Of a stretch of DNA of 64,000 bases, positions 1 through 64,000 are shown piece after piece. Position 1 is the stretch's first letter. Each line of letters opens with the position of its first letter. The translations under genes and the position numbers were made by a program. The DNA is from Lotus japonicus. Lineage: Eukaryota; Streptophyta; Magnoliopsida; Fabales; Fabaceae. Below the pieces are notes generated by a model, which saw nothing but the letters and a program-made list of their open reading frames with translations, did no database searches and had not been told where the DNA came from. The stretch lies in the NCBI RefSeq assembly GCF_012489685.1, contig NC_080042.1:56463069-56527068 (forward strand), read 5' to 3'.

Positions 1-2160
1 TTCTTTCTCGCCATCTTTGCTGCGGGATAGAAACTCGACAAGGGTTTCTCCAGCCTTGGGGTAAACCTCTTCCAAGTTCACTTCTTTCACGACGTCTGGT
101 TCTTCGACAGCCGTGTTTTCCTCCTTTGCCTCCTCGAGTGTCAGGCCCAGATTCAGCTTCTCGGAAATGTCAACCATGCCAATGTAGAAAGGTTCCACGT
201 AGTTGGCTTCAGCTACCTGCAGTGGGTCGGAGTCAATCTTCATTTGACTTTTGGCTTTTTCGTCATACTTGAGCCTTCCTGAGTCCAATGCCCCCTGCAC
301 GAGGTCCCTGAAACGAACACATTGTGAGGTCCAATGACCAAAAAAGTTATGATATTTGCAATATTTCTTCCCTTTCCTTTGTTCAGGAGAGGGAAGTTTT
401 TGGTCTTTGGGGACCACAAGCAAACCATCAGACACAAGTATATCATAGATTGCATCACATTTGGCCACATCAAAAGTATAAGTTTTTACAGCAGGAATCG
501 TGTTCTTGGGGTTTTCCTCCCCAAGTTGGTTTTCACGTGGTTTCAATGCTTTACACACATAAGGATCCCCTGGCTGAAGTTCAGCCAGATTGACGTCATT
601 CAAATCGACGTCCGCAGGGACTTCTCGATAGACACATGGACTCTGACCTACTGAATCCGCATCTATGTACGCTACCTTCTCCTTCTTTGGCCACTTAGTA
701 GTCTTGGCCCTTTCCTCTGACTTTTCGGCCTTTAGTAATTCGATGTGCCTCACTCTATCTGCGAGCAAAGACATATCTCGAATATACTGAGTGTCGATCT
801 TCTTTCTAATAGAATACTCTAGACCACCAGCGGCTAAGACAACTAGCTCGTGTTCAGGAACATGGGTGAAGCATCGAGATTTAAGCATCCTAAACCTGTT
901 TAGGTAATCATCAATAGACTCTGCTGGCTTTCTTTTGACACTAGCCAGGTCCTTCAAACTTACTTTGCACTATCCCCTAAAGAACTGTTCATGGAAAATT
1001 CTTTCCAACTGGGCCCATGTATGGACTGACCTAGGAGCGAGGGTGGTGAACCAGGTAAAGGCATTTTTGGTTAAAGAACTCGGGAAGTACTTCATTTTTA
1101 AATTTTCATTGATGGCTAAGTCTCCTGCTTCGATTTGGTACCCGGCTATGTGTTCTACCGTGGACTCTCCTGAATCCCCTGAGAACTTAGTGAATTTGGG
1201 GACCTTCCAGCCTCGAGGAAGTTCTGATTCGAGAACCTCCTCTGTAAAGGCTGACACAAAATGGGGTCTATTCGCGAAACCCACGTTGAAACCATGTTGG
1301 TTCAACAATTGCTCCACCACGGCAGCAACATTTTGTTGCCCCCCAGCGTTCTGGTGTCGAATTCTTTCTAGCACACCATCAGCGTGTTCTTCCCTGTTTA
1401 CCATATACACATTTTGCAATGGTGGCTGCACTGCCTCGTACAAAGGGTTTGCCCTCATCTCTTGGTGTTGCGGCGCTTGATAGCGCACCGGGGCAGGGAC
1501 ATGGTTAGGCAACGGGATTTGGTTAATCCCTGGTGCCGGTTGGACTTCGACTGGTGCCCCCAGGGCTGTCGCCAAACGATCCATCTGTCGTGCCAAATGC
1601 TGATTATTGGCATTATTATTTTGGAGCACAGGGTTGATTAGCTCACCTATCTGTCGAGATAGCATGTTAACCATTTCATGGTTACTATCATCTACTTGCT
1701 GCCTAATGGCTTGAAGTGAACCATTATTCATACCTGTAGATAAATAAATTTGTGAACTAGATCCAGGAATAGGGGGACTAACTCGACTTCCCAAGTTTAA
1801 CATTGTTCCATTTGCCCCAAAAGGGGGTATGCTGAATGGGGGAACATTTTCAGGGAACGTCGAATACGTGCCTTGTATGCCTTGCATCATAGATGTACGC
1901 ATACCATAAGGCATGTCCCTCGTAATCGTTGGAACAATTTGTGCCTGTACTGATGTAGATACAGGCATTTCTGCAACTGCAGAAATTGCCACGTTCTGGG
2001 TTGGCATATTGGTGCCATGCCCCATTCCAGTAGACACTTCTTCATTATTATTACCACTACTTCCCCCGGGACTACTCTGATTACCCACGTTAGATCCTTG
2101 AGGGGAGGTTCTTCCTCGGTTGCTTGCCATACTCAAAGTCTTACCACTTCTCAGGTGCAT
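1..2160 (-). pseudogene. gag: gag polyprotein gene of element A, disabled
   Basis: Translation on the minus strand from the ATG at 2158-2160 begins MHLRSGKT and follows the gag of element D for about 400 codons. It includes the capsid-like stretch with GWKVPKFTKFS and the TWAQLERIFHEQFFRG motif. At about 970 the codon that is GAG (Glu) in D is TAG here, which stops the frame just after FFRG. Homology continues past the stop to the window edge, with further breaks. A small in-frame deletion relative to D lies near 1450, where D has several extra residues before the EAVQPPL motif. Gag would form the virus-like particle; this copy cannot make a full product unless the stop is read through. Confidence 0.88.
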
Positions 2161-2254
2161 ATAAATCACAATCCAGGCAAGTAGCAAATACCAAATAGCA
2201 TGCAGCAAACAAAACACACAAAACGCTTCTGTAAAACTTAGTTTTCACAAAAAC

Positions 2255-2276
2255 GGTCCCACTGGGCGTGCCAATT
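2255..2276 (-). other. Primer-binding site of element A
   Basis: Directly inside the LTR, the minus strand reads AATTGGCACGCCCAGTGGGA and onward, identical to the site after the left LTR of element D. Its position fits a minus-strand primer-binding site. I cannot assign the priming tRNA with confidence. Confidence 0.75.
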
Positions 2277-3092
2277 TGTTTACACGGATTTTTGGTAAAC
2301 AAATATCCTCTTAGTTCGACTAAAGGAAGTTTAGATTTCAGGGTCCTTTTGAGAAAACGTTTTGCCAAAGTGTAGTGTGTGGACGGATGTGTTTTCGACA
2401 ACAATAAACAACTTCAAACGAAACTGGATTTTATTGAATATGAGTCGATTACAAAATAGTTAAGCAAACCAAAATAACATGAAAGCAAATTTCGACAAAA
2501 CAAGCTACACATAAGAACTGGGAATTAACAAACTGCAATGCAAGGAAATTAAAGCGTTGGTTCTGCAACATACTCCTCCATCATCACGTTCTGCTCTCGA
2601 AGTCTCATTGATGCGGACGTTTAGAGCTTTTAGTGAATTTTCAGAGTTTTTTAGTTGGGAACCCCTTCTTCTGCTGCTGCTTCCTTTATTTATATTGTTC
2701 TTTCTGCCCATGTTCTTGGCGGTTTTCCTTGGATGCACGATGGCTTCGTGGGTTTTGAATTTTGGCGCCATACCCCACGTTTAGCCGATGGTCTTCGCGC
2801 ACGTGACTCTATTGCCACGTGGATGGTTCTGAGTCGTGGGCAACCGTTGCTATTCGTGGCATCGTGGGTGTACGCACGTGCTCGTACTCGCTTGTTATTC
2901 GGTAACTGCCTCTTCCATTAAGGTGATCGAGATTTCTTCATCTTCTGAGTGTGTCGAGTTATGGCTTTTACTAACTTGTCCTTGAGGGACATCGTGTGCT
3001 GAGTTGCCGGCTTCGCCCAACCCCTTCTGTCGAGAAACCACTTTTTGTACCATGGTGTCGATAATTGTAATGCTTGTAATTTTGGCTTAACA
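2277..3092 (-). repeat. 5' LTR of element A
   Basis: This is an 816-bp LTR by my boundaries, against 784 bp in element D. The inner end (rc GTGTAAACA next to the primer-binding site) and the segment near 2600-2660 (rc of the GTTCCCAACT region of D) align with D; the outer half is poorly alignable. The outer edge is inferred from the TG start on the minus strand. Confidence 0.75.
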
Positions 3093-3596
3093 AAAGCATA
3101 GTAGCTAATTTCATGCATTTGATAAGTAAAACATGGTGAATCTTAAATAAGGTATCTTGTGTGCTAGATGTTTAGAATGTCATAAGTAAAGCATATAATA
3201 ACTTTTTAACTTATTTTAGCAAAAGAAAGTAGACCAACTATAATGATGCGTATGAATTAGAGTTTTGTGGTAAAAGATTATATCATTCTTAGAATGGTAT
3301 GCTACGTAAGGTTTGGTTAACTGTTCAACTATATATGTGTGTACAAGGTGGGTTAAGATATGATTTGAAAAGGAAAATTTTGTTTATCCCTTTCTTTGTT
3401 GTATTCTCTTGTAAACAGTCTCTTGATCAAACTTATTTCTCGAAATTTATCATGCCCAGTTGTAATGGATAACTTTTACATAATAAAAGCAAGGGCAAGT
3501 TCTCTGTGAATTAGGCAATAACTTTTCTCACTGAACTTATGTTCTCATACCATGTCTATCCATTCATCTGCCTATACCTACCTATGTATTTTGTAG
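3093..3596. other. AT-rich stretch, probable AHL intron
   Basis: I see no ORF or repeat here. It lies between the LTR of element A and the first recognisable AHL exon and ends in a TTTTGTAG acceptor at 3596. It is therefore most simply the 3' part of an AHL intron. No AT-hook-coding sequence (RGRP core) is visible in it. Confidence 0.5.
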
Positions 3597-5646
3597 GTGG
3601 TAAACTTGCATGCTCGAGTGGTTCCGATTTCAAGACCGATGTTATTACAGCTAATGAGGGCGAGGTATTCTTTTCATTTCCTTTTAGGTCTATATTCTCA
3701 AAAGAATCTGATTATGTCATATGAATTTGTGTGAATGCCATATTCAAAACAAATGTAAAATTTATTCCTTTTATTTGTCTAAGAATTCGGGTTAGGGCTA
3801 ACTCTAATCATTATGGGACCTTAAAAATTTATTTGTTTAAATTCCATACATTTCTTTAAATACAATATCATCTTACCTTTTAAGATATATGATATTTCCC
3901 TTTCCCTTTCCCTTTTTGGTGCATAATATGTTGTCTTTTTTATACAGTAAAGTAATTTTGGAGTGCACAATCTAATACAAAAACAAAATTTTTATTTATG
4001 AATGTATTTTAGGATATTTCAATAATAATAAGAAGAAAGTAAACAATACTTAATGTTTCTCTGTGTTTGGTGGCATTGAATTTTAAATCAGGAAAAATTT
4101 GGGTTCTTTGAATAGAAAAATGAGTTTAATGTTCAAATATGTTGTATTGTAACTATAAACAAGTTGTATCATACATCTTGTATTAAATGTTACCCGCTAG
4201 TAACTTCAAGGTTGCTCGTTCGTGCTTCCTTAGAAGTTGAAGATTGGTTCTACTCAGGGTTAGAAACTTATATTGTATGAGTATGAGAATATAGGGGGGG
4301 GAGGAGGATAGAAAAGAGCTAAAATATGTTTATTGATCTGAGTTAGTTATGTTGGCATATATTAGCTTTCATGTGATTTTCCTTACACTGAAGTTACTAA
4401 AGCTAAACTGAAAGGTGATATGTGTAAGTTTAACGATGGAGGCAAAGACAATTTCAAATTCTTATTTACAAATATTCTTTTGAGTTTCAAATAGAGATGG
4501 AAATCTTAAATCTTAAATATTTAATGATGTATAAATCATAGTTGTGGAGTAGATAATTTCTGAAATATAAATAATCTTATTGGCAATAATTTTTTTTATT
4601 ATGATGTAAAATATTGTTAGCTGCTATATATAGTAAAATTTGTATACTTCATGAAGCATAACTTTAGATTGTGCGCAATAAGGCTATTATTGAAAGTAAT
4701 CTATTACCCTAATATTTTGTCTTTATTTTAGTTTCGCAGTCTAGTGTGCTCACTAACGTATTGTATTTGTAATTACCCTATGACCTATTTTAGGATATTG
4801 CTATGAAGATCATGTCACTTTCTATAAGAAGACCCCGTGCTATATGCATTCTCCATGCAAAGGGTACAATATCAAATGTCACAATTCGTCCCTCTAGTTC
4901 TTCTGGTGGCACTTCGACCTATGAGGTTAGTTCGGTCCTATGTTTATTTTGGATTATTTATATTTAACATTAAAAATAGCAAGGTTACCTAATAGATAAC
5001 AACAATTTACATGGTTTATCTACAACATTCTTTTTCCACTGTTGTAGTATTATACATCAAATGTTAGTTTATTTAAGAGGGCAAAATGTTCTATCATTTA
5101 TGTGGTACTTTATTTTTAATGTCTCGAGTTGTAACACTTTCCATGATTAGTTGCTTTGGTCCTCGTAGATACTTATGACCTTGTTCTTTGACAAATGTCT
5201 CCTTGCATGCGATACTTCTTTTGGAGGCTGATTATACTATCATGATATAACTTCTTTTGAATTTTGAATTATATATTTTAGTAGCTATAGGAACGCATTA
5301 AATGAGTCTGCTGGTGGCCTACTTGGGTGATTTTTCAGGGAAATTTCGAGCTTATACACTTGAACGGTTCATTTGTGCCTATTGAGATTGGATTATCAAA
5401 AAAAAGATGTGGTGGAATAAGCATCAGTTTTGAAGGTCCTGATCGTCAAGTTATAGGGGGTGAACTTGCTGGTTCGCTAGTAGCTGGAGGTCGTGTGGAG
5501 GTAAAATTTGCTGTAGAAAAGAATATTTGATAGAACATTGGTTTTAACAATGGTTGTTAAAAAATCTTGTGAAATTGCTTATTGAGGTTTCTAACCTTTG
5601 TTAAAAAAAGCAAATAAATAACATTGGTTTTAATAATGGTTATTTA

Positions 5647-5683
<37 letters not shown>

Positions 5684-6146
5684 AATGAAGAAACTATAAT
5701 TGTCATGAATTTTCTATTCCAAAATCTTAAGTTGTAGGTTGAAGGAAGACACGTGAATGTTTTTATATAATATTTCTAATGTGCATTTTCCCGTAAGAGC
5801 TCATTGGACCTGAAACATGAAAAATGTACATGCCTAGTTACCATGTGCTGAAATTCAATTTTTTATTAGAGTAGTAGGGAAACAAGAATCGAACTCTAAT
5901 CAACTTAGTCATAGGTAGCAAATTAACACTTAAGCTGTTAGGTGAAGACAAATGAATAGTTTTTTAGTATACTTTAAATATTAACACATGCAATGGAAAA
6001 AGCTAAATCACATCTATGAGGAACATTTTATTTAGCACACTTCTTTTTCTTGTTTTATGCATCAGGTTATGATTGGCAGTTTTAAAGTCAACGACATTTC
6101 TGCTCTTAGTAATCGTGGAGGCTCTGTGAACTTATCTTCTGATTAG
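3597..6146 (+). pseudogene. AT-hook motif nuclear-localized (AHL) gene, 3' exons only, PPC/DUF296 domain
   Basis: Four exons spell a PPC (DUF296) domain: 3597-3664 (SDFKTDVITANEGE), 4794-4925 (DIAMKIMSL, PRAICILHAKGTISNVTI, ending TYE), 5339-5500 (GNFELIHLNGSF, GGISISFEGPD, VIGGELAGSLVAGG) and 6066-6146 (VMIGSFKVND). All flanking sites are AG/GT, and the junctions I could check are phase 0 and keep frame. The family acts as nuclear DNA-binding chromatin regulators, with one or two N-terminal AT-hooks followed by the PPC trimerisation domain. The AT-hook part is absent; the nearest upstream sequence is the LTR of element A 505 bp away, so 5' exons may lie beyond that element or be lost. The frame ends at TAG 6144-6146, and reading on gives 14 more codons before TGA, which suggests a Trp-to-stop change. 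It could be a decaying gene or the 3' half of a gene split by element A. Confidence 0.85.
5647..5683. repeat. (GATA)n microsatellite
   Basis: About nine uninterrupted units of ATAG lie in the last AHL intron. This is a simple-sequence repeat with no visible coding role. Confidence 0.95.
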
Positions 6147-6540
6147 GAAGTTCCTTTGGCTATGTCTAACCTTAGCCAATCAGGTGCTTGAGTTGCATGT
6201 TGGAGATGCCCCTAATGTGGCTTATTTTTTATTCTGTTGAGTCAAACCTATTAGTCAAATTTCACATGTGTTATTTATAATATTTCTGTTATGCGACATT
6301 CTTAGATTTTATAGCGATTTTTGAAATGTGGTTTTATGTGGGTTGTTTTGAACATTATTATTGTTTGTGAAAATGGAAATGACATTTTAGCCTTTATATT
6401 TTTTTTTCTATTGAAATGTGTCCATGTGGCAAAGCTGGTTCGAGTATTGTTTGCTTTGAGACCATTTTACCAAAGCTGTTTGCTTTGGCCCAGTTTTGAT
6501 GAAAGTGCTGTTAATCCCAAACTTGAACAATGATTCATTC
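6147..6540. other. AHL 3' flank
   Basis: This follows the AHL stop codon. The first 50 bases remain readable as AHL-like C-terminal codons; the rest is AT-rich without a supported feature. It probably contains the 3' UTR. Confidence 0.5.
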
Positions 6541-6960
6541 GTGCATAAGCGCTTATTTATAAACTAATATGATAAGCATATTGAAATGCTAAAAAAAGTT
6601 TGTGGTCCATTTGGAAGAGTTTATTTGAGCTTACCTTATAGCATAACACTTATGCAAGTGTTTTGGAGAACTTATGTAAATTGTCTGTGATCTACCTATA
6701 CGTTGTTTTGAGATTATTTTCATAACTTATTCATAACAACTTATGAATAAGTTCTTATGTTTATTTATAATCGTTCTTCAACTTATTTCAACAAATTTCT
6801 CAAATTAGCATATGAATAAGCGCTTATGCAATAAATGCTTATGACCATATGAAAAAGTTATGAAAATCAACTCCCTAAAACTTTTACGTATGTCATAAGC
6901 TATTTACATAAGTTTTTCCAAATACTTATATAAACATTTATGTTAAGATAAGTTCTTAAA
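6541..6960. repeat. MITE-like legume repeat with AAGCGCTTAT motifs
   Basis: The stretch is built from inverted and direct copies of TTATGAATAAG/CTTATTCATAA-type words. AAGCGCTTAT occurs near both ends (about 6548 and 6812), with many AACTTATG/CATAAG words between. This type of sequence (GTCCATTTGGAAGAG plus CATAAGC words) is a common non-autonomous DNA-transposon relic in legumes. Ends and target duplication could not be fixed. Confidence 0.5.
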
Positions 6961-7095
6961 GGACTTTCAAGTTGAAGGAAGGAATAAGTTCCTTTTTTAT
7001 GGCGTGCGTCCAGAACTCCAAACCGGTTGTTACACATGCATGTTGAGTTGTGAATCTATCAGGTACTATGGCTATGTTTGGCAATATTTTTCTAC

Positions 7096-7226
7096 TACTT
7101 TTTTTCGAAAACAGAAGATAATATATATATAAAAGAAGATAATCTGAGAACATCCTTCTCAGAAATAGGAAATACAAGATAACAGGCTTAAAAGAGACAA
7201 AGTCAAGAAAGATCAGAAAAGAAAAC
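7096..7226 (-). mobile_element. 3' terminal piece of a LINE, separated from its body by element B
   Basis: On the minus strand this ends in an A-run (plus-strand T-run at 7096-7104). It abuts element B at the target duplication AAAAC (7222-7226), whose second copy at 23732-23736 opens the LINE body. Removing element B therefore joins this stretch to the LINE remnant at 23732-25883 as its 3' UTR and tail. That assignment is inferred from position and the poly(A) side. Confidence 0.55.
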
Positions 7227-7546
7227 TGTTCCGGTCAAGAACATAGAATCAAGGCATGGTGCCTAGAGTGTGTGGAGTGTGATCAGAAATCTTTGAGAGA
7301 TGAACTCCTAACTGTCTAGAGAGAGAAAATATAACTGAATTTAAATGTGATTATTGCCAAATGAGCTAAGAGTCCCTTACAATTGGTAACCGTCCCCTAT
7401 TTATAGATTTGGGGTTGGGCCTTCGTGCCTTTAATCTGTCTAAATGGGCCGATTGGGCCTTGGGGAGAGCGGCCCAAGGTCCAAGCATGTTCCGCGCCTA
7501 AGGCTGAGTCTCCTGGGCGAGGGACCCTGTGGTCTCGCCCAGTCCA
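7227..7546 (-). repeat. 3' LTR of element B
   Basis: This is the left copy of the 320-bp LTR. On the minus strand it carries a TATA box (rc of CTATTTATAG near 7398-7407). The sequence beyond 7546 is not shared with the right LTR, which fixes the edge. Confidence 0.88.
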
Positions 7547-8291
7547 CATGTCCACAAGACACCGAGCTCGAAGCATGAGAGCTAAGTGTGTCTTTAAACA
7601 GAAGAAACCAAGGCGAGGACTATGAAGGACTAAACAATGATAAAACCTAAAGTTTTTAACAAAATGAAAAAAAAACAATTGCCAACATGGCTGGGAGAAT
7701 AAAGTCAAAAATCTTTGTGTTCTTAACTTTTCACTGCACCACCCTTTTCCTAGGCAACCTGAGTCCACAAGAAGTCCCAGGGCGATGGCACTTGACCTCC
7801 TCGCCTTGTCAGTACTGCGCACGTGCCCTAACTCATGACACTTTGACAAGTGTCGTGCGTTCGCCACGCGTTGCGCCCTGAAGTAGTTTTTAAGTCAGCA
7901 AATCCCCCGAATCTCGACTGCCACTTTTGAAATGTCTTTTCGTTTCCCAGTGAACCCTGTCAAACCGAATTTCAACCAATAAGCTTCAGTTACGGTACCT
8001 TCCATTTAATGCGTTATGTCAAACCCTGACATTTTTTGAATTTAAACCAATCAACGTCAACGGTTACAACTTTTCGCCTAACACGCTGCCTTTGCTTTTT
8101 CAGGATTAATGCCACGTTTCCCAAATAATCATTCCACCTTTGTCATGATGGACACGATTTCCGAACCGACTCTTAATTCCCACTTTAAAACTTTCTTTCT
8201 TCTCCACTTTCGCCATTCTTGAACATCCGGCGATAATCCAAAAGTCATCGACTCAACATTTCCTGTGAGCCTTCTCCCTTCATTCTCAGAA
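7547..8291. other. Element B, between 3' LTR and antisense gene
   Basis: This has no coding potential on the element's sense strand. On the plus strand it is the presumptive promoter and 5' UTR region of the antisense gene; a weak TATA-like CTTTAAAAC lies at about 8183-8191, some 100 bases before the ATG. It resembles the corresponding part of element E (61593-62635). A typical polypurine tract beside the 3' LTR is not obvious. Confidence 0.5.
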
Positions 8292-9704
8292 ATGACTCCC
8301 AAGCGCCATACCCATAGGTCCTCCTAATCCCGAAGTGCTGCCTCTGCGCCCCCCACTCCTGCCTCGGCGGCTACACCTCCTGCCGGGGGAACTCCCCTTA
8401 ACGAAGATGAGAAAGATGCCTTTTGGCAACAAATTTTCATCAATCTTCCCCAGCCCACAGTCGTAGAGCCTAAGCATGCGGCCATTTGTCAAACCTCTGA
8501 GCTGTCTACTGACGAGTCCATCGCCGAGTCAATTCGTAAAGCCGGAGGGCTCTGCCGTGAGAAGTCTTTGGAGGATGCCCTCATCATCGGCCCAGGCTTG
8601 GACATTCGTCGCCCCTGGAGGTGTCGTGATCTTGAACAAAAGGCTAAACGACCACATTTCTTCTATGTTTATGAATATTTCTACCTTGAGTTAGGAATCA
8701 AATTACCCTTTTCCCCGTTCCTCTGCCAAGTCATGAGGGAAATCAACGTGGCCCCTTGCCAACTCCATCAGAATGCTTGGGCCTTCATCCGTTGCTTCGA
8801 GATCCTCTGCGAAGCTATCGGCCTCGAAGCAAAAGCCTCACACTTTTTCTACTTTTATGGGGTAGACCCAAAATGCCTGAAGACGGAAACTCCCGGATGG
8901 ATTTCCTTGAAATCCCGCTCAGGTCGGCAGCGCTTTTACCTTTATAAGAGTAATGTTAAGAAGGGCCCCGAGCGACGCTATTTCCGTGTGATCGTTCATC
9001 CCTCTTACCCTGAAGCCTTCACCCGACCAGATGGATTCGTTCTGTTTCCCCTTTACTGGACGAAGAGTCCTTGTGATGTTCCCCCGCCAACTGACTCGTC
9101 GCTGAGCAGCGAGGACAAAGCCACCATCGGCCTTTTCGCCGGACTTCCCATCTTTGAGTGCTCCCAACTGTTGGAGGTTGTCCGCAGCGGCTCCCTCTGC
9201 TCTTTCTTGGAGGGGTACAATTTCACCGAAGCCTCGCTGCAACGCGCTTTGGCCGCTGATTCTCCCAAATTTCCTCCCACCTTTAACACCGAGGGAGTGA
9301 AACAGAAACGCCCCACGGCTAGATCAGACGCCGAAATCGCTGCCCCTCCTGCAAAGAGAGTCAGGGGGTCTTCCTCCATTACCATCATCCCCTCCACTGA
9401 GGTGGCTAAGGCCGTCCCCTCTCCAAAAGGGCCCGAACCTACGCCGGAGGATACCGTCCAACCTTCACCCTTAAGAGAAATCCAAAAATCCAAAAGGGGC
9501 GCCCCTGGTATCGATGCTCCCTCTTCTCATAAAGAGAGAAAAAAGAAGAAAAAGGTGAAAAGATCCAAGACTGGCGACGCTGCTGCTTTCCCTCAAGCTT
9601 TGGGGGGTGAGGAAAATGCTTTTTCGGGCGACGCTGAACCCTCACCCTGCCCTAGAGGAATTTCTACCGGCGAGCCAAATATGGAGGGGGTCCCTTCGGC
9701 GGTT

Positions 9705-9709
9705 CTCTT
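9705..9709. other. Target-site duplication of element C, left copy
   Basis: CTCTT here is repeated at 18505-18509, directly after the right LTR. It shows that C inserted into the antisense gene of B. Confidence 0.95.
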
Positions 9710-11037
9710 TGATGACCCTATTTTAGTAGTGTTTTCAGGGTCATTTCTTTGGTTGTTTTGAGTCTTTTTGTTGAGTCTCATGTAGTGTTTCATGCATTCT
9801 CATGCATTTTTATTCTTTTCTTTAGTTTTTATTTCGTTTTGGTAATTTAGTAGATTTATAGGTAGTTTTCTTGCATTTTAAGTAAAGTTTAGGACTTGCA
9901 TGGTTTTGTTGTGTTTTATGAAGGACTTCTTGTGCTAATGAGCTCTTGGAGCTTCTAGAATCTTCCTTGTCTTGTTGGTTAGGTTTGGAGAGCAGAAACT
10001 GAAGGAGAAAGAAGGCCAAGAAGCATGGAATTGATGAAGAACTTAAAGAGAATTGAAAAGAGGAGTTTCAGAAGCCAAAAAGTCATTTCCAGGCGAGCTT
10101 GAGCGCCTAGGCGCTGGGAATGGGCGCCTAGGCGCCAATAGGGTCAGAGAGCATGTTTTTCAACATGCAATTGGCGCTCAGGCGCTCTGAATTAGCGCCT
10201 GAGCGCCCAGTTTCGTTCATTTTTCCTATAAATAAGGCTTAGGCCAATTTCTTTGATACATTTGGACATTTTACTCATTTTTGATCAAGTTTGAGAGCTG
10301 AGGAGAACTTTGGGGCCAAGGGAGGCTTCCAACTTGTATTTCTTCTCAGGTTTTCTTTACATTTCCTTTATGAATTCACTAGCCATGAGTGGCTAGTTTA
10401 CTTTTGCTTTGGGTTAAGAGATTCTATGAAATTTAGTTTGTTAATTCCTATCTCTATGCATGAGTCTTGATTTAATCTTGTATTTCAATTCCTTATTGCA
10501 TGCCTAGCTTTGGTGCACCTTTGCTATAGGCTAGATTATAATTGAATGGAAATTTGTTATGATTTAGGGACATGAATTGGAATAGATCCTTCTATACTTG
10601 CTTCTAGGAATAGAGTGAGGGTAGGGTTTTGTTGGCCTGAACATACATGCTTTTTTACCTCTTATGAATGTTTAAGTACACAAGGAATTGGGCTTATCTT
10701 TCAGTTTGAGAGAATTACTTTTGTGAGGAATCAACTAGTAAGTACATAGGCTATAACAACAAGAGATAGATCAAGATATCACATGCATAGGATAGGTGGA
10801 CTAAAATGGATTAGATGATCAAAAACCCAAGGCAATTCTCCATCATTGTTATTTACATCATTTTCAACATTGCTCTTTTGCAAAACGTTTGTCACAATCA
10901 ACCAAAACCAATTTCTGAATTTTACTGCTTTAAGAACTTGCAAACTTTAGACTTAAATCAACAATTCTCACTCACAAGTCCTGTGGTTCGATATTTTAAA
11001 ACCCGGAGGTATTCGTACACTTGCGAATTGACCAACA
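9710..11037 (+). repeat. 5' LTR of element C
   Basis: 1,328 bp, TG...CA. It has a TATA box (CCTATAAATA at about 10225-10234) and a cluster of GC-rich palindromes at 10103-10207 just upstream of that TATA box. Its copy is 17176-18504. Confidence 0.95.
10103..10207. repeat. Palindrome cluster in LTR, upstream of TATA box
   Basis: GCGCCTAGGCGC (10103-10114) and GGCGCCTAGGCGCC (10123-10136) are perfect palindromes. GGCGCTCAGGCGCT (10173-10186) and AGCGCCTGAGCGCC (10194-10207) are an exact 14-bp inverted pair with a 7-bp loop. The same set occurs in the right LTR (about 17568-17672). All sit 20-120 bp before the TATA box. Confidence 0.9.
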
Positions 11038-11043
11038 AGTTTT

Positions 11044-11060
11044 TGGCGCCGTTGCCGGGG
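11044..11060 (+). other. Primer-binding site, tRNA-Asp
   Basis: TGGCGCCGTTGCCGGGG lies six bases after the LTR. It is complementary to the 3' end (with CCA) of plant tRNA-Asp(GUC), the usual primer of Athila-type elements. Confidence 0.88.
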
Positions 11061-11168
11061 ATTGTTTGTGGTTTTCGGTTTAAGTTAAAGAGTTTGTTTG
11101 ATTGTTTTACTAGGCATTGCATTGAATAGGTGTTACTAACCTTTTCTCTGTTTTTGTGATTTCAGTTT

Positions 11169-13768
11169 ATGCACAGTAGGCTTGGCACGGATCCATTGCT
11201 GTTTGATCCGGAGCCTGAACGTACTCTTCGCCGTCGTCGAGCCCAACAAAGGCTTGGAGCCATGGCTGCTCAAATGACGGAAGAGGAGATGCAAGCCCAC
11301 ATTGAAGAAAGAGTGAATGAGGCTCTTGCTCAAAGACTTCAGGAGCAAGAATTGGAGAATGCCAATCGTTCTCTCAGAGACCTCACCTCGGCTGCCATGA
11401 GCTACGATTATCCGGGTAGCATAGTTTCCCCCGATGGCACGGGAAATTTTGAGCTGAGGCCGGCATTCATTAACTTGGTGAGCCAAAGTATGGTGGAGGT
11501 GCTCTTGAAGATCCTCATGCACACATGGAGCGGTTTATCCGCAATTGCAACACCTACAGAGTTCAGAATGTTTCAGCGGACACCATCCGCTTGAGTTTAT
11601 TCCCTTTTTCATTGAGGGATACTGCTGAAGAGTGGTTGAATTCACAGCCCCAAGGTAGCATTACATCTTGGGAAGACTTGGCTGAGAAGTTCACCACAAG
11701 GTTTGTTCCGAGAGCCCTCTTGAGAAAGCTCAAGAATGACATCATGACTTTTACTCAATCCACCGATGAGAATCTCTATGAAGCTTGGGAGAGGTTCAAG
11801 AAGCTCTTGAGGAGGTGTCCTCAATATAACCTTACTCAAGCTGAGCAAGTAGCAAAGTTCTATGATGGTCTCCAATATTCTTCGAGGTTTGGTTTGGATG
11901 CGGCTTCAAGTGGAGAGTTCGATGCCTTACTTCCACAAGTGGGGTATGAGTTGATTGAAAAGATGGCTATAAGAGCCATGAACTCTAGTAATGATCGCCA
12001 AGCCCGAAGAGGAGTCCTTGAGGTTGAAGCTTATGATCAACTTATGGCCTCCAACAAGCAACTCTCCAAGCAAATGAATGAGATTCAAAATCAAATGAAG
12101 ACTACCAAGATTGGTGGTCGAGTTGCCAAGGTGGAGTGTGTGACTTGTGGAGGGCCACATGACAGCGAAGAATGCACAGAGACTAGACCGGAGGAGGAAG
12201 TGAAGGCTATGGGTCAAGCTCGGAATGACCCATTTTCAAATACTTACAATCCAGGATGGAGGAATCACCCTAATTTTTCTTGGAGGCAAGGTAATAATGG
12301 GCAAGGAAATGGCTTTCAAAGACAATTTCCTAGCCAAGGATTTCAAGGCCAAAGCTCAAGACAACCTCAAGAGCGAGGAGAAGGTGAAGGTAGTGGTTCC
12401 AAGAAGAGCTTAGAAGAGTTGGTGGAAACTTTCATCAACCGGACGGAGAACAATTACAAGAATCAAGAGGCGGCTATCAAGAATCTTGAGAATCAATTTG
12501 GCCAGCTAGCCAAGCAAATAGCCGAGAGACCTCAAGGTAAATTTCCTTCCGACACTATCCCCAATCATAAGCAAGAAAATGCCTCTGTTGTAGCCACTAG
12601 AAGTGGGAGAGTGATGAGTGAATTGAAGAAGAAAACAGAGGGAGAAAAGAGAGAGGAGATAGTGGGAGGAGAAGTAGTTGTGCCTATTAAGGTGGGAGAG
12701 GAAGTTGATCTTACTCCTGAAACTAGCAAGGTTCCGTTTCCTAAAGCATTGGCTAAGAAGAGCTTAGATAAAAAGTTTTCAAAATTTGTTGATGTTTTCA
12801 AAAAGCTCCACATTAGTATTCCTTTTGCCGATGCTTTGGAACAAATGCCTATATATGCTAAGTTTATGAAGGATATTCTGCATAAGAGAAGAAGGTTGAA
12901 GGGAGTAGATGAGACGGTGTTGATGACGGAGGAATGTAGTGCCATTTTGCAGCGGAAGATTCCAAAGAAAAGAAGGGACCCCAGAAGTTTCACTATTCCG
13001 GTAGAAATTGAAGGCATGGCGGATGTGGAAGCCTTGTGTGATCTTGGAGCGAGCATCAATTTGATGCCGCTCACCATGTTTGAAAGGCTTAACCTAGGAG
13101 AGGTTACTCCAACCATGCTCTCCTTGCAAATGGCGGATCGATCCCGCAAGACTCCATATGGGATTGTGGAGGATGTAATGGTGCGGGTGGACAAGTATGT
13201 GTTCCCCGTGGATTTTGTTGTGCTTGATATGGAGGAGGATGAGAAGATTCCTCTCATTCTTGGTCGACCTTTCTTAGCTACTGGTAGAGCTAAGATTGAC
13301 GTTGACAAGGGTCACCTCATTCTCCGTGTTGGTAAGGAAAAGGTACGGTTTTCTGTTTTTAATCCTATGATTGAGACTAACCATGACAATGACTTTGTCT
13401 GTGATGTGATTAGAAGCAGGTCAAAGGTTTCAGAAGAGACCCCCAAAGTTAATGCCCAAATTGATGAGTTCCATCCGGCTCTCATCAAGCTTGTTAATGG
13501 TAACAAGTATGGGGGGTCCAAGTACGAGAACTTACATGCTCATATGGTGAAGTTTACCCAAGCTAGAACCCTTGCTAAGATTGAGGGTGTTTCAAGTGAT
13601 GAAGTGAAGATTAAGCTCTTCCCTCATTCTTTGACGAGGGAGGCTAGAGCTTGGTTTGATGAGCAAGAGGACATTGCCTCATGGGAGGATTTACTCCAGA
13701 GGTTTTGTGCAAGGTTTCTTCCTTGCACTTGTGGTAAGTTAATCAATGGAAAGGAATTTCCTTCCTAA
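11169..13768 (+). pseudogene. gag-pro: gag-protease ORF of element C with a second gag-like segment at its end; frameshifted
   Basis: Athila-type gag starts MHSRLGTDP at 11169. A single-base shift near 11486-11492 moves the frame into the long ORF ending at 13768 (747 codons from 11525). The capsid domain follows (RFIRNCNTYR, WLNSQPQGSITSWEDL, FTTRFVPRALLRKLKND). A Cys-rich patch CVTCGGPHDSEEC lies near residue 205, and NPGWRNHPNFSW near 245. Protease is at about residues 490-610, with catalytic DLGASINL in place of the usual DTGAS, and ILGRPFL. Where reverse transcriptase would start, the frame continues into a second gag-like piece (about 13515-13720: LHAHMVKFTQAR, LFPHSLTREARAWFDEQED, SWEDLLQRFCARFLP) and stops. 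Apart from the one frameshift it is open. Confidence 0.88.
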
Positions 13769-14263
13769 TTCCATCGGAAGGAGAGTCCACCTAGGACTAT
13801 AACCTAGGGCTAAATGGGAGACAACCCATTCTTTTTTTTTATTATTTCCTTTCTTTTAATTTTGTAGTATTTTAGGTGTTTAATTTCAAAAAAAAAAAGA
13901 AAAAAGTGAAAATTTTTGTGCAAAAACTGGGTTGAGCGCCTAGGTGCCAATTCATGGGCGCCTAGGCGCCAATTAGTGGCAGAGGCACTGCCTCTTGCAC
14001 TGGGGTGAGCGCCTGAGCGTTCCCCTCGAGCGCTCGAGCGCTCCTGTTCGTATTTTTGCTTACATTTTGGGTTTTAAAACCCCAACCTTTCATTTTTCCC
14101 ACTCTTAACTCTCATTCTCCCATAAAAAACGCACCCCACTCTCTCCATACCCCATTTCCACTTCTCATTTCTCACTTGCACACACATCAGCTCTTCCTTT
14201 TGCTTCAAAGTTCTGCATTGCATCAAGTCTATTCCACTTGCACCCACTCACTCTCAAGTCAAG
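13769..14263 (+). promoter_or_regulatory. Spacer and possible promoter/5' UTR of the 3' ORF in element C
   Basis: After the gag ORF come a short stretch typical of Athila pol ends (CTAAATGGGAGACAACCCA), poly(A), and a second set of palindromes (13957-13970, and the 16-bp perfect palindrome GAGCGCTCGAGCGCTC at 14028-14043). A pyrimidine-rich leader with CCATAAAAAACGC near 14118-14130 follows. The leader ends in a strong donor AAG/GTAAGT at 14263/14264. A separate promoter is an inference. Confidence 0.5.
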
Positions 14264-14696
14264 GTAAGTTCCATTTTCCACTTCCCTTCATCATAGTCAT
14301 GAGTTTTGCAATGCATGCTTCTTTTGGGTAAGGGTGAGTGAATTTGTGCTAGTGCAAGTTGGGTTTGGGTTGTGTTTGTTCTTTATTGGGTTGATGTTGT
14401 GCTTAATTAGGAAAGGGTTGTGAGTTTGTGAGGAATGGGTAGTTAGGATTTTGTGGATTAGTTTAGTTTAGCTTTTGCTTATTAGGTGTTTGATAGAAAG
14501 CCTCAATGGGTTCTCTTAGTCGATTCTTGGCAAGGGCTTGTGGTAGTCTTTCTTTCTTTGCCAAAATCACTAAGAAACTTGTTGGGTGCTCTTAGGTTGT
14601 TCTATTTTTGTTTTTGTACAAAGTTTCTCCTCTCATTTCTTTTTGAACTAACATTTCTAACGTTTGTGGCTTGTGTATGGGCTAACAACTTTGCAG
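14264..14696 (+). other. Putative 5' UTR intron of the 3' ORF
   Basis: Donor GTAAGT at 14264 and acceptor ACTTTGCAG ending at 14696 bracket 433 bp of T-rich, intron-like DNA. The ATG of the ORF follows immediately at 14697. Splicing here would place the start codon at the beginning of an exon. Confidence 0.55.
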
Positions 14697-15968
14697 ATGC
14701 CTGTGAAAAGAGCAAGAACCAACGCAAGAGCTGCAGCTTCTTCCTCCACCTCCCGGAGTTTTGATCGCTCCCGCTTCCTATCAGCGATTAAGGAGGAGTT
14801 TTACCGAGCTTACCTAGCACACAAGGAGTGTGTGAAGGAGCGGGGAGTTTTGTATCGGGAGGGAAGGAGAGACCTCTTGGGCATGCAAGAAGCCATGGAG
14901 ATTAGGAGGTGGAAGAATTGGGTCAACCCCATTCCGTTTGCTTGTGAAGTCATGGTTAGGGAGTTCTACGCGAACACCTACTGTGAATATCAAGAGGACA
15001 GGTCCAGGCCACCGGTGAATTCATCTTGGTTCAGGGGAGATGTGATTGACTACAATCCAGCAGTCATTCGCAGGCATCTTGGTCTCCTCACGGAGGACCA
15101 AGAGAAGGAGCTTTTCCCCGAGCAGGCCACTTATCATGAGCTCTTAAAGGAGAGGTCACCGGAGATTTTGGAAGACATGAAGGCAGTGATTGTTAGGCCT
15201 GGGCGGAACTGGGAAGCCGTTGAAGATGAAATCATTTTTGTGAGAAGGAAGGATATGACACCGCTGGCTAGAGTTTGGGCTGAATTTTTGCAGGATTCCC
15301 TCATTCCTAGCTCTAACAAGTCTGAAGTTAGAGAGGTTACATTGGTTGCTATCTATTGCATTGTGAGAGGTCATCCTATGGACATGGCCACCATCATTGC
15401 TGGTCGGATTTATTCCCTCTACAACAGGAGTAAAGACAAGCATCGGCCCATCTTTCCTCACTTGATTTGCTCTTTGATTCATGCGGTGAGGGACAGAGCT
15501 AGGAGGCCAGTCCATGTTATTGAGAAGAGGTTGCCTGTGGCACCTCTGCTCAGTAAGGAGAGGATCGCTCAACTTTATAAGGAATGGACAGCAAGGATGC
15601 CTCAAGAGGATGAGGAGGAAGAGGATCCTGAGGAGCCAGCGGAGGAAGAAGAAGAAGAGGAAGAGGAAGAAGAAGAGGAGGAAGAAGAAAATGTTGAGGT
15701 GGTGAATGAGGTGGTTACTCCACCACGTGCTGATCCTTCTCCTGCTTGGATGGAGGCCGCTTTCGGGCGGATGTTTTTGAGGCAGGATCGCCTACACAGG
15801 GATCTTGATCTCCATTGGAGGGGAGGTAGCACGTCAGACCCCAAGTATAATGGGCCCTTGGATTTTAATACCTTGGAGCAGGGGATGATAGACTTGAGCT
15901 TGATGCATGATGCCGGTGTTCATCCGGATTATGACGATGGAAGGGGTGACCATGACCCCATGGAGTGA
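14697..15968 (+). CDS. 3' ORF of element C, Putative plant transposon protein domain, acidic tail
   Basis: This 423-residue ORF occupies the env-like position of Athila elements. It starts MPVKRARTNARAAASSS (basic, NLS-like). The core from about residue 70 has WVNPIPFACEVMVREFYAN, SWFRGDVIDYNP and GHPMDMATIIAGRI, typical of the Putative plant transposon protein family (PF20167, Transposase_32). Residues about 300-335 are almost pure Glu. No transmembrane segment or signal peptide is visible, so the sequence gives no support for an envelope role. The start at 14697 was chosen over 14664 because the latter lies inside the putative intron. The reading frame is intact in an element lacking pol. 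The function of the family is unknown. Confidence 0.75.
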   Translation: MPVKRARTNARAAASSSTSRSFDRSRFLSAIKEEFYRAYLAHKECVKERGVLYREGRRDLLGMQEAMEIRRWKNWVNPIPFACEVMVREFYANTYCEYQEDRSRPPVNSSWFRGDVIDYNPAVIRRHLGLLTEDQEKELFPEQATYHELLKERSPEILEDMKAVIVRPGRNWEAVEDEIIFVRRKDMTPLARVWAEFLQDSLIPSSNKSEVREVTLVAIYCIVRGHPMDMATIIAGRIYSLYNRSKDKHRPIFPHLICSLIHAVRDRARRPVHVIEKRLPVAPLLSKERIAQLYKEWTARMPQEDEEEEDPEEPAEEEEEEEEEEEEEEEENVEVVNEVVTPPRADPSPAWMEAAFGRMFLRQDRLHRDLDLHWRGGSTSDPKYNGPLDFNTLEQGMIDLSLMHDAGVHPDYDDGRGDHDPME

Positions 15969-17175
15969 CTATGTTGAGGTATCTCTACTCTTAGTCTAGG
16001 TCATGCATTTTTAGCATATTTTCAATTTGTAGATTTTGTTTTCTTTTGATCATGCATTGTTTTAGCTGGTTTTGTTTTTATTTTTGGGTCTTTACTTCCC
16101 TATACTCACATGCTTTTAGCTATAGATTTGCTTCCCTACTTGTGCCGTTTTTTGAAAATGCTTTTGTGAATACTTGTTGTTGTTTTCGGGGATGAGTGAT
16201 TGCATGTTGGGGAAGAGAGGAGGAGACTTCGGTCTTCCGAGTGTCTCTTGAGAAAGGAGTCGGTGTGAGTCCATTGAGGGTCTATCTTTGACCCTTTACC
16301 ATAAAAATTCCCTGGAGGATCCTGACTCACTTGCAATTCTTGGTTCTGCATTAATTTCACTCATAGCATGCTGAGTGATTTCTGTTTTATTCTTGAGACT
16401 TATAGGATTTCTTGAGATTCTGAGTTTGTGGTTGAACATTACCTTTAGTTGCCCTATTTGAGCTTAAGTGGAGAATCTTTTTGTAGCCAAAAGTTGGGAT
16501 GGATGTTTGGTTGGAATATTAGGGGAGTGATGGTCCTTGTTGTGTTTTATGGAGCTGGAAAAATGAGAAATAGTCTCTTGCCCCACAAAGAAAAAAAACA
16601 GTAAAAAAAAAAAGAGAAAGAAAAAAGAACTCCTAAATAAAAGTTGGAGTTGGAAAAAGAAAAGAAGAGTTTGGAAAGGGGGTGCAAGAGACTTGTGTAA
16701 AAAGAAAAGGGTGTTGTAAGCTCCGGGATTTTTAGCAGAGGACCACACTCAATGTGCTTGAAAGCCTAGTTTTTCTTTTAGGGACCAACCACCATCATGT
16801 TTTACCTAGCCAATGTTTCAACCCTTATGGAAGTCTCTTTGAATATTTGCATGTTTGATCTTTGTTGCTATTGAGTGAATGACATTCAGGACCTATGAAC
16901 TTGCTTGTGTGCTCAGTGCACTAAATGAACATCTCATCCTAGGATTTGTAGATCTAAATGCTTCTCATGAACGAACTCTACACTCTTCTCTTTTCAAAAG
17001 ATGCATGAAGTAGGTTGTTGGGTCTTTCTCTTGGAACTAGTTGTGATTACTTTGTCCCCCTGTTTTTGTGAAGTATTCCTTGTTGAGAGCACTTGTGTGG
17101 GAGCATTTCTTGCGCTTGAGGGCAAGCGAGTGTTTTTTTACGCTCGAGGGCGAGCTGTCGTTGAGTATAGTGGTG
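15969..17175 (+). other. 3' untranslated region of element C
   Basis: No ORF is supported. A purine-rich run at about 16652-16684 (GGAAAAAGAAAAGAAGAG and GGAAAGGGGGTG) could be the polypurine tract, but it lies about 490 bp before the 3' LTR rather than beside it. The bases directly before the LTR are not purine-rich. Confidence 0.6.
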
Positions 17176-18504
17176 TGATGACCCTATTTTAGTAGTGTTT
17201 TTAGGGTCATTTCTTTGGTTGTTTTGAGTCTTTTTGTTGAGTCTCATGTAGTGTTTCATGCATTCTCATGCATTTTTATTCTTTTCTTTAGTTTTTATTT
17301 CGTTTTGGTAATTTAGTAGATTTATAGGTAGTTTTCTTGCATTTTAAGTAAAGTTTAGGACTTGCATGGTTTTGTTGTGTTTTATGAAGGACTTCTTGTG
17401 CTAATGAGCTCTTGGAGCTTCTAGAATCTTCCTTGTCTTGTTGGTTAGGTTTGGAGAGCAGAAACTGAAGGAGAAAGAAGGCCAAGAAGCATGGAATTGA
17501 TGAAGAACTTAAAGAGAATTGAAAAGAGGAGTTTCAGAAGCCAAAAAGTCATTTTCAGGCGAGCTTGAGCGCCTAGGCGCTGGGAATGGGCGCCTAGGCG
17601 CCAATAGGGTCAGAGAGCATGTTTTTCAACATGCAATTGGCGCTCAGGCGCTCTGAATTAGCGCCTGAGCGCCCAGTTTCGTTCATTTTTCCTATAAATA
17701 AGGCTTAGGCCAATTTCTTCGATACATTTGGACATTTTACTCATTTTTGATCAAGTTTGAGAGCTGAGGAGAACTTTGGGGCCAAGGGAGGCTTCCAACT
17801 TGTATTTCTTCTCAGGTTTTCTTTACATTTCCTTTATGAATTCACTAGCCATGAGTGGCTAGTTTACTTCTGCTTTGGGTTAAGAGATTCTATGAAATTT
17901 TAGTTTGTTAATTCCTATCTCTATGCATGAGTCTTGATTTAATCTCGTATTTCAATTCCTTATTGCATGCCTAGCTTTGGTGCACCTTTGCTATAGGCTA
18001 GATTATAATTGAATGGAAATTTGTTATGATTTAGGGACATGAATTGGAATAGATCCTTCTATACTTGCTTCTAGGAATAGAGTGAGGGTAGGGTTTTGTT
18101 GGCCTGAACATACATGCTTTTTTACCTCTTATGAATGTTTAAGTACACAAGGAATTGGGCTTATCTTTCAGTTTGAGAGAATTACTTTTGTGAGGAATCA
18201 ACTAGTAAGTACATAGGCTATAACAACAAGAGATAGATCAAGATATCACATGCATAGGATAGGTGGACTAAAATGGATTAGATGATCAAAAACCCAAGGC
18301 AATTCTCCATCATTGTTATTTACATCATTTTCAACATTGCTCTTTTGCAAAACGTTTGTCACAATCAACCAAAACCAATTTTTGAATTTTACTGCTTTAA
18401 GAACTTGCAAACTTTAGACTTAAATCAACAATTCTCACTCACAATCCCTATGGTTCGATATTTTAAAACCCGGAGGTATTCGTACACTTGCGAATTGACC
18501 AACA
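17176..18504 (+). repeat. 3' LTR of element C
   Basis: 1,329 bp, nearly identical to 9710-11037. It ends CCAACA at 18504 followed by target duplication CTCTT (18505-18509). It includes the TATA box at 17691-17700 and the palindrome cluster. Confidence 0.95.
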
Positions 18505-19470
18505 CTCTTCCCTGATCGCCTGTCTCCTCAAGTCGAGGCGACCCTAGATGAAACCTTGCTTGCCCGCCTGGTAGACCCACAGGGTGAAGACCTTGCTCCT
18601 CGCACCCCGCCATCTCCCTGCCAAACCTCTTTCAAGGCCAATCTCACTTCCACTGGTGATCAAGCAAGCTCCATTCCAAACCAGCGGACTTCTCCTATTG
18701 ATTTCGTCCTTTCTGACAATTTCTTTGGGAGCGCGAGAGTGGCTGAGATTCCCGACCTTGATCAGGCCGCGCAGGAAGCTCTGTTCAACCTTCTACGCGC
18801 AGGGTGTCTCTTCGCCCAACTGTCTCAAGGATCAGCTTCTTCTCTAAAGATGGAGAGACTCCAGCAGGAGGTTGAAGGCTACCAGGCAGCAGCGCAGGAA
18901 GCGCACCGCAAGTATGACGAGATGCTGTCCCAAATAGTGGCTCAAACCAACAAGAAAGCAAACTTATGCATAGAGTTGAACCGCCATGAGGAAGACTTAT
19001 CAGCTTGTAAGGATAGGATGGAAGATTTGGAGCTGGATTGGTTTGAACTACGACGAGAAGTGAACGCAAAGATAGAGTCGATCAACGCCGGCAGGGCCAC
19101 TTGCATCCTTAAGGATCGGGAAATTGCGTCTCTCCTCTGTGAACTGGGGGAAACGAATGAGTCTCTCGCCGACGTGAGGTTGCAGCTCGAGGAAAAGAAA
19201 CGGGCCCTCGCCGAGAGGGACTCGCAAATCAAGACTTCTCAGGCTAGGTCCGTGGCTGGCGCTGTTGTTGAAATTTTGGAGGAGCGAGGTCGTGGTTTCT
19301 TCCCTGCCAAAGCTCAAGTTCAACATCTCTACAAAGGAATCAACCTTGATGGCATGGGAGCTTTTAAGAAAGTTACTCCTCACGGGTTTGTTGGTCGAGA
19401 TGATCCCCCAGGCTATTCCGCCGAGCACTTTGCTGAAATTGAGGAAGAAAAGATGAGGGAGAAAAGTTAA

Positions 19471-20401
19471 TGAAACACAGTTATATTCGTACTAATTGTA
19501 TGTACTTTGCTTTCTTGGGAATTGAATTGTATCTTTGTATTCATTTAACTTGTTTCGTGCATGGTTTTATTCTCGAGTTTTTCGTCGTCGTTTTAGGCTC
19601 TGCCTTAAATTCCATTGCTTCGTGTTCTCCGTTCGCCTTTTAGGCTTAGCTTTTCCTTTTGCTCATTCGTGTAGCGATTTTGAAGGTGTGCCAAAGAAAC
19701 TAGGACTTTTGCTCAGCTTTTGAACCGAGGCTTTTCTTCGCACCAATATTTCCCGTAAGAGCAGATGTGGCCTCGACGGTTTTTTCCCGCCAAGGGCTTA
19801 CAATGCTGGGGGCCCAATGGCCACATGGGTTTACCCAGACTTACGCCTAGTTTATATTCTCGCCACATATTTCGGGGAGGTCTCTTATTCCCAGATTTCG
19901 GGGAGACTAAGGGGATAAGGGACTTGCCCCATTTTGGGGATAAGTCGCTTTCCCGCACATATCGCCAACGACAAATCAACGTTTCGCACTGGACTTCCCC
20001 GGAGCAATCCCCAGACATCAAGGTCGTGTTGGGATTGCCACCTTCGGAGAATTTTTCTCACCCGGCGAACGTGATATAATGATCGAATTTTTGCTATCTG
20101 GGTAGTGACGGTTCGCGCCGGACTTTCCCGGAGCAATCCCCAGAAATCAAGGTCGTGTTGGGATTGCCACCTTCGGAGAATTTTCCTCACCGGGCGAACG
20201 GAGTTGAATGATTTGAGCTAGGAGTATTTCTGGCGAATATCCTTTTGTATTTGATTTCTTTGAATTTTTACATCGAGGGATGCCTCATTAAAAAACTCCC
20301 GTGTCGGAGAAAAAGAGTGCATCTTTATTTTTTAGTCCTACTTCGTGGCTAACCCCAATCGCCATCCTCTTTGACGCGCCCCTGCTTGCCTAGTTCGTCC
20401 C
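19471..20401. other. Element B, untranslated spacer with a 129-bp tandem duplication
   Basis: Between the 3' end of the antisense gene and the remains of gag-pro lies non-coding DNA. Two direct copies with a 129-bp period start near 19981 and 20110, sharing GGAGCAATCCCCAGA and TCAAGGTCGTGTTGGGATTG. A further stretch (20275-20330) reads CATTAAAAAACTCCCGTGTC and AAAGAGTGC, a wording I associate with Tat-lineage untranslated regions. This is where pol would be in an autonomous relative. Confidence 0.65.
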
Positions 20402-23277
20402 TCAAAGTATGGTGCCCAGCACTTCCTCTTTCGTCCCCGAGGTACTCGCTATCCATTCACTCGCAGAATGCCCATTCACCTCTAGTTCTTTCTTTTGCCT
20501 GTTACCCTTGACCTTCTTGTTCTTGGAGGCTATTTCCCTCGCCACGGATTTCCCTTTGTTCCTACCACCGTGTGTCGAGCCTTTCTTCTTCCGAAAGCGG
20601 TCAGGCACTTTGCTCAACCCTTGTCCATAATCTTCTCGCCGAGATGCTTCCAAGTCCATGCTTCGGCCCATCGCCACTTTCCCCTTCCAGTCGCCTGTTC
20701 CCATGCTCAAAAGAGCTGACGCTTTGAACCGCGGAAAGTTCCAAAGTGTAGCGGCCTTCGGACTCCAGCTGAAGAGGTCAAAATTGCCCTCTACCAGCTT
20801 TTCCAACCGTCTTTCTTGCTCAAGGGTGAGCCTAGGCTCAATCGCCAACACTCCTCTACTGAACTTATACCTTTCTAGGTCATCCATGATGCCTGCCCAG
20901 CGTTCTTCCGCTGAAATGTCTGTGAACGGTCCGTCCCATTCTGTCTTCCCGACTTCTTCTTCAACTCGCCTCTGGTTACTCCTCTGCCTTTTCGTCCTCC
21001 CATGGTCTATCTCCCGCGTCTCGACCCTTGACCTACTATGCCCGTTCTGACCTTCCTGTTGGATCTCAATTTCGTGACACCAGTGCCCCTCGCCTGCTCC
21101 TTTTTCCCCGTACATGCTGAGACAATTATTGTAGCATTCCCTCGCCCTTCTTTGATCCACCACAATTTTCCCCACCTTCCCACAAAGCAGCGGGTACTTT
21201 ACTGCAAGATGGGCTGTTGAAATGACGGCGCACAAACGGTTTAAGATATTTCTCCCAATGATAACGTTGTACGAGGCTACAACTTGTATCACCAGGTACC
21301 TTACACGAAGGAGCTTGGCATTGTCCTCTACTCCGAAAACGGTGTCTAGATCTATATAACCTCGCACCTACACTTGCTCGCCAAAGAACCCTACTAGCGT
21401 TCCTGTATAGGGCATCAAATCCTTATCGGTTAAGCCCAGCTTATCAAACGCATCCCCGTAAATGATATCGGCGGAGCTACCTTGATCCAAAAGTACCCGG
21501 CGAACATTAAAACTGTTGATCCGAACCATAATGACCACCGGATCATCTTTATGCATTTTGACTCCCTCAAAATCCGCTGATGAGATTACTATATCCGGAT
21601 GCTGGAAACCAAAAAAGAGCTTGTATTGTTGCACTGAGGTTACTGCCCTGACATGTCTTCTTCTTGCCGAAGCTGTATCTCCCCCTCCGCCGAAACCACC
21701 TGCAATTGTATTAATTGTGCCCACCGGTGGGTCCAGATCTTTATTAAATGTTTCTTCTGCGTTCTTTTTCTTGGTAGCCAGTGTTTCCTTCTTTTCTGCA
21801 CTTGGCGTGCGGCGGCGATCCTCCCGTCGGTGATCATCCTGCTGGCGAGAGTTCTTATACCTATTTCCTTGTTGTCGCTCGCCATTCCAACGCTCATTGC
21901 AGTCATTTAGCTGCGCTCGCCCTGCTCTGATGAGCTTTTCTATCTCATTCTTTAAAGTGAAACAATCCCCTGTATCATGTCCTGCTGACCGATGATACTC
22001 ACACCACTTAGTCTTATCTGATTTTGGTCGCGGCGGGTCTACTTCCCTTTCGCCCTCTTCAACGGCATGGGTCGCCTTGACCTCACGCAGCAGCTCCGTT
22101 AGATGAGCACTAAGACTCTTTCCCGACTCTCCACGCCGACGAGAGTCAGCCTGGTGCCAGGGTCGGTGATGCTCAGCATTGTCCCTCCTTGGATACAAAG
22201 GGTCTCTCATTGTCTTCTCCGCTGCCCGGACTTTCCTGTCTCGCCTCTTACTCCCTTCAACCTTGTCTTTGCTTGCTTTATCCTCTGGCGACGCGTCCCT
22301 CTGATCACCAACCTTTTCCACCTTCGCCCTTCGTCGCTTGAAAGCGTCGTCCTCCTCATCAAGGATGTACGTGTTTTCCCGCGCGCGTACCTCTGCCATC
22401 GATTTGGCCGGCTTATGACTCAGTTTGATGTTTAGCTTTCCAGGTTGTAGACCATTTTTGAAGGCCCGGGCACAGGCATTCGGCTCCGATTCCTCAATCT
22501 TTACCGACGCAGCACTGAACGTTTCACGTATGGTTTCAGAGTCTCCCCTGCAGATTGTCGCACGTTGTACAAGTCCTCGATCGTCACTTGCTTAGTCTTG
22601 CTCGCTGAGAACTGGACGAGGATTTTGGACGAAAAATCTCGGAAGTTGGTGATGGATCCTCGCGGAAGAGTTGTGAACCACGCCATTGCTGTTCCCTTGA
22701 AAGTCGCTGGAAACATTCTACACTTGACTGCGTCTGAAGCGGCGCTTATCACCATCTTTGTATTGAAATACAGTAGGTGTTCCTTTGGATCTGCTTTTCC
22801 GCTGTATGTTTCGAGGACTATATTCTTTATATTATCTAGAATGGCCACCTCCCTTACCGCCGCTGAAAATGGCTCAAATTCAGCCACAGCCTCTGCCTCG
22901 CGCTCTCCTTCGTCCTGCCGCTCGTAACGATAATACTCTAGCTGCTACTGAAGATAGTCGTTCTGCTGCCTTATCTCGTCGATGCTGCTGATCAAGCGTC
23001 TCCAATCTTGTCCGGAGATCGGAGCTTGAGGTGCCTGCGTCTCTCCTCCTGAGTCCTCAGGTGACTGTTCTGGCGACCTTCTTTATTCCGGTGACTTTGG
23101 CGGTGAAGGCAGCGGAGGTGTTAGAGACGGAGGAGGCGGGGGCGGAGCCGGAGAGGTTACTGGAGTTGCCTCCTCGCGATGAATCGTCTGGCGGCGCGGT
23201 CGGCCCCGAACGCGACGCGGCGGCGAAGTACGTCTTCGCACGGGGTCTTCTTCCCGTCGTCTGCGACGTGCTTCCAT
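20402..23277 (-). pseudogene. gag-pro: gag-protease remnant of element B; pol missing
   Basis: On the minus strand, gag begins MEARRRRREEDP at 23277 and is broken soon after. The capsid segment (22501-22887: LETYSGKADPKEHLLYFN, FPATFKGTAMAWF, NVRQSAGETLKPYVKR) ends in a one-base deletion shift. The next frame (22399-21368) holds a Cys/His patch (CEYHRSAGHDTGDC) and protease with DQGSSADI. It ends at TAG at about 21366, after which homology resumes (RGYIDLDTVFG, VIIGRNILNRL). After FDLFSWSP, the normal entry to reverse transcriptase, the frame continues into unrelated Lys/Arg-rich sequence and stops at 20402. This looks like a deletion that removed RT, RNase H and integrase. Confidence 0.88.
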
Positions 23278-23390
23278 CGACTCCTACGAATGCTCACCAA
23301 AACTCAAGAACTAACGAAATGTCTCACAAAAAACCAGAGAATTTCTCCTTCAATTCACGATCCACGTAGTCTGGGAATCAAAATTTATCG

Positions 23391-23411
23391 ATCCCCACAG
23401 ACGGCGCCAAA
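23391..23411 (-). other. Primer-binding site of element B
   Basis: Directly inside the 5' LTR, the minus strand reads TTTGGCGCCGTCTGTGGGG. Position and TGGCGCC start fit a primer-binding site; the tRNA is not assigned. Confidence 0.75.
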
Positions 23412-23731
23412 TGTTCCGGTCAAGAACATAGAATCAAGGCATGGTGCCTAGAGTGTGTGGAGTGTGATCGGAAATCTTTGAGAGATGAACTCCTAACTAT
23501 TTAGAGAGAAAAAATATAACTGAATTTCAATGTGATTATTGCCAAATGAGCTAAGAGTCCCTTACAATTGGTAATTGTCCCCTATTTATAGATTTGGGGT
23601 TGGGCCTTTGTGCCTTTAATCTGTCTAAATGGGCCGATTGGGCCTTGGGGAGAGCGGCCCAAGGTCCAGGCATGTTCCGCGCCTAAGGCTGAGTCTCCTG
23701 GGCGAGGGACCCTGTGGTCTCGCCCAGTCCA
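23412..23731 (-). repeat. 5' LTR of element B
   Basis: 320 bp, matching 7227-7546 over its full length; followed by target duplication AAAAC (23732-23736). Confidence 0.9.
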
Positions 23732-25883
23732 AAAACAACTAAAAAATAGAAAGAAAAAAAAAGAAACATCCAAAGAAAACAATTAAACATGAAATAAAGG
23801 GAGCTTCAAACATCAGAACGTGACTTCCAGTGGTAGAGACAAGGCATTTAAACGACCTGCTTCCACGAAAAAAAATTACTTCCATAAAAAACTACCCAGC
23901 AGAACTGTCCGGAGTTAATAACAACAGCAAACCCGACAAGGCACATAGAACAAAACCAGAAAAACAAGAGCCATTTGAAGCACTTCTTACCATCCAAAAG
24001 TTGTTCTAAAAGTTGCAGCAAATTCCAATCTGTTAATTGGACAAAGGAGCCCAAATAGGGACACGTTTATTGCATTCGGATTTGGCTAGGTAATCACCCA
24101 AATAGTTTGATTCCTTGTAGATGTGATTGATGCCAATGCAGTCCACTTCAATGTAGAGGAGATCAATGAGATTAAGGTCCTGGATCAACTTCCAAGTTCT
24201 ATTAACTTTGTTGTTGACCCATCCAACTGCAAGGGCATAGTCACTCTCAATTAAAATATGCCTCAGATGAAAGTGACTACAGAAAATCAGTGCGTGAAGG
24301 ATAACCTTGACCTCGGCTTCAAATGCCCACAAGTCCCCTGTATCTTTTGGAGAAAGGAGTCTCACATCCACAAAGTACAGCAGCAAATCATTCCAATTAA
24401 ATGGAAATTCTTTTCACCAATCTTTAATCCACCAAACTATCAATATTCATATATGTAAGTCCCAAACATACTCAGAATTGAAGCCTTTGCCCTGAAAAAT
24501 CAACACATTGCGAGCCAGCCAAATTGACCAACATAAGGCAAATGGGAAGGGAAGCGGGACAACACCAAGTCATGAAGGGAAGCGGGACAACACCAAACCG
24601 AGCCCTCTCTGCTGAAAACACCATCCCAAAGCACTCAGATTCTGTTGCAGGTGAGCATCATGTGAGATACAGTCTCTACTTCACTCCCACAAAGATTACA
24701 CATACCTTCATTCTCCAATATCAAACCTCTACTTAACAAATTTTCCTTGACCGCAATCTTATTGACCGCAATTATTTGGGAATTCTCCAATAATTCACAA
24801 GTTCCAACACTTTAAATTCACTAAGCTCGCAAATAGTCTTCACAGAGAATAACACGCGTTGATCCCCAAGCCATAACAATTTATTAGTTACAACTTACAA
24901 CACTTGGAATGTAAGAATTAATGGCCTGATAAAACCGATTATCTTCATCACTTTCCCATCCGAAACAAGCTCTTCTTAAATCTATCTGCCAGGACCAGGT
25001 ACGATCTGTGCGTCTCCCCACATCACGAATCAGAGTGTTTTTGTTAATTTCCAGTGCAAACATCCTCGGGAAGGGCATGTGAAGGGGGTAGGGATCCACC
25101 CATGGATCTAGCCAAAACCGAACAACAATTCCAGGGCCAAGAACACAACGCAGCTAGTTGCATAATTCTTTTGCAAGAACGGTATCCTCTGAAAGTGTTT
25201 TAAGAATGTCTTGTATCACGATGGAGAAAGAGTTGAATCTGCCTATCACAAGGTGGAAGACTAGCAGATTGTCATCCCATCCATATTTATAGCAAATCAC
25301 CTTCCTCCACAAAGATCCCTTCTCCTTACCAAAGCGTCAAGCCCACTTCAAGAGAAAGGCTTTATTCCTCCAGCCGAGGAAGCCGAGGCCTAGGCCTCTA
25401 AATTGAGAATTTCTGCAGATTTGCTCCCATGAAATCCAAGCTATCTTTCTATGGCCGTCATTACTTCCCCATAAAAAGATCGCATAATCTTCTCAAATTC
25501 ACCCACAACTCCAATCGAGGCTTTGAAGACCGTCATGTAATAAATAGGAATAGCAAAGATAACTGATTTCAGCAAAACCAATCTCCCACTAATTGAAAAG
25601 AATTTAGATCTCCATTTAGACAACTTGCGCCTCATCTTATAAATCATAGGAGTCCAAAAGAGTTTCCTCCTAGGATTGTCATCAAGTGGCACCCCAAGAT
25701 ACACAAAGGGAAGTCCCTCGGCATTCACATAAAAAATCTCAGCCAACTCAATCAACCTGTCTTGTGACACATTGCATCCACTAAGGTAAGTTTTGTCAAA
25801 GTTAATTTTTTGGCCTGATGCCTAGAGGAAGGCTTCCAGAAAAGCGCTAATTCTCCCCAATTGGCTGGCATCATCTTCAAAGC
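23732..25883 (-). pseudogene. LINE (non-LTR retrotransposon) remnant: RT C-terminus, zf-RVT, RNase H
   Basis: On the minus strand, from 25883 down, pieces of one LINE ORF2 are recognisable in several frames. These are the RT active-site region FADDASQ with SGQKINFDKTYLSG (25780-25880), and the RT C-terminal LPFVYLGVPLDDNPRRKLFW and FSISGRLVLLKSVI (25441-25770). A zinc-binding RT-associated segment CNLCGSEVETVSHMMLTC (about 24640-24720) follows, then an RNase H-like end with LIESDYALAVGW and NYLGDYLAKS (24033-24386). Stops and shifts are frequent. It is 5'-truncated near 25883, as is usual for LINEs. Its 3' tail is probably 7096-7226, beyond element B. Confidence 0.85.
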
Positions 25884-26443
25884 TTATTTGACTAGGTTAA
25901 AATCTTTTTTAAAGTGTGTAGTAATGTAGCTCACTTCACTAATTTAAAGCTTTTTTTAAAAGTTACTTGAGGTTGCTTATAGCTTAAAACTTGTTCAATT
26001 TATTCTCATGTTTATCTTTTTCATTTTAATAAGTTTCCTTCGCTATTTTTTTCATTTTAACATGTGATATTTTCAAAAAAAAACATTAACTATGATACTT
26101 TCATATTAGATTCATCTCACATGAAATTGTCATCATTGCACCTGCCTTAAATATTTTATGAACCTATATAAATATAAATTTATTTAATAATTTAGTAGTT
26201 AAATATAATGTTATTTTTTTATTATCCTATTAATGTAATAAAAATATGAAAAGTGAAAAAATTGTATTTTTTATGAGATAGAGTTTGAAATGAATTAAAT
26301 AATTTAAAGTGATAATTGTTTTGAAATTAATATTACAATTTTAAAGTAATGTTAAATATAAGATAATTCATATATATAAGTGTCTCATTTTGTGTCATTA
26401 TCTAAATTCAGCTTGTTCAGCAGTTAGTTTTCTCAAACATTTT
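25884..26443. other. AT-rich sequence, nothing recognised
   Basis: I see no ORF, repeat structure or RNA gene between the LINE remnant and the MITE. Confidence 0.6.
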
Positions 26444-26745
26444 GGGCCCGTTCGATAGCAGTTTTAGTTTTCAGTTTTTAAAACAGTTTTCAGAAACAAT
26501 TTTTAAAAACAGTTTTTAGAAGAAGAAAATAGTTTGAATGACATGTTTTCGAACATTTAGAAAACTGATATCTGAAAACTAAAAACTGAAACTGAAAACA
26601 TTTTTTACCTGTTTTGGTTTTTTAGTTATAAAAACTGAAAATGAGAACTGTTTTCAAAAACAGTTTTCGAAAACAGGTCGTACCAAACAGGTTTCCAGTT
26701 TTTAAAAACTGAAAACTGTTTTGAAAACAGTAAACAAACAGGCCC
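26444..26745. mobile_element. MITE, hAT-like terminal inverted repeats
   Basis: The left end GGGCCCGTTCGATAGCAG and the right end (rc GGGCCTGTTTGTTTACTG) are imperfect inverted repeats. The interior is a string of CAGTTTT/AAAACTG words, typical of small non-autonomous hAT derivatives. No clear 8-bp target duplication is visible. Confidence 0.65.
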
Positions 26746-26760
26746 TTTATTTTGCGATCA

Positions 26761-26886
26761 ACTAGCTTTTCAGCTTTCAGTCTTAAGTTTTAGCCATCAA
26801 GTAGCTCATGAACTTTTAACTAGCTAGCTTTTCAGCTTTCAGTCTTAAGCTTTAGCCATCAAGTAGCTCATGAACTTTTAACTAGC
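26761..26886. repeat. 62-bp tandem duplication
   Basis: Two nearly identical copies start at 26763 and 26825 (TAGCTTTTCAGCTTTCAGTC), each ending in CTCATGAACTTTTAACTAGC. It is non-coding. Confidence 0.9.
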
Positions 26887-27382
26887 TAGCTTTTTAGCTT
26901 ACATTTAGCTTATTAGTTAGGTATTGTCAAACATAGCTTAAATCAACGAATCATCAATATCAATATTTGTCAATTAATCGTCAGTGTGTATGTGTGTAAA
27001 ACTTACCGGAACATCAAATACATTAAGAAATAAACAAATTTCCTTTTTTTAAAATACATTAAATAATACAATTAAAAACTGAAAAAAAAAAACTACATCC
27101 ACTATATTATTCATTATTTTTTTTTATAATGAAAGTATTATTGATAAATATTGAAACATGAGATAAAGGTTCTAATGACAGAGTACAAGCAATGCTTCCC
27201 AAACATCGATTAGAAACAACACCTAAGAGCTTCCTCACAAAAATGTCTAAAAACAAAATCCTAAGAGTGTGCTTCATTAAAATCTTATTAGGAAAAATTC
27301 ATTGGGATAAAAACCAAGTCAGGAAAAAGAGAACAAACCCAAATACACCCAACAAACCCCTCAAAAACATCGATAATACTAG
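26887..27382. other. AT-rich flank of element D, possible LINE 3' UTR
   Basis: The plus strand has a T-run at 27118-27125, followed by A-rich sequence with no supported gene. It may be the 3' end of an old minus-strand LINE. Element D inserted at its right end. Confidence 0.4.
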
Positions 27383-27387
27383 CATCC
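27383..27387. other. Target-site duplication of element D, left copy
   Basis: CATCC here is repeated at 41360-41364, directly after the right LTR. Confidence 0.95.
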
Positions 27388-28171
27388 TGTTGGCCCAATA
27401 TTTTGGCCCAAGAAAGAAAAACGCATTCGGCCCAAAAATACCTAAGGTAGTCGAATTCGGACTAAGGAAAGGAAAAAGAAAATGCACCAAGTTCATGAGG
27501 CAGCCGAATTCGACAATAGTGATTATTGCTAAACGCAGGCACATGTAACACGTGCCGCATTGACCAAGTCAGATTCTCACCACGTTAGTCGAAAACGTGG
27601 CCAAGAAACGGTTGAGGCAGTTGAAGAACACAACCCCCACCACTACGCATGGAACTTCCGGAGCAAGTATCAGATCGTGGGGAATCAGACCCACTAACCC
27701 GTCCAACAAGGAAGAAAACCGCCAAGGACACGCAGGACATGGAGCTCTATAAATAGGAAAATCCGATTCAGAAAAAAGGGTTCCCAACTCAAACTCTGAA
27801 AAATTCACCAGAAAGCTCTAATGTCCGCATCAATGAGACTCAAGGAGCAAAGCGTGATGATGGAGGAGTACGTTGCAGAACCAGCATTTTAGTTTTTGTG
27901 CATGAAGCTTGTTAATTTCCAGCTCTTTTGTGTAGTTTCCTGTCGAATTCCATATTCCTGATAGTGTTCATGTTATTTTGATTTGTCTGACTTCATGTAA
28001 TTGATCCTTATGTAATTAAATCCAGTTATCTTTTGAGCCGATCATCATTGTCGAAAACCACTAACTCACACATGACACTTTGGCAAGACGTTTTCTCAAA
28101 AGGACCCTGAAATCTAAACTTCCTTTAGTCGAACTAAGAGGATATTTGTTTACCAAAAATCAGTGTAAACA
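27388..28171 (+). repeat. 5' LTR of element D
   Basis: 784 bp from TGTTGGCCC to GTGTAAACA. The TATA box CTATAAATA lies at 27748-27756, giving a presumptive transcript start about 30 bases on. Confidence 0.96.
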
Positions 28172-28193
28172 AATTGGCACGCCCAGTGGGACC
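28172..28193 (+). other. Primer-binding site of element D
   Basis: AATTGGCACGCCCAGTGGGA and following bases directly abut the LTR and are shared with element A. I could not assign the tRNA. Confidence 0.78.
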
Positions 28194-28294
28194 GTTTTTG
28201 TGAAAACTAAGTTTTACAGAAGCGTTTTGTGTGTTTGGTCTATTGCATGATATCTGGTATTTGTTACTTGCCTTGATTGTGATTTACGTTTTAT

Positions 28295-31048
28295 ATGCAC
28301 CTGAGAAGTGGTAAGACTATAAGCATGGCAAGCAATCGAGGAAGAACCTCCCCCCAAGGGTCTAACGTGGGTAATCAGAGCAGCCCTGGGGGAAGTAGTG
28401 GTAACAATAACGAAGAAGTGTCCACTGGGATGGGGCCTGGCACCACTATGCCAACCCAGAACGTGGCAATGTCTGCAGTTGCGGAAATGCCTGTATCTAC
28501 ATCAGTGCAGGCACAAATTGTTCCAACGGTTACAAGAGGAGATATGCCTTATGGTATGCCTATGTCTGTAATGCAAGGCATACAGGGCACATATTCGACA
28601 TTCCCCGAGAATGTTCCACCATTTAGCATACCCCCCTTTGGGGCAAATGGAACAATGTTGAACTTAGGGAGTCAAGTTAGCCCTCCTGGCCCTATCCCTG
28701 GGTCCAGTTCACAAATTTATTTGTCTACAGGTATGAACACTGGTTCACTTCAAGCCATTAGGCAGCAAGTAGATGATAGTAACCATGAAATGGTTAACAT
28801 GCTATCTCGTCAGATAGGTGAAATAATTAACCCTGTGCTCCAAAATAATGTTGTCAATAATCAGCATTTGGCACGTCAGATGGATCGTTTGGCTACAGCC
28901 CTGGGGGCACCAGTCGAAATGCAACCAGCACCAGGGATTAACCAAATCCCATTGCCTATTCATGCTCCTGCCCCTGTGCGTTATCAAGCGCCACAACACC
29001 AAGATATGGGGGCAAACCCTTTGTTTAGGGGAAACGAGGCGGTGCAGCCACCATTGCACAATGTGTATATGGTGAACAGGGAAGAACACGCTGATGGTGT
29101 GCTAGAAAGAATTCGACATCAGAATGTTGGGGGGCAGCAAAATGTTGCTGCTGTAGTGGAACAATTGTTGAACCAACATGGCTTCAACGTGGGTTTCGCG
29201 AATAGACCCCATTTTGTGTCGGCCTTTACAGAGGAAGTTCTCGAATCAGAACTTCCTCGAGGCTGGAAGGTCCCCAAATTCACTAAGTTCTCTAGGGATT
29301 CAGGAGAGTCTACTGTAGAACACATAGCCATGTACCAAATCGAAGCAGGGGATTTAGCCATCAATGAAAATTTAAAAATGAAGTACTTCCCGAGTTCTTT
29401 AACTAAGAATGCATTTACCTGGTTCACCACCCTCGCTCCTAGGTCAGTCCATACATGGGCCCAGTTGGAAAGAATTTTCCATGAGCAATTCTTTAGGGGA
29501 GAGTGCAAAGTGAGTTTGAAAGACTTGGCTAGTGTCAAAAGAAAGCCAGCAGAATCCATTGATGATTATCTAAACAGGTTTAGGATGCTTAAATCTCGAT
29601 GTTTCACTCATGTCCCTGAACATGAGTTAGTGGTCTTAGCCGCTGGTGGTCTGGAGTATTCTATCAGGAAGAAAATCGATACCCAGTACATTCGAGATAT
29701 GTCTCTTCTCGCAGACAGAGTGAGGCATATCGAATTACTAAAGGCTGAAAAGTCTGAAGAAAGGGCCAAGACTACTAAGTGGCCAAAGAAGGAAAAAATA
29801 GCGTACATAGACACTGACCCAGTGTGTCAAAGTCCATGTGTTTATCGAGAAGTCCCTACAGACGTCGACCTAAGTGATGTCAATCTGGCTGAACTCCAGC
29901 CAGGCGATCCTTATGTTTGTAAAGCATTAAAACCATATGAAAACAAACTCGGGGAGGAAAACCCCAAGAACACGATTCCTGCTGTAAAAACTTATACTTT
30001 TGATGTGACTAAATGTGATGCAATTTATGATATACTTGTGTCTGATGGTTTGCTTGTGGTCCCTAAAGACCAAAAACTTCCTTCTCCTGAACAAAGGAAA
30101 GAGAAGAAATACTGCAAATATCATAACTTTTTTGGTCATTGGACCTCACAGTGTGTTCGTTTCAGGGACCTTGTGCAGGGGGCATTGGATTCAGGAATAC
30201 TCAAGTATGATGAAAAAGCCAAAGGCCAAATGAAGATTGACTCTGACCCATTGCAAGTAGCTGAGGCCAACTATGTAGAGCCTTTCTACATTGGCATGGT
30301 CGACATTTCTGAAAAGCTAGATCTGGGCTTGACACTTGGAGAAGCAAAGGAGGAAAACATTGCTGTCGAAGAGCCAGAGGTCGAGAAAGAGGTGAGCTTA
30401 GAGGAGGTTTACCCTAAGGCCAGAGAAACTCTTGTTGAGTTTCTGTCCCGGAGCAAAGATGGCGAGAAGGAAGTCATGCTGTGCCCTCGATGCAGCGCCG
30501 TTTTCGACAAGTCTGCAGCCAAAGCCTACCAAGATTCTGAAATGAAAAGGCATTATCAGAACAAAGTGCCTGTGTCTAGGAGGTTGAAATATCCCCATGA
30601 GGAGTGGGTTGAGAGAGGCCAGGAACTCGATGGCCATAGAGGCCAGAAGTCAAAGAATAAAGACAAGACTTACGTCCCTGATGCTGGGTTGCCAAAAAAC
30701 CAATGGTTCAGGCCAGCACCTCCAAGGCCAAAACAACACCAGAAGTGGCAGAAAATCGACCTGGGCCAGGGATCCTCTTACATCAACAATTCCCGTGTGT
30801 CGCGAAGCTATTCCTATGGCTCTGGGAACTACTATACTCCTGAGCAAATGACCAGAACTCAGTTCAGACGCTTCTTGAGGAAGAGGAAAGCTAAAAGGGA
30901 AAGAGGTGGCAAGTTCCGTTCACTATGGGACATAAAGCCAGAAGATAACCCTCGCAATGAACCTAGTGTGGCGTCGATTATCAATCAACTGGACCACGCC
31001 ATTAAACAAGGAACGATTGGCGAAGGAAAAGGGGAAAGACGCTGTTGA
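28295..31048 (+). CDS. gag: gag polyprotein of element D
   Basis: An open frame of 917 codons starting MHLRSGKT. The first 280 residues are Gln/Pro/Asn-rich and low in complexity. The capsid domain lies at about 320-470 (GWKVPKFTKFS, FPSSLTKNAFTWFTTLAP, TWAQLERIFHEQFF, SIDDYLNRFRMLKSRC). A Cys/His nucleocapsid-like patch (CKYHNFFGHWTSQC) is near residue 605 and a second Cys pair (CPRCSAVF) near 730. The C-terminus is basic. Gag would assemble the particle that packages element RNA. Compared with the copy in element A it lacks the nonsense codon. A one-base shift near its end (31000-31048) separates it from the protease frame; that could be programmed or a mutation. Confidence 0.92.
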   Translation: MHLRSGKTISMASNRGRTSPQGSNVGNQSSPGGSSGNNNEEVSTGMGPGTTMPTQNVAMSAVAEMPVSTSVQAQIVPTVTRGDMPYGMPMSVMQGIQGTYSTFPENVPPFSIPPFGANGTMLNLGSQVSPPGPIPGSSSQIYLSTGMNTGSLQAIRQQVDDSNHEMVNMLSRQIGEIINPVLQNNVVNNQHLARQMDRLATALGAPVEMQPAPGINQIPLPIHAPAPVRYQAPQHQDMGANPLFRGNEAVQPPLHNVYMVNREEHADGVLERIRHQNVGGQQNVAAVVEQLLNQHGFNVGFANRPHFVSAFTEEVLESELPRGWKVPKFTKFSRDSGESTVEHIAMYQIEAGDLAINENLKMKYFPSSLTKNAFTWFTTLAPRSVHTWAQLERIFHEQFFRGECKVSLKDLASVKRKPAESIDDYLNRFRMLKSRCFTHVPEHELVVLAAGGLEYSIRKKIDTQYIRDMSLLADRVRHIELLKAEKSEERAKTTKWPKKEKIAYIDTDPVCQSPCVYREVPTDVDLSDVNLAELQPGDPYVCKALKPYENKLGEENPKNTIPAVKTYTFDVTKCDAIYDILVSDGLLVVPKDQKLPSPEQRKEKKYCKYHNFFGHWTSQCVRFRDLVQGALDSGILKYDEKAKGQMKIDSDPLQVAEANYVEPFYIGMVDISEKLDLGLTLGEAKEENIAVEEPEVEKEVSLEEVYPKARETLVEFLSRSKDGEKEVMLCPRCSAVFDKSAAKAYQDSEMKRHYQNKVPVSRRLKYPHEEWVERGQELDGHRGQKSKNKDKTYVPDAGLPKNQWFRPAPPRPKQHQKWQKIDLGQGSSYINNSRVSRSYSYGSGNYYTPEQMTRTQFRRFLRKRKAKRERGGKFRSLWDIKPEDNPRNEPSVASIINQLDHAIKQGTIGEGKGERRC

Positions 31049-31928
31049 AGATGAGGATGAAGATATGCTCGAAGATTTCGATGACAGTGATGGAGAAGAC
31101 CTCAACATCATTTGCATAGTGTCTATCTTACCTGCTGAATTCGACAGGATCTCAGAGGTCACAGAAAGTGAAGAAGATTACTATGTCGAGGAAGAGCCAG
31201 ATAATAACCCTTTGTGTTATTATGTGATGCAGAGAGGATCTGTTGAGGATGAGAGAGCTGTTTTCCAGAGGCCAACCGAGCAAATGAAGAGCCATTTGAA
31301 GCCACTATTTGTTTGGGCTAAAGTCGAAGAGAAAGGAGTTAACAAAGTCCTTGTCGACGGAGGGGCTGCAATCAACCTGATGCCTGGGTTTATGCTCAAA
31401 AAGTTGGGTAAAACTGAAGCAGATTTAATCCCACATGATATGGTACTTTCTGATTACGAAGGGAAGACAGGTTCTTCCCTGGGGGCAATCATGCTGAATA
31501 TAACCGTAGGAACGGTGGCCCGCTCCACATTGTTCATTGTGGTCCCTTCAAAGGCCAATTACAATTTTCTGCTGGGTAGAGAATGGATTCACGGCGTGGG
31601 GGCAGTTCCCTAGACTTTGCACCAACGTATATCTATTTGGAAGGCTGATGGGGTCGTCGAAAATGTAAAAGCAGATCAAAGCTACTATCTAGCAGAAACA
31701 GGCTATGTTGGTAAAAAGAATTTTGAGAAGAGCCTGGCCACAATTGCTCCTTTGGACACAGTGGCTAATCAGTACTTCAACCCATACTCAGAGTACCCAG
31801 TGACATTGGATCCCATCCGGGGACTAAACCTCAATGAAGCATGCAAACCTGATGCCATGAGTGGATGGCACAGCGATGAAGAAAAAGATGCCACTACTGA
31901 GTGGCAAACCAGTGGTAAGGATGATTAA
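31024..31928 (+). pseudogene. pro: Protease region of element D pol
   Basis: In the frame overlapping the end of gag, an acidic stretch (EDEDEDMLEDFDDSDGED) precedes an aspartic protease. Its motifs are LVDGGAAINLMPGFML, with DGGA where DTGA/DSGA is usual, and the flap-side NFLLGREWIHGVGAVP. A stop at 31611-31613 interrupts; a second open stretch continues to 31928 (WKADGVVENVKADQ). The protease would cut Gag-Pol. The DGGA spelling may be normal for this family (the decayed relative at 55030-55643 keeps similar surroundings), but the stop breaks this copy. Confidence 0.82.
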
Positions 31929-33110
31929 TTCGAGCATAGCTCGAATTTCGGCTTACGCAGCCGAGAACAAAATAAGAACGGCCTTAGAGGCCGAAAGAAT
32001 GGCCAAAGAAATGGCTACTGATGAAGCTAATGTCTCAATTCTGCCTGTCGAAATGACATCTCAGGAGGAGGCAACAATGAATAAGGATAACACGCGCTTG
32101 GAAGAAGACGAGCAGAGTGTCGAAGAATTTGAAGATCTCCGTAATTTAAGGCTGGATTGCATCTACGATGATAGCCCATTGGGTTTCGAAAAGCCAGCGA
32201 TCGATATTTCCAAGAAAATGGAAGCACAGGACCCTTTGGAAGAAGTGGACTTGGGTGATGGCTCAGAAAAGAAGCCAACATACATCAGTGCTCTTATTGA
32301 CCCAGAGTTAAAAGATAGGATGGTGAAATTACTCAAAGAGTTCAAAAACTGTTTTGCTTGGGATTATGATGAAATGCCAGGACTGAGTTGAGAACTGGTA
32401 GAATTGCAGTTACCCATCAAAGAAGATAAGAAACCAGTCAAGCAATTACCTAGGAGGTTCCATCCAAACATGTTAGTAAAAATCAAAGAAGAAATCGAAA
32501 GGCTCCTCAGGTGCAAGTTTATCAGGACAGCTCGATATGTGGATTGGTTAGCCAACGTGGTCCCAGTAATCAAGAAGAATGGAAAGATGAGGGTTTGTAT
32601 CGACTTTCGTGATCTCAATGCTGCCACTCCAAAAGATGAGTATCACATGCCTATTGCTGAAATGATGGTGGATTCCGCTGCTGGTCACGAATACTTAAGC
32701 TTGTTGGATGGTTATTCAGGCTACAACCAAATCTTCATAGCAGAAGAAGATGTGTCGAAGACAGCTTTTCGATGTCCTGGTGCCTTGGGGACATATGAGT
32801 GGGTGGTCATGCCATTTGGGTTGAAAAACGCTGGTGCGACCTACCAAAGGGTAATGAATACCATTTTTCATGATTTTATTGAAACTTTCATGCAGGTCTA
32901 CATTGATGGCATATTGTGGTGAAATCCCCATCAAGGGATGACCATTTATCCCATCTAAGGAAATCCTTTGAGAGGATGAGGAAATATGGCTTAAAGATGA
33001 ACCCCCTTAAATGTGCCTTTGGTGTTATTGCAGGTGATTTTTTGGGTTTTGTGGTGCATAAAAAGGGCATCGAGATCAACAAAAACAAAGCTAAAGCCAT
33101 TCTCTTGTGT
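31929..33110 (+). pseudogene. Reverse transcriptase of element D, inactivated
   Basis: The RT leader (FAWDYDEMPGLS) ends in TGA at about 32389-32391. The next frame carries the fingers and palm: VKQLPRRFHPNM, NVVPVIKKNGKMRVCIDFRDLN, YSGYNQIFIAEEDVSKTAF, MPFGLKNAGATYQRVMN. The catalytic YIDD box reads YIDG (about 32898-32909), losing the second Asp, and is followed by a small insertion and TGA. The frame then shifts into SFERMRKYGLKMNPLKCAFGV and GDFLGFVVHKKGIEINKNKAKAI. At about 33100-33110 it is fused, out of frame, to sequence from just before RNase H; the RT thumb/connection is deleted. The domain cannot be active. Confidence 0.92.
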
Positions 33111-35094
33111 AAAGCTGAAATATTATATAAAGCCAATCGATGTAATGGTTTTTTCTCATTATGATATAATAAAGCACATGTTATCCAAACTAATCTTGCA
33201 TAGTCGAATTGGTAAATGGGCTTTGGCCCTAACCGAATATTCACTAACTTATGCCCCATTAAAAGCAATTAAGGGGCAAGCAGTTGCTGATTTCTTAGCA
33301 GATCATACTATGCCTAAAGAAATCGTAACTTACGTGGGCATACAGCCTTGGAAGTTATATTTCGACGGTTCCAGCCATAAGAATGGAACCGGAATCGGGA
33401 TGTTCATCATGTCCCCGCAAGGCATCCCCACTAAATTCAAATTTAGGATCAAGGATAATTGCTCGAACAATGAAGTTGAGTATGAGGCATTGATATCGGG
33501 CCTCGAGATCTTGCTAGCTCTGGGGGCAAAGAACGTTGTCGTAAAAGGAGATTCCGAGTTGGTGGTAAAGCAGCTCACCAAAGAATACAAGTGCGTTAGC
33601 GAGCATCTAGCCAAATATTATGTAAAAGCAAACAATTTGTTGGCTAAATTCGACGAGGTCGGAATAGGTCATGTTCCTAGAATAAAGAACCAAGAAGCCA
33701 ATGAATTGGCGCAGATTGCTTCTGGGTATATGATAGATAGGCTAAAGTTGACAGAGCTAATTAAGATCAAAGAAAAGCTGAGCCCTTCGGATCTCGACAT
33801 TATGGTCATTGATAACCTAACCCCTAACGATTGGAGAAAGCCAATTGTCGAGTACCTGCAGAACCCAGTAGGGTCAACTGATAGAAAAGTCAAGTACAGG
33901 GCTCTAAGTTACACCATCTTAGGCAACGAGTTGTTCAAAAAGAACGTCGACGGCACATTGTTGAAATGTTTAAGCGAGGACGACGCATTTATAGCTGTAT
34001 CAGGTACTCACGATGGCCTGTGTGGTGCTCACCAAGCAGGGGCCAAAATGAAATGGATTCTATTCAGGAAAGGTTTGTATTGGCCAACTATCATGAAAGA
34101 TTGCATTGAATATGCAAAAGGCTGTCAAGATTGTCAAAAACATTCAGGAATCCAGCACGTGCCAGCTAGCGAATTGCACTCTATTATCAAGCCATGGCCT
34201 TTTAGGGGATGGGCAATAGACTTAATTGGCGAAATTCACCCACCCTCATCAAAGCAGCATAGATATATTATTGTGGCAGTCGACTATTTCACTAAATGGG
34301 TCGAAGCCATTCCACTACCAAACGTGACACAAGAAACGGTAATCGAGTTTATACAAAACCATATTGTGTATCGATTTGGATTACCAGAGTCCATCACGAC
34401 AGACCAAGGCACAGTGTTTGTGGGACGCAAAGTGGCAGCCTTTGCAGAATCCTGGGGCATCAAGCTTTTAACCTCGACCCCTTACTACGCTCAGGCTAAT
34501 GGCCAAGTAGAAGCAGCCAATAAAATTCTAATAAGCTTAATCAAGAAGCATGTGGGTCGAAAACCAAAAAGATGGCATGAGTCGTTAAGCCAAGTCCTGT
34601 GGGCTTACCGGAATTCACCAAGGGAAGCGACAGGAACAACGCCTTTTCGACTGGCCTATGGCCAAGAAGCCGTGCTACCCGCAGAAGTATATTTGCAATC
34701 GTGTCGAATTCAAAGACAAGAGGAAATTCCAAGTGAAGTTTACTGGAATATGATGCTAGATGAAATGGTTAACCTCGACGAAGAAAGGCTCTTGGCACTG
34801 GACGTTTTAACAAGGCAAAAGGATCGCATAGCTAAAGCATACAATAAAAAGGTTAAAGATCGATCTTTTAGTACAGGTGATTACGTGTGGAAAGTTATTC
34901 TCCCAATGGATAAAAAGGATAGAGCTTATGGGAAATGGACCCCCAATTGGGAAGGGCCATTTGCAGTCGAGAAAACGTTACCTATTAATGCTTACGTAAT
35001 TAAGGAATTGAGCAATCAGCGTCAATGTGTTACAATAAATGGCAAGTATTTAAAAGCATATAAGCCAATGTTGCACGAACTTAAAATCGAATGA
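33107..35094 (+). CDS. RNase H and integrase of element D
   Basis: An open frame to 35094; homology begins near 33107 (KLKYYIKPIDVMVFSHYDI), so the nominal frame start at 33013 is out-of-frame RT sequence. RNase H residues are visible as LYFDGSSHKNG, NNEVEYEALISGLE, VKGDSELV and NQEANELAQIA. Integrase has the HHCC-type zinc region (HDGLCGAHQAG to CQDCQKH), then the catalytic core with WAIDLIGE, TTDQGTVF and ANGQVEAANK (D, D, E), and a C-terminal GPFAVEKTLP-type domain. All catalytic acids are present. It lacks its own start and depends on a pol fusion that is broken upstream, so expression is doubtful. Confidence 0.9.
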
Positions 35095-35178
35095 AACATG
35101 AGCGTTAAAATTGCCAAATTATATTCATTGATCGGAAAAACATTACAGGTATGGCAAAATACAAATAAAACTAGAAGC

Positions 35179-35652
35179 CTAAAAGGGAAGAATGGCCCTG
35201 TATCCGTCATATCTAGCTTGCATGGGTGCTAATCGATCCACCAGCGCCACCATCTGGCCCTCAAGTCGAGCCTTCTTTTGACGAGCAACCAGGTCTTCAA
35301 GGGAGGCTGTAGATATCTCGACGGCTAATCGAACGAGACCTTCTGGATCTTGTTGATCCAAAGAGGCCTGGAGAAAATCGAATTTCTCCCTCCACTCATC
35401 TATTTGGTGTTCTTGAAAGAACACCATTACTGAAAGCTCCCGGAACTCTTCAAATAGAGGCTTGGCTTCCAAGAGGAGCCCCTGGAATTCCTGAAGAAGA
35501 ATTCTGACGCGCGCGATGATTGGCCTATGAAGCAGTTGATCAATGAGCTCTAAAAGCTCATCAAGGCCAGCAGAGGAGTCATACAGGTTCTGGAAAAGGT
35601 CATCCTGGAAAGCCAGGTCCCTGATACGATGAAGGATGATTCTGCTATCCAT
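35179..35652 (-). CDS. Antisense gene 2 of element D, small helical protein
   Basis: This is a 157-residue ORF on the strand opposite gag-pol, ending 85 bases from the integrase stop. The start MDSRIILHRIRDL at 35652 is preferred to an upstream ATG at 35745, because a TATA box (minus strand TATTATAAAT, 35744-35753) lies about 92 bases before 35652 and overlaps the upstream ATG. The protein is Leu/Glu/Arg-rich with heptad-like spacing (LDELLELIDQLLHRPI, LLLEAKPLFEEFRELS) and probably all-helical. No known domain is recognised. Convergent arrangement with pol could allow antisense overlap of 3' ends. The function is unknown. Confidence 0.7.
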   Translation of the reverse strand: MDSRIILHRIRDLAFQDDLFQNLYDSSAGLDELLELIDQLLHRPIIARVRILLQEFQGLLLEAKPLFEEFRELSVMVFFQEHQIDEWREKFDFLQASLDQQDPEGLVRLAVEISTASLEDLVARQKKARLEGQMVALVDRLAPMQARYDGYRAILPF

Positions 35653-35743
35653 GGTTAAGGGTGAAAGGTTCTTAGATCGCAGGAAGAAGATGAGAATGGA
35701 AGGAAGAAGAGTTGCTGGTGAAAGACGAGTAAAAAACGGCTCC

Positions 35744-35753
35744 ATTTATAATA
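35744..35753 (-). promoter_or_regulatory. TATA box of antisense gene 2
   Basis: The minus strand reads TATTATAAAT about 92 bases upstream of the ATG at 35652. Confidence 0.6.
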
Positions 35754-36160
35754 GGGAAGTAACAAACAGCCGCATTAATGCAAGCATGCAGTTACCAAAG
35801 CGTTAGCCAAACACGGCAAGCCACGTCAGCCACCACCACAAGTGGAGGAAGTTCTTAAATCGTTGAACGAGAACGTGATAAAAGCGTTATAAATTATCGT
35901 GGTTTCCAAGGAAATTTAGAAGGTGAAAGGTTGCCAAGTTAAATGGTGTGAAACTCAACAATACAATGCAGGAAGTAATGCAACAAAGACTGAATCGACA
36001 ATAAAATGCAAATCGAGAAATAAAACATGTCGAGCATTGCCAATACAAATTCATTCATTAATCAGAAGTCGAACAGAGTTACAGGAATGATTGTCACAAA
36101 GTTGGCAACAAAGGCCACAATAGATCCATGGCCATTACAATAAAACAACAATTATGAAGC
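35754..36160. other. Spacer between the two antisense genes of element D
   Basis: No ORF is supported. It presumably holds the 3' UTR of the PMD gene and the upstream region of antisense gene 2. Confidence 0.6.
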
Positions 36161-39100
36161 CTAAATCCTCGACTTGAAGGCTTCAAGCTGAACCCCGGCA
36201 GCAGCAATCCTGGAATCCAAGCTTTGCTTCACGCGCCGCTCCGCTGCAACCTCTTTAGAAAGTTGAGCTGTTGATAACATCACATTTGTGCACTCGGCAG
36301 CAAGAGTATTCAGCCGGGAATTCACAGCTGGGCCTTCATCAATCAACATTGCCTTCTGCTTCTCTAGCCTCGCCACCTCCCTTTGAAGCTCGTCCAGTCG
36401 AGCATCAACACTTGACAACTCATCTGCTATAAGAGCTTTCCTAGCAGTCAGCTTCAGAACTTCATCCTTCGAAGGCAGGAGTCCATTGGTGTTGGAAGCC
36501 ACTTGTGCCTGCTTAGTCTCAATGAGTTGCTCCACCGCAATGGCTTTGTCAAGTGTGGCCAAGATATCGACCAAGAGAGTCTGAAGCTCGACGAGAGCAT
36601 CTGCTCGAATTTGGTCAAGTCGTTGGCCCAATAGGAAGGCAAGCAGCTCTTTAACCTCCTGGCCTAATCGAGGGTTAGCTCGAACCCCGTTGATAAAGCC
36701 CGCATCGAAAACCAGCCCTTTTAACTTCACAAAAGCCTCTTCAATCCGGCTATCGTCGGCCGCTCCACCAGACTGAGCAGTCTCAGTAGTTTCAGCTTGG
36801 CGTGGTGGAGACTCGAGATCTAAAGTACCATCGAAGCTCTGGAAGATGGAAAGAGGGTCCTCGACTAAAAGAGCACTGAGCCTCTCACCAGAAGTATGGG
36901 AAGAGGCAGCCGTCTTAGAGGAAGCTGAGCCTCCCTTAGCATGAGGAGAAAGCAAAGCGACCCTGGCACCTTGTTGAGGTTGCTGAGGAGAAGGTTGAGG
37001 CTGTTGGGGAGAAGCTTGAGGCTGTCGAGAGGAAGGTTCAGAATGAGTCGAGACCAGAACATCAGCCTTGGGAGGGGGCATCACACCAATCACTTGGTCA
37101 GGCTGAATGATTGGAGGCACTTGACCCTCACTACCCTGCACCTCATCATGTGGTACATTTTCTTCACGAGCAGGGGAAGGCATGTTCTGCATGTCCTGCG
37201 GAGGAAAATTAGAAAGGTTATCTCGACATTCTTTGGTATAATAGGGTTCACAACCAGGATGTTGCCAAGCAATTGGTTTCGAGTTAAAATAGAATGTCAG
37301 CTTGTCCCACACAGGGTCTGACTCAGTAGAGTCTAAACTCGAACTAGAGGACTCTAAACTGCTCGGAGAGCTAGACAGGACAACTGGTGGGGGTTTAGAA
37401 GAAAACCATGTGGCTCGAGGTACAGCCATTTTAGACATGCCAACCCTCTGAAGAATAAAAGTAAAAACGATTGAGAAAGAGGAAAAGAAAGCGAATTGAG
37501 ACGAGATGTGAGTTAATGATTCACCTTAGGGCCAGATTCTTTGAGAGGACTGGAGCTGGTCAAACTCTTGGAATGGTGGGAAGAGGAGCTGCCAGATTTA
37601 CGACTAGACCTCTTCCTGGAGGTCTTCTTGGCCAGAGCCATCTCGACAGGAATCAGTGTAGTACCTTGAAGCAGAGGGCTGGAAGCCTGCTGATCAACAC
37701 CTTGCTGCATTTCCTCGCGCTGACTGGCTGACTTAGCCGGGGAGGGATTTCCCACAGGAAGTTCACCAGCACCTTTAGCCCTTTTTTTGCTTGCAGAAGT
37801 GGTAGGGGTGGCCCCTCGTTTTCGACTCTGAAGACAAAAAACAAACGATCACAAAGATATACATGTCGAATAAAGGTCAAAGTTTCACAGGGTTCAGTAT
37901 TACCTTAGGCATCTTGAGCTTATCAGCTAGAGCAACATCATCTTCATCATCCTCAACTTCGACAGTAGCAGAAGTTACCCGAGGAGAGGCTTGAGAGGTC
38001 GGTCGCGGAATCGGCTCAGCTGCAAAAGGAAAACAAAGGAAAATCAAACCATAAGTATCGCGAAGATGCCAGGTCGAAATGATTACCTTGACCAATAAGC
38101 GTGCTTATCGATATGTGGTTGAAGATTTCAACCGGCACATGGAGAGGGTAATTCCATAGGTAACGCTTGGTCCAGGTCACCCGCTTCCGGGGGGGCAGTG
38201 CACTATGGTAAAAAATTTTGATACTCACATGATCAACCCACTTAGGAAGTACCACCGGAAAAGCCAAAGCATACTTACAAGTAGGCAGTGGTGGGAACCT
38301 AAAGCTTGTTTTTCGAATAATGAAAGAAAGACCATCCTCGTTAGAAGGGATGCTCAATCGGGTTTTCTTGGCTTTAGCTTCCCACATTTGCCTTAGAACT
38401 TGGGCTGCTTTGGCCACCGTTTCCTGAAGTCGAGGACCCGGAAAGTATACTACACCGAAGAATTGTTGAAAAGCGTTGATCTCAGATGTATGCATACCTT
38501 TGGTTTTCTTTGGGGCCTGCTTCTGCAAAAGAAAAATATTCGTTAAGCGCTGGAAGCAATCTTCAATTGGCTCCGAAATATCATGCCAATAAGCAGACCA
38601 CCACGCCTTAAACGCCTGAGTAACGTAAAAGGATGGAGTAAAACTGAAAGGACTAAGACCAAGCAGCTCCTCCTCGTTGTAGTAGCTAATGGTAGTGTCG
38701 AAAGCACTACGTTTGGTGATGGTACCAGGATAGAGGACGAGGGATTTGTCGAACAAGGTATTGGGCAAATCCTGGCTCAGCCCAAATTGTTGAGACACGA
38801 GCTGAGGATTGTACCCACAAAGAGTGAAATCATTACTGGCAAAGTTGATGGTCAGCACCCTGGGAGATAATATAGTCTGCCAAAGTTCGACTTGATGCTG
38901 AGAGAGGTTCTCTGAGCCAGGAAGATTGGGGTAAGAGTTCCTTAGCCACCGAGGGCCATAAGAAGGTTTGTGACACGGTGCAAAGCTCGAGCGGAAACGT
39001 TTCAGCTCGAAGAACATGGTAAGTACTTCTTAAAATCAGCTTCGAACGTGGAGGCATCATAAGGAGGAGTAAGGGCTTCAAGTCTGAAAGCATCAACCCT

Positions 39101-40107
39101 CGTGTTAGACACCACAGGAGGGGGTTCTTGGCTGGAAGAAACGATTTGAAAACCGCATTCATCCAAAGTTGAAGGAGCCAGAAATGACCAGCTGCATTCA
39201 AAGACGCAACCTTGGGATCTCGAATGTCGGCTATCGCCTCATTGATCATTTGGTAAAGATTGCCAAGCACAAGCCTAGCCATGGCGATAATTCGACCCTC
39301 ATGTAGCAGGTTGGCCAAAGGAAGAAGTTTAGCCGGAATCCTCAAGGATTTGGTGCAGAACACATAGGCAGAAAGCCAATACAACAGAAACGCGACATGC
39401 TCATCATCGGAGACTTCACCATCCTCGACGTAGTGATCCTTAATAAACTTGCTAAAAGCAATATTATCCGTCGGAATGGCAATAGGATTGGTGGGAGCAG
39501 CAGAGGAATGGTAATCATCACCCACCACCCAAAGGCCAGTAATGGCAGCAACATCAAGGAGAGTGGGAGAAAGCATCCCAAAGGGGACATGGAAGCTATT
39601 GGTAGACCGCTCCCAAAAGAAAAGAGAACTTAAAAGCATAGCAGGGTTGTAAGAAATCGGCAACCTCGACAACTGAATGAGGTCGAAAATTCCAGTGACT
39701 TTCCAATGCCCAGACTTACTGGCCTCCACTCTGTCGAGCCATTTCAGATAGGCTCCTTCACCAGCAGTAGGGTTAGGAGGCGCAGCCCTAAAAGTCCTTT
39801 TGGGATCTTTCAGAAAGGGCAAGCGGTAAGAAGGTCGAAATGCAAGAATAAGCTCATCCCCACGAACGCTGGGGTGAAACTGCTCATAATCCTCAGGAAG
39901 ACTGTTAGGCCTTCCCTTCTTCGCCTTCTTCAAAGGGCCTAAAATGGCACGTAAATTGCCATTCACAGAAATAGGAATAAATACCTGGGATTTCCAGATG
40001 GCCCGTTTCTCCACTTCGTACGGTGGGTCTGGAATGGGAGTGCGTTTGGCCTCATTCATCTCACACGCAGCGGCCAAGGGAATGACATTGTCGGAACTGG
40101 AAGCCAT
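36161..40107 (-). CDS. Antisense gene 1 of element D: plant mobile domain (PMD) protein with coiled-coil tail, four exons
   Basis: Exons on the minus strand are 40107-38087, 38019-37904, 37827-37525 and 37447-36161. The introns (67, 76 and 77 bp) are all GT-AG (CAAG/GTAATC, AAG/GTAATA and AAG/GTGAAT donors; TTGCAG, TTCAG and TTCAG acceptors). Phases 1, 0 and 0 keep the frame throughout. Exon 1 has PMD features (SSLFFWERSTNSFHVPFGM, TLLDVAAITGLWVVGDDY, DDEHVAFLLYWLSAYVFC, HFWLLQLWMNAVF) and continues as FFELKRFRSSFAPC to TKRYLWNYPLHVPVE. Two apparent frameshifts lie at about 39000-39160. Exons 2-3 are acidic then basic/Ser-rich (VEVEDDEDDVALADKLK; KKTSRKRSSRKSGSSSSHH). Exon 4 ends in a long coiled coil (LDELQREVARLEKQKAML). 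PMD proteins are known both as host genes (MAIN/MAIL1) and in transposons. The role here is unknown. Confidence 0.8.
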
Positions 40108-40240
40108 AGAAATGTTCAGAGAGCGCACCAGGAAAGCAAAGACCAAACGATTGAAGATGATTACAAGTAGAATCAGGCAAAAGCTTGAGTGTTTGAAAAC
40201 GGTAAAGCTTGCAGAGGGCCAACAATGGCGTATTTATAGG
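40108..40240 (-). promoter_or_regulatory. Promoter and 5' UTR of antisense gene 1
   Basis: The minus strand has a TATA box CCTATAAATA at 40231-40240, 124-134 bases before the ATG at 40105-40107. The leader between them has no other ATG in a long frame. This promoter lies inside the element but outside the LTR. Confidence 0.7.
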
Positions 40241-40575
40241 CAAATGAAGGGTCGGACGTGAAGCTGCATTATAGAACGGTGCATAAAATTTTTTTGAAAT
40301 CCAACGGTTATTTTATTATATAACCGCAAACCCTAACATAAAGGCTAGGAAAGGGTCATGATTACCCTAGAATAGAGACGGCAGACGACAGGCGAAGTCA
40401 GACGTCAAGGCTTCTGATTGGAGCAAAAGTCAAACGATAGGATCTCTGATGGGACCTGAAATCAGAAAGTGGAAAGTCGCGAACAGCCGTCAAGCTCCAT
40501 CGAAATACACGAGCAAAAAAATGCTTGATCCCTCCAAGGTCTGGTAGTCGAGAATCAACATTTTTGGGGGGCATC
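40241..40575 (+). other. Element D 3' end with polypurine tract
   Basis: Non-coding. The bases before the 3' LTR include a G-run (TTTTTGGGGGGCATC, 40561-40575), which probably serves as the polypurine tract. On the minus strand this is the upstream region of antisense gene 1. Confidence 0.6.
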
Positions 40576-41359
40576 TGTTGGCCCAATATTTTGGCCCAAG
40601 AAAGAAAAACGCATTCGGCCCAAAAATACCCAAGGTAGTCGAATTCGGACTAAGGAAAGGAAAAAGAAAATGCACCAAGTTCATGAGGCAGCCGAATTCG
40701 ACAATAGTGATTACTGCTAAACGCAGGCACATGTAACACGTGCCGCATTGACCAAGTCAGATTCTCACCACGTTAGTCGAAAACGTGGCCAAGAAACGGT
40801 TGAGGCAGTTGAAGAACACAACCCCCACCACTACGCATGGAACTTCCGGAGCAAGTATCAGATCGTGGGGAATCAGACCCACTAACCCGTCCAACAAGGA
40901 AGAAAACCGCCAAGGACACGCAGGACATGGAGCTCTATAAATAGGAAAATCCGATTCAGAAAAAAGGGTTCCCAACTCAAACTCTGAAAAATTCACCAGA
41001 AAGCTCTAATGTCCGCATCAATGAGACTCAAGGAGCAAAGCGTGATGATGGAGGAGTACGTTGCAGAACCAGCATTTTAGTTTTTGTGCATGAAGCTTGT
41101 TAATTTCCAGCTCTTTTGTGTAGTTTCCTGTCGAATTCCATATTCCTGATAGTGTTCATGTTATTTTGATTTGTCTGACTTCATGTAATTGATCCTTATG
41201 TAATTAAATCCAGTTATCTTTTGAGCCGATCATCATTGTCGAAAACCACTAACTCACACACGACACTTTGGCAAGACGTTTTCTCAAAAGGACCCTGAAA
41301 TCTAAACTTCCTTTAGTCGAACTAAGAGGATATTTGTTTACCAAAAATCAGTGTAAACA
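40576..41359 (+). repeat. 3' LTR of element D
   Basis: 784 bp, three base differences from the 5' LTR by my alignment (each T in the left copy, C in the right), followed by target duplication CATCC (41360-41364). Confidence 0.96.
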
Positions 41360-41364
41360 CATCC

Positions 41365-42618
41365 CACAGCAGCAAACAGCACAAAACAGCAGAGCACATT
41401 AGACCCGCATCAAAGCAGCATCAACACAGAAGCTGAGCGACAGCAGCAAAAACCTCGCAAAAACAGAAGCATCACAGCAGCAGCAGCTCAAAATGCCCCC
41501 AAGCAGCAACGCACAACCAACAGCAAACAGCAGCACCTCAAGCACAATAAATAATGTACTTTCACTCTGAATTGTCTCAGTTAAGTATAAAATTTGAAGT
41601 TTAAAGAATAATTTTAACAAATAATTGATTGACCTTATTTCTGTTTATTTTCCTTGGCAGATAAATAAGAGCTGCAAAAGTGATTTCTCGACATACATAA
41701 GAGGCAAAAACCAACTAATTGATTTAATGACCTTTAGTGCTATGTCAGCAAATTTCATGTGTTTTGATATCACTTGAGTGTAATGTAACCATACTTTAAC
41801 CTTAATTTTATAAGAACAATTTTATTCACATTTTATTTTAAAATGCAAGCTAACATCTGTTAGTACCCATACGAATAAATATCCAAATATAATCGTGATG
41901 AAGGTTAAATTGATTTGGGGTTTGCTTTGCAGTTTGCCCTCTCCTTTGTCATGCAATCTGCAACCAATAGAATGTTTTTCCTTACAAATTTTTTGGCTAG
42001 GTTTCATGCCAATTCCCAAAAAGAAAAACAGGGGTCCCTTCTTGGCTAGTGCATCCAATACTAGGAAAAGGAGAAAAAATCTTTTGGAATAAAGAAATTC
42101 CCACAAACTATATCTTTACAAGAAAAGAAATAATATTAATGATATAAAAAATGAAGAGAATCCCTAAAGATGCTGCTTCCAAGCTTCCTCTTTATGCTCT
42201 TCACTTTTCTCCTTATCTGTGTGAAGTGAGCAAGAATAATATTCTACATTGAACTATCTTATCTTCTTTCTCTCACATGAACTCACTCATTCAACTTTCA
42301 TCTATGGTTGACATGTTGGAAATTGGAACAACAACCTCCAAAAAAACATAAGCAACAGGGATTTATTGTCAGAACCATAGAAATTCTCTATACATGCACT
42401 GACAAACAACTATGTCTATGACATTTCTTGAATGATACAATACAGCAACTAGTCTAAGTACAAGTTTGGAAATTCTTCTACGGTTAACTCTAAAGCTAAA
42501 ATCAATTCAAGGGAAAAGCTTCAGTGAGTAGCTTCTACGTGTCATAATTGATTTTGAGGAAAATTAACTTGATACAAACATTCTATAAAATGTTGGCGAA
42601 AATGTTTCAAGCCCCTAC
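41365..42618. other. Flank between element D and the DUF761-like gene
   Basis: 41365-41545 is rich in CAGCAGC/CAGCA words (low complexity). The rest is AT-rich with no supported ORF; the part next to 42618 probably holds the 3' UTR of the minus-strand gene. Confidence 0.5.
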
Positions 42619-43092
42619 TTAATAACCCAATCTTTGGGCATAAATTTCTTTACTATTAGATTCATATGCCCTGTTTGATGTGCAGAAGAGTTCTTCTTTC
42701 CATCCTTTATTAATTTTCTCTATAAACTCTTCCACTCTTCTCCTCAGCTCATCATCCTCTTCCTCCACTTTTTCCTCTTCTTCATTTCTGTGATCTTCAT
42801 TGATTTGAGTTTCAATGTTGTCCGCTGGTTTTCCTTCTGTTTCTGCTTCCATCAAATGTGACACTTCTGCCACTTGTGACAATGATCCTTTATCTTCTTC
42901 CACTAGACACTTGAAGCTTGTTCCTTGCTTTTGATTTTCACCCACTGACACAAGGACTTCACTTTCTTGATGAACACTGATACTGGGCTTTAAGTCCAGT
43001 AGGATAATGACAATGATCAAATTGCAGCAGCAGAAAATGAATGCAGAGCTGGAAGCAGCTTGAGTGACAAGATCCAGTACAAAACCTAACAT
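42619..43092 (-). CDS. Small host protein, N-terminal membrane segment and C-terminal DUF761-like motif
   Basis: An intact single-exon frame of 157 residues starting MLGFVLDLVTQAASS at 43092 (the frame also extends upstream without an ATG). Residues about 15-35 are hydrophobic (FIFCCCNLIIVIILL), a likely membrane anchor. The middle is acidic and Glu-rich. The C-terminus has DELRRRVEEFIEKINKGWKEEL, resembling the DUF761 motif of small plant proteins, which usually sits at the C-terminal end. A TATA-like TTTAAATA (minus strand, about 43200-43208) lies a little over 100 bases upstream. It carries no disabling changes and is probably a real gene; its function is unknown. Confidence 0.72.
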   Translation of the reverse strand: MLGFVLDLVTQAASSSAFIFCCCNLIIVIILLDLKPSISVHQESEVLVSVGENQKQGTSFKCLVEEDKGSLSQVAEVSHLMEAETEGKPADNIETQINEDHRNEEEEKVEEEDDELRRRVEEFIEKINKGWKEELFCTSNRAYESNSKEIYAQRLGY

Positions 43093-45213
43093 GGTTGTGA
43101 ACAATTAAGAAACAAACACACAGAAGAATACCAAAGAGTTGGAGGAAAATGAGTGAGAACAAGAAGCAAGTAGCAACTGTATATGCAATTTGAAGATATT
43201 GAGGCCTATTTAAACCACTTTTGAGATAGATGCAAACGTGGAAAGTAGCTTTTTTTTTGGTAGAAAATTTTAAGGAGCTGTTGGTGAGGTGTGGTATGAA
43301 AGCTAATCGAATCCAATACAATATACATTTGTATAATGAATGATTGGTGTATTAATATATTTAATGGAAATGTATGTGAAAAGTTTCTTCCAACTGTGTG
43401 TAGGACTTTTTATTTCATTAATTAAATCAAAAGTCTCTTGTACTATACAAAGACCATCACATGGAGCTTTCTTGGCCACACCCAAGTCCCAAACACAACC
43501 TTCTATGTCATAACTTGACATCACCCACCAGAACTTTTACGAGGTTCCTACCCCTTATTGCTCAGTTTAATTTCTCAGCAGAGATTCATAGATCATTAAA
43601 TATATACTAGTAGAAAAAAAAATTGTAACTTAACACTTTGTATCTGTCAAAAACTGTCATAAAAATGAGTTTTTAGAGTAGTAGTTATTATCGAGTGGTA
43701 TGCAAATCTTTATCATTATTTTATCCGTCATAATTGGTTAACACTATTTTTTATTGACACCAGAAATTTATGTCAGTTTTTTACGCTCATGAAATGCAGA
43801 ACTATTATTTTGTAAATCTAAAATGTGTGATAAGTCATAAAATGACATAAATTACATGTGTCGTTGCTACATAAGTGGTGTCAAGCAACTTTTTGTTATT
43901 TTATAGTCAAGGGCCTCATGTCATGACCGATATGAACAAAAACCAAAAGAAACTATAGATGGATGGAGATTTATGATGTGGTTGAAGATCATGAGATTTT
44001 TCACTGTGATCCACTGAAAGTGACTAAGTACACATTGTTTCATGCAAGAAAATTGGAGTGTTGTTATGTTAAATGTTACCTTGAAAATGTCACCAATGAT
44101 GTTCACAGCTTGTCTCTCATTGGTTGTGCTGATAGTTTTATGTGACCCAAAGAAAATAACTTTTTTTTTTAAAAGCCACCGAAAAGAACATGATAGAGCA
44201 AGAACAAAAATGTCTATTTCTCTTGAACATCATCAATGAATGTCCAGTTAACTCTATACTCGTTCAAACATCGTATTCTCTTTTTTCTTTTGATGCTGAA
44301 ATTCAAAGCCTTGGTAAGAAAAAAAAACTGTTCAATAAATAATGTTTACAATCGTAATTCAAAACTCTATGCAAAACACAGTTGTATTTTAGATATGAAT
44401 TTAATTAACATATATTAATAGTGTAAATATTATTTAAAATATGACATGTTAAGATGGTGAATCCTAATTGAATGTTCATATTTATACTGTGATTTTATCG
44501 TTATTAAACTGTTCAAATGTCTTAGGCATGTCATTCAACGTGCTATTCTCTCCGTGTTTCATTGTTACTAGTGTCCCTTCTCTCTGTTTTCTGTTTAAAT
44601 TATCTTCCTCTTTATTTTAATTACTTTTGGTGGATTAATCATGACTTATTCTTAATAACCGAGAGGGAACTAAAAAACAGTTCAAGTTCAAAGTTTCCCT
44701 TTTTCTTTATATAGCAAACTATGACCAAATTAGAATAGTACTTGGACGAACCAGCTAAGAAATTCAGTGAACAATTCAATGTATTGAAGTTTCTTGAAGT
44801 TAAAAAAAAAAAGTTGCTGCAACTTCTTGGTGTTTTCCCTGATTCTTACAACAGAAATTGTTAAAATCATTGTCCATTTTAATGTTGATGAATGAATCCA
44901 CACCCACCTACAATTATTCTTTATCCACCTTGGTTGACTTTTATTTGCAATAGATCTATGAGTCAACATATTATTTTGATTGCTTTCACATTTATTGACT
45001 CATTGTTTACAATTTCTCCAAATGTAAAACGGATCCGTAACTACAATGTAAGTTAGTCAATAATTGTTTATTTATTTCAATTTTGATGGTATTTTACTAT
45101 AAAAGTGGTACCATATACTTTAACAATAATGCTTTGTTCCAAACAATTTTCACATAGCAAGAGTAAGATAGAAAGGTATAAGAGAGAAATATGTAATAGC
45201 ATAAGTGATGTAA
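43093..45213. other. AT-rich intergenic stretch
   Basis: It contains the upstream region of the DUF761-like gene. From about 43605 to 43910 it is full of short GTCA/TGAC words, perhaps an old transposon. I see no convincing gene or RNA. Confidence 0.5.
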
Positions 45214-45235
45214 CACTACTAGAAAAACTAGTTTT

Positions 45236-45597
45236 CACATCGGGTATTTTTGAGTTTTAACATCGGTTTTTATCCGATGTAAACAATGTTGATGTGGTAT
45301 CTCATAACCTTTTCACATCGGGTTTATAACCGATGTGAAAGGTATACCTTTCACATCGGTTAAGTCAGCCAACCGATGTGAAATGTATACTTTTCACATC
45401 GGTTCTGTCATACAACCGATGTGAAATGTATACTTTTCACATCGGTTCTGTCATACAACCGATGTGAAATGTATACTTTTCACATCGGTTGTATAAAAAA
45501 CCGATGTGAAATGTGTATACTTTTCACATCAGTTAGCCAAAAAACCGATGTGAAAAGTATACTTTTCACATCGGTTAGACTAAAAACCGATGTGAAT
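45236..45597. repeat. Left subterminal inverted-repeat array of the CACTA element
   Basis: About eight units of TTTTCACATCGGTT spaced with their inverse AACCGATGTGAAA, giving hairpins with short loops such as CTGTCATAC. In the family such arrays bind transposase. Confidence 0.92.
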
Positions 45598-46055
45598 GCT
45601 CAACAATTTTTTTTTTCTTTTTTTTTTTTCCACACGAATTTGACCTGAATATACATATTTTTTTAATGAAAATTTATTAACATAAAAAGAGATCTTGAGA
45701 ACACACTCTCTCAAGTGAGTTAAACATCCAAGGTCCCAGCAAAAAAGAAAACATAATAGCCTAAAAGAACTAGAACAATTCAGCAATTCTAGTTCTTTAA
45801 ATGTAGTTAAACAGCAACTATGGAAAGGCAATAAATAAATGGACAGATTAGCAAGATGGAAGACTCTTGCAATGGCCGGAATAGTTTGTCGGAGCTAGAG
45901 TGGCTGGAAGAGTTCGCCGAATTCGTGAAGAGGAAGGTGTAAATCTGAGACGTCTGATAAATAACAAAAACATGGAAATGCAATAAATAAATGGACAGAT
46001 TAGCATTTTTTGAAATGAATGATGGAACATGAAAGTGGTAACCAAGTAAACTCAC

Positions 46056-46165
46056 CAATAGCAAAGTCAACTAGGCCAGCAGCTACCGCTAGAGCTGAAC
46101 CACTTGAAGAACCTCCAGGAATGCAAGACGACAACAGAGGATTGGTTGGTATCCCAATCAGTTTC
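46056..46165 (-). pseudogene. Captured amidase (AMI1/Toc64-like) exon fragment
   Basis: The minus strand encodes GIPTNPLLSSCIPGGSSSGS followed by ALAVAAGLVDFAIG. This is the amidase-signature Gly/Ser-rich core; the version with NP upstream and LVDF downstream is closest to AMI1/Toc64-type amidases. It ends at a donor-like G/GTGAGT at 46056/46055, so intron sequence was captured with it. The 5' limit is uncertain. It is only a fragment. Confidence 0.75.
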
Positions 46166-47244
46166 TTGTACAGGGGCACAAGTACCAATCAGTTAGGAAA
46201 CTGACACTAACAATAGAACAATAAAGCCACAAATCAATACTAACATGTAAAATTTTCTTGTCACTAACAAAGAAACCTGCACTAAGTAGCACTATATAAG
46301 ATATTAGATATATCAAGTCAATCAAGTCAATGACTAAATTCAAATAATATCTCAAAAACAGTTAGATTTTTACACTTGTATGGAGTTATATAGATGAAGC
46401 TTTCTTTCCTAGAAACTTGAGATTTATTATGGCTTTAGGTACTTATATATCATATGCTAGTATCTCACTTATAAAGGAATACATTTTCACTAAAACTCAA
46501 AAGCTACTACTGCCAAATGTCATGAATATGGAGAAGAATAGTCATAACTATCCCCTAAGTGCGTCAAAGAACAAAATGATTTCGGCATATTCTTGGCTTT
46601 GCCAAGTTCTTAAGAACAACACAGGAAAAAAAACCTAAGAGGTTGGTGCTCAGCTACTAAGCCAAATAACTTCTCTGATCTCTAAGCTATGGTGGAAATT
46701 AGAGAAACAGTAGCCCCAATAGCTAAATATATCTACATCCCCACCTCAAAGAATTCAAAAACATGGAAGTTTCACAACCATATTAATCATATCTTAAAGA
46801 AAATCAATATATATATATATATGTGTGTGTGTGTGCAGATGAATACAAAAAACTAATATAAAGATATAGATTATAAAGAAAACAAAATCAGTACTTTATT
46901 GATCCTATGAATGGAAAACAGGAGCATAAAAGGCTAAGAGGAGTATAAGGTTTGGTAGTGCTTTTCTTTGCGAATCTACTATTATAGTTTAGTTGTGTTC
47001 TTATAATTTTTCTGGTGAAATGAAAAAATTATTACTGGTATTATAATGAAGGTTGCTCTCTCAAGTCGGAAGGTAAGATATAATCACTATCCAAAGCCAC
47101 TTAAATCCCAAAAATCACATGTAGTAAAATCAGTGCTAAACACACGAAAATAGTCATTAAATGATAAATTTACTTTTCTTTCAACAACACAGTTAACAAC
47201 TGAAGCTGAAGTGTTTCTAAGAGAAAGTTAAATTGGTCTATTCA

Positions 47245-47305
47245 CCTCCAATGTTAATGACAGCATTTCCAGCAGTTCCGAAGAGACCAGGAGGAGCATC
47301 ACATC
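47245..47305 (-). pseudogene. Possible further captured exon, gene unknown
   Basis: The minus strand can be read as DAPPGLFGTAGNAVINIG followed by a GGTGAAT donor-like site. It looks exon-like between the two captured gene pieces, but I do not recognise the source. Confidence 0.3.
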
Positions 47306-47759
47306 ATATTTAGTCTCCAGAAGGCAGCTTTTAATATATTGGTGAACTTTGCTTAATCTTCTTAGCTTGAGGAAATCTGAACTACAAAACACAAAAGACA
47401 ATGAGAAGCAGTTATTTCCACAATGACAAAATCCATAGAGAACTAAATCAACAAACTTCAGCTTTCTCATTTATTTACATTGATCCATTGCAAACTTAAC
47501 TTTTCTACATAGATGCAGTAAACAATTGAAAATTAAAAACAGGAGTTAAATCAGGATGGCTAAAAGAGAATAAAAAATTGAAAAGCAAGAAGCAGCTAAC
47601 ACTGAAATTGTTAAATGACAGAAAAATGAAAAGCCAAATACAAAATGATGCAGGTAAACAGTTAAGGAGTGAGGGATGTGAATTTCTAAAATGACAATTG
47701 AGGCCTGCAACAATAAAAAAACTCAAGCAGCAATTTACTGCATATATCACCCATGATGT

Positions 47760-48629
<870 letters not shown>

Positions 48630-48999
48630 TCTCTGATGAAAGGATTTCAAACATAAGGCCAAAATGAAACAGCACAGGTACAAATTGAACTATTATGACT
48701 CAGCAGTTTTACCCTACACTAAGTTGTCGAATAATTATTGTATTACTATGTATTGCAATGGAAGCCATGGCCTGCAAAATCACCGCATACCCACTGAACA
48801 CAACACAACACAAAATCAATCAAAAAACTATGCATAAAAATCAATCAGATCTGTTTTCAAGTTGAGTGTGATTTTGATTATTGAGATCAATTGGGGATAG
48901 TGGGTGAAAGCGACAAGTGTGGAAGCATTGTTTTGTTGAAGAAATTGATTGAGAGAACCAGAGAAGAAGGAAACTGACCGGAGGAGAATGAAGGAGGAG

Positions 49000-49350
49000 A
49001 GGTTTGTCGATCGTACACGGTGGTGGCAGCGGCGGAAGCGAAGCCTGTGTGTTTGTTCTTCCAAGTTGCGGCGGTGAGTCACAGACCTTGATAGTGTCGA
49101 AGCAGGAGCGGCGGTGAGTCACAGAGCAGGAGCGGCGTCAACAGCTTCCATAAACACCAGCGAGCGTCAAGAGGTGGTGGCGAACGGACCAGAGCTGATG
49201 GCGAACGCACCAGCGATGATGGCGAGAGGTGATGGCGGCGTCGAGACGTGCTGGCGAACGCACCAGAGCGAGAGTTGATGGCGGCGTCGAGAGGCGATGG
49301 AGAGAGCTGATAGTGAGTTTGTGTGCGTTTGGGTTCAGGCCAGGGTTTGT
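49000..49350. repeat. GC-rich degenerate minisatellite inside the CACTA element
   Basis: Irregular repeats of GGCGAACG, GATGGCGGCG and AGAGCTGATGG words, unlike the AT-rich surroundings; possibly derived from a captured 5' UTR or coding sequence. Confidence 0.6.
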
Positions 49351-49369
49351 GGAAATGTTAAAGAATGGA

Positions 49370-49790
49370 GGGGCATTTCCCAACGGATCAATTAACACCG
49401 ATGTCAAAAACAGAGAAATGAGGGACTTTTCCCAACGGTTTTATCAAAACCGATGTGAAATGTAGAAAAGAGTACGTTTTCCCAACTGTTATATACGAAC
49501 CGATGTGAAAAAAGAAGAAAAGATGCACTTTTCACAACGGCTATAATCTAACCGATGTGAAATGTACTTCATTAAAATTTCAAAAATGCCACCGCATTTA
49601 GCTTTCACATCGCTTATTATAAAAATCGTTGTAAAAAGTATTTCCTAACTACTTTTCACATCAGACATATTCCCAACCGATGTGAAAACTATCATAAAAG
49701 TTCACTATAATTTCAATATTGCCACCGCGTCATCTTTTACATCAGGTAATTGATTAACCGATGTGAAAACCCTGATGTGAAAAGTCTTTT
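49370..49790. repeat. Right subterminal inverted-repeat array of the CACTA element
   Basis: Units of CCCAACGG/AACCGATGTGAAA and TTTCACATC, more diverged than the left array, ending in CTAGTAGTG. Confidence 0.88.
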
Positions 49791-49801
49791 TTCTAGTAGT
49801 G

Positions 49802-50440
49802 TAATAGAGAAATGTAAAGAGAGATATGAAGGAAAAAAAAAAGTAAAAATGAGATAGAAGAGAAAGTAGAGTGTGAATGAATATTACTCTACTTCTAAAT
49901 AGTTGTAAGTACTTTAATAAACTTATGCTAAGTTTGGTAAGTTTAACTTAAATGAGTGTTATTAAATTTGAACATTTCATCAACTTGGGTCGATGAGTCA
50001 CCGGTCTAACCACTGACCCATTGAATAAGTGTATGTAAAATATTCTTTAAGAAATTTCTACTAATCTAGTACTCCCCCGTCTTTAATTATAAGGTCGTTT
50101 AGAGGCAAACTTAATGTACTTATAGATAAGACCACTTACTAGATTTTAGAAATATTTATCATCATTTTTCAAGTATACCTTGAAATAAAACACAATGACA
50201 TAAAAAGTGGGGTTGAATTGTGTCTTTGAAAATTTTCACAAATAATGATTATTTATCAATTAGTAACTTACAAAACAGTTTTTGTAAAGATAAACTCCTT
50301 TGTTAGATGACACGGAAATATAAACAGAGTAATTTACAAAGAGATTAAGGTAAAAAAATGTACACACAAGAGTTATATATGTACGCCCCAGCCCCAACCT
50401 ATGCTGCGACAAGTCCTTGGTATCCTACCAAACTTATCCA
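49802..50440. other. AT-rich flank with a Stowaway-like MITE end
   Basis: At about 50068-50110 the sequence TACTCCCCCGTCTTTAATTA resembles the CTCCCTCCGT-type termini of Stowaway/mariner MITEs, but I could not find the other end. The rest is without recognised features. Confidence 0.4.
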
Positions 50441-50443
50441 CTC

Positions 50444-50585
50444 AAATTGAGTCAAGTATTCTCAAGACTCCTCCTAACCGAGTATTCTAAGAACTCCTCC
50501 TAACTGAGTATTCTAAGGACTTCTCCTCAATGAGTACTCTAAGGACTTCTCGCCACTGAGTATTCTAAGGACTCCTCATACCGTG
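50444..50585. repeat. About 30-bp minisatellite, five units
   Basis: Units resembling GAGTATTCTAAGGACTCCTC are repeated with variation about every 29-30 bases. This type of array is common within LTRs. Confidence 0.85.
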
Positions 50586-52239
50586 TATTAGCAGGAATGC
50601 TTCTTTGTTCTTACTAGATTCTGGATTGCTTATCTTCTCGTGCTCGATGGTGGAGATTTCTCGTGGCTTGGCTTAAGAGTGTGGTAGAATTGGCCTCGAG
50701 CGTAGGGGGAATACCTGCAGAAAACACTCTGACGCTCAAGTCAGTGAATGAGCAAATAGAGAATCTATGGTCTTAGAAGAACTCAGGAAATGCCAAGAAT
50801 GAATAGCATGTCACCTAAATGAACAAAGGAACATGTATTTATAAGCTCGGTGTTTGTGTTTGAAGTCTTTGCAAGTGTGAGGGAAATCATGAGAGTGGAG
50901 CTTCCGAGCGCACGGTTGGCTTGGTGTCGTCATGCTTATGTATTTTATCTAAGCCTTTGTAAGGGAGCTCAGACACTTTTCCAGTCGAGCTGGGGTGGTT
51001 CGTTCCTGAACCAGGTCACGTTGGCCACCACGGTATGGTGTCTACTTATGAGCAAACCCTTGTGAACTGCTCGCAGCATCATCAGGTCATAAACAACTTC
51101 ATTTTTTTATTAACCAAAAAGCAAAAAAAATCCAAGTCCATAAACAACTTCCTTGTTTCTTCTAAAAAACATCGAATAAAAATTTCACAAAAATTAGCAT
51201 GTCCACCACTCTCCTCCTTCCTATATGGCGTTGTCAGCCACCACTCTTCCATAGCCATGTCGCCACCACCACCTCCCTCTCCTTGGCATAGTCGTGCCAC
51301 CACACTTCCTTTTTCTACAAATCGCTCCACCACTGTTCATCACCTTAATCCTAGATATGCGAAACCACCAACACTTCCTCCTCAAATCGCGCCGCCACTG
51401 CTCTTTTCCTCTATTCTAGGATCGACGTTGTCGCTTCTCCTCTATCCTTTAAGTGAATTGATACAGATTCCGCAAGCGTACGGATAGGTCGAAGTAATAT
51501 AAAATATTGTCAAACTACAAGGATTGGGGAAGTACCGATTCACAAGAGTAAGAGTTGTTTAGAGCAGAGAAAAGTAAAGACAAATAAGAATTTGATTGGT
51601 TGGTTGAGAACTTAGTTTTCTGAATTGAAGAAGAAATGATGTTAAGAGCTAGCACTTAGGTTAGTGGGCTGGGCGGGCTTCTCACAAGCCTACGCCCAAT
51701 ATTAGTTAGAGGGGCGATCAAGGCCCAGATAAAGGCAGGGCGACCACCAAGGCAGTGAAAAGACGCTTGCCCGATACGTGGACCTGAGCCTGTTTTTTCT
51801 TATTTACATTGGGAATTTAGACTCGTTTGTGAGGCCCAATCCTAGAATCTTCTAGATAAGGACAATACCCACTGTAAAAGGGGGTCCTTCATTGTACTGG
51901 GCACATTTTTTATCATTAATGAAAGAATATCCTTATATTACATCATTTATCCCTTTATGCTCTGCTAGGATTTACTAGAATATTCCTTTATTCTCTTAGT
52001 AGGCCTTAGTACGGAAACAAGTGAGAGTGACGGAGCGGGCGACAACGAGGAGGCTGGAAGAGTGTCTTTCATACCGTCATTCACCTTCTTTGTTGTTGGG
52101 ATCCTTGATTTCACCAATTACTTCTAGATTCATAGGCTATTTGGCCATATCAGAAGCCTTGTGAGCCTCTTTGTGTAGAGACAAGGGAGGATCGGGAGCT
52201 ATTTCGTTTCTGCTTCGTTAGGTACCCTTCTTTGGAGCT
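50586..52239. other. Decayed LTR-like sequence, no coding capacity
   Basis: Probable LTR fragments. 50630-50770 has AATACCTGCAGAAAACACTC and GACGCTCAAGTCAGTGAATG wording seen at LTR ends. 51465-51640 has CCGCAAGCGTACGGATAGG, reminiscent of Athila LTR termini. 51700-52080 has the look of an LTR U3-R region. None can be bounded. A proline/serine-rich frame at 51035-51487 has no homology I recognise. Confidence 0.35.
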
Positions 52240-53360
52240 AGTTTTCTGTGCTAACAACATGTTCAACAGTGTTCTGGTGGGGGGATCTATCTTATCGGTG
52301 GCTCTTGCGAGGTTCCCAAGATCAGAGATGTGATGATAATTTGTCTGTTGTCAAATAATGTGCTCGGTGGCTTGTGATAATAGTTTGTCTATTGTCCCTT
52401 CTTTCTGGCATGCTTTATGGAAGCTTCAGGTTCCTCACAATATTAGTTCTTTGTTTGGCAAATTGTTCATAATGCTCTCCCAACCTCAACTTTTTTGTTC
52501 CATCGCCACATCGCTGCTATGGGGATTTGTTGCCGCTGTGATTCTGCACCAGAGAAGGTAGTCCATTGCCTACGTGATTTCCCGATAGCATTGCAAGTCT
52601 GGCAAGGGATCGGTTTTGTGCTTCCAGACACCTTCTTCACACATCAAAACTTTGAAGATGTTCTGCAAAGTTTTGATGCAGGGCCTTGTTTGCTGGTTTG
52701 GACCAACAACTGTTCTAGGTGGTGCAGGAAGTTCGTTCCCTTTGGTTACTCATTGCTCATGTTCTCCATCGCTGGCTCCTCCTCTAGCAAAGCGTTGGGT
52801 GAGGTGGATCCCTCCTAGGCCAACTTTTGTTGTGCTCAATACGGATGGGAGTTCTATTGGGAACCCGGGTCCCCCTGGTTTCGGGGGTGTGGTGCGATCA
52901 ACTGAGAGGATTCGGCTTTTTGGCTTTGCGGGTTACGAGGGCGTGTGTGACAGCCTTCGTGCGGAGCTATTGGCTGTTCTTCGGGGCTTGGAGTTATGTT
53001 GGGAGCATGGTTTTAGATGTGTGGAGTTATTCACGGACTCTATGCTGACTCTAGGGCTTCTTGATCCAGATCATCCAGTTTTTCATCAGTATGCTTGAAT
53101 TATTAGTAGCATCAAGCATCTCGTTCGCCGAAATTGGGTTGTTCATTGCCATCATCTTCTCCGCGAAGGGAATGTTGTTGCTGATTACTTGGCAAAGCTT
53201 GGAACCTCTACTGCGAGTACTAGTTTAATTTGGGATACACCTACGGCGGGTGTTTCGTCTTTGTTGTAGGCGGATGCTCTTGGAGTGGCCTTCCTGACGC
53301 GTTAGTTTCTTTTGTTGTTTTTCTCTTTCTTTTTGCTCTTTGTATTAAAAAATAATTAAT
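52240..53360 (+). pseudogene. LINE remnant: zf-RVT and RNase H
   Basis: The 3' end of a LINE ORF2 in several frames. The zf-RVT part reads FWHALWKLQVPHNI, LFHRHIAAMGICCRC and EKVVHCLRDF. After a linker the RNase H domain has VVLNTDGSSIGNPG, SLRAELLAVLRGLELCW and ELFTDSMLTLGLL, then a stop at 53096-53098. Past the stop HHLLREGNVVADYLAKLG is still recognisable. The 3' UTR ends in a T-rich stretch and TATTAAAAAATAATTAAT. It is 5'-truncated and inactive. Confidence 0.85.
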
Positions 53361-53539
53361 GTTTTAAACAAAACACCATCAATCTAACTATTAAAAAAAA
53401 TTCTTCGATAACCTAGATATTTGAAAGGTTTTATTTTCAGTTTCCTTACAATTTCTCTTAAAATAATATTTTAATCAAACCAGAATTTTTATTTAAATGA
53501 TAAATCTGATTTATCTTCAAATTAATCATCATTACCTAT

Positions 53540-53740
53540 GATTGTGCGTTTCAGGCAGAGACATCAGCACTAGAACAAGGATTACAACATGTCCTAGAAC
53601 AAGGATTACAGCATGTTTGGGACCTTGGATACAGGGAGGAGACTTGCATCTCAGATTGCATGAGTGTGGTAGAAGTTGTTCCAAATTTATCTTATCTGAA
53701 ATAATTATCCTAATTTTATATTTAAACCTCATCTAAATAA
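53540..53740 (+). pseudogene. Small RNase H-like fragment of another retroelement
   Basis: Plus-strand translation gives AETSALEQGLQHV repeated as LEQGLQHVWDLGYREE, then CISDCMSVVEVV. This is the helix and second-Asp region of an RVT_3 RNase H. A short internal duplication (CCTAGAACAAGGATTACA) doubles the EQGLQHV piece. Confidence 0.6.
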
Positions 53741-54269
53741 TATATATGACCAACCAAAAGCATTTCCCCATAAGAAATATATTAAAAATGACAGATATAA
53801 CACAATTTGAAACGTTAAAAAAACAAAAATTTGAAGGAAAATATTTTTCTTTCACCAATAAACTAAATATCTCCACAAATTATAATATACTTATAATATC
53901 AACCCAGATCAATAAATCACACATAATAAATATTAAATTACCCTAAAACCTTTAAATATTTTTCATGGATTTATATTTCCTATTCGGGAACTGATTTAGT
54001 TGTTGTCCTCAAAAATTTACCTTTTTTGTAATGAATTTGAGCTTTTCTAAAAATTAAAAAAAAAACCTAAGGTGCCTCCATTGGCTGGCTAATAACACGT
54101 GAAACTCTGACGGAGGAATAGGGCTAACCGGAACCCGAAGGTTTCAGATCTGGTTGGTATGGACAAGTTTATCTAATACTTGATCAAAGGAAAAGAAACC
54201 AGGATTGCCGAGATCAGTGCCTCTTATGGAAAGACCTCGGTGAAGGTTTAAATAAAAAAAAAAAAATTA
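53741..54269. other. AT-rich stretch
   Basis: No supported feature beyond poly(A) and poly(T) runs between retroelement fragments. Confidence 0.5.
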
Positions 54270-54465
54270 TGGTGCCTGCAAAGATGATAAAACCTACAAG
54301 GAGATCTGACATTCCCCAAGGAAATGACATCCTTCGCTTGTGCTTTTTCTTTCAATTCTAACTCCAGTATAGTCAGCATTACAAAATCCCCATAACATGA
54401 AATCTTTACCTTTCTCATAGACCATACCAAGAGTAGCAGTACTTGCCAAATATCTGAATATTTTT
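54270..54465 (-). pseudogene. Ty1/copia RNase H fragment
   Basis: The minus strand reads FRYLASTATLGMVYEKGKDF, then GFCNADYTG and RKSTSEGCHFLGECQIS. These are the hallmark copia RNase H motifs (DADYAG, KSTSG-like). The first Asp of the usual DADYAG is Asn here. A stop follows. Confidence 0.8.
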
Positions 54466-55643
54466 TAAGTGAGAATCATTTTTAGCAGAACAACAAGTTA
54501 GAAACAAAACAAAAAAATATTTTTCAGAGAGAGAAAAATCCTTTGGTTTGAGGCAGGCAGACTCAACAAGTATTTTTTTACCACTGTCTCTCTAGACATA
54601 TGGAGTATTCTTTATTCTACTTCTTCAAGCATTGTTGAGTGTTCTTTACCAAGCCTCTGCAAGCTCAACAAGTATTCTTTTCCATACTTTTTTCAGGCAC
54701 ATAGCTGAGGTTAAGAGGGAAAAATGGTTTCTCAACAAGATTTTTCAGAATTTGAGACCTGAGCCCAAAGCTCTATGGTGGTCTCATAAGAGACATTGAC
54801 AAAGGAATAGATTCATGCAGAAGATGATAGCAAATGATAAATATGCTTTGCTCAACCAAGATTGTTGAAAGGGAGGATGTAGTTTCTCCCAGGAATGACC
54901 CGATGAATGTGGCAGGGGAAGTTAGTCTGACCCATTAGCAACCTCCAATGTCAAGGCCTTCAAAGGTGGGCAATGACCACCCTACTCTAAGGGTTTAGAC
55001 ACTTCTTGCTCTAGAAGAAGGGGAAGAGGCCCTTAATCTTGACTCCTCCAAAGCGATGAAGAACTGGAGGCCTTGTTGAAATATGATAACCTATTGGACA
55101 TAGAAGCCACTGGGGTGATTCCTTGCAAATTCCTCTCAATGCAAGGACAATTCACAAATTTGGAAGGAGAAGTGCTCGTGGATGAAGCTGAATGGGTATC
55201 ACTCATATCCCCCTCTGAGATAGTTGTGCCATTTGAGAAACCCACGAGGGATATGGCAAAGCATCTTAAACCTTTATTCGTCATGACACACATCAATGAC
55301 ATGCCTAAGGCAAGAGTTTTCGTGGACCCTAAAGTTGTACTTAATGTTATACCATTATTAACATTGAGGAAATTGAGAAAATCCCAAAGGATTTACAGAA
55401 AACTAGCATGAAAATGTCTGACTTCACAAGAGGACCCATGAAGGCAACTGGGGTGCTAATTGCTGATATCATGGTAGGACCCAAGGCTAGCCAATTAGCT
55501 TTCTTTGTGGTGGAGGGAAAACCCAGTTACAATGTTCTATTGGGGAGAGATTGGTTCCATCCAAGTGTGCGTGTACCCTCAATACTGCATCAAGTCTTGT
55601 TATTTCTGGGTAGTGACAAAATTGAGGTCTTTCTAGCATATTA
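54466..55643 (+). pseudogene. Degenerate gypsy gag-protease remnant (relative of element D)
   Basis: From about 55230 the plus strand has FEKPTRDMAKHLKPLFVMTH, ARVFVDPKVVLNVIP and, in a second frame, GKPSYNVLLGRDWFHPS. This parallels QMKSHLKPLFVWAK, VDGGAAINLMP and NFLLGREWIHG of element D protease. The catalytic Asp-X-Gly is ruined (DPK). Upstream sequence to 54466 is probably gag-derived but not resolvable. Confidence 0.75.
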
Positions 55644-56600
55644 ATTTAAAAATTGTGAAATTCTGGCAATCGTATGACAGATGTTCTACCAGATGTCTTC
55701 TAGATGTCTAAGACATCTTGTATAACATGACACAAATCTCATAAAACAAATAAGCAAGTATAAGGACAGAAATACTAAAATTACACAAGAGATTGTTAAC
55801 CCAGTTCAGTGCAATATCACCTGCGTTTGGAGGGTTTTCACCCGAGAAAGATAATCCACTATTATAGAGAAATTGTACACAAAGGTCTCAAAAAAATTGA
55901 CCCAGTTCAAATACTTTTTCTACCTATCTCTACCCGTGGCTTATTACTTAGTCCCCCCCTAAGTATGAGAGTCTCTCTCACTTTCTCACTCTCAATCACT
56001 GCCACAGTGATTGAACTCTTACAAGAGTACAAAGACAGATCTCAAGATCATACAACTAACACAACTCTTAACTTACAACAATGGTGTAAAGCTGCTAAGA
56101 GAACACTTAGTATGAACTCAATAAAACCATAATCAAAACATACGGAGCACACCTAGCACTAGGTCTTGGGTCTTCATAAGTATTAGTCTTTCAGGCCTTG
56201 TCTTCGTTGGGCTGAAAGTACACAGAGTCCATACACAGTAACAGGAAGTTGTTTTAGAAACAAACTAGTAACATATCTGCACATAATCTTCAAACCGTGA
56301 TTTAGGGTGCAGACAAAAACTTTCACAATTAACTCCAAATCAAACCATTTTGAACCGGGTTTGACAACACTTGATATCTGCCTTGATGGTGCCCAGAAGC
56401 TTCCACAATAACCCTAACTTGATAACTAAGTAATCAATACAAAGCTTCACAAAATCTGCCAAGTAATAGAACATTTCCCAAGAACAAATGTCATAGCACG
56501 ATGTTACAACATCTTGTCCAACATCTTGACATACACATACATTAGCTAAAATGCAGACAATCATAACAAAGAAACAACAAATTGAAATATTTTAATTGAA
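55644..56600. repeat. Probable copia-type LTR remnant
   Basis: The wording TTAACCCAGTTCAGTGCAA and GGAGGGTTTTCACCC near 55800-55850, and the ACATCTTG/ATGTCTTC repeats, resemble LTR sequences of legume copia elements. Ends are not defined. Confidence 0.35.
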
Positions 56601-57700
56601 TAATAGTAAGAAAATGACATGTGGCATTTTGACCCACTCAAAGAGTGACACTTTTTTATTATTAAGATAAATTACTTTTTCGGGAAAAAATCAAGTTTTA
56701 AAATTATAAATTACATTACATTGTTCTCATAGGATAGCTAAAGTGATAGGAGCTGAGGGACATGTGGGTTGGGTAGGAAAAAGTCTATGATCAATTCCTG
56801 GCGAGTGTAATTTATCTTTCTGATGTACTAAAAATAAATAAATTACATTACACTAGCCCAAGTTCAAGTTTTCCGATCCAATTAATTATTTTTTTGACTG
56901 TACCGATCCAATTAATTAAATTTAAGTTTTTTTTTTTTTGATAAAAAATACATTTTCACAACTCCGTCCTAGAGTTGATTTTTTTTTTTATCCTGTAAAT
57001 TGAATTTCAGAAGTTTGAAGTAGACTAATATTTTTTTACGAAATGTTATTTTACAATTACAAAAAGTTAAATATAGAAATAACAACTTTTTTTTTTTGGT
57101 CAATTAGAAACAACAACTTTGGATGAACGTTAAGGACGTTTTTTTTAAACCATCCAAATTCTAAACAAAAAGGTGTCAGCATATAATAAGCCCAATATGA
57201 GGCATATGGGTTTCTTCTGGTTTCGAGGTTGTCTGCCTTTCTAATTATTGTTGAATTGGACCCCTCTTGGCCCATTGATATTTTTTCACTAAAAATATAT
57301 GGACCAAACTTATGCACAGTTCCAATAGTGCAATTTTTTTGGGCAAGAGAACTGGTAGAGCAGAAAGAAAACACCTTCAGATTATTGGGTAGGGTATCAG
57401 TGGCATGTTGGGGAGGCTAGCAGAGGCTCACTCCTTAGTGCTAGGAGATCTCCCCGAGGAGGATTACCTACCCACTGAGATTTATTGAACGTAAGACGAT
57501 TCGAACACTTGACCTATGAGAAAGTGAGAGTTAAACTCGGAACCTATGGTTAGTTATGTAAAACCAAATTGACTCTAATGGTGCATGTTAATTGTTGTTC
57601 AATAACAACATGACATGTGTGCTAAAAATGGAATTTTGTGGGAGTTACTACATCAATAAATATTGAGAAAGCGAATAGTTGTATTTCTTATTTGACTACA
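56601..57700. other. AT-rich stretch with homopolymer runs
   Basis: Many poly(T) runs (56925-57090). No gene, repeat unit or RNA recognised. Confidence 0.5.
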
Positions 57701-58037
57701 TGTTAGAGTCTCACATTGGCTAGAGATGTGGTCAATCAAGTGCTTATAAATGGTAGTGCAAACCTCAACTCTTGAGCTAGCTTTTGGGTTGAGTTAAGTC
57801 TCTCTAATTCTAATATAACATTAGAGTATATCCTAGATCCATTTGTTGACTCACCATATTTGGGTCACCTATTTCACTCCACGCTCCAGATGTCCAACCC
57901 TGGACGTGATGGGGTGTGTTAGAGTCTCACATTGGTTAGAGATGTTTCCAATCAAGTGCTTACAAAATGGTAGTGCAAACCTCAACTCTTGAGCTAGCTT
58001 TTGGGTTGAGTTAGGCCTCCCTAATTCTAATACAACA
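57701..58037 (+). mobile_element. TRIM (terminal-repeat retrotransposon in miniature)
   Basis: Two direct repeats, 57701-57820 (120 bp) and 57917-58037 (121 bp), both start TGTTAGAGTCTCACATTGG and end in ACA. They flank only 96 bp. The inner edge begins TTAGAGTATATCCTAGATCC, a decayed form of the usual tRNA-Met primer site. The bases before the right repeat (GGACGTGATGGGGTG) fit a polypurine tract. No target duplication is evident. Such elements have no genes. Confidence 0.82.
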
Positions 58038-58360
58038 ACACCAACAATAGCCAACACTTGAGTTTTCTTCAAGAATAATAATGTAACATGTAGAGATTTG
58101 ACAAAAAAAAACATGTAGGGGTGATAATAGAGGTATGGTCGGATACCATAATATCGGCAAAGTCTAGGGTGGTCTGAGAAGAAGAGTAGCAGTGCCTTCT
58201 AGTTTTGTATTCATCTCTTTGGCGTTTAGAGAATGGGGATCAGGACATTGAGAAGGCAGATCAGGTGGAAGAAGTCAGCTAGCCTATATAAAATATCTTT
58301 TTTCATTATTATAGAAAACTTTAAGATTCACTGTCTTTTTCTTTTTAACCAGTTCTTCAA
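58038..58360. other. Short spacer
   Basis: Nothing recognised. Confidence 0.5.
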
Positions 58361-58778
58361 GAGCATCTCCAATGCTAGATTCTTAGTTCTTAGTTATTAG
58401 CACTATTCATGTGGGCCTTTACTGTCATATGTGCTTAAGCAACTCTTTGCAAATTTTGCTCCAACCATGAGTTCTTAGTCCTTAGCATTATTCATCTGGT
58501 CCCACAATACCATTATATTAATAATATTTTTTATTTTCATATAGTTTTGATTTAAATTTAAATGCTAATTCAATACTTAAATTAAATTAATTGATGAATG
58601 AGAGAAAAAAATTAATTTTTTATGTTAAGAACTCAAAAAATAAAACTCATTATATAAGAATTAGTTCTTATTTTTAAGAACTAAGAACTTCACGTCAGCG
58701 CTCTCCAATGGTTAAAAGCTAAGTTCTTAGTTCTTAGCTCAGAAATAAGAACTAAGAACCTTGCATAGGAGATGCTCT
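58361..58778. mobile_element. MITE with GAGCATCTCC terminal inverted repeats
   Basis: GAGCATCTCCAATGCTAG at the left is matched by the inverse of GCATAGGAGATGCTC at the right. Subterminal TTCTTAGTTCTTAG words are repeated and inverted. The superfamily is not assigned because no target duplication is clear. Confidence 0.72.
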
Positions 58779-59069
58779 AAGGACCTATAGGTGGGACTAC
58801 CCATTGGTCTTCCAAGAAATATTACTAGATATTAAAATTTAGGAATATTCTTTAGATTAATGACTAGGATCGAAAGAATGATAAAATGGTAAAAATTTAA
58901 TATTCTCTCTTATTAATTATACTTTCTAATCTCATTTTAACCTTAATTAAAATTACACTTCCAATTGACGAAATCTAATTTAAACTTAATTAACAACAAA
59001 TCAACTTGATTCTATTAAAATTTAAAAAACCTAATTTCATTAAAATTCATCCCCCATTTGGCATGACAT
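58779..59069. other. AT-rich spacer
   Basis: Nothing recognised. Confidence 0.5.
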
Positions 59070-59440
59070 TCTGGGGCTAGAGATCAAATAAAAGAGGGCT
59101 TTAAATTCCATATTGGTAATGACCATTCTTCTGTTTGGTACATAGATTGGATAGGGATCAGGAAACATGCCTTGCAGGTTCCATTTATTCATATTACAAA
59201 CACAAAGCTCCAATTACAGAACATCATTCAGGACATTAATGGGCTTCTTCATAGGTTGATTATTCTCATCTTTGAGTTGATAAACTCTTCCATGGCGCCA
59301 AGTGCCGAGGATCGCTGGAAGTGGGACCCAAATTAAACAACAAAGGTATCTATTTCTTTTACGACGCATATGCATGGCTCCGAGGCCATACCGCTGACAG
59401 GAGAGGGAAACAAGCCAGTAAATCAAGGGACGAAGCAAAA
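59070..59440 (+). pseudogene. Short LINE fragment
   Basis: One plus-strand frame reads FHIGNDHSSVWYIDWIG and KHALQVPFIHITN, then EDRWKWDPN. This order resembles the region before zf-RVT in plant LINEs (a W-Y-D-x-W box, then an EDRW box). Confidence 0.5.
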
Positions 59441-60379
59441 ACTAACGCCTTTAATTTGTCTTGCTTCATCCCTTTGATTGTTTTTGGCAAATGAAGCAAA
59501 CACTAACAGGGACGAAGCAAAAACACTAACAGGTTGCTTAATCCCAAACCCCAAATTAAAATCCCTAAATCCCTAAAATCCCAATAACCCCAAACCCCAG
59601 CCACCCTTGCCTCACACACACAAACTGAATATCGAGAGAGCACCTCGATAGAGAGAACCACCACCTCCCAACCCTCACCACAACAGAGCATCTCGATCGA
59701 GAGACTGAGATCGAAGATTGGAAGATGAAGGATGCGGCGGCTCTTAACGGAGGTCCATGGTGAGTTTGCGAAGGTTGCTGCAGTGGGGGTTTGCTATTTG
59801 TTTAAGAGGAAGAATTTCAAGCTTGGTAGCTAACGATGGATGTGGGGTTTTGGCTCGGCGGTGAGCGGCTTGCCATCGTTCTGGCCGGCGCCTCCTGTCC
59901 TCTTCTTGTTCTCCCTCTCCTTCGACGTCGGTAACCTCCTAGAATTATTTGGGGGAAAGTAATTTTTTTTGGTACAATTTGGGGGAAAGTAATATCTCAA
60001 GTGAAATTAAAAAAAAATTAGAAATGATAAAGTTATCCCAGGTGTAATTAAAAATATATGAAAACTGGAAAAAAAAAATAAACACGTCACCATTTACGTA
60101 CATGCTGACAGCACACATCAGCGGTCAACATGGTCAAAGGACGAAAATCAACGGTTCACTAAGTTAAAGATGAAAACCATCAAAATTTTAATTGAGGGAC
60201 GGAAACCAAAAACTCGCTATAGTTCAGGGACGAAACTTATTTAACCCATTTTTTTTTTTTTAGTAAAGCTAAGTACACTTTTTTTTTCAAAGACAATTGG
60301 CTTTCATGGGGGCATGAACTCATGGGCAGCCCTTGTTTTGAGAACACGCGGCACATAGAAACAGAGCCAAAGCATATTC
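59441..60379. other. Spacer upstream of enolase, probably with transposon-derived sequence
   Basis: A GC-richer patch (59600-59940, CTCTTAACGGAGGTCC) lies between stretches containing GGGACGAAGCAAAAAC and its variants near 59429, 59510, 60196 and 60228. The repeated AGGGACGAAA wording suggests a non-autonomous element, but termini were not found. Confidence 0.35.
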
Positions 60380-60656
60380 TTCTGTGTGCTCCATGGGCCC
60401 CACCAGTATCCTAGCATAAACTCATCTCAGCCGTCGCATCATCGCTTGCTTTCCCACGACCAACGGTTGAGATCCAGTCTCTCTCACGTGATCGCCACAT
60501 ACCAACCCCTTATATATATTCGAGCCCAACCCGTTCATTTTCACCTCATCGTCACTTTCTCGAGAAAAAGGGTCAGAAAATCACAGCGACGCTGAGAAAA
60601 TTCCAAACACTGAAAACGAAGACTGTGTGCGATTCGTATCCTTTGAAGCATTAACA
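60380..60656 (+). promoter_or_regulatory. Enolase promoter and 5' UTR
   Basis: A G-box core CACGTG lies at 60485-60490 and a TATA box (TTATATATATT) at 60510-60520, about 140 bases before the ATG. The leader is short and intronless as far as seen. The context AACAATGG around the start is favourable for plants. Confidence 0.75.
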
Positions 60657-61005
60657 ATGGTAGCGATCAAGGGCGTCAAGGCTCGCCAGATCTTCGATAG
60701 CCGTGGAAATCCCACCGTTGAAGTGAGTCTTACTTTACACTTCACACTCTCTACTTGTGTGTCATTTTTTGTTTGGTTGCTGAGAAAATGAGCGGGAAAA
60801 TTGAAAGGAAAAAAAATCGGAAAACGATGTTAGATTCTATTTTCGGTGCTGTAGAGAAAGGCTTTGATTCGTGTTTTTTGTTGTTGCTGGAACTGGTTTA
60901 TGCGAAGCTGTGGTTTCTGAATGTGATTTTGTTGTTATCAGGTTGATGTTATTCTTAGCGATGGAACTCTCGCCAGAGCTGCTGTGCCTAGCGGTGCTTC
61001 AACAG
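60657..61005 (+). CDS. ENO: Enolase (2-phosphoglycerate dehydratase), exons 1-2, continues beyond window
   Basis: Exon 1 (60657-60722) encodes MVAIKGVKARQIFDSRGNP and then TVE. Exon 2 (60942-61005) encodes VDVILSDGTLARAAVPSGAS and then TG, ending in phase 1 at ACAG/GTAAAC. The splice sites GAA/GTGAGT and TTATCAG/GTTGAT are canonical. RQIFDSRGNPTVEVD and AVPSGASTG are universal enolase N-terminal motifs; the second is the mobile loop that closes over substrate. No transit peptide precedes the motif, which suggests the cytosolic glycolytic enzyme. Intron 1 is 219 bp. The following intron contains element E from 61313 and is not closed in this window, so later exons are at least 3 kb away. Confidence 0.95.
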
Positions 61006-61312
61006 GTAAACGAACGATCGCTATTGTGTGTGTGTGTGTGTGAATGAGTGTGTGTTGCTTTTACTGAATAGCTTGCATGATTTTATGAATATATGGATTT
61101 GCTGCAGTTTTAGGATGTATCGTGTTACTAAATTATTGTTTGTATTCTGCTTCTTGGAGCATCATCATGTGTCAGGATAAAAAAAAGAGAGAAGGGGAAT
61201 ATTGAATATAAAGTGATATTTGGATATCTCTAACTACAAATGCATGGATTTTGGGTGTTATTGTAATGTTTATTGCTGTAGAGTGGTTGTTCTGAGAATC
61301 GCATATCGTAAC

Positions 61313-61592
61313 TGTTCTGGGAATGAACATTGAAGAGAGGCATAGTACCTAGAGGTAGAGGGATTGTGCCAAGAGAGAATGAGAGTGAGAGAGAGTGCTG
61401 AATTTCAAGTGTTATTTCATCAAATGAGCCAAAAGTCCCTTACAATTGATAACTACCTCCTATTTATAGAGCTTGAGTACTACCTATTGGGCCAATTGGG
61501 CCTCCAAGATCAAGGCCCATCTGAAGTCCAGGGCCCCGCCTCAGGGCGGGATACATGCTGGGCGTTGCCCCTCTAGGGGCTCGCCCAGTCCA
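61313..61592 (-). repeat. 3' LTR of element E
   Basis: About 280 bp ending CGCCCAGTCCA at 61592 by analogy with element B. A TATA box (rc of CTATTTATAG) is near 61460. A 155-bp tandem duplication (61492-61800 or so) spans the LTR/internal border, with CGCCCAGTCCACTAGTCCAC at about 61582 and again at about 61737, so the edge could also be 61747. Confidence 0.7.
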
Positions 61593-62635
61593 CTAGTCCA
61601 CAAGACACCGAGCTCGAGGTACGAGAGCTAAGGGTGTCTTTTAAATGCAATTGGGCCTCCGAGATCAAGGCCCATCTGAAGGCCAGGGCCCCGCCTCAGG
61701 GCGGGATACATGCTGGGCGTTGCCACTCTGGGGGCTCGCCCAGTCCACTAGTCCACAAGACACCGAGCTCGAGGTACGAGAGCTAAGGGTGTCTTAAATG
61801 CTTTTACATATGTCCTACAGTACACCAGAATCTGCACTGCCAACATGGCTTAAGAAAAAAGAGGTAAACTATATCGCCAACACGGCGTGAGCAAAAGGAA
61901 ACTTGCATTTTCAGTTACCCAGTCCACTGACTTGACGAGCAACCCGAGCTGGCAAGTCCACTAGTCCACAAGCGGCGAGAACGATTACTTCGTATTGGCG
62001 ATAAGTTGGAGCAGGTGTATGATCGCTCGCCGGCGGGAAAGGTGACAGGCATGGGTCATGTGCCGATCATTCAATCATTGACTGGCGGTGACCCCGGCGA
62101 GCGACTGAACTTTGTTGTTGGTGTCACCCGTCAGGCGATGGTGTTTGATCCTTATGGTGGCGAAGCTTTTCGCGCTTTCCCTTATTTTAGAACCCTTTCA
62201 AATCTCTATCTGCCTCACGTGGCTGCCCCACGTGATGTGTTGGTTACATCAATTTCCCTCTTTCTCCGGAACCGTCACTTCTCCTTTCATAACCGTCCCA
62301 TCGTGCGCAGTAACTCCCCATTGCACGCGACCCACCTCCCCAAAACCATCATGACTTCCAACCTTCCACACGCGTCCAACACGCGTCACCCCTCCAGCTT
62401 CTCCCCTTCTCCTATAAAAACCCTTCTTCCCCACTGTCATCCCTTTCCGAGACCCCTCTTTACTTCCCTAATCGCTTACCAAACTCCCTCTGTCCACTTC
62501 CGCTCCGGAGCCGTCGCTTATCACCCTTTCCGCTACCCACTCTTCACATCCTACTCCGGTGAGTCCCCTTGTCTTTATCTTTACATCGCACACATACTGA
62601 TCTTTTCCTTTCTTTCACTTCACTGTCTTCAAAAA
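61593..62635 (+). promoter_or_regulatory. Duplicated segment and antisense-gene promoter region of element E
   Basis: This includes the second copy of the 155-bp duplication (to about 61800) and then unique DNA. A TATA box CCTATAAAAAC at 62411-62421 lies about 220 bases before the ATG at 62636. The frame upstream of that ATG is open to 62006, but lies mostly before the TATA box. Confidence 0.6.
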
Positions 62636-64000
62636 ATGGCTTCAAACCCTACCTCCCCTAATCACTCTTCTTCCTCCTCCGAAAGCGACCCTGACTCCAC
62701 CGCTGCCGGCGGCCTCCGCTTAGAGGTTCCGGAGATCCCAGCTCACCGACTACAAACCTACGCCACTCTGCCCCTTCCAGTCCAAGTAGCCCCCAAACAC
62801 GAAGCTATAGATCAACCTTCCATCTTCCAAGATAGCGATCCCATTGTGCAATTCGTGAACTCCCTGGGTGGCTTGTCCAATGACGATGAGTTTAACGCCA
62901 AACTCAGGATCTGGGTTTGCAGTCCCGGGGATCGCCCCTGGCTTCACAAGCCAGACGGCGACGTAAAGAGATCCCATTTTTTCTTTGCATACGAATACAT
63001 GTTTAGCGAGCTTGGAATCAGGCTTCCTTTCTCGCCCTTTGTCCAAACCGTCCTCCGCGACATCAACGCGGCTCCCTGTCAACTTCACCCTAACGCCTGG
63101 GCCTTCATTCGATGTTTTGAAATCCTAAGCGCCGCTGTCGGCATCGCCCCATCCCCCACCAGTTTCTTCTACCTTTACGACGTCGACCCCAAGTCCATCA
63201 AAAACAAAGGATGGATTTCCTTGAAGGCCCGAGCCGGCCGGAAGTGTTTGCATCCCCACAAAAGTAACGCGAAGTCCTCTTTCGCACGAAAGTACTTCCG
63301 TGTGGCGGTTCATCCCGCCTACCCAGAAGCATTCACCCTCAGAGACGGGACCGCCCTCTTTCCTCTTTACTGGACAGAGAAGCCCAACGGGATCACCGAT
63401 CCTTCAGAGGATTCCTTGTCCGCCAACGATAAAGCCTTTCTTAATCTCCTTGCCCCACTTCCCATCCTTGACTGCACAACAGTCCTTGAGGGCGCTGACC
63501 TCTCAAGAACTCCCAAATACTTAGGTTGCCCATAGCTCACTTTTATTATTGACATTTCCTTTCTCGACTCCTATGTTATCACTGATCGTTTTTTTTTATT
63601 GTTACAGAAGATATGAATTTCACGAACGCCGAGCTCCTGAAGGCCCGCGAGAGGAGAATGGCTCGCTTTTCCCCAAAATTCAACACTGAGGGCGACGCGA
63701 AAAAACGGGGCGGTGCTGAGAACCAAGCCGAGAGCACCAAAGCTCCCAAGAGGAGAAGATTGACCAAAGCCTCCTCCAACGCCGGCACATCCAACCCTGG
63801 CGCTCAGCCCACCACTGCTGCTGCGCCTAAAGGCAAAAATGTCGCTGAAGTCTCTGTCGCCGCAGCTACCGAGCCAACCGCCGTACCGGCTTCTTCTCCT
63901 GCCTCCGCCGGTGCGACCGCTGCTTCTGCCGCTGAGTCCTCTATTGGCGCCACAGTCGCCTCCGCCGGCGTTAACGCCACAAAAGCTGCTGCATCTTCCG
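62636..64000 (+). CDS. Antisense gene of element E (Transposase_28-like), two exons, continues beyond window
   Basis: Exon 1 is 62636-63524, starting MASNPTSPNHSSSSSESDP. It contains RSHFFFAYEYMFSELGIRL, APCQLHPNAWAFIRCFEIL, SFFYLYDVDPKS and FRVAVHPAYPEAF, matching the gene in element B and the Putative gypsy type transposon family (PF04195). An 83-bp intron (63525-63607; AG/GTTGCC to TTACAG) in phase 1 follows. Exon 2 opens DMNFTNAELLKARERRMARF and runs open to the window end as Ala/Ser/Thr-rich sequence with a basic KAPKRRRLTK patch. Without splicing the frame stops at 63535. The element B homologue aligns across the junction with no gap (FLEGYNF against YLEDMNF). No inactivating change is seen. 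The function is unknown. Confidence 0.82.

Follow-up and report, generated by a model that had tools for sequence, protein, structure and literature searches.

The 64,000-nt window of Lotus japonicus DNA analysed here carries an LTR retrotransposon, element D (27388-41359), with LTRs of 784 nt and a 5-bp target-site duplication (CATCC, at 27383-27387 and 41360-41364). The two LTRs differ by three transitions and no gaps over 785 aligned columns. Its pol is broken, and the Pfam matches run in the order RVT_1, RVT_3, Integrase_H2C2, rve; a domain search matched no canonical RNase H there, and the RVT_3 domain is probably an additional RNase H ahead of the integrase. LTRs, target-site duplication and pol domain order together point to a Ty3/gypsy element and a candidate member of the Tat type. 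The viral (7 and 20 stretches) and genome (46) contig collections searched held no relatives; these collections are non-plant and have no bearing on plants.

The first-pass annotation had placed a spliced plant-mobile-domain (PMD) gene antisense to gag-pol, between the integrase ORF and the 3' LTR, and this placement holds (Table 1), so that the gene has the position of an aORF-3R (the class that lies between pol and the 3' LTR and is coded on the strand opposite gag-pol). The proposed start is also there, with an ATG at 40107 and, at 40238, a putative TATA box called by sequence only. The minus strand is open well beyond chance: its longest stop-free runs in the three frames are 466, 454 and 337 codons (130, 107 and 108 on the plus strand), and the best run in any frame averaged 127.9 codons, with a maximum of 277, in 300 dinucleotide shuffles. 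A scan for bacterial-type promoters and terminators, unsuited to a plant gene, returned chance-level results.

Table 1. Features of element D and its antisense genes (window coordinates)
Feature	Position	Strand	Remarks
5' LTR	27388..28171	+	784 nt; 6 TTCGAC/GTCGAA sites
gag ORF	28295..31048	+	PF03732, E 2.9e-12
Reverse transcriptase piece	32404..32922	+	PF00078, E 5.3e-19; pol interrupted either side
RNase H-like domain (RVT_3), then integrase	33013..35094	+	
Second antisense ORF	35179..35652	-	157 aa; TATAAAT at 35750
Exon 4	36161..37447	-	linker Pro-rich; C-terminus Pro-poor, probably helical
Intron 3, short form	37448..37524	-	77 nt
Exon 3	37525..37827	-	basic, Ser-rich
Intron 2	37828..37903	-	76 nt; one TTCGAC site inside
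Exon 2	37904..38019	-	
Intron 1, short form	38020..38086	-	67 nt; one TTCGAC site inside
Exon 1, long form	38087..40107	-	PMD plus 137-codon extension, alternatively used in relatives
Exon 1 stretch with two reading-frame changes	39017..39125	-	in the element D copy
Putative TATA box, TATAAATA	40231..40238	-	sequence only
3' LTR	40576..41359	+	
TTCGAC sites by part		both	LTR 6; gag-pol 18; 35095-36160 1; antisense gene 10; 40108-40575 0

The PMD suggested for exon 1 was borne out when the PF10536 profile was run (E 9.4e-29; 101.1 bits, where the curated cut-off is 34.9). The first part of the exon covers profile positions 1-194, and the later open part alone reaches 16.5 bits over positions 276-346, below that cut-off. 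The domain was matched in all 38 relatives scanned, and PMD relatives occur in numerous legumes and in some plants outside them. Contrary to what had been supposed, the gene is not complete in this copy: exon 1 runs through three successive frames, changing near 39.12 kb and 39.02 kb. Nine of the 11 relatives compared (eight L. japonicus gene models and P0008) span this place and all nine are continuous there, coding through the stretch, which rules out an intron as the explanation of the frame changes.

The three GT-AG introns in phases 1, 0 and 0 fit, and the gene models of relatives support this layout; the exact splice pattern varies. The introns are T-rich, with a T content of 0.45-0.48; two exon-like stretches next to them have 0.28 and 0.31. 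Intron 1 has alternative donors at 38278 and 38497, with acceptor and phase unchanged. A donor 411 nt earlier fits P0001, P0005, P0007 and P0088 (and P0009, judged by protein sequence), and a third in-phase donor fits P0121, while P0004 and P0008 extend to or beyond the donor first proposed; among 121 proteins retrieved, 9 match the 137-codon extension of exon 1, two of these only in part. Intron 2 as first proposed agrees with P0001 and P0005, and P0007 and P0121 differ there. At intron 3, P0121 fits an acceptor roughly 252 nt downstream (about 37196), as do the last two residues of P0001. The suggestion that antisense introns outlive retrotransposition fits the relatives as well: P0004 reads on into intron 1, and that copy therefore retains it. 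P0005 and P0007 stop a few residues beyond the intron 3 donor, as a retained intron 3 would predict, these few residues being too short a stretch to align.

Exon 3 contains stretches that resemble a nuclear localisation signal. The coiled coil proposed for the last exon is weak: there are three prolines in the final 195 residues, but the heptad periodicity is not significant, being equalled in 77 of 1000 shuffles of the C-terminal 115 residues and in 434 of 1000 when all 195 are taken.

No homologue was found for the second antisense ORF. We considered that it might be a duplicate of exon 4, but their likeness lacks significance (BLASTP E 0.23): between 51 and 415 of 2000 shuffles scored as high, according to the matrix and partner used. 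The promoters of the two antisense genes showed no similarity (score 24, shuffle maximum 28). Their 3' flanks are slightly alike (score 31 against 28 for the best of 200 shuffles; 18 against 17 for a wider stretch).

The commonest 6-mer of element D is TTCGAC, with 35 TTCGAC/GTCGAA sites in 27388-40575. It is the top-ranking 6-mer both of the LTR (6 sites; mean 0.46 and maximum 2 in 100 shuffles) and of gag-pol (18 sites; mean 1.77 and maximum 7 in 100 shuffles), and is enriched in 36161-40107 (10 sites; mean 1.34, maximum 4, again in 100 shuffles); over 35095-40575 it comes fourth, with its sister word CTCGAC ahead of it (16; shuffle mean 1.75). The nine open pieces hold 22 sites, and all 500 synonymous-codon permutations fell short (mean 7.28, maximum 17). 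The preferred form is WNTTCGAC, with a weak preference for W after the motif. The base two positions upstream is A or T at 33 of the 35 sites (P 3.6e-7 against composition, 5.7e-8 against the bases ahead of TT), the strongest preference among the 12 flanking positions inspected. It holds in coding (24/26) and non-coding (9/9) sites and for CTCGAC (19/23); at TCGAC outside element D, as a control, the same base is A or T in 17 of 32 cases. In a comparison with a partial relative, 90% identical, TTCGAC sites are kept in 6 of 6 cases in one direction and 6 of 7 in the reverse direction; for other CpG tetramers the figures are 23/38 and 23/61. On the sense strand GTCGAA outnumbers TTCGAC by 23 to 12; this excess is not significant (P 0.09), in agreement with a double-stranded site. 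The sites are dispersed, 26 of the 35 in coding DNA, and do not form the tandem non-coding repeats of the VANC type. Elsewhere in the window, tandem repeats and low-complexity runs also give high 6-mer z-scores (e.g., CATCGG, 16 copies, z 19.7, in 41365-48000). What is distinctive for TTCGAC is not its z-score alone: one dispersed word is common to LTR, gag-pol and antisense gene, and it carries a flanking preference.

A possible reader of such a word is suggested by the fold of the PMD. The predicted models of PMD relatives match the DNA-bound crystal structure of VANC21, an anti-silencing protein, over its DNA-binding part, and this is the only clear fold match of the PMD models. A fold search of BFVD gave nine matches up to E 10, none of them credible, and no other family stood out in the VIA fold lists, which exclude nothing. 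The likeness lies in the fold: profile search recovered no VANC21 chain, no sequence similarity to VANC21 was found, and DUF1985 was absent among the 21 families matched by the 38 relatives (E up to 10, with filters that drop most matches above 0.1). With no recognisable VANC or DUF1985 sequence, the antisense protein is therefore not classed as a VANC family member. The literature searched, which took in no VANC21 structure paper, contained no link between the PMD and VANC folds.

Taken together, these observations suggest that the antisense gene may serve to counter silencing. Intact copies of this probably Tat-type gypsy family would express a nuclear, sequence-specific DNA-binding protein from an intron-bearing antisense gene, whose introns would persist because the sense genomic RNA carries them only as their complement. 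Its PMD, folded like the DNA-bound part of VANC21, would work as VANC21 does and bind the short motif WNTTCGAC(W), which would have built up in the family, at its highest density in the LTRs but across gag-pol and the antisense gene too. By binding, the protein would relieve copies of the family of silencing, both in cis and in trans, presumably with loss of methylation. The copy in element D, yielding no full-length protein of its own, would rely on intact siblings. A role in silencing was a guess in the first-pass annotation; the VANC21-like fold and the element-wide motif now lend it computational support, and we put this reading as a whole at close to an even chance.

A fairly unlikely alternative is that this is an ordinary Tat-clade antisense accessory gene, comparable to gene23 of Grande or the aORF of Retand, and that its nuclear product aids a late step of retrotransposition (e.g., importing the pre-integration complex or directing it to its target). 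The likeness to VANC21 would then reflect ancestry only, and TTCGAC would be bound in the course of that step or by a host transcription factor. Such a role fits a nuclear, DNA-binding protein equally, and the part of a review that treats Grande GENE23 describes a nuclear protein with its own promoter and suggests a function in retrotransposition (PMC7264820). This alternative gives no reason to expect a motif scattered over coding DNA, nor a base preference two positions off, and the sole clear fold match is to an anti-silencing protein.

The protein might instead mimic MAIN/MAIL1, sequestering their phosphatase partner PP7L and so weakening silencing without binding element DNA. Counter-silencing has already been proposed for transposon-borne PMDs in a section of another review (PMC8616336), but the pile-up of the motif in the family would be left unexplained, and we judge this improbable. 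We think it similarly improbable that the antisense transcript acts rather than the protein, by pairing with the genomic RNA and feeding siRNA production, the ORF being what is left of a PMD gene once captured. Regulation through double-stranded RNA from antisense aORF transcripts is raised in the same treatment of aORFs (PMC7264820) and the ORF is indeed broken in element D, yet relatives across legumes keep a protein of PMD length and the alternative splice sites preserve phase. A role for TTCGAC as a signal in RNA, with no connection to the PMD protein (GUCGAA in genomic RNA, e.g., a Gag or packaging site), would suit the majority of GTCGAA on the sense strand and the large share of sites in gag-pol, but is likewise improbable given the non-significant strand excess and an upstream preference that emerges from both strands counted together.

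If the anti-silencing reading is right, VANC-type anti-silencing extends beyond one group of DNA transposons to LTR retrotransposons, and the host MAIN/MAIL1 pathway plausibly arose from a weapon against silencing; the spliced antisense arrangement would illustrate how a reverse-transcribing element can retain introns. More tentatively still, PMDs and VANC proteins may belong to a single fold family, whose members are anti-silencing factors encoded by transposons and specific for a DNA sequence. This LTR element would carry an alternatively spliced antisense version and have seeded itself with WNTTCGAC, and MAIN and MAIL1 would be domesticated members. The PMD, described as a domain of unknown function in the relevant section of a review (PMC8616336), occurs in silencing factors of the host as well as in many retrotransposons. 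Its likeness to VANC21 points to a definite role that can be put to the test, the binding of a short DNA word, for which TTCGAC is a candidate.

Antisense accessory genes and gypsy PMDs have both been published, and the gene in element D is a variant of such genes. The aORF-3R of Grande (gene23), RIRE2, Retand and PvRetro13 lie antisense between pol and the 3' LTR, that of Grande with its own promoter and a nuclear protein; unlike the gene described here, their domains, in the portion of the review covering them, are Transposase_28, SMC-like or none known, and introns are not part of that description (PMC7264820). Gypsy-encoded PMD proteins form the PMD-A1/A2 clades in the section on them by Ikeda et al. 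(2017), and a PMD occurs in 57% of Ogre elements according to the corresponding passage of Neumann et al. (2019). The gene in element D likewise encodes a PF10536 protein in a Ty3/gypsy element, probably of the Ogre/Tat group, but differs from those proteins, as described in these passages, in being antisense, with a predicted spliced layout, and accompanied by a DNA motif. The literature searched contained no spliced antisense gene in a plant LTR element. Outside plants, HTLV-1 HBZ and the APH genes are spliced antisense regulator genes in LTR elements, several with nuclear products; unlike the element D gene, they belong to animal retroviruses, have their promoter in the 3' LTR and are without a PMD. 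MAIN and MAIL1 share the PMD, but are host genes of the PMD-C clade that act in, and promote, transposon silencing. A further comparison is with VANC21, a DUF1985-containing protein of the Arabidopsis DNA transposon VANDAL21, whose motif YAGTATTAY often forms tandem repeats in non-coding DNA. Both proteins are transposon-encoded, the predicted PMD fold matches that of VANC21, and a short motif has accumulated in element D as well; the differences are that element D is an LTR element rather than a DNA transposon and that its TTCGAC sites are dispersed, whereas YAGTATTAY is often in tandem.

On the minus strand of element D, a probably Tat-type Ty3/gypsy retrotransposon in the window, TATAAATA at 40238 lies upstream of the ATG at 40107 of the antisense gene, and a PF10536 match (E 9.4e-29) bears out the plant mobile domain (PMD) that the first-pass annotation had placed in exon 1. 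The same annotation called the gene “complete,” but exon 1 changes frame twice (near 39.12 and 39.02 kb): when eleven chosen relatives were aligned to the window by tblastn, the nine covering this site (eight named L. japonicus models and the retrieved protein P0008) were all continuous there, so the gene is broken in the element D copy and unbroken in other copies. An intact relative, P0001, matches the entire PMD (profile 1-346 of 347, E 5.7e-36), and the seven best relatives in the exon 1 search are all L. japonicus gene models, the top one at 94% identity over 77% of the query, which places the host near L. japonicus.

The three introns proposed earlier have a high T content (0.45-0.48) and good GT-AG ends, and relatives back their layout but vary in the sites used, as compared through predicted gene models rather than reads. 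The acceptor at 38020 is common to three donors, every one in phase 1: 38497 (P0001, P0005, P0007, P0088 and, judged from protein sequence, P0009), 38278 (P0121) and 38086 (reached by P0008, read through by P0004). P0008 and P0009 show no difference over 532 residues and diverge exactly at the first donor; the 411 nt separating the outer donors keep the frame, and 9 of 121 retrieved proteins contain a match to the peptide they encode, Vicia and Cajanus entries among them. At intron 2, P0001 and P0005 agree and P0007 and P0121 differ; at intron 3 the donor is shared, P0121 splices to an acceptor further on, and both P0005 and P0007 stop a few residues beyond the donor. The exon 4 search gave a single relative, P0121 (63% identity over 83%; 7991 candidates scored).

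Element D carries the 5-base duplication CATCC on both sides, and its LTRs differ at three of 785 aligned columns, all transitions; at a substitution rate in common use (1.3e-8 per site per year), it would be about 0.15 million years old. Despite this youth it looks non-autonomous, because pol is interrupted in several places. Near-identical LTRs beside a broken pol (28172-35094) could mean that a young copy, itself non-autonomous, was mobilised in trans, or that the assembly contains indel errors. For the second antisense ORF, none of 83 scored candidates reached E 0.001 or better. Elsewhere in the window are ORFs with Transposase_28, a typical domain of Retand antisense ORFs according to PMC11963269, and one with Transposase_32.

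Features of the window and TTCGAC counts (both strands) with dinucleotide-shuffle means as expectation
Feature	Position	Strand	Detail	TTCGAC sites	Shuffle mean
Element D	27388-41359		13,972 nt		
LTR, element D				6	0.46
gag-pol, element D				18	1.77
gag, element D	28295-31048				
Reverse transcriptase piece, element D	32404-32922				
RNase H-like domain, then integrase, element D	within 33013-35094				
Region	35095-36160			1	0.39
Second antisense ORF	35179-35750	minus	157 aa, ATG 35652, own TATAAAT		
Antisense gene				10	1.34
Upstream region of antisense gene				0	0.21
Partial relative	1-2381			5	0.71
Region	2382-27382		two sites inside partial relative's LTR part	3	8.63
Region	7224-23708			0	6.53
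Region	41365-64000			4	6.63
Transposase_28 (PF04195) ORF	8568-9761	plus	E 5.6e-8		
Transposase_32 (PF20167) ORF	14664-15968	plus	E 1.3e-33; long acidic run		
Transposase_28 (PF04195) ORF	62006-63535	plus	E 3.3e-8		

The recurrence of TTCGAC was first noticed by reading the LTR and tested afterwards. It is the commonest 6-mer of 27388-40575 (35 sites), and its score in the LTR was unmatched by any 6-mer of 200 shuffled LTRs; within 35095-40575 it ranks fourth, after the sister word CTCGAC (16 sites; shuffle mean 1.75), TCGACA and CCACCA. Outside the element, CATCGG, the top 6-mer of 41365-48000, probably comes from a local repeat with self-matches at 45309-45596.

The excess is not forced by coding sequence: nine open pieces hold 22 sites, whereas 500 synonymous permutations gave 7.28 on average and never more than 17. 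Taken singly, the integrase ORF (7 sites; 0/500 permutations) and the two exon 1 pieces (3 each; 3/500 and 7/500) show a clear gain; it is weak in gag (5; 15/500) and the two remaining pol pieces (2 and 1; 27/500 and 43/500), and absent from exon 3 (1; 171/500) and from exon 4 and ORF2 (0 each); exon 4 has seven CTCGAC instead (mean 2.09; 0/500).

Two bases ahead of TTCGAC, the strongest of 12 flanking positions examined, A/T stands at 33 of 35 sites (coding 24/26, non-coding 9/9); the share is 19 of 23 for CTCGAC but 17 of 32 for TCGAC outside element D. TCGA accounts for 28% of the element's CpG tetramers versus 8% in the remaining window, and strand bias of TTCGAC within it is not significant. 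CpGs other than TCGA are more depleted inside than outside (o/e 0.44 vs 0.58). A partial relative of element D in minus orientation at 1-2673 (90% identity over 2662 columns) comprises gag and part of an LTR, ended by the window edge. Between the two copies, in small numbers, TTCGAC is retained at 6/6 and 6/7 sites, TCGA at 15/18 and 15/21, other CpG tetramers at 23/38 and 23/61, and TCGAC in only 7/11; for all 6-mers the figure is 1451/2591.

Both PMD-encoding gypsy elements and antisense accessory genes are already established (PMC6317226, PMC5418596, PMC7264820 and PMC11963269), and counter-silencing by transposon-borne PMDs was suggested before (PMC8616336); the PMD-VANC fold link and the TTCGAC motif were not found in print within the limited literature searched. 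We consider it a little short of an even chance that the antisense-gene protein works as a DNA-binding anti-silencing factor that targets TTCGAC. Compared with the VANC-type system (VANC21 being the anti-silencing protein of the Arabidopsis DNA transposon VANDAL21), element D shows no sequence similarity, and its motif is dispersed rather than tandem and lies mostly within coding DNA; yet the two are alike in pairing an anti-silencing DNA-binding fold, here a predicted one, with a short word accumulated through the element that encodes it.
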